This document shows positions 1-64,000 of a stretch of DNA of 64,000 bases, in pieces. The notes under the pieces are model-generated. The model did no database searches, was not told where the DNA came from, and saw only the letters and a program-made list of their open reading frames with translations. Numbering within the stretch: the stretch's first letter is position 1; each line of letters starts with the position of its first letter. The stretch comes from Tachypleus tridentatus (lineage: Eukaryota > Arthropoda > Merostomata > Xiphosura > Limulidae), in assembly GCF_004210375.1 (NCBI RefSeq), contig NC_134834.1, forward strand, positions 146,229,009 to 146,293,008. Reading direction: 5' to 3'. The position numbers and the translations under genes are program-made.

Positions 1-241
1 TCAGATGTGTGCAAATGATGTTCTTAGCTAGTTAGTTTCGTCAATTTGTTATTAACCTGTTATTTATTGACCTGTCATTGTGTCGTCTTATAGTATAACA
101 AACCCACTTTCGATAGGTCACAGTTGTACAAGTGCTACTGTACATTGAAGCAGTCAGTGTTGGACTCGAAATTCCTGTGCAAAGTATTTCAACCTAATTA
201 TCTATTGAGTTCTTTTTATTAACTATAAGCTTGATACTTAC

Positions 242-372
242 CCTGATATCTAGCAAGATATCAGTGACATCCAGGTTCTCAGGATCCTTTGTTTGAATAA
301 ATGTTTCTGCACTGACCACTGCGATGTTTCTAGAGGTCGCTATTCGCTGCAGCTCAATCAGTCCGTTTAGTC
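242..372 (-). CDS. Gene B exon 4: ATD, last exon inside the window
   Basis: 131 bp. Reads LNGLIELQRIATSRNIAVVS and ends DVTDILLDIR before donor GTAAGT. Acceptor ATTATTAG. Exon 5 must lie left of the window. Confidence 0.88.
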
Positions 373-3300
373 CTAATAATACATCTAGCTCTACAGTTCA
401 CATGTTTACTACCAATTTGAAAAATATCAACTCTTGACACTAATAAAGATCGTCATTACAATATAACAAAGATACAAAAAACAAATATACCGTCGCCTTT
501 GTGAGAATTTTTTCAGAAGAATAGACAGAGAGCAAACATGCAATCTATATTTTATCTTATCTTCCGAAGATAAAAGATACACCTTCTTGGTCTTAAAATT
601 ATGCTTCAAAATTCTGATTAATTGTCATGAACAATTTGTATAGCATTGCATAAAGATAGTGAAACATAAGAGTTTCTTATGCTTCATAACGAGTTTAGAA
701 ACTAATGTTATTTAATGAGTGACAAGTTTCATGTACATTGTAGCCATTTTGACGATCAGAATAATTGTTATCAAAATATACGAAATATAAGTAAGCACAA
801 TGTTAAATCTTTCGTTTCTTCAAGAATATTTCAATTTTCTGTAAATTTCTTTGTCAGTAACGTAGCTAATATGTTGAGTAGTAATCTGTGTTCATTATTG
901 GTTTTCACTTTGTACACCAGATCTTCGTCACTGAGATTCGTTTAGCTTGTACTGTAGCGATGTTTTGTCTGAATAATACGAAAGTTTCAATACGTAGTGA
1001 GGTTAGCTACTTGACAGGGGAAGTTTTAGTGCGCGAGGATATACGCAGATGCTGAAAACAAAATAAATTCCAGTTTTTACGAAGATGTGGAAATGTGATT
1101 TGGTCATTTCTTAACTCGTGTTATGAGACTTGAGTTTATGATCGAATCTCGAACTAGATTCAATGTTGACTTTTTTCCTAACAATCGCTGTTTCATCTCT
1201 CAAATTAACGAAAAACTGTTTGATACGTTTACTAAGTTATTGCTAAAAGCAAAGGGTAGGAAAAAACGACTTGTGCGAATTGTATATATATATATATATG
1301 GAACAAAAATAACTTATACTGTAATATTAATTTAATGTATCTTTAAGAGTCCTTGACAGAGTCGTAGCTAGGTATTGAGAAACGGGCCTGTGTCCCGATT
1401 CTATTTGACAATGCCCTGAATCTCCGGTTAGTGTTTTGAAAAAGTGCAATAGAAATCCATGGTCAACATCATACTGGGGAACTAAAACTTCCCGCACCTA
1501 TGGGCTCGAACCTCAAATCTTTTAAGTGTCCATTGATGTCTCTGATCTTTGTGATACTAAGACCCATTTTCGTAAAAGAGAATACAGATCTTCACGTAGT
1601 TGAGTGTCCGAAATGTGAGGCCTACTTGCACTTTCCTATGATTAAGATCTGTTTACAGCTCCGAATAGCTATAGCTTACTTCCACTCATAATGTTTGAGG
1701 CTTAGTTGCGTACTGTAATGTATGAGACCTACGTGCAGTCCATAGTGTTTGTGGTCTATTTGCGCTCTCTAATATCTAAAGTCTACTTACACTACCTAAT
1801 GTTTGAGGCCTACTTGCACTACTTAATGTTTAAGACCTACTAACACTCAATAATGTTCGAAGCCTATTTGCACTATCTAATGTTTGAATGCTACTAACAC
1901 CCCCTAATATTTAAGGTGGCCAACTTGCACCACTTAATGTTTGACGCCTACCTATACCCCCTAATGTTTAAGGTTTACTTTCACTTCATAATAGTACCTT
2001 TCGTTTTCTTGGTTCTTCCTAATGAAGTTATTTTCAATTAATATATAATTTTGAAAATAAGACTAATGTTAAATATTATTAACATTCCTATGTGCTATGC
2101 ACTTTTATATTTATTTGTACAAACTATTAAACTTTAAAGTTTAAGGGTAAATATTCTTTTTTTTGTTAGAAACATTTTCATCTGAAGTGAATAAAATTAG
2201 CCTTACCGTAATCCGTGCTTTCTGCTATAACAGCAATAGCTTTCCATTTAAACTTCAGCATGAAGGTGGTCAAAGCTGCCATCTGGAAACTGTCAGGGGG
2301 CGTCATTTTGATTAAAGAAGGATAAGGAGACTGACCAGCTTGGGTAAACGATAGGGTAGGGTCTGTTGCAGTGGGAGCCAGATGAGGTACTCGAAGATTT
2401 CCTATTGGGGAGTGGGCGACTTTAATGTGGGTGGAACTACTGGGCCCTATGATCGTTACTACGTTCTGTTCCAAGAGGTAACAAGCTAACGAAAAATAAG
2501 AAACAAATAGTTCAATGCATTCTGATGGTGATTGAAGCAAGTCCTTTAATGTGCATATTTGAAGATCTTTTCATTGACTACAAACAAAACAGGTTTTAAC
2601 AGTAGAAGTATATAAACCGCCCAATAATAAAATATTCCTTTCAGCCAATTGCACGACTTGTCTCATTGCTTTTAATCCATCTATATAATCTCATTGTTTC
2701 TGTATGTTAGAGAGTGAACATAATTAGTTCCAGATATACACCTCGTTTTCAGGCAAACATAGAGAAGGAAAAACGAATGCATCCAATTGGTTAAATGGAA
2801 ATATAATATATCTTAGTTAAAATGTGGAATAAAAAATACGGGAAAAGTTAAATTGAAAGTGAGTAAGGCAACAACACGTGGACAACGTTTCGACAAAATA
2901 CCTTTTATTGTCTCGATGAAGAATATTTGAACAAAAGTTTGATTGCTAATTTTTCTTTTCCTTTTAATGATATTTTTCCTTCCAAATATTATGACACTGT
3001 TGTTGTAGTTATTACACAGAACAGTGCTTGTTGTATAAACTATTAATGTGATATTTTTGTATAACTATTTGGCTTAACACAAAATCGAATCTTGGATCAA
3101 CAGAAATTTTCTCCATTAATACACGCATTATATTATTAAGTACGGGAATATTTAATAGTAGCGATCGACAAGGTTTCCAAATAATTTATGCTGCAAAACA
3201 ACAACAACACCTTATTCAATTCCGAAGCGGAAAATCGGTTATTAAAAGTATTGGTTACAATATACAATACTGTGCAAAACTGTTAAGTCAGAAATTAGAT

Positions 3301-6300
3301 TTCAGGCTATTTTCAAAGAACAGTGGAGGGTCAAACATTGAAAGTTTATTAATCTTCATATTTAGTACAACAGAAACTCTGTAGAATCCTTTACAAATAA
3401 TAGACAAATCACTAGATATGCTTTAATAGTACTTGTGCCAGTCTATTATTCCATCTATTTTGTAAATATCAGCCAAAAAATACCCTAAACGATCGTGCTG
3501 CCTTCCTCATGTTTCATGATAGGTGTTATGTAATGAGGTAAGTATCCTTAACCTTTCTTCCACCGGACGTATATAACCCACGCTTTGAACCAAATATTTG
3601 AAACTTGGACTCATCCATCCATAACATCTTTTTCCAATCATCAACAGTTCAGTTTTATGCTTTTTTAAAACAAATTTCAGTCTCTTGACAATATTTGAAG
3701 ATCGAAGTGAGAGTTTTTAACTGCTACACGACCAAATAAAATTTTAATGGAAAATAGGAAGCATTAGTTATAAGTAGAATTGTTATGAGAAGTATCCAAT
3801 AAATGATGAAATAAAAAGTACAAAAGATTTCATTTAACCATTTATTTTGTTTTGGATACCTATAGCAATTTGAAGAATATTCAATGATCCCTGCTTTCCG
3901 TCAAAGTTTTAAATTTTTGTTTCCTATTATATCACGTTAAGCGACGTAGTTGAGTTATACCCATCACTTTACGGCACTGAGACAAAACGTAGTATCTCAA
4001 ATTAGGTTATTTTGTTTTAGAATGTTTGTGCGAAAGCTACATAAGGGATACTTATTTGGGCACGATCGTCCCTAATTTTGAGCTCTTAGATTAGAGGGAA
4101 GGCAGATTATCCATGGTACCCACCTACAGACCTTAGGTTTCTGTTGACGAGAAACCGACTTGAAGTAAAAATGTATTCTAAAGACAGTTAACAAAGAGGT
4201 TAACCTGAAGATAACCTCAGAAGGTCGAAAAGTTGTTCTGTACTCATTAAAGTGCTAATACCCATACCAGCCGTCTTGAGAATACAGATCTTAGGTTACT
4301 CTACATGTCATTCTTAAAGTGTACTCACGCAGTTCTGTAGCAACAGGCCTGGCATGGCCTAGCGCGTTAAGGCGTGCGCTTCGTAATCTGAGAGTCGCGG
4401 GTTCGCGCCCGTGTCGCACCAAACATGCTCGCCCTCCCAGCCGTGGGGGCGTTATAATGTGACGGTCAATCCCACTATTCGTTGGTAAAAGAGTAGCCCA
4501 AGAGTTGGTGGTGGGTGGTGATGACTAGCTGCCTTCCCTCTAGTCTTACACTGCTAAATTAGGGACGGCTAGCACAGATAGCCCTCGAGTAGCTTTGTGC
4601 GAAATTCCAAAAAAAAAAAACTGTAGCAACAATACGCGAAATGAACATGGTAACCATTAGACCACGCCTGGCCCTCACAACTTTTAAGATCAAATATTAG
4701 GATGATAAAATTTAATTTTGTCTCGTGTCATATATTATACCATTTCAGATCATGGGGATTATTAGGGTCATTTCTACAAGAAGTAAGTTACCCAAGATTG
4801 ACAAAGTGACTTATTGCTCAGACTGATAATTTTGTTAACCCGCTGAACATCAGACAGATATTTCACGTCGGGTCGAACAACCTCTTCATTTTAACCTTTC
4901 ATAACCTACTTTATTACAGGGAAGCTGCTGGTTTAATAAGTAGCGCGTTCACTGTTGTATAGTGGCATCGATTATAAAAAGGTATTATGTTCAAATTTAC
5001 AGTCTCTTAAAAACTAATTTTCCTGGGCGAATAAAATTTCACGAGGAGCATAGTGAGATCCACAAGTTTTATTCAGAAAACTTTGAACATGGGATAAAGT
5101 GTTTGAAAACTATATTTTACTGCAAACTAGCATTATTTTACTTATTTCGTTTGTGTGTTTTCTAACAATAAGATATTTGTAATATAAATGAGTTGTATGT
5201 TGATGTGAAGGACCACGAGGATGTGATCAAAATGTTATTAGTTTTACTTTGGTCAAAAGGCAACAAAGCGAAATTAGATGCCAACTTCCTTACAAGTGCC
5301 CTAAATATGTTCAAACAATCCATCTTTTTGAGGTAACTAGCGCCCAAAATATGTTAGTTGTTCTGAGTGGTCACCTTTATATACGGATATTGTTAAAACA
5401 TCCTGTTGGTCCAGTAAATGGAAGAGGTACAGCCCAAAGACTTGACTTGCCACCAACGACAACGTAGAAATTTTGAGGAGCAGGAATCTACTTTTTAGGA
5501 AGTAAAGGTTTCAGACAGCTTGAATGGGTTGTGAGGGAAACTTTGTTTCAATGTACAGCGCTAATGTCAAGGTACAAGTACTTTACATAGATACAGGAAA
5601 GTACGTATGTTTGTTTTTTTATTTATGCACAAAGCTACACGAGGGCTATCTGCGCTAGACGTGTCCCTAATGTAGCAGCATAAGACTAGAGGGAAGGCAA
5701 CTAGTCATCATCACCCACCGCCAACTCTTGGGCTACTCTTTTACCAACGAATAGTGGGATTAATCGTACCCTTATAACGTCACAACGGCTGAAAGGGCGA
5801 GCATGTTTGGAGTGACGGGGATTCAAATCCGCGACACTCAGATTACGAGTCGAGTTCCTTAACCACCTGGCCATGCCAGTTCTACGTATATACACAGTGA
5901 GGAACAAAAAAGTCACTTGACTGGATATTATTTAAAGTTTCACAAAGGCATCATAGTACTCGGACGTGTTAGTAAAGTGGAGCAATATTTGTTTGTTTTA
6001 TTGAATTTCGTATAAATCTATCGATATTAACAGTCCCTAATTTTAATAATAATAATAGTAATGAAAGACAAGAGGGAAGGCAACTAGTTATCACCACCCA
6101 CCGACAACTCTTGGGCTACTCTTTTATCAACGAATAGGAGGATTGACCATCATATCATAGTGCCCCTGATATATGAGGGGGCGAGCACGTTCGATTACAG
6201 GTTTCGATCTCGTGATTTCTAGATTGCAAGTTGAGCGTTCTAACCATCAGACCGTAGCAGAACACACTAATAAGACACTAAAGTTCAAAGCTTTTTACTT

Positions 6301-9273
6301 TAGTCGACAGCGTGTCGTTAAGGGTGGTGAATAACCCTTGCCCATTGAGGTTTCGTCAGTTTCATTATGTATTAAATATGTCTAAAAATCAACTTTCGGA
6401 CAGAAGAAACTCGTTTTCATCTTAGTGGATATATCCACTCAAGAAATGCTATATTCCGTTATCTTTGAAAGAGTTGTCATGAACAAGTGGTTATGGAGCT
6501 TGACTCGCAACCTGAGTGTCGCGGATTTGAATCCTTGTTCCACCAAGACATTTTTGTTTTTTTTTTAGCTAAGTGATGGAAAGTGTGTTATTGAAACCAA
6601 AACAACTTTTATGAAGTTTGAATTCGCAGGTTTTGGTAATAACGAATGACGAAAATCGTATTGAACATCTATTGTGGTATTTATCCAAACTCTCTTTAAC
6701 AACACTTATGATTCTCAACGTGCCTGGGATAAAATTTAACTTTGTTAAGACAAATAGGTTTTGAAATATACTAAACTGAAACATTGAGTTTTTTTTATAA
6801 TAACCCTGTTTTTGATACAAATGGACTACAATAACAACACTATTGATGTACCAAACCAGTTTTGCCGATCGTTTAGAAATAGTGTTGGGTCATAAATGAC
6901 AACTTGGAAACAATGCTGCGACACAACTGAACATTTCGGACCACTTTTAAAAGAAATCTTGCTAGGTAATCGAAATTTATCATGATATCATGTTATCAAG
7001 AAAACTCGTAAAAATTAAATATCTCGTTGTAAAACGTAAAACGGATATCATGAGCACTCATAGGTTTGATTGAGGTTTTTCGTATACATGTTGTCAACTT
7101 TCTTGGTTTAGTTTTACGAAAATTTAAACAAACTGATAAAGTTCTTTATTAAATGAACTTCTATTATAACATGGTCTGGTTAGGGGGTGTTCGACTTGCA
7201 ATCTGTGGATTGCGATTCGAAACACCGTCACTGAGCATGCTCAGCCCTTTTAGTCATGGGGGCGGTATAATGTTACAGGCAGTACTATTTTTTGTTGGTA
7301 AAAGAGTAACCCATGAGTTGGCGGAGGGTAGTATTGACTATATCTGTCTTTCCTCTAGTCTATCATTGCTCAATTAGGAACGGCTAGCTCAAATAGTCCT
7401 CGTGTATCTTTGCGCAAAATTAAAACGAAACTTGCAAAAGAATTTTTGAAAGAACCAACGCTTAAGAAAACATTACATATTTTTTTTATTACTGTCATTT
7501 ATATATGCACATATTATAACTGCATAGCTTAAATTGTCTAAGTACCATTTAATTGGGAAAGAAAAAACCTTAGTTACCGACGGGGTCCATCGGTTTTAGG
7601 AAAATGCTTTAAACTAATTGTGCATGAAATTTCCCGTGGATCCATAATTCTGTTACGGTGCCAGTTATGAGTCAGTTAAGGATGTAAATAAAACTATTAT
7701 CAATACTCCAGCTAACCCCACGACATATATTAGATAAAAATATCTGTAACAAATAAAAACACAGGATTATAACAACAATGGTTAAGGTTTGAACATAAAA
7801 TTGCCAAATATTTTGCAATATGTGAACTTTTTGTATCAAGAGATTGGTTTTAAAACAATTTGGTAATTTGAGGATTAACATATTTTAGCGTGGTAACCAT
7901 TTTTTTCTTTTGTTGTTGTTAAATCGTAGCTGACTTTATCAAATACCTATTTACGAAACAGTCTTAAAATTTGCATATAGTAATAGAGAATTGATAACGG
8001 TTTACTGTTTTGAAGAATGTTAAACTTCGAATTTTCCGTTATATTGGTGAGTAGAGCCAAGCGGGTATCCGGAAGTATTGTTGGGTCATTGTTGACGTCA
8101 TCTACTGCCAGTTCTCCCGCCAAAAGATTCCACGTATTGGTTGCTCGAAAAATGATCCCTGTGTGTTAAATAGCCGTTGTTAATATAACTAATAAAAACA
8201 GGCAAATTTTTCAATTATCAATTGTCAACAGTAAATTAACTTGGTGATTAACTCGTATTGTGATCGTATTTATATTTTGTTGCTATTATACCAATTATTG
8301 TTTCAAACAAATTTCCTCATTTACTTAGGCCAACATTTATATATCTTGAACTCTGTGGTTACTATGAAGTGGATTTTTCTGTCTGAAAAGTAGTTATTGC
8401 GCCTGGAGCCTAAATGGCCAGATCAGAGACCCTCGGATCCGTATTTTGCTCGACACGCAATCTGCGAATCGCGGGTTTAAATCTCTGTCAAACATATTTG
8501 TCCTTTTAGACGAGGACGCATCATAATGTGACCGCCACAGTCTGCCTCAGTTACTACGAATAAGTCTTGACTACCTTGTTTTATTTCAATTTTACGTCTG
8601 CTGGTGAATTTTCTTGTTTTCAGGAACTATTCCGGATTGATTAATTAACTTATTTCCACAAACGCTGAAGGAACTTTGAATACTATTTTCCCTCACCTTA
8701 TGTTTGTAACAAATATCACATTGTTTGCATAAGATTAAGATAGAAATATTTCATAAAAAAAAATTAAAATTGATTGAAAGTTACAATGGACAGTGCCTAT
8801 CCAATCAACACGAGAAGGAAAAAAAAAAACTCGTTTAATGATTTTGTTTACTTGTTAAGTACAAAGCTACAAAAGGAATTATGTGTGCTTTGCCCACAAC
8901 GAGTATCGAAACTATTTTTAACGTTATAAACCCTCAGACTTATCACGAAGCCACTGGGTAAACTCTCGATTAATGGAAAGATAAAATAAATTCATTTAAT
9001 TACACAGTATAATGAACCTTAATTTTGCAGAACAAACGATACTGTATAGTTTCATTCTAGATCTCAATTTCGACCATAAAGCTTTTCTTTACGCTACAAA
9101 TAGTATATTTTATTGGAAATAATAAGTTTTATTATCTTAAAAATAAATTTACATATAATGTTACTATTTATGTGTGTAATACTCTTACCGATTGTGATCT
9201 GAGAAGGAACAACAGCACTGACTTCAAACCTGAAAATAATCCACACCAGAAATGCTATATGTTTGAACTTCAT
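242..9273 (-). CDS. Gene B (5' part): second ionotropic glutamate receptor, paralogue of gene A
   Basis: Four coding exons encode a signal peptide and about 200 residues of an iGluR amino-terminal domain, then the gene leaves the window at its left edge. Exon 2 gives GIIFRATN...LAVDDVNND...LPDTRLALL and aligns with gene A exon 2. Exon 3 carries GPSSSTHIK, PTATDPTLS and MTPPDSFQ; by eye a little over half its residues match gene A. Exon 4 gives NGLIELQRIA. All junction phases equal those of gene A (1, 1, 1, 0), and exons 3 and 4 have identical lengths in both genes (279 and 131 bp). It lies head to tail about 15.7 kb downstream of gene A. Ligand and pore domains are outside the window, so its competence cannot be judged. 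Confidence 0.88.
373..2206 (-). other. Gene B intron 3
   Basis: Bounded by exons 4 and 3. Holds the 27-bp minisatellite; otherwise AT-rich sequence in which I recognise nothing. Small reading frames here are chance. Confidence 0.85.
1600..1996. repeat. 27-bp minisatellite, degenerate
   Basis: About 14 units of a GTTTGAGGCCTACTTGCACT-type sequence, with clear unit starts at 1801, 1828, 1855 and 1882. Lies in intron 3 of gene B. Confidence 0.85.
2207..2485 (-). CDS. Gene B exon 3: ATD core
   Basis: 279 bp, phase 1 both sides. Contains IIGPSSSTHIKVAHS, HLAPTATDPTLS, MTPPDSFQ and AESTDYG. Acceptor TTTCGTTAG, donor GTAAGG. Same length as gene A exon 3. Confidence 0.92.
4131..4290. repeat. Related, rearranged copy of the foldback family
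   Basis: Carries CTGAAGATAACCTCAGAAGG and the tail CCCATACCAGCCGTCTTGAG seen near 24187-24304. Just before it is the inverse of that family's outer tail (GACTTGAAGTAAAAATG). Confidence 0.6.
4346..4620 (+). mobile_element. SINE-1 copy, GCGCGTTAAGG subfamily, full length
   Basis: tRNA-like head with box A-type GGCCTAGCGCGTTAAGG and box B GGGTTCGCGCC, then the body with GACGGTCAATCCCACTATTC and the GCGAAATTCC end plus A-tail. Confidence 0.9.
5610..5880 (-). mobile_element. SINE-1 copy, near full length
   Basis: Reverse-strand copy from a T-rich tail to CTGGCCATGCCAG, with the AGGGAAGGCA and GGGCTACTCTTTTACCAACG body motifs. Confidence 0.88.
6031..6260 (-). mobile_element. SINE-1 copy, diverged
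   Basis: Body motifs (AGAGGGAAGGCAACTAGTTA, CTCTTTTATCAACGAATAG) and a worn tRNA-like head. Confidence 0.75.
6486..6551 (+). mobile_element. SINE-1 head fragment
   Basis: Only the tRNA-like head is present (GCTTGACTCGCAACCTGAG, GGATTTGAATCC, CACCAAGA); the body is missing. Confidence 0.55.
7170..7434 (+). mobile_element. SINE-1 copy, diverged
   Basis: Head TCGACTTGCAATCTG, body GTTGGTAAAAGAGTAACCC and end CTTTGCGCAAAATT. Confidence 0.82.
8006..8158 (-). CDS. Gene B exon 2: start of ATD
   Basis: 153 bp, phase 1 both sides. Reads IIFRATNTWNLLAGELAVDD and VNNDPTILPDTRLALLTN, aligning with gene A exon 2 (VDDINNSSSILPDTQLIPLV). Acceptor ACACACAG; donor GTAAAC follows an Asn codon plus one A. 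Confidence 0.82.
8444..8547 (+). mobile_element. SINE-1 fragment
   Basis: Worn head and start of body (CTCGACACGCAATCTGCG, CGGGTTTAAATC, CATCATAATGTGACCG). Confidence 0.5.
8843..8958 (-). mobile_element. SINE-2 copy (second tRNA-derived family)
   Basis: Reverse motifs CTTTGCCCACAACGAGTATC and ACGTTATAAACCCTCAGACT; in the sense strand the family reads GTGGCACAGCGGTATGTCTG with box B-like GGTTTCGATACCC. Confidence 0.65.
9189..9273 (-). CDS. Gene B exon 1: signal peptide
   Basis: Reads MKFKHIAFLVWIIFRFEVSA, then VVPSQITI and a split Gly codon, followed by donor GTAAGAG. Phase 1, matching gene A exon 1, which ends KVKIG. An in-frame ATG 12 bp upstream (9285, MIAK) could be the real start; the inner one gives the tidier signal peptide. 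Confidence 0.8.
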
Positions 9274-10582
9274 TTTTGCTATCAATTAAGTTATTAGAAG
9301 ACACAACTACAGATTAAAGGTGTAAAATCACAAGCTTTGGTAACCATAAATTGTTAAGTCGTCTTCGTCAGTTTTCTCAGGGCTCACTTCATATAAGCTT
9401 CGGAACGGAATTACGCATGCTCGTAACTTTTGTTACGGCGTATTGGGATTTTTGTGGTGGTCTTGGTTACATCGCCAAACTTTTTTGTCTTTTACTATAA
9501 AGTTATGCCCAGTATACTCACTAGGTGGCGCTTAAGAGATGGCTTACACCTTCAGAATAATATATTGTGTTCACTGTGAGGACAGTGACAAAAGAAAAAT
9601 CATATATGTATATATATATCACGTAGTATATAAAGAACAAGACCCGACGTTTCTTTATGTTTTATTGTTAGTACTCATATTCATACAATTCTGTTTAGAA
9701 GTTAATTTTAATTCTTATACAACAATTTTTCATTTATTTTCTCTGAAATTTTTTGCCGTATTTAATGGCCGGTGGAAAAATCAATTTGAGAGCTCGGCTT
9801 TGCGTACTAAGATACTTGCACGTTTGTGATGTAGTGGTCACCGTCACGCAATTTTGAGTTTAAACAGAACTTTAGTGTCAATGATATGCGGCCAATAAAG
9901 TAATGGAACAATTGCCAATTTACTGAAGCACAGTAAAAGTTAAGACTGTTATGTATTGGTTTCACGTTGAGTATGAAGGCAATCTCTTACAAGTTGACGT
10001 TACAAAAATCATTTCTTTTATGTAACAGTGCACTTTCCAATATGTAGTAAAGCTGTTTACGTTAATGATAAAATATTAACATATTCGTAAATTGAACTGT
10101 TGTCTCTACTGATGTAGTAAAATAGTGGGCACACTTTTCAAGAAATGTTGAAACTTTTACACTTTTTATATACATTCTTAATGAAGACTTTTGATGTATC
10201 AACTATTTTTAAGACACCTCAAAATGGTAAGTTTAACTTAATACTGATTTGTTTTACAAGTTAATTTAAATGTTAAAAAGTCATTATCTATGAACTTGTA
10301 TATGTATAGATTTCTCAATATATATTGAATTCAAATGAAGGCTTAGCCATCCATTGAATTTTTTTCTAAGATTTAGTTACTAAGTGAATCTCTGTTCAGC
10401 ATATTTTTTTCACTCTATACTATAGAAATTAAATCATGACTTAGCTGTTTGTACAAGTTTATTTTCAAAATTCAATGATTGTACAGGCTTGTTTATTTTT
10501 CAAACTGAGTGGTTGTACAGCCATATTTTCCATATTCGGTATGTGTGTATGCTTATTTTCAAAAGTAAGTGTTCATATAGAA

Positions 10583-10812
10583 ATTCCGAGGGTCGCGGGT
10601 TCGAATCCCCGTCGCACCAAACATACTCGCCCTTTCAGTCATGGGGGCGTTATAATGTTACGGTCAATCCCACTATTCATTGGTAAAAGAGTAGCCCAAG
10701 AGTTGGCGGTGGGTGGTGATGACTAGCTGCCTTCCCTCTAATCTTAGACTGTTAAATTAAAGATGGCTAACGCAGATAGCCCTCGTGTAGCTTTGTGCGA
10801 AATTCAGAACAA
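10583..10812 (+). mobile_element. SINE-1 copy, 5'-truncated
   Basis: Begins at the GGGTCGCGGGTTCGAATCC part of the head and runs to GCGAAATTC. Confidence 0.88.
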
Positions 10813-11166
10813 ACCAAGCCATCATTTAATAAACGTTTGGACAGAATTATTCATCCAGTGGATATTTCTTCAAACCTTTTTTACGAATAATCGTTAAGAG
10901 CTGGATTTCTTAGCAGACTTATTATTCATTACTTGCTCGTAATTAATATTTACCTTTTTCTTCTTTTTTATAAAATCTTCTTGTCCACTAGATCAGTATA
11001 AATCCTAAAAAGCATTTTGATATTCATTGAGATATGCTTATCCTTATTATGTTTCTTCGTATTTGATTAATTATTGAATACTTTATTCTCTACATAGTTA
11101 GCGTATTACACTGCTGAACGTATATTCTGTGGTTTAATTACCGTTACCGCTAATAAAAAGGTGCTT

Positions 11167-11310
11167 TGCCATGGGTGCGTCATAACAGTGAAAGCCAAAT
11201 CCCACTATTCTATCTGCCCAAAAATGTCCATAGTTGGCAGTGGATGGTGGTTTTTAACTTCTGGTTTATCACTTCAAAAGTACTGAAAACTGGCGCAGAC
11301 AGTCCTTGCA
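11167..11310 (+). mobile_element. SINE-1 remnant, old
   Basis: Weak match to the body (CCATGGGTGCGTCATAACAG, AAATCCCACTATTC, TTGGCAGTGGATGGTGG). Confidence 0.4.
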
Positions 11311-12424
11311 CAATTTTTTATGATAAATACAACAAATATAAATTTTCTTATTCAACTGTGGTTTGTTTAGGAGGAGACACTGAATATATGTCAAAAATTA
11401 TCATTTCAGTCCTTTTAACACTTTGTGTTCATCCAGCACATAGGTTAGTCATAAAGTTACAGTATCTTTTTCACACTTTTGCAAATTTTCAATGTAGAAT
11501 GGTTCCAGACATTGCAAATAGAAGCACTTGTTCAATGAAAACCTGTACCATAAAGTGTGACGTTTCTTCGCGTATTTTTATTCATTTTTTACTCTGTTTA
11601 CCACCTAATACCCAAGAAAGATCGAATACACTGATTTTGAATATGTAAGTGAGAACATAGTAAGATTACCGGAAAATAATGTCGTTTATTTTTCCATATA
11701 CAGTAAAAGATATTTTTAAAGAAAAGTATTTATTTTTCAGTAAATTACATATCCTCCATTAATATTAATGACAATTTGTCATCTTCCATTTTCTCGTTAA
11801 CAGAAGGAAACGTCCTTTGAGACAAAGAATTCTGCGAGACCAGTTTGATGTGATCAATATTTATTTGGAACCCAAACTCTTCGTCTATCCACCTTCTTAA
11901 TCTGTTTAAGGACTCTTAATCACGAGACCAAGAGGACTTACGTTTTTGTAAGAACTGTTGGATGGTTTTACTGGGGTCTGACTCAACCTATGGCCTCATT
12001 GTCAAACACTACTGGTGTTTCTGAATAATGGTAATCTGAGAGATCAAAATCACCTACACTTTCTGAACCACAGCTGGTTATTGCGGGCACTGAAAGCATC
12101 TTCATAAACCCACAACTTTTTACTTGCCATTTTGCATTTATGAAAGTTACGGAGCATGCAATGTCCAGTGTGATTCTAGTTAGGAATATGGTCAGTGATT
12201 TTTTCTAAATGGAGAAAACTAGTCTTATTGATAGAAATTTGATAAACAAGGTCTAAATCAAATTCACCTGAAAAGAAACGAAAGTATTTAATTAGAAACA
12301 TTTGAAGTTAAGGTGACAAAAACATCATTATTTTCTGATACTCCTAATATCAGTTGAAATTCTTCACGAAACATGAAGCATCAGTTAGTTAGAATGCTTT
12401 AACTAATGAATGGAGTGTGGTTTA

Positions 12425-12610
12425 GTTTTTAACGTATCGGATTGAGGATTCGAGAGATTTGACTTGGAGATGTTATGTTACGAAACACCCTTCTCACTTT
12501 CAGCTGACAGAGCATTATAAGATCGAGTACCGGTCAATCTCGCTATTCTATTAAAAGTGCCTAATTCGGGAGGAGGGTGCTTCTGGCTGATCGCTATCCT
12601 TCTGGTTTCA
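12425..12610 (+). mobile_element. SINE-1 remnant, very old
   Basis: Scattered matches only (GGATTGAGGATTCGAGAG, ACCGGTCAATCTCGCTATTC). Low certainty. Confidence 0.3.
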
Positions 12611-14261
12611 GTTTAAAATTAAAGACAGCTATACCTGATTTCTTTGTTTCGTTTGGACTATTTGTATTAGCCGTTCGTAATTATGAACTGATAAAATGGA
12701 AGAAAGGCATCCACCGGTATCTCTTGGGCTACCTTAATCGAATAGCAAGAATTGTCATCGCTCTTGTAACGTACGCATGCCTCCAAAATGCTTGACGCGA
12801 TTTATCAGCAACGGAACGCAAACTTCGTGTCCATAGCCTTGCACACTAACCAGTGAGTCACGCCCGGCAGGCACGTGGTTAAACAGTAACGTTCTTATTC
12901 TGTCTACTTAATCCAAGTGACAGATCAAACTCTATCCAATGAGTTTACGGAAATTTTCCATTTTTTTTCCCAAGACATATTAAAAAACGACATTCGTTAT
13001 GTTGAAATCAATGTTTCCAGAATCTGCTTCAGACTTTAAAAATGGCGTTGTTTGCTAATAATTCATTATTCCTAACAATGGAGTAATAAGTTGTTTTTAA
13101 AAAAGCATGCCCATTTGTTACACCCAGCTTTTTGTACCCCCCCCCCCCATGTTTCATTACTGGCACAGTTCTTTCTGGCATGACTTCATCTGAGTCACTG
13201 AAATTAAAATTCTTATGTAACCTCAAAGAAGTTACACGATCAGCCTTTCTCTCTCTCTTTCTCTGAAACACAATTCTGTTTTAGTATTTTGAGATGTTAA
13301 TAAGGGGGGGGGAGAAAGGATATGCTGGTCCACTGAAATATACTTAGGATAAGCAGGTCCGTACCGGTCGTACTCCTCTATCTTCAAGTACACTGCGGTT
13401 TTATTAGAAGACAAAAAAGGTGAACCAGTTTATCAAATGTTCTTGTAGAGAAGGCTGTTATATATGATGTATTGGAACACTGATTATCTTTATTTAGGAA
13501 GGAATTTCGATAAAACAGTAAGCGAATCCTTGTATTATCAGTATACTCGCTTGCGATGGAAAACGTGATGAACATGGTGTTAAATGTTTTTTGTAATTCT
13601 TACCAGAAATGTTAAATAAAGTGACAGCTGCTGGATTATACACATTAACATTTTATTTTTGGGGCCTGGCATGGCCACATGGTTTGTTTAGGGGAAGATC
13701 AACCGAAGTCAAACTGAAATCTAAAACAAAATTGACCAGCGGACAGACCCGGGTGATGACCAAAGGTATTGGTAATGCGTTGTGAAGATCTTATGCACAC
13801 TTTCCACAAAGAGGATCAAGAAAAATTGTTTAAACTAAAAAAAAAACAAACTATTCTAGATATTCTAATATTTTGAGGTTAAATAGTAGTCACTGACACA
13901 ATACTAGCAAGACTCTAGATTTCACTTCTGTTTCCTTGTTACTAATAGGATATCAATGGGGATCTTCAATCTTGATACTGAAAGTCAATGGTTGCATTTG
14001 GAATGTATGGAGAAAACACGTGCTAACATTTTGATGATTCAGATTAAAGAAGGAAAAATAATTATGTAAACCAGTGTCTGTTGTAAATACTTTTACAGAA
14101 CCTTCAAATATGAGAACATATCCGATCACAGTTCAACTTCAAACAAACAGGCTAGTTGGCTGAAGCTTTATAAAAACGCTGAAAAAAAAAAGATGTTCAA
14201 TTATAAGTAAATACTGTAATTCATCGTGGATTAACTATGTGATGCTGTTGTTGAATTTTGA

Positions 14262-14425
14262 GAAAAGCCATTCCAGAGCTGTGTGCGCGAGATGTCCTTA
14301 ATGGTGAAGTGAAAGACTAAAGGGAAGGCAGATAGTCAATACCATCTACTGGTAAATCGTTGCTACGCTAACTGATTAGTGGGACTTACGGTCACTTTGG
14401 GGCCATGGATGTGTTATAAGTTAGT
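14262..14425 (-). mobile_element. SINE-1 remnant, old
   Basis: Reverse body motifs (GAAAGACTAAAGGGAAGGCA, GATTAGTGGGACTTACGGTC) with the head lost. A younger plus-strand copy starts just after it. Confidence 0.5.
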
Positions 14426-14483
14426 AAGGGTCAAATATCACTAATTGATTAGAGGAGACAATGATTTAGCTTCCCTTAAGACA

Positions 14484-14755
14484 GGCCCGACATGGCCAGG
14501 TGGGTTAAGGCATTCGACTCGTAATCTGAGGGTCGCGGGTCCGAATCCCCGTCGCACCAAACATGTTCACCTTTTCAGCCGTGGGGGCATTATAATGTGA
14601 CGGTCTATCACACTATTCGTTGGTAAAAGAGTAGCCTAAGAGTGGGTGGTTATGACTAGCTGCCTTCCCTCTAGTCTTGCACTGCTAAATTAGGACGGCT
14701 AGCGCAGATAGCCCTCGTGTAGCTTTACGCGAAATTCAAAAACAAATCAAACCAA
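14484..14755 (+). mobile_element. SINE-1 copy, full length
   Basis: Head GGCCCGACATGGCCAGGTGG and GGGTCCGAATCCCC, complete body and CAAA-rich tail. Confidence 0.92.
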
Positions 14756-15407
14756 ACATTTATCATTTCAAATTTCCACAAACAAACAATGTTATTTTCT
14801 AATTAGCTGATAATTCTTCAAAAATATCCGACGAATGTATTACCGTGTGTTTGGCTTACTTTTCATATGTTTCGGGTTGGTTGGTGGGGGGTGGAACTGT
14901 ATGTCTATGGTATAAATGCATAGATGATGGGTGAGATTCTATAGGACCTTTAATGTTAGCAAACGTTTTTAGTTGAACAACTACACCCCCTATACGTGTC
15001 TCGATGTTTCGTACTTGTTATTACTTTAAGTGCTGCAAAGTTATAACTCACCACCTCTCTCACACAGACACACGATTGTTTTAAAATGGTGCAAAAACAT
15101 GTCTTTAAATTGTTTGTTTATAGTTAACCAGAAAGGTACATCATATAAAGGCAAGGAATGCTACAGTCAAGGACAGTTTTACTGTCTTCCCCCATCGATA
15201 TCTGGCATTATAATTATTTTTCTCATAATTTAATTTCTATTTTATTTTATATTTTTTTTATATTTTTTGTAACGACAGCTTTCTCATTTCTGGTTGTAGA
15301 CGACGTAATGTGGTAAAGATGTGGGACGGTCTGGGCTAAAGCACTCACGTCTGATCTCTCTCTTTTTTCTTTTATTCTTTGAGGTTTGTGAAATTGATGT
15401 TATACTG

Positions 15408-15550
15408 ATTTGTTTGTTTTGGTTTGTTTTTGAATTTTCGCACAAAGCTACTCGAGGGCTATCTGTTCTAGTCGTCCCTAATTTAGCAGTGTAAGACTAG
15501 AGGGAAGGCGAGAATGTTTAGTGTGACGGGGATTCGGATCCGCGACCCTA
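15408..15550 (-). mobile_element. SINE-1 copy with internal deletion
   Basis: The two ends are present, but the body between AGGGAAGGC and GCGAGAATGTTTAG is missing. The junction lies at a short shared GGCGAG-like string. Confidence 0.8.
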
Positions 15551-16772
15551 ATAAAAATATCAGCAAAAGCAGGATTGTATTTGTAACCTATAACAAAATG
15601 TTACTTTTATAACAGCTGTATTCAGGAAATTGTAAAACCTTTCAAAAATCTGGATGAAATTTACGGGTATGATACGTGCTTAGCGATCATGTATTTTTAT
15701 AATGGTCCTATAATAACGAATAACTATGACAATGAACTCGTCACATTTTATTGGCTAAAATTTTCCTTACGTATCTTCGAAACTCAACGATTTATTGAGA
15801 TTAAGAACTTCGATTATAGTTTTGGTTCTAAGTTTTTACCTAGACTTTGTCTCTTAGATACGACAATTAAGTTTTTATTTTACCTCAGTTTACGCTCATC
15901 GTGACAGGCTAGTATCGAATTACTATTTTTAAATGAATATTACAATGTTATCAGACACTTAAAAGCATTGATCACAGAAAGCCCAATAAACAAGATGATA
16001 GCACTTGGATAACGAGTGAGTTCTGGCTTTTGCATTTTTCGAAACAATAACCCACGTGCCACACTCGTTCCATACCAGGAACTGAACTAATAAAGTCAGG
16101 TGAAGTTTAATTTAGTTTCCCTGTCCAATATTAATTTTCATAGCAGTGTTTTCGGTTCTCTTCCAACGATAATCTATACAACCGAGCATTCTGACATTCC
16201 ACGTGTTTTATGCCGCTCGCGTATCCGATGTTATGCTATTAATATGAGGATCCTTACTTGCATAATCAATACAAATTAAATATCGAAACCCAATACAATT
16301 AACATACGAACTGAGCACTACACGAAAACTCATCACATTAGTGTTTCACACGCACAAACAGTGTCTTCCTTTTGGAACAGGGTTTGTACCAGGAGCAGTC
16401 GGTTTCTCATGCCGTAAAGAGAGAAATTGTAACATGGGAAATGGAATAAAATAATTGTATAGTTTCGGTTGTGAATCATGACAACTGACTGGGCCAGTTA
16501 TAACTTGATTGAAAATAAAAATGTTTATGTTTCTTTGTAATCATGTTGTGTGTGTGTGTACATATATGTCACATAACGAAAATGAATTTCTGTGTGTAAT
16601 ATTTCTAATCGATAAACAGTGAAATATGTGTGTGTGTCCATACTTTGATTAAACTTGTGACAAACTTTCAGGGTTTTGTAGCTTTTCCACGAACTAATAC
16701 TACGTTAAATACTTTGATTGTGTAAGAGTAACGTTCGATCTCTAATAGCTTTTTGCTTATTTAATCCTAGAG

Positions 16773-17037
16773 GGTCCGGCATAGCCAGGTAGTTAAAGGC
16801 GCTTGACTCATAATTTGAGGGTCGTGGGTTCGAATCTCCATCACACCAAACACGTTCACCCTTTCAGCCATGGGGGCGTTATAATGGGACGGTCAATCCC
16901 ACTATTCATTGGTAGCCCAAGAGTTGGCGGTGGGTAGTGATGACTAGCTGCCCTCTCTCTAGTCTTACAACTCTATATTAGGGACGGCTAGCGTAGATAG
17001 TCCTCGTGTATCTTTGCGCGAAATTCCAAAATCAAAC
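16773..17037 (+). mobile_element. SINE-1 copy, near full length
   Basis: Head GGTCCGGCATAGCCAGGTAG, box B GGGTTCGAATC, and a body with about 10 bases missing near GGTAGCCCAAGAG. Confidence 0.9.
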
Positions 17038-17769
17038 ACACAATTATAGAGTGTTGGGTAAGACAGCTACCAAATATTACTTGTGACATGCGTTTATATA
17101 TGGATATTAAAGTAAACTCTACTGGTAATATCGACGAATATTTTATATGTGAACGAGTAAATATTGTTATGTTATAATGGAGTTAAATATAAATATGTAG
17201 ATTACATTCACTGTTGAAATATAATATTTCACACTTTAATGAACCTGTTTGACAGTGTCACTTATTTATGAGAAGTTAAACCTATGTTAGTAGAATAACG
17301 GATAATATTGTTATCGAAAATTAATTCTAGAAGCCTAGTTCTTCGTCTGTGCAAATAAACGACTGTCGTAATCTTTATTTTACGAGAAGTGAAACAACAG
17401 TCACCATTATTTAAGAATACTATTCTACAAATGTATAGTTTACCGTAAGACCGGTTGTATATATATATATATATATTTATATAGTGGTACTGTCTGTTGT
17501 ATGTTCATATTTCGCGGGGTGTAGATAGACCATCACCAGAATTGGTACAGAGGTTCATCAGGGCCATACTGGGGTGCGTACAAATTTTTAGTTTTGCTAT
17601 TTTTATTTTTTCCGTTTTCATTCCACTAATTCGCCCCCTGTTGATGGATCTTAACCAATTTTACATGAAGGTTTATGCATATAAACATGTAGATTTGCGG
17701 TTTCACATTTTCTGTTTTGTAGTTTTTGTGGGCGTTTTTTTGTTTTTTTTATACAATTGCACACAAGAG

Positions 17770-18057
17770 TTTGTTTGTTTGTTTGTTTTTTTTTGAATTT
17801 CGCACAAAGCTACACGAGGGCTATCTGTGCTAGCCGTCCCTAATTTAGCAGTGTAAGACTAGAGGGAAGGCAGCTAGTCATCACCACCCACGGCCAACTC
17901 TTGGGCTACTCTTTTACCAACGAATAGTGGGATTGACCGTCACATTATAACGCCCCCACGGCTGAAAGGGCGAGCATGTTTGGCGCAACAGGGATGCAAA
18001 CCCGCGACCCTCGGATTACGAGTAGCACGCCTTAACACGCTTGATCATGCCGGGCCC
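17770..18057 (-). mobile_element. SINE-1 copy, full length
   Basis: Reverse copy from a (TTTG)n tail to ATGCCGGGCCC; the head has TTAACACGC, the GCGCGTTAAGG subfamily. Flanked by imperfect repeats GCACACAAG and GCACATAAG. Confidence 0.9.
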
Positions 18058-18622
18058 GCACATAAGGGCAACTTTTCATGTCATTAATCATGAATTCCCA
18101 TAACTTCTGATCCAGGGACGGGTTATTCCGACTGCTATATTAAATAATTTGTTGGTTTTTATTTCATCAGGGGTGAAATTGAAAAGAGGATATTTGACTA
18201 TATAGAGGCCTAATACATCATTATATTTGGGCGTACTCTCTGCTGGACTGCACTTTTACCTATTCAAGGCTTAACAGTAGAGATTCTCTTTTTCAATTTC
18301 ACTTCTGGTGGAAAAGAAGACAAATTTTTAACATACATGTACAATCATTAAACAGTTGTTCCACTGTATAATATTAAATAATGAATTCCATGAAATGTCA
18401 TAACATTATTCACATAATTGAATTAGTTTATTCTATGGTGAAATAAACGGCTTCAAAAACCCATAAATATGATAAGAACAATTATTGTTACAAAGTTTAT
18501 CTGTAAATCTATTGTTTATTGTCATTATGTAATAATGTAACTTATCCAGAAGTGATGGCTGCCCATTTTCTGACATGAAATTTACAGATATTTAGAATTC
18601 AGAATAGGTAAAGCAACAGTTG

Positions 18623-18900
18623 TTGTTTGTTTGTTTTTGAATTTCGCGCAAAGATACATGAAGGCTATCTGCTCTAGCAGTCCCTAATTTAGCAGTGTAA
18701 GACTAAAGGGAAGGCATCTAGTCATCACCACACACCGCCAACTCTTAGGCTACTCTTTTACCAACGAATAGTGGGATTGACCGTATTATTATGATGCCCT
18801 CTCGGCTGAAAGGGCGAGCATGTTTGGTGCAACGGGGATTGGAACCCGCGACCCTCGGATTACGACTCGAACTCCTTAACCCACCTGGCCAAGCTGGGCC
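18623..18900 (-). mobile_element. SINE-1 copy, full length
   Basis: Reverse copy from a (GTTT)n tail to GGCCAAGCTGGGCC. Confidence 0.9.
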
Positions 18901-19189
18901 GCAATTTTGAAACTAAATTACAACTTAACTCAGTGTTAGGCTATTTGTAATACCTGACAGTTTTATAATTATCGTTTTGGTTTCCAGTGGTTTTCTGTCA
19001 TTTTTATGCTACCGATTAATATTGCATAAAAGCCTAAACGTTTTAAGTTTGGTGCCCAGAATATTGAACCACGTCTAGCATTGTTTAAAATTCCAGATGT
19101 TTATCGTCTGATACCGAGTTTAGTTGAAAAATAATATGTATTGTATAAAAACTCAGATCTTATGAGTCTTATGGTCATTATGTTAATTT

Positions 19190-19501
19190 AAAGGCACATT
19201 TGCACGATTATGAAGAGAAAATGACATGTATACTATTCACTAAGCCTAATGTTATATTATAGTTTAATTTACGTGTTTTAAAATTGCTACCTACGAGAGG
19301 GTGAATTATAGTGTTCGTTTTTTCTAAACCTACTGTTATATTATAATGTAAAGTCTGTGTATTTTAAGGTTTCTACCTACGAAAAGGTAAGTTACAGTGT
19401 TCTTCTTTACAAACCTACTGTTATATTATAATGTAACGTCTACGTGTTAACACTCCTACGAAAAGACGTTTCTAGTCCTGATTTCTCCAAGCCCGTTCCC
19501 C

Positions 19502-19536
<35 letters not shown>

Positions 19537-19850
19537 TGGGAATCTCGTTAATCCATTCATTAATGGATTTAAATGGCAATTTCATTTAAATACAAAATTA
19601 TTAGCCTAATATTAATAACCTTTCAAGTTGCTCTGGGGCCTATTAGGCTCCACTTTTCGTAGGAGTGTTAAAGATGCTACCTACGAGAGGGAGAATTATA
19701 ATGTGTGCGCTTTCCTAAACCTAGTGTTATAATGCAAAGTCTGAGGTTTTGTTTTTTAAAGTTTGCTACTTTAAAAGATGGTGAGTTATAGTGACCATTT
19801 CGTTAAATCTACTATTATATATTGTCAAGGTCTAGACATCCAAGTTTAGT
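19190..19850. repeat. ~87-bp tandem repeat interrupted by a MITE
   Basis: Units begin near 19239, 19325, 19412, 19713 and 19805 with CTAAACCTACTGTTATATTA-type sequence; the MITE at 19451-19667 splits the third from the fourth. Confidence 0.8.
19451..19667. mobile_element. TTAA-flanked MITE (piggyBac-type target site)
   Basis: A 217-bp non-coding element with perfect 15-bp inverted ends (CACTCCTACGAAAAG) and a TTAA duplication (19447-19450 and 19668-19671). TTAA target sites are the mark of piggyBac-type transposases. It split one unit of an ~87-bp tandem repeat. Confidence 0.75.
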
Positions 19851-20362
19851 TTCAAGGTTACAGAGTCTTCTTCCCTACATCTACTTCAAGAATATTTTAC
19901 ATCATTGAAACATCCTTATGATTATTCCCTTGTCTCTGTATTATCAGTTGGTAGTTGTCAGGTAAGAATCCCTCCACTAATAACAGCGTAGCCTAATTCA
20001 AGACAACACGTGTCATTTTTCACATTTTAAACGTAAACCATGCTATTCGTAGATACATATTCAAGTTTATTAGTTATTTCTGAAAATTCTATACAATTGA
20101 GACATTTTAACTCGATGGTAATCTCTGTTTGAAGAAAGTGCCGTTTCGGTTACAGGCGTACTTTTTTTCGTAATAGTAACAAACTGTCAAAGTAATATAT
20201 TTTTTGTGTTATGATACCGTAGAGACATACGATTTTTAGGTGACTTAGTATTAACTTATATATCCTTTCTGTATTTTGGGTTCACTTGTTAAACGTAATC
20301 ACCTGTGTAGAGAATTTACGTTGCGGTCACTTTATATCTTATGCTTTCTTTTTGACGATTTA

Positions 20363-20482
20363 TTTTTTCTTTATAGTTAAGCGCAAAGCTAAACAATGGC
20401 CTGTTTGAACTCTACCGCGGGTATCGAAACCCGGTTTTTAGCGTTATAAGTCCGCAGACATACCGCTGTGCCACTGGAGGAG
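20363..20482 (-). mobile_element. SINE-2 copy
   Basis: Reverse copy with GGTATCGAAACCCGGTTTTT and ATACCGCTGTGCCACTGG. Confidence 0.75.
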
Positions 20483-21151
20483 TTGATGAGTTAATCGCAC
20501 CTGTTTTTTTTTTTTTCTACATAATTGTTAAATCTTCTTTCAAAAGCTAGGGGAACGATTATGAAATACGTACGTACAAAACTCGTACATGAACTGAAAT
20601 GAGAGTTCGATAACTAATACACTTATTTTATCTCACTTCTAATTGTTACCGCTACTCTAAGTCGATAATTATATGTCATTATATTGTTATGCGGTTAGCG
20701 GTATGGAGAGGAAACCCAACTGTTCAATATAACGAAATAATAATGGGCGTGAATAATAATAAATAGTGCTGTGCGGATTGAATATAATGTCGGATTCTCT
20801 TGAAAAACTATTGGTTTCTGTGTTGTTCTTTCATAAGTATACAAAAGAATGTCATTCAAAAAGCACCAGTACAATTTCCATTTTTGGAAGAGTTGTCATT
20901 ATTACGAAAAGATTTAATCGGTTAAGTGTTTCACACAAATTATTCAAAATAAGAAACTGCAGAAATAAGCACCTAACAAAACACTGTGTTGAATACGTGT
21001 GGCGAGAACAACAATACCTTGGGTTCTGCTGTTGTTGGAATGTTGCGAAGCTTCGATATAATTACTTATCTTATTACAGTCCGTGTAATTAGTTACGCAA
21101 TTTTCATTTAACCAAATTGGAAATCTTTATGTAATCATCTAAGTTTTAGTT

Positions 21152-21233
21152 CAACACATGGTTATTCTAATATTAAAACTAGTCACGTGATCAACACATG
21201 GTTATTTTGATGTTAAAACTAGTCACGTGACTC
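21152..21233. repeat. 41-bp direct duplication
   Basis: Two copies of ATCAACACATGGTTATT...ACTAGTCACGTGA side by side. Confidence 0.8.
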
Positions 21234-21644
21234 ACACCTTTTGATAAGAACTTACATTTTTCGTTCGATAGAAGTCAAATATTAATTCAATCTATTTCAC
21301 AACGATATTAAAGTAAATTTTACTCAGGTTTTTTACACGTATATTGTCGTCAGTTTGGAAACTTGAAAAAGTTTTAATTTGAATAACCGATTTGAAAGTT
21401 GGATAGATTTTCCATATCGTACCTGAAATATCTTATGAAATTAGTTCGTCTGATATCTGTAATTTTAACCTCAATGAAAATCTATGCGAACTAGGTTAGG
21501 GACATTCAAAATTTATACACAGCCATCTTTAATTTAGAACTGTGTGAACGTTGTGATATGAACATCAGAATCAGAAAAAAACTTCACCGAACAAAGTTAA
21601 AATTACTTGAAGTTTTGCACTACTGTCTGTTATGGCTACTATTG

Positions 21645-21768
21645 TTCGAATGGGTTGACCATCACATTTTATAATATCCCCCGCTCCAAAGTTGAAAGTG
21701 ATGACCGTGGTTATCAACATACCACGGATCGAACCTTTGAGAGCATGATATTTAACCTGGCATACTAA
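21645..21768 (-). mobile_element. SINE-1 remnant
   Basis: Worn reverse match (GGGTTGACCATCACATTTTA, GGATCGAACCTTTGAG). Confidence 0.45.
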
Positions 21769-21914
21769 TTACTAACTCCATATTTAGTTTATCCTACCAA
21801 AATATAACTTTGTTTACAGAAATCGTAGAAATAAGTACAAATTAAGACTTCGTAATCGTTAAACATACAGTAGAAATTGTATTTACTCATTTCGAACATA
21901 GCTATAATGTTAAA

Positions 21915-22130
21915 TTTTGGGCAAACCTAGCACAATTTTGAAGTGTTAAACTAGAGGGACAGCAATTAACCAATTCGTGGACTACTATAACAGAATAGAG
22001 AGAATCGACCGTTACTTTTATATTGTACTAGTGGCTTCAAATTGCTGAGCGCATTTTACTTTATTATTTTCGTGGTAACAGGTTGTTAACCACGGAAAAC
22101 CGGATGCATAGTTAAGCGTGAGAACCACGG
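21915..22130 (-). mobile_element. SINE-1 remnant
   Basis: Worn reverse match (GTGTTAAACTAGAGGGACAG, GAGAATCGACCGTTAC). Confidence 0.45.
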
Positions 22131-22612
22131 GACCATATTAGAATCCGTTTCGAACGAAAATACGTTTGACTTCTTTCAGACGCTCCAGCATTCTGTTTAT
22201 CCACGCATAAGTTGTCGACTCTAAAATGTTTGAGTTTGATTTCTTTCTATAAGCAAGGAAAACAAGAGAGAGGTTTAAGATACAGATTAATGGATCAAAT
22301 ACAGATTAACGTATCAAGACACAGTATTTTATTTCACCCACCATCATGCCCCAAGTTAAACAAAAAAACAAAACGCGGCATGGCTAACTAGTGAATCAAA
22401 ATTTGCTGCAAAATGCACATCAGTTCTCTAAGTGTGATTAACCACTTTGGTTACAAACTTAGATGTTATTCCTTTTAGTGTCACACTTAATCTTTTTTGT
22501 TTTTGCTGCATCTCTTTTTTACATCCAAAGTATTTTTACTAGATTTCTGTAACCTTAATTATTGATGGAAAGTGAATGTATTTTAAAATAATTAAAATGT
22601 TTAACAGTTTTA

Positions 22613-22883
22613 GTTTGTTTCAAATTTTGCGAAAAGCTGCACGACGGCTATCTGCGCTAGTCGTCTCTAATTTTGCAGTGTAAGATTAGGTGGAAGGCAG
22701 CTAGTCATCACCACCCACAGCAAACTCTTGGGCTACTCTTTTATCAACGAATAGTTGGACTGACCGTAACTTTTTAACACCCCCACGGCTAAAAGGGCGA
22801 ACATGTTTAGTGTTACGGGGATTCAAGCCCACGACCCTCAGATTACGAGTCGAGTGCCTTAACCACCTGGCCATGTCGGGGCC
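22613..22883 (-). mobile_element. SINE-1 copy, full length
   Basis: Reverse copy from GTTTGTTT to CTGGCCATGTCGGGGCC with all body motifs. Confidence 0.9.
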
Positions 22884-23611
22884 ATTTAGTTTTGGTATAG
22901 CAATACTTGGATAAATACTATACACATCTACTAGTGCCTTTTTTTTTTGGTTAATTTGGATTTTCGTAATAGTTGAAAAATCCCTTTTTATATTACATTT
23001 TATTTCAGTTTAAACTGATAAACCAATATAAAAAAAACTCTGTGTGTATTATAAGGCAGATTAGATAAGTGTTCAAATTCAGTGAGATTTGTCAACACCT
23101 TTTCAGTTTTCAGCGAGGAAAATTCATTGAACATTACTAATATTAACCACTGGATTAACACTAGTCACTATACGTAGTTTGTTGCCCTATATGGTAGTTG
23201 AAAGTTCTAGCCCCTTGTCAGTTAACTATATTAATTTCATCCAGATTATGATTACAGTCACCAGTTTGCACCTTCTCTTTACACGTGTTTGTTCAACTCG
23301 CTCAAGAACTTTTCCTCTATCGGTAAGTCCTTAAATACGTCCCTCGCCTAAACTAGGGTTAATTAACGAACTTCAAAACATGCAATAATTCAAATTATCA
23401 AATGAAGTTAACCCGAAAGAAATTATGGTTTTATTGAATTAATTCCACATTTTATAGTTGTGTATATCTCAACTTTTCTTTGCCCTATTCCTATTTGCCT
23501 ACTAAAGTAGAGAGCATGACTGTTATAAATTATTCAGAATCTACCAGATTAATTTCTTTTAATAAAACGACGCGAGTTTTAATCCAAGAGGAACTGGATA
23601 TCAGCCGCTAC

Positions 23612-23821
23612 CCCCGTTGCACCAAATATGTTCGCCTTTTCAGCCGTGGAGGCATTATGATGTGACGGTCAGTCCCACTATTCGTTGGTAAAAGAGTAGC
23701 CTAAGAGTGGGTGGTTATGACTAGCTGCCTTCCCGCTAGTCTTACACTGCTAAAGTAGCGACGGCTAGCGCAGATAGCCCCCGTGTAGCTTTGCGCGAAA
23801 TTCAAAAACAAACAAACAAAT
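23612..23821 (+). mobile_element. SINE-1 copy, 5'-truncated at insertion
   Basis: Begins at CCCCGTTGCACCAAA, so most of the tRNA head is absent. It is flanked by a perfect 11-bp target duplication TCAGCCGCTAC (23601-23611 and 23822-23832), which shows it was already truncated when it inserted. Confidence 0.92.
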
Positions 23822-23999
23822 TCAGCCGCTACATTAAGTTTTCTCACTTCCCTATTCTAAGCTATATGTACCACACGTATTTGTTGTTCCTTTTTTATTG
23901 TAGAGGTAAATAACAATTCTGATTAATTTATATTTAAGTAACTGACAAATGTTTTATAATTTATTAACTGTAAAATATGTCTACTCTGGTAATCTGTAA

Positions 24000-24630
24000 T
24001 AAATATATTATTCATGCAAAGCCCATTCTTATTATCCATACAAATGTCCATTCAGATGATATATATAAAACCCACTCATCCAGATAAAAGTAGATTCAAA
24101 CAACTGATATAAAACCCTTAATTAAAGTAAAGTACAAAACAACATTTCGACCTTCTTAAGTCATCTTTAGGCTGACAAAAAACAATTTGTCAACCTGAGA
24201 ATGACCTTAGAAGGTCGAAATGTTGTTCTGTACTTTAATTAAAGTTTCAATACCCATACCAGCCGTCTCGAGAATATATTTTTACTTCAAGTGGGTTTTC
24301 GTCATCATGATATAAAACCCACTCATATGATCCAGATAATAGTCCTTTTTATTTAGCTTATATCAAGTCCACTCGTACTATCCAGATAAAAATCCATTCA
24401 CATAGCTTATATAAAGCACACTTAATAATATTCAGGTAAAATAGTCCATTAATAAAACTTAGGTAAATCCCACTCGTGTGATCAAGATAAGAGTCCATTC
24501 ACATAATGTATATAAATCTCACTCATATTTTCCAACTAGAGTCCATTCAGCAAACATATAAAGGTGAGTCAGATAATCTAGATAAGTCCATTCACGTAAA
24601 CCACATAATAGCGAGTCAGATAGTCCAGAA
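24000..24630. repeat. ~55-bp degenerate tandem array
   Basis: Repeated CCACTCATATGATCCAGATAA-like and GTCCATTCACATA units, interrupted by the foldback element at 24118-24304. It lies just past the 3' end of gene A. Confidence 0.7.
24118..24248. repeat. Foldback (inverted) repeat with GAAGGTCGAAATGTTGTT arms
   Basis: Two ~60-bp arms (24118-24178 and 24187-24248) are near-perfect reverse complements around a short AT spacer. The right arm reads ACCTTAGAAGGTCGAAATG and runs on into a shared tail (CCCATACCAGCCGTCT) to about 24304. It lies inside a degenerate ~55-bp tandem array. Confidence 0.7.
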
Positions 24631-24759
24631 ATAGTCTGTAAGTTGGAGAATTTTGAAGGTAAGTGGAAAAGACATTACTTGAATGTTTTATACAGCCAAC
24701 ATTTAGGAAATTACGCAGGCAACATTCAGTGAAATGAATTAAGTTTGCATTAAAATCTA

Positions 24760-24774
24760 TTTATTTCATTTATT
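24760..24774 (-). terminator. Candidate polyadenylation signals of gene A
   Basis: Two overlapping-range AATAAA hexamers on the minus strand (24760-24765 and 24769-24774) lie about 190 bp beyond the stop codon. Such hexamers are common in AT-rich DNA, so this is only a candidate. Confidence 0.35.
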
Positions 24775-24959
24775 AATGAGACTAAAACTTTATACGTGAC
24801 AACAGATATAATAAAATTTTTTACATCATTTCTTAACGTTTCACAAGGGTTATCAAACTTTATCATAAAAACATGTGATTTTAATTTTCATTTTTTATCC
24901 TTGAAAGTGTTAAATCAGATCAGTTACGTTGATTCTCAGCAGCGAACTGTGAATACATT

Positions 24960-25082
24960 TTAATACCTAATTCCTTTTATCTTAAAATCATCACTATACA
25001 ATGTTAATCCGGCTTCTTTTTTAACATTTTGCAGTGCCATCTGTTTTCTTTTTGTTCCTTTCGATGTGCACTGACACGGATC
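24960..25082 (-). CDS. Gene A exon 16: C-terminal tail and stop
   Basis: 123 bp with the stop codon TAA. Reads DPCQCTSKGTKRKQMALQNV and ends DDFKIKGIRY. It continues in frame from exon 15 after acceptor TTTTCAG. The 57-residue cytoplasmic tail is short and basic; no PDZ-type ending is obvious. Confidence 0.85.
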   Translation of the reverse strand, partial: DPCQCTSKGTKRKQMALQNVKKEAGLTLYSDDFKIKGIRY

Positions 25083-28000
25083 CTGAAAATAGAAAAACAT
25101 ACACAAATATATACAATAAATATACCGTACAACAGAAAAATGACTCCCCGAGTTCACTATAGTATCAATCACATTTGAGAAAAATAAATTAGATATCCTG
25201 TGAAATTAAGAAAATAAACATACATTGAGACGGTTTGTTCGCTCTGAATTTTTGCACAAAGCTACACGAGCCTAATTTAGAAGTGTCATCATCATCCACC
25301 GCCATTTTTTGCGCGATTATTTTACCATCGAATAGTGAGATTGACCGTCACATAATGACGCACCCACGATTGAAGGGTGTTTGGTGGGATAGGGGTTGGA
25401 ACCCTCGACCCTTAGATTACGAGTTGAGTGCCGTAACCACCTGGCCATGGCGAGCCTTAGATTAAGGTGGCTTATATAAATTAAATATATATATCAGTCG
25501 CTAGGTTAAATTATTAATAGAAAAACAACAAATTAATGTGTACGCTTTTATACATCGTTACAAAAGTCGATATATTTATCCTCTAAAATAATAAATAAAT
25601 AAAGTTTTTAATATTTAATATATCTAATTAAATTACGAAACGTCTTCAGGAACTTTTTACTTGAAATTCGATAGGCTTATTTGGATTTTTGTTTTCTTTC
25701 ACACTGAAGGACTTCAAACGACTAAGTCTTTGTTAATTCGTTATCATTTCTGTCATGCAAATTTTAGTTTAATCTATCAATTCAAGTTTCCAAAGCAGCT
25801 CGTACAATTTTAAAGACTTATTTCGCTTCTTGTTATCTAACTTCCTGTGGCAATTAACGCTTGTAAAAAATTTTATTGAAATACTGCGAAAGTTAACGTT
25901 CTACCTAACGTGTAGACCTACTTGTTAGGACTATTTGTCCGCAACGTGCCGGTTATGTGACCAAAACCCGTCACCGAAAAACATTCTTCTGTTCAGCCGT
26001 TAGGAGTTTGTAACGTGACGACAAATCTCACTGTTTCTTGGTGAAGAGATGGATGTTGGTGGTGTTTACTAATTACATTAACACTTATCTATCACTTCAA
26101 AATTAAAGATGGCTGGTGCAGGTAGTTCTAAAGTTGTTTTGCGCAAAAGTAAAAGAAAAGAAAAAGAAACGAGTAAAAGCCTAACTTGCACCTAACCGTC
26201 CATGATCCAAAACACAGACCGAATCCTGATGAAGATGAAGGGAACTCGATAGAACTCTCAGACAGGTTCCTACATAACTCGTTTCAATATTATAAAAATA
26301 TATTAATAAAAACGAATTGATTAGCAAACTACACGACGAAATAAATCCTATGTACTTCTACACTCTAAACATCACATATATATAATTTTCGGAACAAAAA
26401 GCGCTGGGCTAACTGGACTGGTTCGGCATGGTCAGGTGGTTAGGACGTTTGATTCGTAATATGAGGGTGGCGCGTTGGAATCCCCGTCACACCAAACATG
26501 CTCACCCTTTCAGCCGTGGAGGCGTTATTTAGTGAGGGTCAATCCCAGTATTCGTTGGTAAAAGAGTAGCCCAAGAGTTGGTGGTGGGTGGTGATGACTA
26601 GTTGCCTTTCCTCTAGTCTTACACTGCGAAATTAGGGATGGCTAGCACAGATAGCCCTCGTGTATCTTTACGCAAAATTCAAAAACAAAAAGAAGAAACA
26701 AACAAGCGAACTCAATTCTAGACGTAAGCGTAGCTCTGTTTTAAAAGGATTTCGTGTTTAAAAAATGGAATTGTGTGTGCACACGCGCATATTACTGCTA
26801 AGCGGAACTGTATTGTGAACACGGACTAACAGTGCGATCTTGCATAAGAAAAGCTAGTAAGAATATACACATTCATGCTATCGCATGAGTTGAACATGGC
26901 ACGAAAAGTGTTTGGGAATTAAAACTGTGGATAGTGAACAAACTAAAGATACTATGAGAAACGTAGCAAGAGTTATTAACTAAGGTTCAATCACAGTGTA
27001 AACAAAATAACAATTCGTCTTATTATTCAAAATTCGAGAAAAGTAATGAACTTTTTCCATAATTTGGAATAAAATGAGAAAAGGACAATCGAAAGTTGTG
27101 TTTAACAACGAAGAATAAAAATGTCACAAAATAATTTGAAGTTGGAAGTGGGAATTAGTCTGTAAGAGTTACTTTTACACAGAAAAAACTTGGATCAAGG
27201 GACGAGCTAAAGCGTTGTGTGTGGTAGTTATACAACATATATAAAAGTTGGATCAGAGAACGAGCTAACATAGCGTTGTGTGTGGTAGTTATACAACACA
27301 GATGAAACGTGGATCAGGTGACGAGCTAACATAGCGTTACGTGTGGTAGTTATACAACATAGTGAAAACTTGGATCAGGTGACGAGCCAGTCTACATGAC
27401 TTTATATATCAATGTATGAGGTCAGGTTGTTAAAGTATTTTATCAAATTCAGCCCTTTATTTAAAGTTATTACAATAAATTAAGTATGTAATTGTATTGT
27501 GGTTCGTGAAGTAACTCTTATTTTAATTCTAAAAGTTTGAAAACACAGTGTTAAATTAACTGTTTTAATTTTAATGTTAAAACTTTGATTAATTACAATG
27601 TCTGTTATATGTACCTTACCTTAGACTTCTTTACTTTGCAAGTCATCGTTGTAGTCCAGCACATGTAGCGTAACCAATCAACAACCACCATTACTGCTGC
27701 TACGCCAATCCCAATAAGCAAACAATAAAACACGCCTATCATACTCCATATGTCCAACTGCCTGTTGTTTGTTGCCTTGCTTCCTTTACCTGGCAGATCA
27801 AACAAACAATGATAAACTGGCTACATTTACAAGAAGAAGCAATCTAAAGTTCGGCTGTTCGATATTTAAGTCATCAAATGAAATAAGGTGAAAGACAGAT
27901 TTAATTTTAGTTTTGTGTGCCAATAATTTTAAAGGAATCATTGCATAATCATATTTTTATGATGTAATAGAAGCTTTCAAAGCCTGTGTTATATTTTCTC

Positions 28001-31000
28001 CCTGAAATTCACGAATTTCAGTGTTTCATTTTAACCCGGACAACATATTACAACAAAGAACTATCAGGTATTAAGTTACCTGAGCTATTATGTGTTAAAT
28101 CATTTGATCTATTAATAAGGGTTAGGTAGCCTAATCCATGAGGTGTTATTTTATCTAAGCAATAACTTGTTAGGCTATCTGGGTTATAATATGTGGAGTG
28201 GTGTGAATTACCAAGCGTTACGTTATCTGGTCTACCAAGTGTTACACTACATGAAATCACGTTATCTTCACTATCAAGTGTTAAGTCACGTGAGCTATAC
28301 GGTGTTATATTATCTCATCCATCAGGTGTCACGTTATCCAAACTATTATTTATCTTACTTATCTGATACTAACGTTTGTTGGTTTACCAGAATGATCACT
28401 TTTACTTTGCTTCAACAAATAAGGTTTAGTTAATACCAAATCAAACAACACTCATTACTCAACTTACTGGTACGTTCTAGATGACGTTGGGGAGTCACCC
28501 ACCCCTTCACGTACCATCAAACTAAGTACCGTTAGAAATAACAAATAAAGAGAATTATTTTAGAAGAGTTCATGACTTCGTGGAAAAACAACCTCTCACC
28601 ACTTTGCAAAAACAACAAAAATCCTGGGTTCACCAGTGTAACCTGAAGGACAGTTTTACCTGAGTGTTTTCTTTATCTGTAACTTATCCTGTTATCTTAC
28701 CTGGACTGCTACATATCCCAGCAAACCATCTACGATACAAAGTTTCAAAAAATCCTTCCTCCCTTAGGCTTAGTATTCCTAAACTGAAATGTTTCTCATA
28801 GGGTGAATTTTTTTGTAGGCCAAGACCATAGTTTTGCTGCGTGAAAAAAAAGAAATACAACAACCAAACAACACTTTAAAAAATACCAATATATTTAATT
28901 ATCTTTAGTACTGAAACATATTTTATTAAACCTTTGTAAATGTGAATTTCGAAGGAAGATTTTCTTTGATTTCAAATAATCTTATAAACGCTTAGAGATA
29001 CGAAGCTAGGACAAATTTGATGACGAAATCACAGTTTAAGTAAGTTAGATTTCCGAAAATATGATTACAAACTTATCTAAATGGTGAGAACGTGTCCCAG
29101 CTGTGCCCTTACCTTTCAACAGGTTTAATGAAACATTTCCTCGATGAACCCCTCACGAGATGTTCTCAATCGCTTGTCAAGCTAATGTGATTGTGCAGAT
29201 GAGCAAAGAGATAATAAAGCAAATGATACTTTGGATACAAAGCTACACATACTCATACTAGCCGCCCTTATGTTTGAACTGATAGTCTAGCGATAAAAAA
29301 CATTGTCAAAGCATCCACTGTCACTTAGGTTACTCTTGTATACAATGGGATATGATCGTCATCACTATAACGTACCCAAACTTCAAAGTTCGTATATTAA
29401 CCCCTGGGTCATACTCGACCCTACGCCACTGCTACTATTATCATGTTTAGATAATTGTTTTGTGGAGTCCAAAATCCAAATCACCGAATATGTCGAAAGC
29501 ATTTACAGTGGCTGAAAATCTTATATGTTTCTATTCTAGCAGAAAATTAGCGCAAAGGATAAAATGCGAAAAAACAAATCACATATTTCTTTGATAAAGT
29601 AAAGATGATAAGTGTTAAAACATTGTTGATTGTTTGAAATAGCTAGGATTTTCTCAGGAGAGTAATGTCTCTTGAAGAGACGACCGAAGACAATCTGTAG
29701 CCGAAGTATTATCTGGTTTCAGAAGAACTGTTATCTCACGTATAAACGCCCACATGCCAAGTGGCACGTTAGATATGGTTTCGATTTTGTTTCGAATTTC
29801 GCACAAAGCTATAGAGATCTGTCTACGTTAGCCTTCCCTACTTAAATAGTGAAAGCCTAGTCATCACGGCCCGGCATGGCCAGGTGGTTGAGGCACTCGA
29901 CTTGCAATCCGACGATTGCGGGTTCGAATACCCGTCACACCAAACATGCTCGCTCTTTCAGCCGTGGGGGCGTTATAAAGTGAGGGTCAATCCCACTATT
30001 CATTGGTAAAAGAGTAGCCCAAGAGTTGGTGGTGGGTGGTGATGACTAGTTGCCTTCTCTCTAGTCTTGCACTACAAAATTAGGGACGGCTAGCGCAGAT
30101 AGCCCTCATATAGTTTTGCACGAAAATTATTCAAAACATACCAAACCAAACTAGTAATCACCAAATCACCATCCACCGCCAACTCTTAAGCTATACTTTT
30201 GCCGATTAATAGTTGGATTGACCGTCACATTATAACGCTCCCACGGCTGCAAGGACGAACATGTTTGATGTGACGGGAATTTGAACTCAGGACCCTCAAA
30301 TTACGAGTCATGCACCCTAACCACTTGTTCGTGCTGGGTAAATATAACACTAGAAACCGGGTTTCGATACCCATGTTGTAGTTTTATGCTTAACAAGAAA
30401 CAAGGAAGCAAAACTCATTATTATAAAGGTATGATTACTTTTGTTGGGATCTGGAGAGGGGGGAAGAAATGAGTGCGTTGTGTAATGTGTTTGACAATAT
30501 TGGCAAGATAGTACTGAAAATTGAACTTTGTATCGTGTACGATGTTTCACAATATTGGCAAGATAGTGCTGAAACTTAAACGTTGTATTGTTTACTAAGT
30601 TTGGTAATATTGGCAAGATAGTAACGAAAGCTAAACGTTGCATTCTGTTGGACAATATTAGCAAGATAGTACTGAAAATTGAACTTTGTATCGTGTACGA
30701 TGTTTCACAATATTGGCAAGATAGTGCTGAAACTTAAACGTTGTATTGTTTACTAAGTTTGGTAATATTGGCAAGATAGTAACGAAAGCTAAACGTTGCA
30801 TTCTGTTGGACAATATTAGCAAGATAGTACTGAAAATTGAACTTTGTATCGTGTACGATGTTTCACAATATTGGCAAGATAGTGCTGAAACTTAAACGTT
30901 GTATTGTTTACTAAGTTTGGTAATATTGGCAAGATAATAACGAAAGCTAAACGTTGCATTCTGTTGGACAATATTAGCAAGATAGTACCGAATGTTGAAC

Positions 31001-34000
31001 GTTGCGCAGTGTAATGTGTTTGACAATATTGGCAAGATAGTACTGAAAATTGAACTTTGTATCGTGTACGATGTTTCACAATATTGGCAAGATAGTGCTG
31101 AAACTTAAACGTTGTATTGTTTACTAAGTTTGGTAATATTGGCAAGATAGTAACGAAAGCTAAACGTTGCATTCTGTTGGACAATATTAGCAAGATAGTA
31201 CTGAAAATTGAACTTTGTATCGTGTACGATGTTTCACAATATTGGCAAGATAGTGCTGAAACTTAAACGTTGTATTGTTTACTAAGTTTGGTAATATTGG
31301 CAAGATAGTAACGAAAGCTAAACGTTGCATTTTGTTGGACAATATTAGCAAGATAGTACTGAAAATTGAACTTTGTATCGTGTACGATGTTTCACAATAT
31401 TGGCAAGATAGTGCTGAAACTTAAACGTTGTATTGTTTACTAAGTTTGGTAATATTGGCAAGATAGTAACGAAAGCTAAACGTTGCATTCTGTTGGACAA
31501 TATTAGCAAGATAGTACTGAAAATTGAACTTTGTATCGTGTACGATGTTTCACAATATTGGCAAGATAGTGCTGAAACTTAAACGTTGTATTGTTTACTA
31601 AGTTTGGTAATATTGGCAAGATAATAACGAAAGCTAAACGTTGCATTCTGTTGGACAATATTAGCAAGATAGTACCGAATGTTGAACGTTGCGCAGTGTA
31701 ATGTGTTTGTCAGTATTGGCAAGATAGTACTAAAAGTTGAATGATGTATTGTGTACTGTGTTTGACAACATTGGTAAGATAGTACAGAAAGTTGAACGGT
31801 GTATTGTTTACTGTGTTTGACAACATTGGTAAGATAGTACAGAAAGTTGAACGGTGTATTGTTTACTGTGTTTGACAACATTGGTAAGATAGTACAGAAA
31901 GTTGAACGGTGTATTGTGTACTGTGTTTGACAACATTGGTAAGATAGTACAGAAAGTTGAACGGTGTATTGTGGAGTAGGTTTTGTTTTTTAACCTTCCA
32001 AAAATGTACAGAAAGAAAGTCTTATTGATTACCAAGATAATGATAAACGATGTGGTTTTATCATCGTGACAGACAACTTTTACCAACACGACATCTGTAT
32101 ATACTCTCCAATCTGAGAAACTGACGAATAATCACTATTACTTCACTTTATATTTTTCATTAAATAGTTTTTTTTCTTATTGCAATATTTTTGCGTAAGT
32201 TTTCGTTTGCATATTTAAATAAAGAATTTAATATAGACGTTAATTAATGTCCGTATTTTACGCCCTTGCTTTGGCATGTTTTTTTTTCTTTTGGTTATAC
32301 TCGTACCTGAAATAAGCCATTCCCAACTGTGTTCATAAGGTTTGTTATGAATTCGACGTGATGGCTATCTGCGTTAGCCGTCCCTAACTTAGTAATGAAA
32401 GACTAGAGGGAAAGCAGCTAGTCATCACCACCAATTGTCAACTCTTGAGCTACTCTTTTACCGACGAATAGTTGAATTGACTGTAACATTACAACGCCCT
32501 TACGATTGAAAGGATGAGCATGTTTGGAGGGATGGGGACTGGAACCCTCGAACCTCAGATTGTGAGTCGAGCGCCCTAACCACCTGGCCATGCCGGGCCA
32601 ATATAACACTAGCAACTGGATTTCGCTACTCATGGTAAGCAGAGCAGAGATAACTCATTGTGTAGATTTGTCCTTAACAATAAACAATGAAACAAAAATC
32701 ACCGTCATTCATTGGGAAAGAAGATGGTTGGATATCAGCGTGTTCATAAGTGGCATGACAGTTGGAGCCAAGATAACAGGGTTGTACATTAAGAAATTGG
32801 TTAAGTTGATAAAAGTGTCTATCAAGACAGTTTCCGAACTCTTCTTGTTCGTTTCTCCAATTTCACACAAGACTTCACTAACCATCTATAATTTAGAAGT
32901 GATAGATCAGAGGGTTTGTATCTAGTCAATACATCTACCGCTAACTCTTGAGCTACTCCATTCGAATAATGGGATTGACTATCACATTATTAAAACCTAA
33001 TGGTTGAAAGAGCGAGTATTTTCAGTGTTGGGATTCGAACCCTTAACTTTAGACTGTGAATCGAGTGTCTTAACCACCAGATCTCTATTTCTGGCCATAG
33101 GTGACATGTTCACTACTGAGGAAAACTCTGGGCACAAAAGAAATGGAAAACACATTAGATGAATTATGAGAAGTCACAGGCATGCAGCAGTCTCATCTGT
33201 GTGTTCATCATTTGACAGGATTACACGATAACTGCACAGGTATATTTTCAAGCCTCCAAATATACACTGCTGGCCAAAATCTTAAGGCTAATGAATATAA
33301 GGAAAAAATATGCATTTTGCGTTGTTACACTCAACCACTTATTTGAGTAGAGCTTTGAAAGATGAAAATTAGAAAAGAGAAAATAAAAAACTTTTTTTAG
33401 CATTTAATAGGGAAAATATAAACACTATGAAGTTAGCCTAAATACTAGCTGGTCAAAAGTTTAAGACCATACTGAAACGAAGCGTTAATCGGTAAACACG
33501 TAAAGAAATTTAGTCATTTGTGTTCAAGCATTAGCGTTTTCAACATCTCCCACTGGCATTTCCTGTGTTACATTGGGTAAAAACATGGCAAAGGCTAAAA
33601 AGTTGACAGAGTTTGAACGTGGCAGAATTGTCGAGCTGCAAAAGCAAGGTCTCTCTCAACTTGCAATCGCTGTTGAATTTGGGCGAAGTAAAACTGCTGT
33701 TGGAAATTTCTTGAAAGACCCTGAGGGATACGGAACGAGAATTACAAGTGGTCAGCCCAAGAAAGTTTCGCCGGTGTTCAGCAGGAGGATTCGACGGGTT
33801 GTCCGGCAAGACACCAGCCGATCGTCGAACCAGATTAAGGCCCTTACGGACGCAGAATGCAGCTCAAGAACAATAAGACCTCCTTCCACACCACGAAACA
33901 GCTCGGTTAAACTTTGTTGAGAAGCACCAATCATGGGACGTAAAGAAGTGGACAAAGGTTTTGTTCTCTGATGAGAAAAAATTTATCCTGGATTGTCCAG

Positions 34001-37000
34001 ATGTCTTCCAACGTTTCTGGCATGATAAGGATATCCCACCGGAGACATTTTCTACACAATACAGTGGAGGAGGCTCCAACATGATCTGTGGTGCTTTCTC
34101 CTTCCATGAAACAATGGAGCTTCAGATTATACAGGGCGTCAAACAGCAGCAGGCTAAATTGGCATGTTGGAGAGAGCACCTTTATTGACTAAGGGCCCTC
34201 ACTTGTGTGGAAATGACTGGATCTTTCAGCAGGACCACGCTGCAATCCACAAATACTCGCAGAGCAAAGGATTTTTTCATGGCGAATATTGTGATTCTTT
34301 TGGACTATACAGCGTGTTCGCTCGAACTGAACCCCATTGAAAATGTTTGGGGGTGGATAGCAATGGAAGTCCATAGAAATGGACGTCAATTCCAAACAGT
34401 GCATGATCTTCTTTAAGCCATCTTCACCACTTGGTATAACACTCCAGCCAGCCTTCTGCAAACGCTTATATCGACTATGCGAAAACGAATGTTTGAAGTT
34501 ATTCGCAATGATTGTCGTGCAACTCACTACTGAGACCTCTTGTTGGGCATTTCCTACCCTGTTTAGGACATTTTTTTGGTATGGTCTTAAACTTTTGACC
34601 AGCTAGTATTTAAGCTAATTTCATAATGTTCACATTTTCCCTATTAAATGCTAAAAAAGTTTTTTATTTTTATTTTTCCTTTTCTTATTTTCGTCTTTCG
34701 AAGCTCTACTCAAATAAGTGGTTAAGTTTAACAACGCGAAATGCATATTTTTTCTTTATATTTATTGGCCTTAAGATTTTGGCCAGCAGTGTATATATAA
34801 GAAAGAATTTCATGTATTCTGAAGATTGTTGCTTCAAACTGTTTTGAACACAGGGCTTTGGTATGATAGAAACCTTATGAATCATTGAACTTTGATTGGC
34901 AACAGTTCATGCTACTGGGTGTAGTTCATATGGTATGGTTTGGGTCCTCTTATCCTATTGGCGAGCCAAAAGCATATTCAGAGTATGTAGAATCTATATA
35001 TAGTGGCCAACCCAGTTCTCCATTTAATGTGATTTTTGCATCCAAATAATGATGTGTTTCAGGACGTCAATTTCACTATCCATTAAGTCCAAGAGTGATT
35101 GCATGAACATGAGATATGGTCTGACTGCCACAGTCTCCAGATGAAAATACAAGTAAGAACTTTGGAATATGCTAAAACTCTGTATTGGGTATTGCCTGCA
35201 ACGTACCATTCTCTTTAATACAACTATTCTATGTTCTCCATGGAGAAATGATAACAAGTACTGTGTTTTATCATTTGTGGAATTAATTCTCTGTAGCGTT
35301 GCTCGCGTCATTCAGATCAGGTGTGTTCCAACCAAATACTGGATGACCTTTGTAATATTTTGACAAGTGATTGCATAAGATTATTGTTAACTAGTATCAA
35401 AGAATATAATAAGATTACAGAATAACTAAAACCCCTGTTATTAAATTCATGCAAAAGACTTATTTTTCGGGTATTTCTTGACTGAGGAAGTAGTACAATG
35501 GGTGTCAAGTATGGGTCTGCCATGCAGAAAAGAGAGAGTGCTGATGAAGAATTATAGTATAGACTAGTGTAATGTATTTAGATGTGATTTATATATTTAG
35601 TGATTACAAAGAAAAATAATTAAGACTTACTGCTCCAAACAACCGTCCAGTAGTTTCAATATTACAAGGTTCCTGTTCTGTGGCGAATGTCAAGATGGGA
35701 GAATCACCAATAAATGCAAACCGTCCTGAAGTTCCTGAAATGTTGGGAATCAATATACTTAGAGCTTCTTCTCTCTAATCCTCTCCATAAAATACAGAGA
35801 AAAGTAAGTTAACTTAAGTTTTAGATAATATTTCTGGTGGTAATACTTGTCGGTACATATACTGTTATTTCAAAACTTTCACGTGGCAACTTCTGCCTTT
35901 TACATTTTGCTCTAATTTACAAGTACAGTATTAACTTGCAATTAATATTGCAATTTGTTTTTCTTCTTTCCTCTGCGACCTGCGAGTGACCTGATAAACT
36001 AAAGATAGTACTGTGAAAACGAACATAAATTGAAGAGGAATGGATAAGCCAAAATTTGTGGGTTGGTAAAAGCTTTAAATCAGCAACCACCAGCTTCTTG
36101 TACATTAATATTTAAGCTGCTACTCTTTCTCAGCTTCACTAACTGTGGTGAAATCGTCACGTTTAACAGCGATATTGCTTCCTGCCAAGATGTTCTTGTT
36201 GCATTCCAAGGCTTTCTTCATGTGTGTTCTTTTATACCATAAACAACTATTTGGTGATGGAATCTAAATAATCTTTTTTTTTCATTGCCTCTCAGTGGCA
36301 CAGCGGTATTTCTGATGAATTTCGACGTTAGAAACTGGGTTTTCATACCCGTGTTGGGCAGAGCACAGATAGACCGCTGTGTTGCTAATTGCTTTATTTG
36401 AAACAAACAAAGAAACCTTCTTTCAGTCAGAATACGTGAGTTTATAAGTGCCAAATGACTGTTTGCCCTCAGGTTGTTTGTTTGTATTGAATTTTGTAAC
36501 GAATAGTAAGATTGACAGTAACATTATAACGCCCCCACGGCTGGGAGGGCGAGCATGTTTGGCGCGACGGGGATGCGAACCCTCGACCCTTAGATTACGA
36601 GTCGCACGCCTTAACACGCTTGGCCATGCCGGGCCCAACAAGTTAGGCAAAAGCTACTGATAATATAAATCAGTTGGAGGATGGCATGTAACAGAATATT
36701 TTTTATGCTAAATTATGCGATGCTATCAGAAAATCATCTGTTTTAGAAGGGCATGTAATAAGTACTTTCACGACAAAAAAAGTTGTGTTCAGTTCGATGA
36801 TTTAGACATTTGAATAATAATGCAAAATATGCAGATCCGTAGGACCATGCAGAAAGATATGTGCAATAAGTCGTAGCTAAAACGTGGTACGAAAGCTGCA
36901 GCACCTAATAATAGTTAATAATTCACAAACATAAGGGCTAGTGTTAAAAGCTGTTTTCGTAACAGGTGGTGTTATCGTCGTAACCAAGAAGGATTTCCGT

Positions 37001-40000
37001 TACGAAAAGCGACGCAAGTCATGTGTAAAGAAGATGCTTCCGTGGCATTTCCGTTCAACTTTTTCATACCTTAACTGGTTGAATAATGAAACTGTAACGA
37101 CGTGGTGAGGCTCCAAAACCATTTTAATATAACGTATTCTTTCTAAATACATATATAGAATATGCATTAGAAAGTTCTTTGCAAAATCCATTGTAAGTCC
37201 CAGTCGTCACCTTAGAGTCATAACGTATATTGCGTTCATTTCATTTCTACTTCAGGAATTACAAGAACTTTTAATGGTAATATCCTTTCAACAAGATGGC
37301 TGCAGACAATGAAAGGCAGTAGAGGTGGAGAAGTTGTGAGTGTAAGCACTCAGCTCCATACCTTTTTTTCCATGGTAGCTGACTAGTTTAACATCAGCGT
37401 TCAGATTTTGTCTGGTAAAAGGGTTATCCATAACGCATTTGAGAGTTATTATTACAGACAATATCCGTTATCACAGGTCACAACTGGGATTAATAATGGA
37501 TTTAGCAAAACACTTCTTATTGGTTATTTCATATTAAGTTCGTTATTACTTCAAAGTGCTGATTTTAATCGTCTATTAACAATTAATATAATTAGCAATA
37601 TTGGCACTATTTATTTCATTGTGTATGTATACACATGTATATATACATGTATGTATACATAGTAGAATTTGTGAAAACATTTCCTATGTGAATGAAGTGA
37701 TTGTTGATATTATATATTGTTGAAGCTATATGAATGAAGTGATTGTTGATATTATATATTGTTGAAGCTATATGAATGAAGTGATTGTTGATATTATCAA
37801 TAAATAATACGAGACTATTCAGAAGATAAAATACTACCAAATCTGAGTAGAATAAAATCTCGCTATTTACACCTAGATGGGTACTCAAACTATGTGCTCT
37901 ACATGACACACTTAGATATACGTGTAGCTGCCTTCTAGAAAATAACTTCCATTTAGGTTCAGCTTTCCTTTTCGAAGAAGGATATTATGAGCAGGTGGTC
38001 TTGTCGCTGAGCAACAAGCGTTATTTTTAGTAAGCAAATTATATTCTGCCACTACTTTTTTACAGTTGCTAGTCAGCAGTTTATATTAATTCTATCAATG
38101 ATGTTTAACTACAGTTTTGTTGCCACTTGTATCTCCTGTTTAGACCAACAAGTACTTTATTTAACAACAAAGAAATTTTATTATTGTTTACTTACCACGG
38201 GGAACATTAAATGAGCCTCGGACTTTTCTAATACCTTCGTGAAAAGAAGCAACTAAACTATTCATCTTCTTCATCTTCTGAAAGGCTTCTCGATAAAGCG
38301 CCATCTCGTGCTTTTCAAAGAAATCAACAACACTGCTGTTTTCTGCGCAGCCATACTCCATTTTGGAGTCACGCACGAGTTCCTCGAGCGACGACACTTC
38401 TGTAGATGTACATAAACATATAATTGTTAGAAAGCGTTGCGAACGCGTGCAACTCAAGAACAAAATTTATGTTCTATTTCCTCCTAAAGCGACAGAGAAA
38501 AATGTTTTACCTTTATCTGACCTCTCCACTGTCATCACGGAAGCTAGCTTGGCTGTGTAAGCTGACACAAGTACTGTTGTAGATATCCACCAAACAGCAA
38601 GGGTAATACGGGTGGGAAACAGAAGTCTTCCAGGATCAATACTCTGTTGATAGCAATAGTAAATCAACCAACGGTTAAATATTGACATGCAATTTTATTT
38701 TAATATTTGTTTTGGAAAAAAAAACTTATGACTCATAGAATTAACACATATTCCAACAAGATTACCGAATCTCAAATACCTCAAGTTTTCATTTTATTTT
38801 TAACTCCGTTCCTTTAAAGAAAAATTAAATAAATATATTCAAAGATAGACAAGGTGAATACTTGTGTTATATTCTGTTAATCTCAGCTACTATTAATAAG
38901 AAATAGGTTCTTATACCAACCGCTCACTTCTGTACAAAAGCCACACGCACACTTAAAGCGATAGTGCTAGAACGTGTTGTTTTAGTAGCTTCTAAATGAC
39001 GTAGTACAGACTGTTTGACCAACCTGTTTTTTTAGTAAACTTTAATTATGTAAAACGAAGGAATAATTTGTTTCAGTAAGTGTTTTCGAATGTTCCTTCC
39101 CTCTGACTGCTTCCCTATGTTATATTCGTAACGTTATTCTAACATATTTCCAGTTACTCATCACATTAACTTAATTATTATAACCAAACATACTTTTACC
39201 TGATTCACTAACGAAGAAAACCCCAGCCACAGGGCATGAAATATTCCCATTGGAGCAACGTTTGGCTCTTGACGTATAGCGCAATGTTTGCGATGGTCTT
39301 TCAACAGTCGTCGACGTTGAACGCCCTCTGGTGTACAGTTGCTACATATTACAAGAACCAGAGATGTAACACACAACGCCACTAATATTACTGCCCATAG
39401 CAAGGGTTCAAAGGGTGAAAGAAATGCGAAAACATCTTTCTGGACTGCAGAATTGTAACGAGGTATCAGAATGGTTAGTCCAAGGTCGAAAAAAGGTTTT
39501 GTGAACGAAATAACTTGTTGACGTTCAAAGTTTATTGTAAAGGCTCCAAGTCCAAGATCTGCTTTCTACAAAGAAAACCAAAGAGTAGTTCAAAACATCA
39601 AAATGTTAAAATGTCTTTAACTTTTTTGGATATCTCATGCTTATATATTCATCGATTATTGTTTCTTGTTTACACATTTGTTTGTGATAGGAAACGACTT
39701 TTAGACAAACCCTTCATTCACTCAACACTTTAACTGTGACATATAGAAACTTAGACAAACCATTCATTCACTTAACACCCTGATTGTGACATATAGAAAC
39801 TTAGACAATCCATTCATTCACTTAACACCCTGATTGTGACATATAGAAACTTAGACAAACAATTCATTCACTTAACACCCTGATTGTGACATATAGAAAC
39901 TTAGACAATCCATTCATTCACTTAACATCCTGATTGTGACATACAGAAACTTAGACAAACCATTCATTCACTTAACACCCTGATTGTGACATATAGAAAC

Positions 40001-43000
40001 TTAGACAATTCATTCATTCACTTAACACCCTGATTGTGACATATAGAAACTTAGACAAACCATTCATTCACTTAACACCCTGATTGTGACATATAGAAAC
40101 TTAGACAAACCCTTCATTCACTCATAATCTTAATTGTGACATACAGAAACGTAGAAAACCCTTCGACATTACTTCATTCACACGCCAAATCCCCAAGTGG
40201 CATAGCAGAATGTCTACGGACTTACACTGTTAAAAATCAAGGTTTCAATAACTACAAACAAATATGCATCATTCATTCGGCATTTTAGTTGTGATGGACA
40301 GAAGCTCAGACAAACTATTAAATGCTGTTTTATTCACTCAACATTTGACTTGTAAAATCAGGAGATATTTCATCGTCAGTAACGTTTACTTGAAGTATTC
40401 TTACTGTTATACAATTAATTATCTGTCTTATTTCGTCCTTCTATTATATAATGCCTTTATTGTTTTCTACTGAACAGTTATTTCTCGTGTTTCGTCCTTC
40501 TATTAAATAATGCATTTATTGTTTAGTAATGAACAAATATCAGTTTTGTTTTGTCCTTACGTTATGTTTTTGTCGTGGTTTTGTAATGAACAGTTGTCAG
40601 TCTTGTTTCGCCCTTCTATGAAATTATGTCTATTGTTTTTTAATGAACAGTCATCTCTCTTGTTTCGTCCTTCTATTAAATAATGTCTTTATTGTTTTCT
40701 AATGAACAATTATCTTGTGTTTCATCCTTCTATTAAATTACATCTTTATTGTTTTGTAATGAACAATCATCTCTCATGTTTCGTCCTTCTATTAAATTAT
40801 GTCTTTATTGTTTTCTAAACAACAGTTCTTAATATTATAAAAATTATATTGTTTGATCCATATACTTTTAGATTAAAATCTCTTCCTCTCGAATGGTGTT
40901 CATAACAATAAAAAACTATAAAATAAAATTTAACTGCGAGAACCATACTGGACGTTTTTTGCGAAAATAAGATTGTTTGTTTTTTGGAATTTCGCACAAA
41001 GCTACTCGAGGGCTATCTGTGCTAGCCGTCCCTAATTTAGCAGTGTAAGACTAGAGGAAAGGCAGCTAGTCATCACCACCCACCGCCAACTCTTGGGCTA
41101 CTCTTTACCAACGAATAGTGGGATTGACCGTCACATTATAACGCCCCCACGGCTGGGAGGGCGAGCATGTTTGGCGCGACTCGGGCGCGAACCCGCGACC
41201 CTCAGACTATGAAGCGCACACCTTAACGCGCTAGGCCATGCCGGGCCCGCGAAAATAAGAAATATGTGGGGGCTGACATTATATATATATATATATATAT
41301 ACACACTATGGTGCGTGCTATTTTTACCATATAACAAATACTCAGTGAAAGCTTATTGTTTAAGTCTCTTAGTGTCTCCAACTGGTGATTTTCAGCCTCA
41401 ATGTTTAGGCCTTATTGACCAAAATACGGTGTTTGATCCCTACAGAAGGCACAACACAGCTAGTTCTTATGCAACCTTATGCTTTATAAAATGTCTCAAC
41501 TTTGAGTCCCCTCCTCCTTCTAGTGACTCAAAGGTGAGTTTGTGGGCTTATACCAATAAAATTCGATTTCGATTCCTACGGTGAGGATTGCTAAATGTGC
41601 AACTTTGCGCTTAAAAACGGAAAACAAAAGCATCACTTGTTTTCCATCTATCGAAAAATCATACGCGGACCTCGCTGAGGTTAACTTACGTCTTCCATCA
41701 GTTCTTTGACGATCCCGTCCCACGATCCAGTCTGGGGATCTTGACGACCGTAAGTGGCCCTTAGCGACACAGTGAACCGAAAGCTTAACATTTCTTGTAA
41801 TCTCAACAGTAGGTCTATACAATACCCAGTGTAGCGAAGGCTGTTCGGATCATCAGGTTTGTAATCCGGGTTGTCCACGACGAAAGGAGCATCCTGAGAA
41901 CAATATAGGTCCATAATTTTATCTTTCTTACGCTTATAATTCATTACCTTAATAGCGTACTATAATTAAAGTTTAGGAATAGGCTTAGCACACAGTAATA
42001 AAACAAAGACAGAAGAACGATAGACTGAAAAAATAAAAATAACTTTATACAAACAGATTAAAGTACAGAAAGTAAATATATACAGAAGGATAGTATCAAA
42101 GATTATATAAAGGAAAATGAACCGCGAGAAAGAAAATCGAACACCGAACACAGAAGACGCACCTTTACTGTCACTACACGGAGAGACATGTTAGACAAAT
42201 CGTAGATACTGTCAACGGGTGGATTTAGGGTATTTCCTGGAAAGACAGCTTTAGAAGAAAGTTCTAACTCTGAAGACATGTTTCCCAATTTCCACGTTCC
42301 AATCTGAAACGATATACGTTGAAACAATACATTTCTTTCACTAATTTTGTTCGTAGACATCATAAAATAATATGTCTGAATGTTCAACTCTGTTTGTTGG
42401 TGTTAAAGAATATTTATGAATTGTTGATTTTGGTTAATTTTATTCGTGGGTATTATTAACATGTCTGATTGACTGACTTTGGCTATTTCTGTTTGTGGGC
42501 ATTATAAAAGAACTTACCCGAATGGTTAATTCTTTTCATGGGTATCAAAGAACATGTCTGAATGGTTTAATTTGAGAAATTCTGTTTGGGAGTACTATTA
42601 AAGAACGTACCTGAATGGTTGATTTGGCTAACTCTGTTAGAATTATTAGAGAATATATTTGAATAATTGTTTTTAGCTAATTCTATTAGTACTGTAAATA
42701 ACATGTCTGAAGTGTTGATTCAAGATGGACGTTTATTGGTCAGCTATTACAAAGGAAGCTATAACAGCGAACTTCCATGTTGCGAAAGTTTGAGAAAAAG
42801 TATTTGGTCTTCTCCGTTACTGTAGTTAATACATTAGTCTTCGTTGTTACTTAGAAAAACATAAAAAATAAACCAGCAACTCCTGTAACGTCTTCACTGA
42901 CCGAAGATTGATAGCGAGAATGAATGTTCTAAGCAAAAAGTACTCCTTCGAGAATCAGGTTTTTAATATTCTACTGAATTCTTTGCTGCTGTCTTACCTT

Positions 43001-46000
43001 GATAAATCTTTGAGGGATCAGGTTTTTGATATCATGCTGAATTCTGTTGCTGCTGTCTTACCTTATTAAATCCTTCGGAGGAGGGGTAGGCTTTGAATAC
43101 CGTACTGAATTCTGTTGCCACTTTCATACATTGATGAATCTTTGAGGACTCAGGTTCTTAATATCACACTGAATTTTGTTACTGTTGTCTTATTTTGATG
43201 AATCCTTCTAAGGGGGGTCAGGTTTTGAATACCATACTGAATTCTGTTGCCACTGTCCTACCTTGATGAATCCTTGAGAGATGAGGTTCTCAATATCATA
43301 CTGAATCGTAGTATGGAATCCGTATTTCGTAAAAGTCAGATGTCCTAAAGTTCCTTGAACTCCTTTCAATTCCTTGATGTACTGAAATAGCAGCTCCCCC
43401 TGTGGCCAAATTTGTAATAACTCGCTGGCACAGAAATTCGGAGGGAAAGATGGTGGCTTCAACAAATTGCCCTCTTGTAAATACATATGAAGTCCTTGAG
43501 CAACGGCAAGAACAGCATCGTATACACGTGCAGCTGTTATCTGTGGTGTAAAAGATACACAAGGTATTAGAAGAGTTATGGAGTTATCAAATATCAACAA
43601 ATTTACATTATCAGGTTCATGTTGAAAAAATTTATCTTTGATAGAAAAACAAAATTTCAGCCAGAGGTGTCGCAATGTAATTAAAACATTCAGAGAAGAA
43701 ACATTTTCTAGCTTTAAACCTCTTCTTCGATTACAAAGACTATAGCTTCTCCTCCCCTCACAACTTTCCTGATAAATGCAGTTTTGGTTTTGTTATTTTC
43801 TGCCATGAATTGAATACTTTAATATTTCTACCTGTTTTCACGTCAAGACCTTATGTCGTTGATAAGTGTAAGAATAGTTAAGTCGACCGTTTTTCCTTCC
43901 AGATAATATTCGTCAGAATGATACTATACTAAATTAAAGTCAGTTATTACAATTTTGTTCTTATCAATTATAAGACATACTGGTACAGTTTTTACATATA
44001 AAGATTATGTGTTGCGTGACTCAGATAATCGATTTGTTTTCACTGTTCACTACAGGTGTAAATTGCATGGAATATTTACGCATAGCTGTATCCCTAATTT
44101 TCAGCTTATAGACAAGAAGCAAGCTAACTCGTCAATAGCACTAACACTCATTCTTATAATACTGACATAGCCACCAATTGTAGAGAGCGTTTTCTCGGCA
44201 ACAGACATGAACTCTAAACCTTCATTTTTAAAGAGCAAGGTAACCACTAGGCCATGTCTGGTTCCACTCAATGAAAAACTGACGAATAAAATTTTCTGAG
44301 ACCACTTACTGTACTTGTAAAATAGTTAAGAAATGCTTTGGTTTGTTTTGAATTTCGCGCAAAGCTACACGAGGGCTATTTGCGCTAGCCGTCCCTAATT
44401 TAGCAGTGTAAGATTAGAAGGAAGGGAGCTAGTCATCACCACCCACCGCCAACTCTTGGGCTACTCTTTTACCAACAAAACACACGATAATACCCACACA
44501 TGTTGCGCGATACAAAATCTGGCTTTTCAGCTGTATAAACCATTTGCTCCACGGTTTTTGTGAGTTGTATCGAAAGAGATGGGCGAGGGACTGAACGAAG
44601 TTACTTACGACTGTAATGTGATAAGTGCAGTATGTATTTGAAGTTGGACTCTTACAATATTTTGTACAATTGAAATACGGTCTGGCCAACCTTTTTTTTT
44701 TTTTTTGGAGCTTTTGAAATAGATTTACGAGCTCTTTATCAGAGTATTTTTGTTGTTGTTACAATAACTAAAATACTATAAACTGTGACACTTCTATTAG
44801 CCCACTAAATCACCCGAACTTGAATTCATTGACTCGTGTGCTAGATGTTAAAATATTCGAAAATTATGTCATGGAACTAAATGCATCCTTTGATATGTAA
44901 ATCACGAGTTTGATTGGTGAACAGTTCTGTGAAAGCTTGGACACTTTCCGTTTTCTCTGTTCTCTTAATCTACTGCGTCAAGTGTTTTAAGTCAAAAGAA
45001 ATAAATTTCCATTGAAATAAAGCGTGTGTGTGTATGTTTTCTTATAACAAAGCCAAATCGGGTTAGCTGCTGAAATAAAGCGACCAGTAAGAAACGTTGT
45101 TTCATTCACTGAAATATATTAGCCAACGAAATACACTAAACTTACCAAAGGTTCGTCTGAGGCACTTTTTAACGATTTTGTGAGCCTCTCCCTTAGGAAA
45201 AGGAACTGGTCATTTTCGTCAGTTGAAGGCAACGTTCCCAGCAGGCCTTGCATATAATTGGGAATATGGCCGTATGTATCGGTTACTGCCCGTCCACCCT
45301 GTAAGGTTCGAATACTTACAATAGGTATAACTCATGATGTGACTTACAACAAAATGTATTTGTTTTTCTCACTTTACATTTCCAATTGTTGAGAGTATCT
45401 AAAAGGTGTGCTTCAGCTTTAGATTAAAGTGAGTTCGTGTTTAGATAAATATATTTCAAGATCAACTTCTTTACTTTGTAACAATGGCGATGCTCAGTTA
45501 GACTTGGTTTAATGATGGAAGAGGAAAGACTAGAAACACATTGTACGTGTAGCAGTATCGTTTTGACGATTATCTGTCTTTTATTTTTCTCCAGAAAGGT
45601 AACTTTCTTGTGTAAAACATTATATTTAAAGCTGAATATACGCAATTGAAAGTTCAATAATTATAACGAACACTTATTGATCAGGCTACGGTTAAGATGC
45701 TCGACTCGCACTGTAATGTGTGGGTTGTGGGATTGAGGCTTTTTATCGAACATTCTCGTTCTTTCAGTAGTACATATATTATAATGTGATAATCACTCAC
45801 AATATTCGTTGGTAAAAGCGTAGCTTAAGAGTTGCCGGTCTGCTCATTATTTAGACTTCCTCTTGTCTTTAACTTCAAAATTATGGGGGCTTGGGTTCGA
45901 ATCCTCGTCATACCAAACATGCTCGCCCTTTCAGCCATGGAGGCGTTATAAAGTTACGGTCAATCCCACTATTCGTTGGTAAAAGATTAGCCCAAGATTT

Positions 46001-49000
46001 GGCGATGGGTGGTGATGACTAGTTGCCTTCCCTCTAGTCTTACACTGCAAAATTAGGAACGGCTAGCGCAAATTGCCCTCGTGTAGCTTTGCGCGAAATT
46101 CAAAAAAACAAACAAACAAAAATAGGGACTGCTAGTTCACACATAGCCTTCGAGTAGCTTTTTGTGAAATTTTACAAAACAATTATTCTGCGAAAACACT
46201 ACCATAACACACGAGGCTCTCGTGTTTGATTCCCTTTCATTACGGGTTGGGTCGAATTCACTCAGCTCATAACCACGAAGTTATCCATGATTTTTGATGA
46301 TATAAGCATATGTTTACAAAATTCTGCAGGTTATTAGAAAATATTACAAGGCCTTAGTACAAAATATATCAGGTTTTTAAATTAAATATTAAAATATTTT
46401 TATTAAAGATTCGTAATTTTTTTCTTTCAGAATATTGACTAGGCAACATAAAGAGTAATTTTGATTTTAAGATTAAAAATACTTTTATGCATTAATATGT
46501 GTTTTCTTATACCAAAGCCAATACGGGCTATTTACTGTGTCCACAGAGGGAATCGAATTTCCTGATTTTAATCCGAAGGTTTACCACTATCCGAGCGGGA
46601 GACTTTATGCATGAGAAAAATTTTTAAATTTCACATGTTTTGCTTGTCGTATCCGTCAACTTCTGATGTCTTTACTTGAAAGAAATATTGTTAAAATCTA
46701 CCACAAGAGTCATTTACAACTTACTTAAACTTTAAAATTGCCAATAAAAAGTCACCTGAATGAAAAATATACACGTAAAGCAGTGACAACCTACACAGTT
46801 TAAAATTGTCTTGTATAATCTTTTAAGCGCAACAATCTTACCCCTGGTAATAGTTTGTCCATAAATTTATATCCAACCCATGATATACTTGTTCCATAAG
46901 TATATAAAAAAAAAATTAAAGACAAAAGGTCTTTCCATAAAAGGCTCGGCATGGCCACGTGGTTAAGGCACTCGACTCGTAATCCGAGGATCGCGGGTTC
47001 GAATCCCCGTCGCACCAAACATGCTCGCCCTTTCAGCCATGGGGGCGTTATAATGTGACAGTCAATCCCATTATTTCTTGGTAAAAGAGTAGCCCAAGAG
47101 TTGGCGGTGGGTGATGATGACTAGTTGCCTTCCCTCTAGTCTTACACTGCTAGATTAGGGACCGCTAGCGCAGATAGCCCTCGTGTAGCTTTGCGCGAAA
47201 TTCAAACCAAACCTTTCCATAAAACTGTGACAAAGAAAACCAACAATTTGTAATGTACAGATTGTAATTGAATAAAAAGTATTTATTTCATTAATAATGA
47301 AAATATATTTTTATGTACCAATAAAAACAAATGCTGGCAGTAACTGTGTAATGTCAATAAAAGAAAATAATTTACGTAATTATCAAATAAGGGGAGTTTA
47401 CAACCTCATTTCATAAAAAATTTGTAATTAACTCAGACATTAAACTGAACAGTATCTTTATAAAATGGAAAGTAAGCTGTCTGATACTTTAGACGCATCC
47501 CTCATCACTTTGTATTCAATTAATCACTTTTGTTTCTCGTGCTAACAATAATACATTTTCAAACGTTAACTTACGTTATTGGTGATTCCTTCCGTGACTA
47601 GCCACGCCCATCCCTTTCTGAGCATGCCTAGTTCGTCTGCTTGACGTAAAACTGGCCTGGCATATTGGGAAAGACAGTGTAGGACTATGACTCTAACGTG
47701 TTGATTCTTGAAAATAATACACATATATAATAAGATTCCTGAAACAAAATAGTTTTTAATTTGAAAACACAACACCAAAAAGAGTATCTAAGAGTTTAGC
47801 TACGAAACCGATGCATCATTATGGAAGTATAAATATACCTAACATCCATTAAATCTGATAGGATTCATAAATGGTGTGTTACATTCTAAGAGATATTCCA
47901 TTTGGATTTATTTTCAATTATTAAGTATTTTACAAGCTTTCAAATACTTTAGAAATATTCCGTTGGAAATAATATGTGCGTCTTAATAGGAGATAAGAGG
48001 GAATCCTCAATAGCTGCGGCTCTGGTAATTCTTTTAGGCAGGATTAGAGTAAATTAGTGTGTAATACATTTGCTTTCCATTTAATTAGCTATGCGTTTGC
48101 GCACCAGCAATATCAAGCGTGAGGGTATGCGTATACCCGATTTGATTTTATTACTCATCCGGGTCTCTACCAGCCTTCCCTCAAGTTTAAATTATTTTAA
48201 GCAGTATTATATTAAAGTATTCTATGATATCTTTGACGTGGTCAAATACATCAATCGAAAGGGTTTGAACTTCTAGGTCGAAAACTGTAATTAAATCTCT
48301 AAGCGGTTAAAGAGATGACGAATGTATAGGATATATGTTTGTACTTGGTTAAAAAAAAACGAACTCAGAGTCGTTCTGTGAGCCGTTCAGCCCTCGGCTA
48401 AACATACGATCTAATCAAAATCAGTCATTAGCGTAAATTTTTCTACAAAACATTGGGCGTTAAAGATTACACATTAGCCACTAAGTATAATATACTAAGA
48501 ATTTTCAGTTTTTGAAAAGATGTTTGTTTGCTTGTAATTATGCACAATGTTACACTATAGGCTATCTGTGCTCTGCCCACCACGTGTATCGAAACCCGGT
48601 TTCTAGCGGTATAAGTTCGAAGACGCCGCTGCGCCAATGGAGGAGGGGGGCGTTTTGCAAAGACCTTGAACTTTATAACATTAGCTCCACCCTTCACGAG
48701 ATAATCGAGTAAAAACGTGAACAAATGATTGAAAGTAAATATTTGTTGATTTAGCAACATTAACTATCAAACCTGACTTAAGATTCATCCATATATATAA
48801 TATTAAACAAAATACCTGCGTGGTATCCGCCTCCCCCAAAAAAAACAAAAATAGTCGGAAATTAATATTTCCGTTGACAAGCTCACACAGAAACAAATAT
48901 AAATGAAGCAAACCCGTTGAAAATTGGATTGGCCCCCAGTAGTAAAGAAAAGACAACAAATAAACCATGTATTTTATGTTTTTATGTTTATCTACGTGGC

Positions 49001-52000
49001 TATAATTTTTAGGGGCCCCCTACCTAATTTTGGAGGCCCTGGTGGTTCACATATTGTTATTGTCCTGTAGACTGGGTTGGGGTGAATATCTTATTATGTT
49101 AAACAAAGGGATAATAATATCATTGTAAAATATAATTTACAGTTTCATTATATGAATAATGAATCGGTACAATCAAAACGTTCTGTACAGGGCAATTCAT
49201 AATTCGCACAATGTTGTCTGAGTAGCGCTATAACTGGAGCGTGATATTCACATAAAAAAACTATCCATGACATATAAAGAATGTCATAGTTCACTGAGCT
49301 AATTTTGCTGTATGTCAGAAATGGACGTGACATTGATATAACATTTGGGCTTTTTGTTGTTGTTGTTGTTAGAAAACACTCTCAGAAGCACAATTCTAAG
49401 ACCAACAGTCATTCAGAGAGGATATGTAGAAATTGGAATTATCCTGTCCCCTGGTGGTCATTTAATGCATCACTTTCATATCGGTATATAACCTTCTATA
49501 TGCCCTAGAGTTGTTGTGATACTTCTACATTTCTGCGTGATTTATGAAGCTTTTTGTGTAACAATATTTTCAAATGTTCTCAATGCCCTGAAATGTCTAG
49601 GAAACCCGAGTGCTAACCCTATCATCAAAGATGAATGATTTCCAATTTTATTTCAGTGCGAGTTAATAAAAAGCATGCATATGTTTATACATCAAACCAA
49701 TTATTTGTAAAATAGAGTGGAATTTTAGTTCCGAATCGTTGTTATCTGTTTCGTACGTCAGTGGGTGGGGATTTATTTGTTAATCTAAACATGTAATACT
49801 GTTAAAGTTACACAAATTATAACTTCATTTTATGAACAGTGCAGGCTTATTACATATTAAAATTATGCGTAACAAATGTGTGTAACTTTTTACTGTTTTT
49901 TTTTTTACTTATCTACAATAAAAATACTAATTAGTTCATGAGGAAGTATAAGGACTTACACTATTAAATATCCGGGCTTGATCCCTGCGCTAGATAACCC
50001 ACTGTGTAGCTTTTTCGCTTAACAACAAACAACAACAACTTATGTATTTGAGAGAAAATGAAATCTGGAAGTAAAAAAGAAACGCGAAACTAACGAAAAA
50101 CATGTTCATTTTACAGAAGCATAGACGTTTCGGCGTGTAACTGATCCCATCATCAACGAAGCCAACAATGACCTAGCACTACCGATAAAAGAAATATTTG
50201 ACCTTGAACAATATTCCACTAGACTTAACAATGTACAGTCTTCCTCCAAGATATATATTTTGTATTATATGTAGTGCATACAGGAAGCATTTCGTCAATG
50301 CTTAATAAAAATAATAACGTTTACTCTACCCATTAAAACAAAAAAAAAGTTATTTCAGCCAACGTTTTGCCTTTGTGATTTCATTAGGGCTAGTAATACA
50401 AAAGCTGTTTCAGTTTTTGTATTACTCATCCCGATAAAGCCATAAGAATAAACCATTGGCTGAAATTAAAAAATATATTTTTTTTTTCTGGGAGACAAAG
50501 GATTTTTTTTCCTAATTTTTATTCCCAAAATATACATTGTTTGATATTAATTTGAACGTCTTACAAATTTTCATTAATTGAAGATGTTATTATAATGTCT
50601 ACGTTCTTTTATGATTTCCTTATCTCACGTTTCCCTCCTCGATTTCACTTGTTGTCGACTGTAATTACACACACACACGTATTATGGGTGAGTTTAGCGT
50701 TTTACGGCGCAAAGCAACTTGGCTATCTGCACACACACATTATCTTGAAATATTTACATGATCGACAGAAATTCCTTTACGCTGTCCCAGAAAATTATAT
50801 CCATTTTTTCCATCACGTACAGATTTTCCACAAAACATCACACATACGTTTACATAAGTAAATCGTTTTCATTGAAATCGGGTCGCTAAGTGATGTGTGT
50901 GTTTTTTTATAGAAAAGCCACATCGGGCTATCTGCTGAGTTCATCGAGGAGAATCTAACCCCTGATTTTAGCGTTGTAAATCAGTAGACTTTCCGCTGTA
51001 CTAGCGGAGGACTCGGAGTGAGAGTCTTATTGACTCTTCTAGAACCCAGATATAACAAACATAATAATAAAAATGTTAATTGTAGTAAACGAAATAATAA
51101 TTTGATGGAAGAGTTTTTTTCCCAATTTGTAAAAAAATCTTTACCTGATAGAAAACAATTATATTATTTTTGAAGACTGTGCAGCTGAATTATGGAAAAT
51201 TTGTTATTAAAACCAAAATAACTTTTATGAAGTTTAAATTCGTAAGCCTCTGTTATTCCTAACGGGTTGTGTTACGTAGTTTGGTTAGTTTTGAATTTCA
51301 CGCAAAGCTACACAAGGACTATCTGCGCTAGCCATCCCTAATTTAACAATATAAGACTAGAGGGAAGGCAGCTAATCATCACCACCCACCACCAACTCTT
51401 GGGCTACTCTTTTACCAACGAATAGTGGGGTTGACCGTCACATTATAACGCCCCCAAGGCTGAAAAGACGAGCAAGTTTGGTGCGACGGGGATTGGAACC
51501 CGCGACCCTCGGATTACGAGTCGAACACCTTAGCCCAACTGGCCGGTTGTGTTATTACAATATCTTTAGAATGAGTTGTTTATAATTAAAAGAAATTATA
51601 TTTTTTGTTTGTAAGTAGTGGATGGAATCTGTTGTATTTTGAAATGTTGGTTTTCTTTCTCTGTTTCTTTGTGTAAAATAAACAGGTTGTGTCATTCTTA
51701 CTTTTACTGCCAAATGGCACCAACTTTTACATTTTTATACCTTCTTCGTTTTACTTCCTAACAGCTGGTGTTAAACACATCCCTTTCATACCACTCCTAC
51801 AAGTCTGTAAACAAATATTTTACCTTAATAGCTTGTAAGTGATATCGGACATCTATCGATTCACTGTCGGTACTCGTTTGAAAGTTTTCAACACTCACTA
51901 CTGTCCAGTCGTTCCGGGTGGCGATTTGCTGCAATTCCAGTAATCCGTTCCGCCCTTAAAAGTGAGGTTCAATATTACATAAAAATTTATATTTGGTTAT

Positions 52001-53279
52001 TTGTATCCTACACGTACAAAATCTGAAAAAAAAGTAGTTTCTCTCAATGGAAAACTTAATTTTTAAAGAAAGTAATACACTGTAGTAATAAGGCAATAAT
52101 ATACCTAAAGTTATATTCGATAAAGAGATATATTAACAGTGCAACTTGAACATGTTTCTTGCTTTAATTTAGTTAAGGCCGAATTTTACTGTATTTAATA
52201 CTATAAATAAATGGACTTGTAATGTTATTCTACGACTTAACTTTAAAGCTTTCTAAAAAACGTTACTAAAGTATATTTACAACCGATTATTGTTTATATA
52301 CTTGGAAAATGAAGTGAGTGCTCATTTTCAGAACAGACAAAACCCGAGTATCATTATGACAGATGACATAACCGCTTTTTGTCCATATTGACATAACAAA
52401 TACATAAGATTTGAATTAAAAATACTCTTGCTTTTTAACACTCTAACGCTTCAAGTTTCTAAAGAAGTCTGCATTTAGTGGCTCAACTTTTAAAAGATGG
52501 TAAACTAACATGATATTTCAAATATTGGCTAGTTTTTAACTGGGAAGAAAGCAGTCTGTTTGAGCCCTTCCAGATAAACCTTCCAGGTCTGTATTGTTTT
52601 TTTGTTTTTTTTTAATTTCGTGCAAGGCTACACGAGGACTATCTTCGCTAGCCGTCCTTAATGTAGCAGTGTAAAACTAGAAGGAAAGCAGCTAGTCATC
52701 ACCACCCACCGCTGAATAGTGGGATTGACCATCACATTATAACGCCCCTATGGCTGAAAGAGCGAGCATGTTTAGTACAATTGGAATTCGAACCCGCGAC
52801 CCATAGGTTACGATTCGAGTGCCTTAACCACCTGGGTCTGTACTGTAAACCTGCCTATCTTCAATTATTGCAATGAAAAGTTCCGTTAAATATACACGGA
52901 TGTTCATTTTAAGTGTTATTTAGTTTAAATAGTGTGAAGGTTAAAGTAATTAATTTTTAGGAACGATAGTTATGGCAAATAACGCCAAATAACTATACAA
53001 AACATTTTTTGTATAGTTCAGTTGTTGTGAATTACGTCATGCCACTCGAACTTTCTCAGTTTTTCTTGTTGCTTTAATCGAATACTGTTCCTCCATCATA
53101 TAATATATAGTAGTGTATAGACAGTGTGTCTGTGTTTTCTTTTGGCAAAGTCATATCGGGTTATCTGCTGAGTCCACCGAGGGGAATCGAACCCCTGATT
53201 TTAGCGTTGTAAATTTGAAGACTTACTGCTGTCCCAGCGAGGGACATATAGAAAGTCCTAGATTGTTGTCGAGAGTATG

Positions 53280-53311
<32 letters not shown>

Positions 53312-56300
53312 GAAAAGCTATATACACATACCCAAGTAAAGAAATTATACCAAATATATCTATATATATACACGTGTCGACAATTTAGTGAGAAAAAGAG
53401 GTAGCCATAAAAATGTACAGTGTGATTTTTAAAGTATAGTAATCGCACACTGTATTTTAATAACAGAGTAGAGAAGATTAATTTGTCTTCTCCATTGAGT
53501 TCGAAAATAAGTGAACTCACTCTATATGGAATTTTGTGTTGAAAGAGAATTATTTAAAGCTCTAAATTCAATTGCAATAACCCACGGTGTAACTTAAATG
53601 AATTTATCACAGTTTGTATCGTGATAACAGAGTGCAGAAGAATAATTTGTCTTGTCAGTTGAGTTCTAAAATAATTGAATCAGCCTGAGAATTATTTAAA
53701 GCTCTGCATTCAACTGTAATAAATAACCATTTAATGATCATTTGACAAAGACATTTAGAGCAGTGGTCCTATAAAACCTGACGTGCACAAAAATTACCAC
53801 TGGTTTTACTTTTGGTTTTATTGCAAAATAAAACTTATATTATAAAACATAAAATTGTAAAGAAAGGTATTTCTTTAATATGTATCACCATATTCACTGT
53901 TTTCTGTCAGGATAGCCACAGCCGACCACTCAAACTCTCGCAAGAGGGCGCTAAGAGCACGACTTTGAAAACTGTCGGGAGGTATCATCTTCAGAAGTGA
54001 GGGGTAGAGCCCTTGTCCTGATAAAGTGATGGATAAGGTAGGATCTGTTGCTGTAGGAGCGATATGGGGTATTCGAAGATCCCCTAATATACTCTGCGCC
54101 ACCTTGGTTTGTGTAGACGTAGAAGGACCAATAACTGCAATCACACTCTCGTCCACCAGGCGGCAAACTGTAAAATAAAGTGTTTATAAATCGTAAATCA
54201 ATACAGATAATTATAGTAGAAATGATTACCAATTGGATTTCTTAAGAAATGAAAATAAAAAAGTGAAACATTATTCCACATTCGATTTAACTGAAAACAC
54301 AAAATCTTGTCTACTTCAAATGCAGCTTTTTTCACCGGATGTCAGTAGGTGGAGAAGGGCGTCAGGTAGATCTCATAACCTCAGTAACTATATGTACGAA
54401 ATATCTGTGTGCATGAGATTTGAAATGCCTAAATGTATTAAGGCGTATTTAGCGAGTATATGCTTCTTTGTTTTTAATTTTGTGCAAAGCCACTTGAGGG
54501 CTAACTGCACTAGCGACCCCTAATTCTGAAGTGAAAGACTGGAGGAAAGACAGCTAGTCAATACTTCTCACTGCCGCTAATTCTTGGGCAACTCTTTACT
54601 AATGAATATTGGAATTTGAAGACGAGCATGTTTGGTAACAGGATTAGAGCCCATAACCCGCAGATTGCAAGTCTAGTCCCTTAACCACCAGGCAATGCCA
54701 GGCACAATTGGTGTAACAGCTTCCTCTTCGAAAGCATCACTGTAAATAATTTATTTGATTTATGATTTAACTCTGAATTTTAGAAAAATACTATAGAACA
54801 ACTGATTATAAATAATCTTTGGCTTATTATATAACTTTATAAAACTTAATACAGAGCTGCAAAATAAGAAAGATATTATAAAGTTATACTTTCATCAAGC
54901 TATTACGGATATATTTATCATGAACCTCAATAGTAGTTCATAATAGGGATCACCCAGGAATTTCACAAGAATTCAAATAAAACATACAGGTAAAATCCAT
55001 CTAAAAAGCAGACTTGTTCGTGAAAATCCTTCTATCTCAATGATAAAGCTGCTAAAATATTGTAATAGCAGAAAGTTGATTTTCCAATTGTTAGAAAAAA
55101 TTCGTCCATTTGTTCTTCGTACTATTATTCATTTTGTTCTTGTTTCACGAGTGTACAGAAAAAAAAAAAAACGTCAATTAATATTTTATTCAAACCTAGG
55201 TATACCTTCTAAAAAAACTCTTGTGCATGATATAGGGCTGTTTTTATATCGTTTCTTGAAAGAGGAGGAGATATTTTATTGTTTTTGTTTCATCACTATA
55301 TCTACTGTCCAAATTTTTATTCAAAGCTATTCGAAGACTATAGTAAAAAAAAATTACTTATACTGGGCCAAAATCTGCTCACAACTACTAAACAAACTCC
55401 TGCAAAAGTTGTTCTTAAAAACTGAGTTTTCTACCCATAAAATTTTCTACGTTTTTCTGTCCTTCATCCATAAGCTTTTCGAAGCCATTTAAGCATTATT
55501 ATACCAGTCAGAAGTGCTTCGTTTCATACTAGCTATAAAGACTTCATTTTATTAGGGTAAACAGTATGTATATTTATAACAGTGTCTCCAGTTACTGAAT
55601 ATCAATGGCGCATCCACTTTAAACCAACCATAACAGAAACAAATAAAATTCCACAACGCAACTGAATCAGTATTTACAAAGACTACATTTATACAATTCT
55701 CACCTGTTTTTTTTAAAAAAATAGCTCTGTGTATCAATACAGAAAGACTATAACAAAAACTTACCAGCACGTACTACCTCCAGGGAATTGTCACCCTCCA
55801 AAACAAGTGGAATGAGTTGAGTATCAGGTAGTATACTTGAACTGTTATTAATGTCGTCCACAGCTAAAAGAAAAGCTTCCTTTCTGGTTAGATCCAACGC
55901 CCTCATAATACCCCCTATCATAACGAAACGAAAAGAAAGTTTCTATAATATTCTGTTGTAAGGGCTGGATTACACTATAGAAAGACAGAACAAATTACAC
56001 GCCAACAACAAGAAACAAATCAAACGAGACAAACTCATATAACAGGTAGAATGATTTGGAACAGAAGTGCGCAAAGCTAGATGAGAGTTCTATGCACAAA
56101 CAATATTTGAATACTACTAAAAGATAAATGTTTTTGGTAAGTGTCAGGCTCGGCATGTTAAGGTGGTTAGGGCACTCGACTCGCATTCTGAAAGTTGCGG
56201 GTTCGAATTTTCGTCCCACCAAACATGCTCGCTTTTTCAACCATGGAAGCATTAAAACGTGACGATCAATCCCACTATTTGTACTTAAAAGAATAGCCCA

Positions 56301-59300
56301 AGAATTAGCGGTGTGTGGTGATGACTAGCTTTATTTCCTCTAGTCTGTCACTGCTAAATTAGAGATGGCTAGCGCAGATAGCTCTCGTTTACCTTTGCAC
56401 GAAATTCAAAACAAACTCTTGGTCAGGGAAATACTTAACACGTGACTTTCACGGTAGGGGGCGTGCAATTCTGTAAAAAAAAAGCAAGGGACATTGGTTT
56501 TGAATATTGAATAATGGGTTGTAATCTATTCCGTTACTATGTGCACAACGACAGTGATGAATATATCTCTCTGTCTGTACACCAAGAGTTTTAGCTTCAA
56601 GTGGCTAATACCAAGCCCCATATTGATCATCATGTAACATTTGCAACTGAGAAGTCTGGAAAGGATTCGATTCTCCGTTCCGCGAAACGACAGGAGTAAA
56701 TGCTATTTGACTTCGTTTTTTTGATTGACTTAAAGATCGACGTGGACCACTGTTACAGATAGCTGGTAGAACATATTAGAATTTTATTTAATCGATGTGA
56801 TGAATATCGGGAAATAATTAGGACTATATATACATATATATCCCAGAGGATATTCAACTGAATCCCTGACAGTATTGATATGTGTTTGATGGTTGTAATA
56901 AAATAAATTGAATCTTTTTACCGAACCGTCTTCGTATCCATTTTTGAGAAATATTGGCGATCAGTGATTAGCTCAAACGTCACCTACTGTGCTGTAGTTT
57001 GATGTTTGTTTTCTTCTTTAACACCGCGTGGTTTACTGAATGATAGTAGAGTTAAAATAAAAATAAAATAAATAAATGAGATGGCGTTATTCACTTACTG
57101 TCCCAGCCAGCCTGATGAGCCCTAGTATCAGGCGAAAGGCCTCGTCTGTAATAGATATGGCTTAAATAGTGTTGTTGACATGTTGAAACATGTTTTTAGA
57201 ATTTATTTTCACATATTATAACAGTTGATCCCTTTGATTACCTCCCCTGCTAGTACAGCGGTGTGAGTCTACGGATTTACAATGCTAAAATCAGGGGTTA
57301 GATTTCCCTCGATGGGCTCAGATAGCATGATGTGGTTTTTCTTATAGCAAAACCACACAAACACACACTAATTTGATTAAAAATTCTAATGTAGTATGAA
57401 CACATACAGTAGACCCAACAATGTTGTTTTTTTCTTGGAATGTTTTGATACTAATTTATCACCACTACTAATTTAAAATTAATGTTAGAAAAAGAAAACA
57501 AGTTTTGTTTTTCCTGTGTTATTTGCTGAACTTGACCAGTTTCAGGTCTTACAGTGCTTTGTTTGCTTTCAATTAAGCGCAAAGCTACATAATAGGCTAT
57601 TTGTGTTCTGCTTGCCACGTGTATCGAAACCTGGTTTTTAGCGGTGTGAGTCAGGAGACATACCTTACAGTGCTAAAATTCTGGGCTCGATCTCTGCAGA
57701 TTAATTTAAGAAAATAACTACTAAAGGATGACGGATGTTTATTTATTCGTTTTTCCCAATAACTGATGGTGGAACTTGAAAGTTTAAAAAAGTTAATTTT
57801 ATGCGCGAAATTTAGAAATTCTTTGCACTTGAGACCTGGCGGTTAGGGTGCTCGACTTGCAATTTGCGGTTTGTGACGGTCGATACACTATTTGTTGGTA
57901 AAGAATTAGCCCAAGAGTTGAGCTATGAAGTGAAAATCATCAAGGACTCGCCCAGTAGTGACACTTTTGACTTTAACCCTTCCTCTCTAGTGAGTAGAGT
58001 CACCTAGTGACTACGAAGTGAAGTCCATTGAAGACTCATCCAGTAATGACAATTTACAGTTGATATCTCTCTGTAGTGAACAGAACCATCCGGTGGGTAG
58101 GAATTGAAGTCCACTAAAGACTCAGCCAGTAGTGATAGTTTAAAGTTGCTTTCTCTCTATTGAGTAGAGCCATCTGGTGGCTATGAAGTGAAGTCCACTA
58201 AGGACTCACCCAGTAGTAGCAGGCTGATTTAAAGTTGCTTTCTCTCTATTGAGTAGAGCCATCTGGTGGCTAGGAAGTGAAGTCCACTAAGGACTCACCC
58301 AGTAGTAGCAGGCTGATTTAAAGTTGTTTACTCTTTCCTCTCAAGTGAGTAAAATTATCTGATGAACAAGAAAATTCGACTAATAATTTACCCAGTAGTA
58401 AGGCTGATTTAAAGTTGCTTTCTCTCTATAAAGTAGAGCCATCTGGTAGCTAGGGTGAGTGAAGTCCACTGAGGACTCACCCAGTAGTACAGGCTGATTA
58501 ATAGTTGTTTAGTCTTAGACAGGGTGAGTAAAATTATCTGATGAACAAGAAAATTCGACTAATAATTTACCTGGTAACGAGAAGGTCAGGCTATAAAGAG
58601 TAGTGTTAGACAGGGTGAGTAATACTGAGTAGTGTTAGACAGGGTGAGTAATACTGAAAGTGTTGTCCTTGATTACGCTTTGTAGAAAATTCAAGGTACA
58701 GTATGGAATGTTTACGTAAAAAGTGAAATAGCAGGCTTCAAGAAACGATATTCAATTAAACTGCTCACTCTTTTAACTCGAAAGACGCATTTGACATGTC
58801 AGAAGAAGCGTGCATGAATATTGAAGTTTCATGACATTTACGACTTTTAAATAGCAGGTTATTAGATTACTTTAGGTATAAAACTTTACACCAAGCTGGC
58901 ACGTACCCCTGTTATGCTCAGGCGATCTTAACATTACCATACAGTTCTGTTAGGTCTAAAATGATCAAAAATGTGATTGATTTGATCGAAGAATGACTTG
59001 GTAACACACCATGATCTTAAGTTTGCGTGATAGTTGTCTTTGTAAGTTGCCATGAGTGCACTACATTCCACCTTCCTTTTAACCAATCAAGCAACGTTCG
59101 AATTGATTCATGCTTTTCTGAAAAACACACGTGCTCTTCAGAGGAAGCTAACACGACAAAGCGTTGAGAAAATAGAAGTTCGTATGAATATAACTTGTAT
59201 AATTTATTCTTGAAATATTTAAAACATATCATTTTATATTAAATTTACTGAAACATGAAATAATATTTGTACTTATTGAACCTACACTTCTAAGTAACGT

Positions 59301-61505
59301 TGATCATTTGGCTTCATTTCTGCTCAGTTAGTATAGGTTTTTCTAATATGGTTACCACACAAACCTGGATACAGACAGATAAAATATTCGATTTCTTCAA
59401 ACTGAACACCACCTTGTACGAATACAGACTAAACGGTCTGGCCAGAGACACTAGAGGTTACAGCCACTCTTGAGTTAGACGCATGTTGATCAGAGGGAGA
59501 ACAATAAGTCAGTGTCACCCACGGCCTATGCGGCTACTGTTATTCTACTAGTAAATATGAATGTTTCAGTAGAATGCTCCTACAGCAGAATGTGTGAAAT
59601 TAGTTCGATACGTCGCAGCTTGAACCTTGTACCCACTAATGCGCAGCATCGCATGCTAACAACTAAAACATATGAGCAAATATATTTTGTAACTTTAACC
59701 AATTTGGACAGAATGGACCTTTAGAAAAGTTTTAATTTTGATGTTGTTGTTTTTCACTGCGTTATTCTTTATTCACAAATATTCGACGAAAGACTACATA
59801 AAGCTCCAATCAATTTGCTGTTTCGACCCGAAGTTAAAATTCAGGCAGTTTTGTTGAATGCGTGATGTAACATAAGGTTTAATTTACAATCCAATAAATG
59901 TTCGTACACAACATAAAATTTAAACTACGGCTACTCAGTACTTATACATATATATATATATACATACATACATACACATATATATGTATATATACACACA
60001 GTTAACATTACTACAATCCAATGAATATATGTTTGGTTTGTTTTGAATTTCGTGCAAAGCTACTCTAGGGCTATCGGCGCTAGCTGTTCCTAATTTAGCA
60101 GTGTAAAACTGAAGGGAAGGCAGCTAGTCATCACCACCCACCTCCAACTTTTGGGCTACTCTTTTACCAACGAATAGTGCGATTGAACGTAACATTATAA
60201 CGCCCCTACGGCTGAAAGGGCGATCATGTTTGGTGCGACGGGGACTCGAACCCGCCACCCTCAGACTACGAGTCGAGGGTCTTAACCACCTGGCCACGCC
60301 GGGCCATGAATATATGTGCATACGGACTTTAAACTACAACCTAATGAATATATGTAGAACACTGAATTTAAACTACAATTCAAAAATATATATAAACAAG
60401 AGATAACTTAAATTACAACCCAATAAATATCTGTATACAACACAAGGATTATACTACAACCCAATAAATATCTGTACACAACACACAGTTCAAAGCACAA
60501 CCAAATTAACATATGTACACAACACGGAATTTGAACAACCTTATGCCACACGGAATTTAAACTACAAACCAACGAATATTTCTACAGGGCACAAAGTGTA
60601 AACCATAACTCATTTAATATATGTGCAATACACAGAGTCTATACTACAACTCAGCCATTATCTGTACACAATTTAAACTACATTTCAATAATCATATATA
60701 CACAACACAGAGTTTGAAATAAAACTTAAAAAATAAATGTATATAATACGGAGTTTAGACTAATAAATAAAAATATACAAGCGTTTTAGATCTACAATTC
60801 AGGAAATATATGTACATGCTCAAACCAATAGATATATATATATACACACACAGTGTTTAAACTACATTTCAATACGAATTTGTACACGATATAAAATTTA
60901 AACTACAATCAGTTTACATGCTTACTATTGTAAATACTAAACATCCTTTAACTGTCTTCACAGTTCGTAGTTCAGTAATATTCAATTTCTTAGCAAAACT
61001 AAAACTATTGTGAAATTAAACCGTTGGAACTAATTTAAATACGTGAGAACTAGTTACTGGCTTAACAATATTTATGAAGTATTTTACGCTTTAATTTTTC
61101 TCGTGGGAATTTGTTATTCACTTTCTCGTGATTAAGTTCTAAATCTTTGGGGTTATAACATTAAAATCAGGTTTCGATACCCTCAGTGGGCAGGACAGAG
61201 ACATTGATAAGCCATTGTGTTGCTTTGTGATTAGTAATAAAACTCATACAGAACGAACTACGTACAAATTTTAACTCTGGACTAAGAAGTTTGTGATGAT
61301 AATTGTACCTTTATTCCTTTAAATATCTCACTCAACGACCACAAGACAAAACGGAAAGATGATTGGTGCGCTCAAGTAAGGACACAAACTAGCAAACGAA
61401 ATATGGACGCCTCCGAAATTCACACTTACCGATTTTCACTTTTGCAGATTGGGCGCATAAAATCCAAATAAGTAAAACTGATACTTTGAGAAACGTAATT
61501 TCCAT
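24960..61505 (-). CDS. Gene A: ionotropic glutamate receptor, 16 coding exons, 926 aa predicted
   Basis: This is a ligand-gated cation channel subunit of the plasma membrane. Sixteen exons were joined by eye at AG/GT sites; their lengths sum to 2781 bp and the frame stays open. Order by residue: signal peptide 1-20; ATD about 24-400, including GPSTSTQTK and PTATDPTLS; S1 about 440-565 with RYTGYCIDLL; M1 about 572-590; pore loop about 616-637; M3 about 650-673; S2 about 682-828; M4 about 843-869; basic cytoplasmic tail to 926. Tyr468, Thr525 and Arg530 match ligand-contact residues of the family. Cys773 and Cys826 match the conserved S2 disulfide. Length is normal for AMPA, kainate or NMDA subunits. 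Odd points are Asn636 at the Q/R/N site, AYTAKLASV in place of SYTANLAAF, and Val705/Asp760 in the pocket. Subfamily is unclear: S2 resembles GluN1 in places, the overall layout is kainate/delta-like, and the Epsilon class of non-vertebrate receptors is possible. UTRs were not determined. Confidence 0.93.
25228..25456 (-). mobile_element. SINE-1 copy, with internal deletions
   Basis: Reverse copy from TTTGCACAAAGCTACACGAG to CTGGCCATGGCGAGCC, about 40 bases short. It lies in intron 15 of gene A. Confidence 0.85.
25960..26160 (+). mobile_element. SINE-1 remnant
   Basis: Weak body matches (GTCACCGAAAAACATTC, GACAAATCTCACTGTTTCTT, TTTTGCGCAAAAGT). Confidence 0.45.
26420..26703 (+). mobile_element. 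SINE-1 copy, full length
   Basis: Head GGTTCGGCATGGTCAGGTGG, complete body, CAAAAACAAAAAG tail. Confidence 0.9.
27185..27395. repeat. ~60-bp tandem repeat, 3.5 units
   Basis: TGGATCAGGTGACGAGCTAA-type units start at 27191, 27249, 27310 and 27371. Lies in intron 15 of gene A. Confidence 0.88.
27620..27789 (-). CDS. Gene A exon 15: M4
   Basis: 170 bp. Reads KGSKATNNRQLDIWSMIGVF, then YCLLIGIGVAAVMVVVDWLR, the outer M4 helix, followed by a Cys- and Lys-rich inner face ending KVKKSK. Acceptor CTGCCAG, donor GTAAGG. Confidence 0.92.
28063..28360. repeat. ~30-bp degenerate tandem repeat
   Basis: CTATCAAGTGTTACGTTATCT-like units in intron 14 of gene A; boundaries are loose. Confidence 0.6.
28701..28836 (-). 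CDS. Gene A exon 14: end of S2
   Basis: 136 bp. Reads QNYGLGLQKNSPYEKHFSLG and ILSLREEGFFETLYRRWFAG, ending ICSSP. This is the standard closing helix pair of S2. Cys826 pairs with Cys773 in the family. Acceptor TTCACGCAG, donor GTAAGA. It is separated from exon 13 by a 6.8-kb repeat-filled intron. Confidence 0.92.
29234..29400 (-). mobile_element. SINE-1 remnant, old
   Basis: Worn reverse match (TACAAAGCTACACATACTC, ACTAGCCGCCCTTATG). Confidence 0.45.
29779..30338 (-). mobile_element. SINE-1 copy split by a younger SINE-1
   Basis: The tail half lies at 29779-29877 and the head half at 30162-30338. A plus-strand copy (29878-30150) sits between them, so this is the older of the two. Confidence 0.85.
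29878..30150 (+). mobile_element. SINE-1 copy nested in an older SINE-1
   Basis: Full-length plus-strand copy. The target duplication CTAGTCATCAC / CTAGTAATCAC (29867-29877 and 30151-30161, 10 of 11 match) lies within the body of the older minus-strand copy. Confidence 0.92.
30344..30410 (+). mobile_element. SINE-2 fragment
   Basis: AACACTAGAAACCGGGTTTC plus the 3' end; directly abuts the SINE-1 head at 30338. Confidence 0.5.
30475..31977. repeat. Hierarchical minisatellite (55/55/48-bp units, 158-bp higher-order period)
   Basis: Each monomer holds AATATTGGCAAGATAGT. Three monomer types form a 158-bp unit: marker GTACTGAAAATTG occurs at 30511, 30669, 30827, 31040, 31198, 31356 and 31514. 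An extra 55-bp monomer (GTACCGAATGTTGAACG) marks a longer 687-bp repetition. The right end is four plain 55-bp units. Lies in intron 13 of gene A; no protein is supported. Confidence 0.93.
32339..32599 (-). mobile_element. SINE-1 copy, near full length
   Basis: Reverse copy to CTGGCCATGCCGGGCC, followed directly by a SINE-2 fragment. Confidence 0.88.
32600..32690 (+). mobile_element. SINE-2 fragment
   Basis: AACACTAGCAACTGGATTTC and AGCAGAGATAACTCATTGTG. Confidence 0.5.
32848..33086 (-). mobile_element. SINE-1 copy, diverged
   Basis: Reverse match (TTTCACACAAGACTTCAC, AATGGGATTGACTATCACAT, TTGGGATTCGAACCC). Confidence 0.7.
33265..33474 (+). repeat. Left terminal inverted repeat of the Tc1 element
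   Basis: About 210 bp, from CACTGCTGGCCAAAATC to TTTAAGACCATAC. The reverse complement recurs at 34577-34791 with minor differences, so the arms have diverged little. Confidence 0.88.
33585..34540 (+). pseudogene. Tc1-type transposase pseudogene
   Basis: An N-terminal helix-turn-helix segment (MAKAKKLTEFERGRIVELQK, then GLSQLAIAVEFGRSKTAVGN) reads in one frame to about 33920. The catalytic part continues as LFSDEKKF (first Asp), QQDHAAIHK (second Asp) and NPIENVWG (Glu of DD34E). These pieces lie in two alternating frames: HTH and QQDHAAIHK in one, FSDEKKF and NPIENVWG in another. At least three frameshifts are therefore needed to explain it, and it cannot encode transposase. Confidence 0.9.
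34577..34791 (-). repeat. Right terminal inverted repeat of the Tc1 element
   Basis: About 215 bp, from GTATGGTCTTAAACTTTTG to GGCCAGCAGTG, the inverted partner of 33265-33474. Confidence 0.88.
35631..35734 (-). CDS. Gene A exon 13: ligand-binding S2, second part
   Basis: 104 bp. Reads SGRFAFIGDSPILTFATEQE and PCNIETTGRLFGA. Asp760 aligns with GluA2 Glu705 and with GluN1 Asp732, the residue that binds the agonist amino group. Cys773 is one half of the S2 disulfide. Acceptor CATTTCAG, donor GTAAGT. Confidence 0.93.
36286..36415 (+). mobile_element. SINE-2 copy
   Basis: CTCAGTGGCACAGCGGTATT, then AACTGGGTTTTCATACCCGT and GGGCAGAGCACAGATAG. Confidence 0.75.
36472..36636 (-). mobile_element. 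SINE-1 copy, GCGCGTTAAGG subfamily, internal deletion
   Basis: A T-rich tail joins directly to TTTTGTAACGAATAGTAAG; the body half is missing. The head ends TTGGCCATGCCGGGCCC. Confidence 0.85.
37689..37800. repeat. 42-bp tandem repeat, about 2.7 units
   Basis: TGAATGAAGTGATTGTTGAT units start at 37689, 37731 and 37773; intron 12 of gene A. Confidence 0.85.
38196..38399 (-). CDS. Gene A exon 12: ligand-binding S2, first part
   Basis: 204 bp, phase 1 both sides. Reads VSSLEELVRDSKMEYGCAEN, then SSVVDFFEKHEM. Ser704 aligns with GluA2 Ser654; Val705 stands where GluA2 has Thr655 and GluN1 has Val689. Acceptor ATCTACAG, donor GTAAGT. Confidence 0.93.
38511..38643 (-). CDS. Gene A exon 11: M3 gate helix
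   Basis: 133 bp, ends phase 1. Opens SIDPGRLLFPTRITLAVWWI, then STTVLVSAYTAKLASVMTVE. The near-invariant SYTANLAAF gate motif reads AYTAKLASV here. Acceptor CAACAG, donor GTAAAA. Only 111 bp separate it from exon 12. Confidence 0.94.
39200..39565 (-). CDS. Gene A exon 10: S1 end, M1 and pore loop
   Basis: 366 bp, phase 0. Opens KADLGLGAFTINFERQQVIS; Thr525 and Arg530 match GluA2 Thr480 and Arg485, while the Pro478 position is Ala523. M1 is LLWAVILVALCVTSLVLVIC. A Cys- and Arg-rich M1-M2 linker follows, then the pore loop GIFHALWLGFSSLVNQ with Asn636 at the Q/R/N site. Donor GTAAAA. Confidence 0.94.
39690..40145. repeat. 50-bp minisatellite, about 9 units
   Basis: GACATATAGAAACTTAGACA units spaced exactly 50 bp (39738, 39788, 39838 and on) with few differences; intron 9 of gene A. 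Confidence 0.93.
40186..40263 (+). mobile_element. SINE-2 fragment
   Basis: AAGTGGCATAGCAGAATGTC and GGACTTACACTGTTAAAAAT. Confidence 0.55.
40430..40815. repeat. ~60-bp tandem repeat, about 6 units
   Basis: TTTCGTCCTTCTATTAAAT...TTTATTGTTTTCTAATGAAC units in intron 9 of gene A. Confidence 0.85.
40973..41248 (-). mobile_element. SINE-1 copy, GCGCGTTAAGG subfamily, full length
   Basis: Perfect 12-bp target duplication GCGAAAATAAGA (40961-40972 and 41249-41260). It is one of the youngest-looking copies and lies in intron 9 of gene A. Confidence 0.95.
41280..41304. repeat. (TA)n microsatellite
   Basis: About 12 TA units running into ACACAC. Similar short TA or TA/CA runs occur near 1281, 17457, 53277, 59946 and 60834. 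Confidence 0.85.
41690..41893 (-). CDS. Gene A exon 9: ligand-binding S1
   Basis: 204 bp, phase 0. Opens DAPFVVDNPDYKPDD, then RYTGYCIDLLLRLQEMLSF and TGSWDGIVKELMED. The Tyr of RYTGY (residue 468) matches the agonist-capping Tyr450 of GluA2. Acceptor TTCTCAG, donor GTAAGT. Confidence 0.95.
42163..42303 (-). CDS. Gene A exon 8: ATD-S1 linker
   Basis: 141 bp, phase 0. Reads IGTWKLGNMSSELELSSKAV and ends NMSLRVVTVK, the conserved strand that opens the ligand-binding S1 segment. Acceptor GTTTCAG, donor GTGCGT. Confidence 0.9.
42370..42725. repeat. ~65-bp degenerate tandem repeat
   Basis: Units with ACATGTCTGAATGGTTGATT and TTCTGTTTGTGGGTATTAT, about 5 copies in intron 7 just upstream of exon 8. 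Confidence 0.75.
42940..43310. repeat. ~65-bp repeat derived from the exon 7 donor boundary
   Basis: About four intronic units, each resembling the last ~45 bp of exon 7 plus the donor and first intron bases. The unit ends fall near 42998, 43061, 43130, 43195 and the real boundary at 43262. Confidence 0.82.
43262..43540 (-). CDS. Gene A exon 7: end of ATD
   Basis: 279 bp, phase 0. Opens ITAARVYDAVLAVAQGLHMY and ends NLISQGFIK. The intron immediately downstream contains several degenerate copies of this exon's end together with its splice donor (43000-43261), so the true donor was chosen by homology: GFIK joins to IGTWK of exon 8, as in other iGluRs. Confidence 0.9.
44337..44476 (-). mobile_element. 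SINE-1 3' half
   Basis: Tail and 3' body only, stopping at CTTTTACCAAC. The same stop point occurs in the copy at 63182-63319. Confidence 0.85.
45025..45080 (-). mobile_element. SINE-3 end fragment
   Basis: CTTATAACAAAGCCAAATCG and GGGTTAGCTGCTG match the 3' end of a third tRNA-derived family. Confidence 0.45.
45146..45298 (-). CDS. Gene A exon 6: ATD
   Basis: 153 bp, phase 0. Reads GGRAVTDTYGHIPNYMQGLL through FLFLRERLTKSLKSASDEPL, then GTAAGT. The MQGLLGTLP string is the usual return-to-beta segment of the ATD. Confidence 0.9.
45682..46185 (+). mobile_element. Old SINE-1 split by a younger SINE-1
   Basis: Head and body at 45682-45884 (GCTCGACTCGCACTGTAATG, GTTGGTAAAAGCGTAGC), remaining 3' end at 46122-46185 (AGGGACTGCTAGTTC, GTGAAATTT). 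Confidence 0.75.
45885..46121 (+). mobile_element. SINE-1 copy, 5'-truncated, nested in an older copy
   Basis: Begins at CTTGGGTTCGAATCC and ends in CAAAAAAACAAACAAACAAA, inside the 45682-46185 copy. Confidence 0.85.
46497..46605 (-). mobile_element. SINE-3 copy
   Basis: Reverse copy (CTTATACCAAAGCCAATACG, GGGAATCGAATTTCCTGATT). Confidence 0.6.
46943..47212 (+). mobile_element. SINE-1 copy, full length
   Basis: Perfect 12-bp target duplication CTTTCCATAAAA (46931-46942 and 47213-47224). Lies in intron 5 of gene A. Confidence 0.95.
47575..47706 (-). CDS. Gene A exon 5: ATD
   Basis: 132 bp, phase 0 both sides. Reads NQHVRVIVLHCLSQYARPVL and ends GWAWLVTEGITNN before GTAAGT. The RVIVLHC and WLVTEG strings are typical of the second lobe of iGluR and class C receptor ATDs. 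Confidence 0.92.
48524..48650 (-). mobile_element. SINE-2 copy
   Basis: Reverse copy with GTGTATCGAAACCCGGTTTC and CGCTGCGCCAATGGAGG. Confidence 0.75.
49953..50040 (+). mobile_element. SINE-2 fragment
   Basis: GGACTTACACTATTAAATAT, GGGCTTGATCCCTGCG and a CAACAAACAACAACAAC tail. Confidence 0.55.
50893..51013 (-). mobile_element. SINE-3 copy
   Basis: Reverse copy (AAGCCACATCGGGCTATCTG, CCCCTGATTTTAGCGTTG, CTTTCCGCTGTACTAGCGG). Confidence 0.7.
51275..51544 (-). mobile_element. SINE-1 copy, full length
   Basis: Flanked by GGTTGTGTTA at 51265-51274 and 51545-51554, a perfect 10-bp target duplication. Lies in intron 4 of gene A. Confidence 0.93.
51824..51954 (-). CDS. Gene A exon 4: ATD
   Basis: 131 bp. 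Reads RNGLLELQQIATRNDWTVVS and ends LQAIK before donor GTAAAA. Acceptor TTTTAAG. Same length and phases as gene B exon 4. Confidence 0.9.
52597..52834 (-). mobile_element. SINE-1 copy with ~30-bp internal deletion
   Basis: Flanked by GGTCTGTATTG (52586-52596) and GGTCTGTACTG (52835-52845). The CAACTCTTGGGCTACTC block is missing. Confidence 0.9.
53126..53247 (-). mobile_element. SINE-3 copy
   Basis: Reverse copy with tRNA-like box B (GGGAATCGAACCCCTGATTT) and TACTGCTGTCCCAGCGAGG. Confidence 0.72.
53889..54167 (-). CDS. Gene A exon 3: ATD core
   Basis: 279 bp, phase 1 to phase 1. Contains VIGPSTSTQTKVAQS, HIAPTATDPTLS, MIPPDSFQ and ends NSEYG. Acceptor TTTTACAG is strong. The donor reads GTGATA, weaker than the others but in the position that keeps frame and matches gene B. 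Confidence 0.92.
54463..54703 (-). mobile_element. SINE-1 copy, diverged
   Basis: Reverse copy from TTTGTGCAAAGCCACTTGAG to CAGGCAATGCCAGGC. Confidence 0.8.
55765..55914 (-). CDS. Gene A exon 2: start of ATD
   Basis: Reads GIMRALDLTRKEAFLLAVDD then INNSSSILPDTQLIPLV, the usual first beta strand and helix of an iGluR ATD. The acceptor ATGATAG precedes it and the donor GTAAGT follows. It enters and leaves in phase 1. It is one codon shorter than the gene B equivalent. Confidence 0.9.
56147..56416 (+). mobile_element. SINE-1 copy, full length
   Basis: Head GGCTCGGCATGTTAAGGTGG, GCGGGTTCGAATTT, complete body, CAAAACAAAC tail. Confidence 0.9.
57242..57362 (+). mobile_element. SINE-3 copy
   Basis: GCTAGTACAGCGGTGTGAGT, GCTAAAATCAGGGGTTAG and the CTTATAGCAAAACCACACAA end. 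Confidence 0.72.
57559..57705 (-). mobile_element. SINE-2 copy, rearranged
   Basis: Reverse copy (GTGTATCGAAACCTGGTTTT) whose head end meets a stray plus-oriented piece (CAGTGCTAAAATTCTGGGCT). Confidence 0.5.
57832..57921 (+). mobile_element. SINE-1 fragment with internal deletion
   Basis: Head (GGTTAGGGTGCTCGACTTGC) joins directly to TGTGACGGTCGATACACTAT. A minisatellite starts right after it. Confidence 0.7.
57935..58670. repeat. ~84-89-bp minisatellite
   Basis: GAAGTCCACTAAGGACTCAC and GAGTAGAGCCATCTGGTGGC units; anchors at 58109, 58193 and 58282. The right end degrades into GTTAGACAGGGTGAGTAATA repeats. Intron 1 of gene A. Confidence 0.88.
59876..60915. repeat. ~41-bp degenerate minisatellite carrying a SINE
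   Basis: Units of ACTACAACCCAATAAATATC...GTACACAACAC, anchors near 60333, 60373, 60413 and 60454; split by SINE-1 at 60032-60305 and by TA-rich microsatellite. Confidence 0.8.
60032..60305 (-). mobile_element. SINE-1 copy, full length, inside a minisatellite
   Basis: Perfect 11-bp target duplication ATGAATATATG (60021-60031 and 60306-60316); the target is itself part of a ~41-bp tandem unit. Confidence 0.95.
61145..61245 (+). mobile_element. SINE-2 fragment
   Basis: AGGTTTCGATACCCTCAGTG and GGGCAGGACAGAGAC. Confidence 0.55.
61430..61505 (-). CDS. Gene A exon 1: start codon and signal peptide
   Basis: ATG at 61505 opens MEITFLKVSVLLIWILCAQS, a classic signal peptide, followed by AKVKI and a split Gly codon. 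The donor GTAAGTG follows at 61429. Phase 1, the same as gene B exon 1. Confidence 0.88.
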
Positions 61506-61613
61506 AGCTTTTATTGACTAGCACCAGTACTATTGTAAACTCACGTAACACAAAGAAAACGGAAATGTGTTCTCTCGGTTTCTGGCCTCCAAACACAATG
61601 CCGTCTTGGCATG

Positions 61614-61621
61614 TGACGTAA
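61614..61621 (+). promoter_or_regulatory. CRE-like site upstream of gene A
   Basis: TGACGTAA, a CREB/ATF-type octamer, about 110 bp upstream of the gene A start codon. Short motif; chance occurrence is possible. Confidence 0.25.
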
Positions 61622-61677
61622 TATTAGTCCGATACGGAGATCTTCTTGTCAATATGAATGATTAGCACGTGCACTTT

Positions 61678-61691
61678 ATTTCCCTGGCAAC
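61678..61691 (-). promoter_or_regulatory. RFX X-box-like motif upstream of gene A
   Basis: The minus strand reads GTTGCCAGGGAAAT, 12 of 14 positions like the X-box GTTGCCATGGAAAC. It lies about 175 bp upstream of the gene A start codon, where X-boxes of ciliary and sensory-neuron genes usually sit. Function is inferred only. Confidence 0.35.
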
Positions 61692-61879
61692 GGATTTTAT
61701 ATCCCGTATTGCAGTATGATTTTACATTCTCTTACCCTTAATACGGAATCATAGAAGCATTACTATTTAGTAGTTTGAAATTGTTGAACCACGCTGACAC
61801 GATAAACGAAAACAAAACCTTAACTTTTAAACTTTTAACGAACTTGCAACAGGTTCGGTAGTTAGAAAGGAGTAACGTC

Positions 61880-62064
61880 ATGATGAGGTTTTTGATGGTT
61901 AGGGCTTTTGACTCGCAATCTGAGGGTAGCGGATTCGAATCCCCATTCTACCAAATATGCTTGCTCTTTCTGCTGTGGTGGTGTTATAGTGTAATGGGCA
62001 ATTCCACTAGTTGTTAGTAAAGGAGTTACCCAAGAATTGGCAGTAAGTGTTGATGACTAGCCAA
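61880..62064 (+). mobile_element. SINE-1 copy, 3'-truncated
   Basis: Head (TTTTGACTCGCAATCTGAGG, GCGGATTCGAATCCCC) and body to GATGACTAGCC. Confidence 0.8.
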
Positions 62065-62128
62065 GCTGTTATATTAGTATAATATTGTAAAGTGTATAAA
62101 AGTGAAAACGTAGAAGAGGAAAGCATGA

Positions 62129-62410
62129 GGCCTGGCATGGCCAAGCGCGTAAGGCGTGCGACACGTAATCCGAGGGTCGCGGATTCGCGCCCGCGTCGCG
62201 CTAAACATGCTCGCCCTCCCAGCCGTGGGGGTGTATAATATAACGGTCAATCCCACTATTCGTTGGTAAAAGAGTAGCCCAAGAGTTGGCGGTGGGTGGT
62301 GATGACTAGTTGCCTTCCCTCTAGTCTTACACTGCTAAATTAGGGACGGCTAGCACAGATAGCCCTCGAGTAGCTTTGTGCGAAATTCCAAAACATCCTA
62401 AAACATCCTC
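62129..62410 (+). mobile_element. SINE-1 copy, GCGCGTTAAGG subfamily, full length
   Basis: Target duplication GGAAAGCATGA (62118-62128 and 62411-62421). The tail is a short duplicated AAAACATCCT rather than (CAAA)n. Confidence 0.95.
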
Positions 62411-62734
62411 GGAAAGCATGATGACGTCAACTGATCATGGTCTGTATCTTTCATAAGGGTTTCTATGAGGGACGCGCTGAATACATCACAATATCAAAAT
62501 AGCAACTGCGCGAGAATTTTGAAGTATATGGTTTAAGTAGGTTGTTACAATGGAGAGTGAAAACACTGTATGCATACCAAACCAGTTACATTTGTTTCTA
62601 GCTGTGCTCTTGAAACAGCTATACGCTGTTGGATTAACGATACCAAACCTGCATTTTACCAAACTCTCGTCGCGAAGCTCATAGAACGATGAATAAAATT
62701 AATCTTTACTTTAATTCATTAATTTTTGGTTTTC

Positions 62735-63150
62735 CACATCTTCACCACCATCAGTGTACATTGTTTGTCCACATCTTCACCACCGTCAGTGTACATTGTT
62801 TGTCCACATCTTCACCACCGTCAGTGTACATTGTTTGTCCACATCTTCACCACCGTCAGTGTACATTGTTTGTCCACATCTTCACCACCATCAGTGTACA
62901 TTGGTTGTCCACATCTTCACCACCATCAGTGTACATTGTTTGTCCACATCTTCACCACCATCAGTGTACATTGTTTGTCCACATCTTCACCACCATCAGT
63001 GTACATTGGTTGTCAACATCTTCACCACCATCAGTGTACATTGTTTGTCCACATCTTCACCACCATCAGTGTACATTGGTTGTCCACATCTTCACCACCA
63101 TCAGTGTACATTGGTTGTTCACATCTTCACCACCATCGGTACATTAGTTG
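62735..63150 (+). repeat. 35-bp minisatellite, about 12 units
   Basis: TGTCCACATCTTCACCACCA units spaced exactly 35 bp (62766, 62801 and on). Since 35 is not a multiple of 3 and the unit lacks stops, all three forward frames stay open; this is a by-product, not evidence for a gene. Confidence 0.93.
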
Positions 63151-63181
63151 TCAATCTGATATGGTTGGCTTATAACTTTCT

Positions 63182-63319
63182 TTGTTTGTTTTGAATTTTG
63201 CGCAAAGCTACACGAGGGCTATCTGCACTAGCCTTCTTTAATTTAGCAGTGTAAGACTAGAGGGAAGGCAGCTAGTCATCACCACCCACTGCCAACTCTT
63301 GGGCTACTCTTTTACCAAC
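63182..63319 (-). mobile_element. SINE-1 3' half
   Basis: Tail and 3' body only, ending at CTTTTACCAAC exactly as the 44337-44476 copy does. Confidence 0.85.
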
Positions 63320-64000
63320 TTATATGTAGCAACTTTCATGTTTTCCTAAACATTGATCGCACATGCCACTAACATGCGTATTTTTTGATAAAATATAAGA
63401 ATAAAAATACTCATATTTTGATGGGAATGTTCCATAAAAAACGTAACAATTCGAGATAATGGTCGTTTTGAGTATATTTGAATCACGTGATTGGATTTAT
63501 GGTTTGTGGTTACTTTTGCGTTACATAGAAAATATGGAATCTTTTTTATTAGCAGAAACTCCGATCTACGAGCGGCTATTTGTGCTGATAATTAGTAATC
63601 TTAGTATTTATACTTTATTGTAAGAAACTGTATAAAAGTGAACAATTTGTTTAATATGTGTTGTTTTTTTTTTTTTCTGGGAAGTACTGCATGGGAAAGA
63701 TGCTTTAATTACGTTCTGTAGTGAAACACAACTCATTGAGTAAAAGTTATTAAATATAGAGAGCTAAAATTTGTAATCAGTGTTACTGATATAAACTGTA
63801 ATTTTTTATATATATTAAGTGCTATCCTTTATTCAAGAAAAAAAATTAATAATGCCAGTTTTTAGTGCTACATTTAAAAATTATATCAATAAAGATATAA
63901 TCAAACCCTCACGTACAATCTTAGTGACAATCGTGTTCTTGTTGAGAGGAAGGTACTTCTATATAAACTCGTGTTCTGTGATAAAGAAATGGTTGTCGTA

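Follow-up and report, generated by a model that had tools for sequence, protein, structure and literature searches.

We describe in the horseshoe crab Tachypleus tridentatus an iGluR gene, gene A, and two sister genes, B and C, in which the M3 gate motif SYTANLAAF has been altered in nearly the same way. The reading that we favor, and hold to be fairly probable as a whole, is that these genes constitute an intact iGluR clade outside the AMPA and kainate classes, that the gate was rewritten in this clade and then kept, and that the products function as slow ligand-gated channels without a leak. Few stretches of iGluRs are as conserved as SYTANLAAF, and the changes that it tolerates are known in large part from disease variants and engineered mutants. 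The three genes can be regarded as a natural experiment, i.e., a wild-type, duplicated and constrained clade with three changes, two of which match studied GluA2 substitutions, and they may help to distinguish gate positions that must stay (here 2, 3, 4, 6 and 7) from those that only tune kinetics.

Gene A is an intact receptor gene with an altered M3 gate

Gene A was analyzed in a window of 64,000 nucleotides (C10:146229009-146293008 of the 2.17-Gb genome), and coordinates without a prefix refer to this window. The genome contains strong Coagulin-family exons that jointly cover almost the entire profile, in agreement with its horseshoe-crab origin, as Coagulin (coagulogen) is not known from other animals. 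Exon 11 of the gene (38511..38643, minus strand) encodes the linker that follows the pore loop, M3 and the altered gate AYTAKLASV, and translation of 38643..38511 gives SIDPGRLLFPTRITLAVWWISTTVLVSAYTAKLASVMTVERSDK. The gate in this exon reads SAYTAKLASVMTVER, while GluK2 and GluA2 read SSYTANLAAFLTVER. Gapless alignment with GluK2 and GluA2 showed that positions 1, 5, 8 and 9 of the motif, or four of nine, are changed (Ser1 to Ala, Asn5 to Lys, Ala8 to Ser and Phe9 to Val), which bears out the count of altered positions given in the first-pass annotation of this DNA. Its identification of the eighth position as the Lurcher site agrees with the available text of PMC5430913. The motif was also correctly assigned to exon 11, which is bounded by an AG acceptor and a GTAAAA donor and whose phases fit those of exon 10 (ending at 39200) and exon 12 (starting at 38399) in frame. 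The ORF containing this exon matches the Pfam family Lig_chan (E=5.4e-9). A tblastn search with five M3 queries (E up to 0.5) found no exon with a canonical SYTANLAAF in the window, in 30 kb at gene B or in 40 kb at gene C; an alternative canonical M3 exon for gene A was rejected on this basis, and the earlier claim of an altered gate at this locus stands.

The gene model consists of 16 exons on the minus strand, with GT-AG introns and no internal stops. It predicts a protein of 923 aa, 883 from exons 1-15 and 40 from exon 16, compared with the 926 residues of the first-pass annotation. Pfam analysis of the spliced protein from exons 1-15 identified ANF_receptor (E=2.1e-59), Lig_chan-Glu_bd (E=1.9e-29) and Lig_chan (E=1.6e-26), in that order, and all three families were matched in each of the three members of the clade. 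Candidate exon 1 (61430..61505) provides a start codon and a putative signal peptide, MEITFLKVSVLLIWILCAQSAKVKIG, with a GTAAGT donor in frame; it was picked by hydrophobicity and by visual likeness to an ORF of gene B, homology support being absent. The amino-terminal domain is encoded by exon 2 (55765..55914; splice sites, and alignment to B and C), exon 3 (53889..54167), exons 4, 5 and 6 (51824..51954, 47575..47706 and 45146..45298, each supported by alignment with genes B and C) and exon 7 (43262..43540). ORFs of exons 2, 3 and 7 match ANF_receptor with E=5e-4 (alone below the curated cut-off), 4.7e-20 and 7.6e-7, respectively. The 3' end and donor of exon 7 lie inside a tandem array (42954-43306, minus strand; 64-68 bp unit, ~5 copies), and alternative donors may therefore exist.

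Exon 8 (42163..42303; alignment with genes B and C) forms the link to the ligand-binding domain, the S1 segment of which is encoded by exon 9 (41690..41893; ORF Lig_chan-Glu_bd E=5.9e-14). The end of S1, M1, the M1-M2 loop and the pore loop with its Q/R/N-site Asn are found in exon 10 (39200..39565), which was aligned and whose ORF matches Lig_chan-Glu_bd (E=9.2e-8) and Lig_chan (E=1e-5). Following exon 11, the ligand-binding S2 segment is encoded by exon 12 (38196..38399), with the Ser653 and Val655 equivalents, exon 13 (35631..35725), with Asp at the Glu705 equivalent, and exon 14 (28701..28836), which contains the S2 end and whose aligned part is 73.9% identical to C and 76.7% to B. Alignments and splice sites place M4 in exon 15 (27620..27789). 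Exon 16 (24963..25082) encodes the C-terminal tail of 40 aa and was placed by its in-frame CAG acceptor and the stop codon after GIRY, homology support again being absent. All of these exons are on the minus strand.

Genes B and C carry three of the four gate changes

Sister genes were sought by a whole-genome protein search combined with flanking sequence, and three genes of one kind, A, B and C, were found among the 120 of 201 candidates that were scored. Gene B is the tandem neighbor of gene A on the same strand. Its exons 2, 3 and 4 fall inside the window, in the stretch from 8158 to 242 (8006..8158, 2207..2485 and 242..372, minus strand, each placed by alignment with gene A) and the remainder lies to the left, with the M3 exon at C10:146211208-146211340, outside the window. 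Gene C is on another chromosome, with exons 2-15 at C2:68177099-68191938. Exons of both genes were searched for by demanding the intron phases of gene A, and in each gene 14 stop-free exons of equal or near-equal lengths match exons 2-15 of gene A.

The gate motif is AYTAKLAAV in both sister genes. When gene B was checked for the changes seen in gene A, three of the four were present (Ala1, Lys5 and Val9) and Ser8 was absent; the same three are common to A, B and C, and among them only A has Ser8. Protein identity is 48% for A versus B and for A versus C, and 69% for B versus C. The comparison of B with C yielded a dN of 0.203, a dS of 2.39, which is near saturation, and a dN/dS of 0.085; dS of A versus B or C is saturated, so that dN/dS is unobtainable for gene A. 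Among the seven codons of A-Y-T-A-K-L-A, five vary synonymously among the three genes with the residues unchanged, and this synonymous drift under retained residues suggests that positions 1, 5 and 9 are a retained feature of the clade. Judged by sequence, a near-identical gate change across an intact family looks like a kept design feature and not like damage.

We also considered that gene A might be decaying or misassembled, in which case its motif changes would be noise. Assembly or allelic damage does occur here: a locus that we call B' (L046-L048, C10:128.325-128.355 Mb) is 98.9% identical to gene B over 29 kb, but its exon 5 is frameshifted and part of its exon 11 is scrambled. Furthermore, the Ser8 codon of gene A, TCC, is a single base away from Ala. 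However, all 14 exons common to A, B and C are intact, and of the four changes three are found in each of these genes, which lie on two chromosomes. At positions 1, 5 and 9, these sequence comparisons appear to have largely refuted decay or artefact, and we consider such an explanation of gene A highly improbable. B', which is on the same chromosome as gene B, is likely to be a haplotype copy or a recent duplicate, and was not treated as an independent member of the clade.

A second, truncated M3-like fragment, VLISAYTAKLAVLFTAER, was observed in the intron between exons 6 and 7 of gene C (L043:9232-9285; C2:68184232-68184285) and is perhaps a duplicated piece of exon 11.

Variation of the gate motif across the genome

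A channel-family profile was used to survey the genome, and the M3 motif was read at 75 rows among the 150 places listed of 249 candidates, some of which are M1 exons only; 40 further places and a few more M3 places are outside the counts. Class labels and duplicate marks were assigned to the rows from flanking sequence and location. Eleven of the 75 rows are marked as duplicates and were kept in the counts, and all 75 motifs were re-found in their loci. The rows comprise 51 of iGluR type (43 without duplicates) and 24 IRs (21 without duplicates).

Every AMPA/kainate-type row (25/25) reads SYTANLAAF; L085, which lies on a small contig, looks degraded and reads FYTANMAAF, was excluded from these 25. 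Of the 51 iGluR-type rows read, 50 have Ala at position 8, gene A being the sole exception. At position 5 the same rows have Asn (45) or Lys (6; A, B, B', C, L023 and L025), and at position 9 Phe (42), Leu (5) or Val (4). Position 1 is Leu or Ile in the nine NMDA2-type rows. Ser8 was found in 11 of the 24 IR rows read, or 9/21 after dropping three marked duplicates. The motif had been described beforehand as near-invariant, and this proved accurate for the AMPA/kainate types but not for the IRs, with their frequent Ser8, or for position 1 of the NMDA2-type rows. The canonical SYTANLAAF is not found in gene A (AYTAKLASV) or in B and C (AYTAKLAAV), and it is best considered typical of the family instead of required, as NMDA2-type rows vary.

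Given the strong variability of IR motifs in this genome and their frequent Ser8, gene A could be taken for a chemosensory IR with IR-typical divergence. Divergent IRs lack the amino-terminal domain and have degenerate ligand contacts, and the IR25a/IR8a types keep the domain. Gene A encodes a full amino-terminal domain (ANF_receptor E=2.1e-59) and keeps the contact Arg and Thr and the acidic residue, and its best solved relative is GluK2, over profile positions 11-850 of 854. IR membership was rejected on the amino-terminal domain and the conserved ligand contacts, and we give this explanation very little credence.

Two of the five NMDA-like genes that have a long intron-free stretch read SYTAKYAAL (L023, C2:132704634) and SYTAKVAAL (L025, C4:11544086), and the other three read SYTANIAAL. 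By sequence, the change of Asn5 to Lys in these two genes apparently occurred independently of the A/B/C clade. In addition, two kainate-grouping genes, L015 (C5:3127396) and L017 (C8:20441325), have His at the Q/R site (TLMHQG).

Placement of the clade among iGluR classes

A tree of 14 sequences was made from the segment extending from the S1 end to M3, with one GluD2 sequence and with Phi, Epsilon and IR rows absent. In this tree A, B and C form a clade, with SH-aLRT 99.6 and UFBoot 95 on the separating branch. Gene A is 33% identical to GluK2 or GluA2 over 156 aligned pore-segment sites. AU tests, which compared eight hand-chosen topologies, rejected membership in the kainate class, both as two nested versions (p-AU 0.0001) and as sister (p-AU 0.0039), and rejected a position sister to AMPA receptors (p-AU 0.0039). 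These sequence-based tests place the clade outside the AMPA and kainate classes, each of which was rejected at p-AU <=0.004. Three placements were not rejected: a position sister to AMPA and kainate together gave a p-AU of 0.15 in the 14-sequence tree, grouping with Delta a p-AU of 0.47 with the single GluD2 sequence, and grouping with NMDA, which is the identical unrooted tree to 'outside AKD', a p-AU of 0.64.

Comparison with GluK2, the closest solved relative by score (366 bits), showed that A, B and C share with it the order ATD-LBD-M1-pore loop-M3-S2-M4, the Arg/Thr ligand contacts and the pore-lining Thr/Ala/Thr gate residues. Their gate motif, AYTAKLA[AS]V, differs from the SYTANLAAF of GluK2, and their Q/R/N site holds Asn where GluK2 has Gln. 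Further differences are a longer M1-M2 loop, Asp for Glu705, Ser653 and a non-polar residue at 655, and a kainate placement was rejected by the tree. GluN3A also has Val9 and Asp at the 705 equivalent, and its pocket, Ser-Ser-Ala, resembles the Ser-Ser-Val of gene A. However, the GluN3A motif, TYTANLAAV, retains Asn5, unlike the Lys5 of A, B and C, and M3 of the three genes shares its WW with AMPA and kainate receptors, GluN1 and GluN3A having WA.

The Q/R/N site (position 586) is Asn, not Gln, with Asp at +4, in all three genes. In the available part of PMC6307864, none of the Phi subunits described has Gln at position 586 and SYTANLAAF is less conserved in some of them; A, B and C would fit this description in both respects. 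The Epsilon subfamily is characterized by an insertion in the M1-M2 loop and by Gln586 in most non-ctenophore members, whereas A, B and C combine a loop longer than that of GluK2 with Asn586. The sequence features of the clade would fit the Phi/Epsilon literature by description. PMC6307864 also reports that Delta is absent from the arthropods studied and that Phi and Epsilon are absent from protostomes. A single Phi receptor from an arthropod, Calanus glacialis, is described in PMC12226733, together with annelid Epsilon receptors.

We tentatively raise the idea, with more doubt than confidence, that the three genes represent an arthropod remnant of a Phi, Delta or Epsilon-like class, in which one wild-type gate unites changes that each favor opening in GluA2 (S615A and, reportedly, N619K) and, together with the Q/R/N-site Asn, would make the channel slow, glycine-driven and weakly desensitising. 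If this is true, a class whose loss from arthropods was reported to be complete or nearly so survives here. The clade may also be of use in classifying some of the orphan iGluRs of Limulus (GRIK1, GluR4 and GluR2; Table 1 of PMC5225553), which are likewise from a horseshoe crab, have no clear class and were compared by description; some Limulus genes are very far from all others according to the available portion of that paper.

Genes A, B and C are predicted to be glycine-type receptors

A residue rule for glycine-type receptors, as given in the available text of PMC6307864, consists of Ser653 with a non-polar residue at 655, Arg485 and an acidic residue at 705, and the same source predicts that similar numbers of Phi members bind glycine and glutamate. 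At positions 653-655, gene A has Ser-Ser-Val, gene B Ser-Val-Val and gene C Ser-Leu-Ile, and Arg485 and Asp at the 705 equivalent are present in all three. Hence each gene carries the residues of this rule (653/655 being S/V, S/V and S/I, respectively), and all three are predicted from sequence to be glycine-type receptors. Gene A keeps both the Arg and the Thr ligand contacts. The prediction is weaker for B and C, in which the S654 equivalent is occupied by Val and Leu, respectively.

Proposed effect of the altered gate on channel function

The gate constriction of GluA2 is formed by Thr617, Ala621, Thr625 and Met629 (PMC9068512, in the part available). Motif positions 3, 7 and 11 match the first three of these, and none of them has changed in A, B or C; the Met629 equivalent is lost, gene A having Ser and the two sister genes Leu. 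On an ideal helix, the changed positions 1, 5, 8 and 9 are at angles of 100-160 degrees from position 7. By hand calculation, four random changes would spare both pore-lining positions of the motif (2/9) ~28% of the time, so that the face pattern by itself is weak evidence.

The N619K change in GluA2, at position 5, reportedly promotes opening and lowers Ca2+ permeability. Solved structures of GluA2 carrying SYTAKLAAF were identified by exact match over 102 residues (PDB 8fps, 8fq2 and 8fq3). At position 1, the GluA2 S615A mutation was shown to raise the non-desensitised fraction 27-fold and to slow deactivation 5.7-fold, effects that were likened to NMDA receptors, and the S615 side chain was described as pointing away from the pore (PMC5430913, available text). 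S615A and the position-5 Lys mutant represent two of the three clade-wide substitutions; they are engineered single changes in a mammalian receptor, whereas A, B and C carry a natural, conserved combination. These two mutants support, by inference, the earlier suggestion that the channel gates unusually. No report of Ala1, Lys5 and Val9 tested together, or of Ser at position 8 being tested, was found in the literature consulted, and a YTAKLA-type motif was absent from a full-text search of it, which is weak evidence of novelty because figures are not covered by such a search.

On the precedent of GluA2 S615A, with its slow kinetics and weak desensitisation, we predict that A, B and C are slow ligand-gated channels and not leaks. 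We propose that the gate became A-Y-T-A-K-L-A-x-V, in the simplest case by a single event, and was then retained in all three genes, the products of which would be ligand-gated cation channels, probably with glycine or a related small amino acid as the ligand. Located on the face of M3 that points away from the pore, the substitutions would stabilise the open state and slow both closing and desensitisation, Thr3, Ala7 and Thr11 would still seal the closed pore and prevent a Lurcher-like leak, and Ser8 would be a private further change of gene A that is probably tolerated.

With 33% pore-segment identity, GluA2 is a distant stand-in for gene A in this proposal. Changes in the AMPA receptor motif can also abolish current, as shown for F644L (position 9) of GluA2 on co-expression (PMC6626132, in the part available), so that the opposite outcome could apply to A, B and C. 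The main rival to a slow ligand-gated channel is a non-conducting or modulatory subunit, the latter also suggested in the first-pass annotation, the M3 of which no longer opens and which would act as a glycine-binding scaffold or a dominant partner. Wild-type GluD receptors are usually regarded as acting in this way. The distance of the clade from AMPA and kainate receptors and its possible link with GluD2 (p-AU 0.47) are in keeping with such a role, as are the current loss in F644L and the non-functional Lurcher-site mutant of GluA2 (PMC6626132). Nevertheless, all three genes retain the pore loop (Asn, with Asp at +4), Thr3/Ala7/Thr11 and M4, and the alpha-carboxyl Arg, the acidic 705 equivalent and the domains are all present. 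Moreover, a dead pore should drift, yet the motif is held while synonymous sites vary, and we consider a non-conducting subunit rather unlikely.

Lys5, which in GluA2 is said to promote opening, might instead point to a constitutively open, Lurcher-like channel, and the first-pass annotation raised a possible leak through Ser8. Previous studies, as far as their text is available, showed that Thr or Asp at position 8 of GluD2, and also changes at positions 3 and 10, lead to constitutive current (PMC10840383) and that GluA1 A636T is leaky, but that the corresponding A643T mutant of GluA2 is non-functional without a leak (PMC6626132). GluD1-N651S (position 5) is marked '-' in a table where leaky variants read 'present' (PMC10840383). 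The residue at position 8 here is Ser, not Thr or Asp, within the clade it is confined to gene A, and positions 3, 7 and 11 are kept. Many of the IR rows read in this genome carry Ser8 (11/24), and for this reason we rejected a leak from Ser8 alone as the main reading, and a constitutively open channel appears quite improbable.

Other elements of the window

An interspersed repeat of ~270 bp is abundant (e.g., 46942-47213, 60034-60306 and 17776-18064), and a reading frame that apparently forms part of it contains SYTAKLGTAS, which resembles the gate motif by coincidence. This repeat was rejected by reasoning as the source of the motif, since exon 11 aligns with B and C over 41 codons. An ORF at 33504-33917 (plus strand) matches a Tc3-type transposase helix-turn-helix (E=1.5e-4, just over the cut-off) and HTH_38 (E=9e-6, below its cut-off); apart from the Tc3-type match, Pfam analysis of nine other ORFs of the window gave sub-cut-off matches or nothing. 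Finally, two further large tandem arrays were observed, one at 30480-31973 with periods of 158 and 316 bp, and one at 62729-63152 with a 35-bp unit in ~12 copies, which lies within plus-strand ORFs of 150-169 aa.
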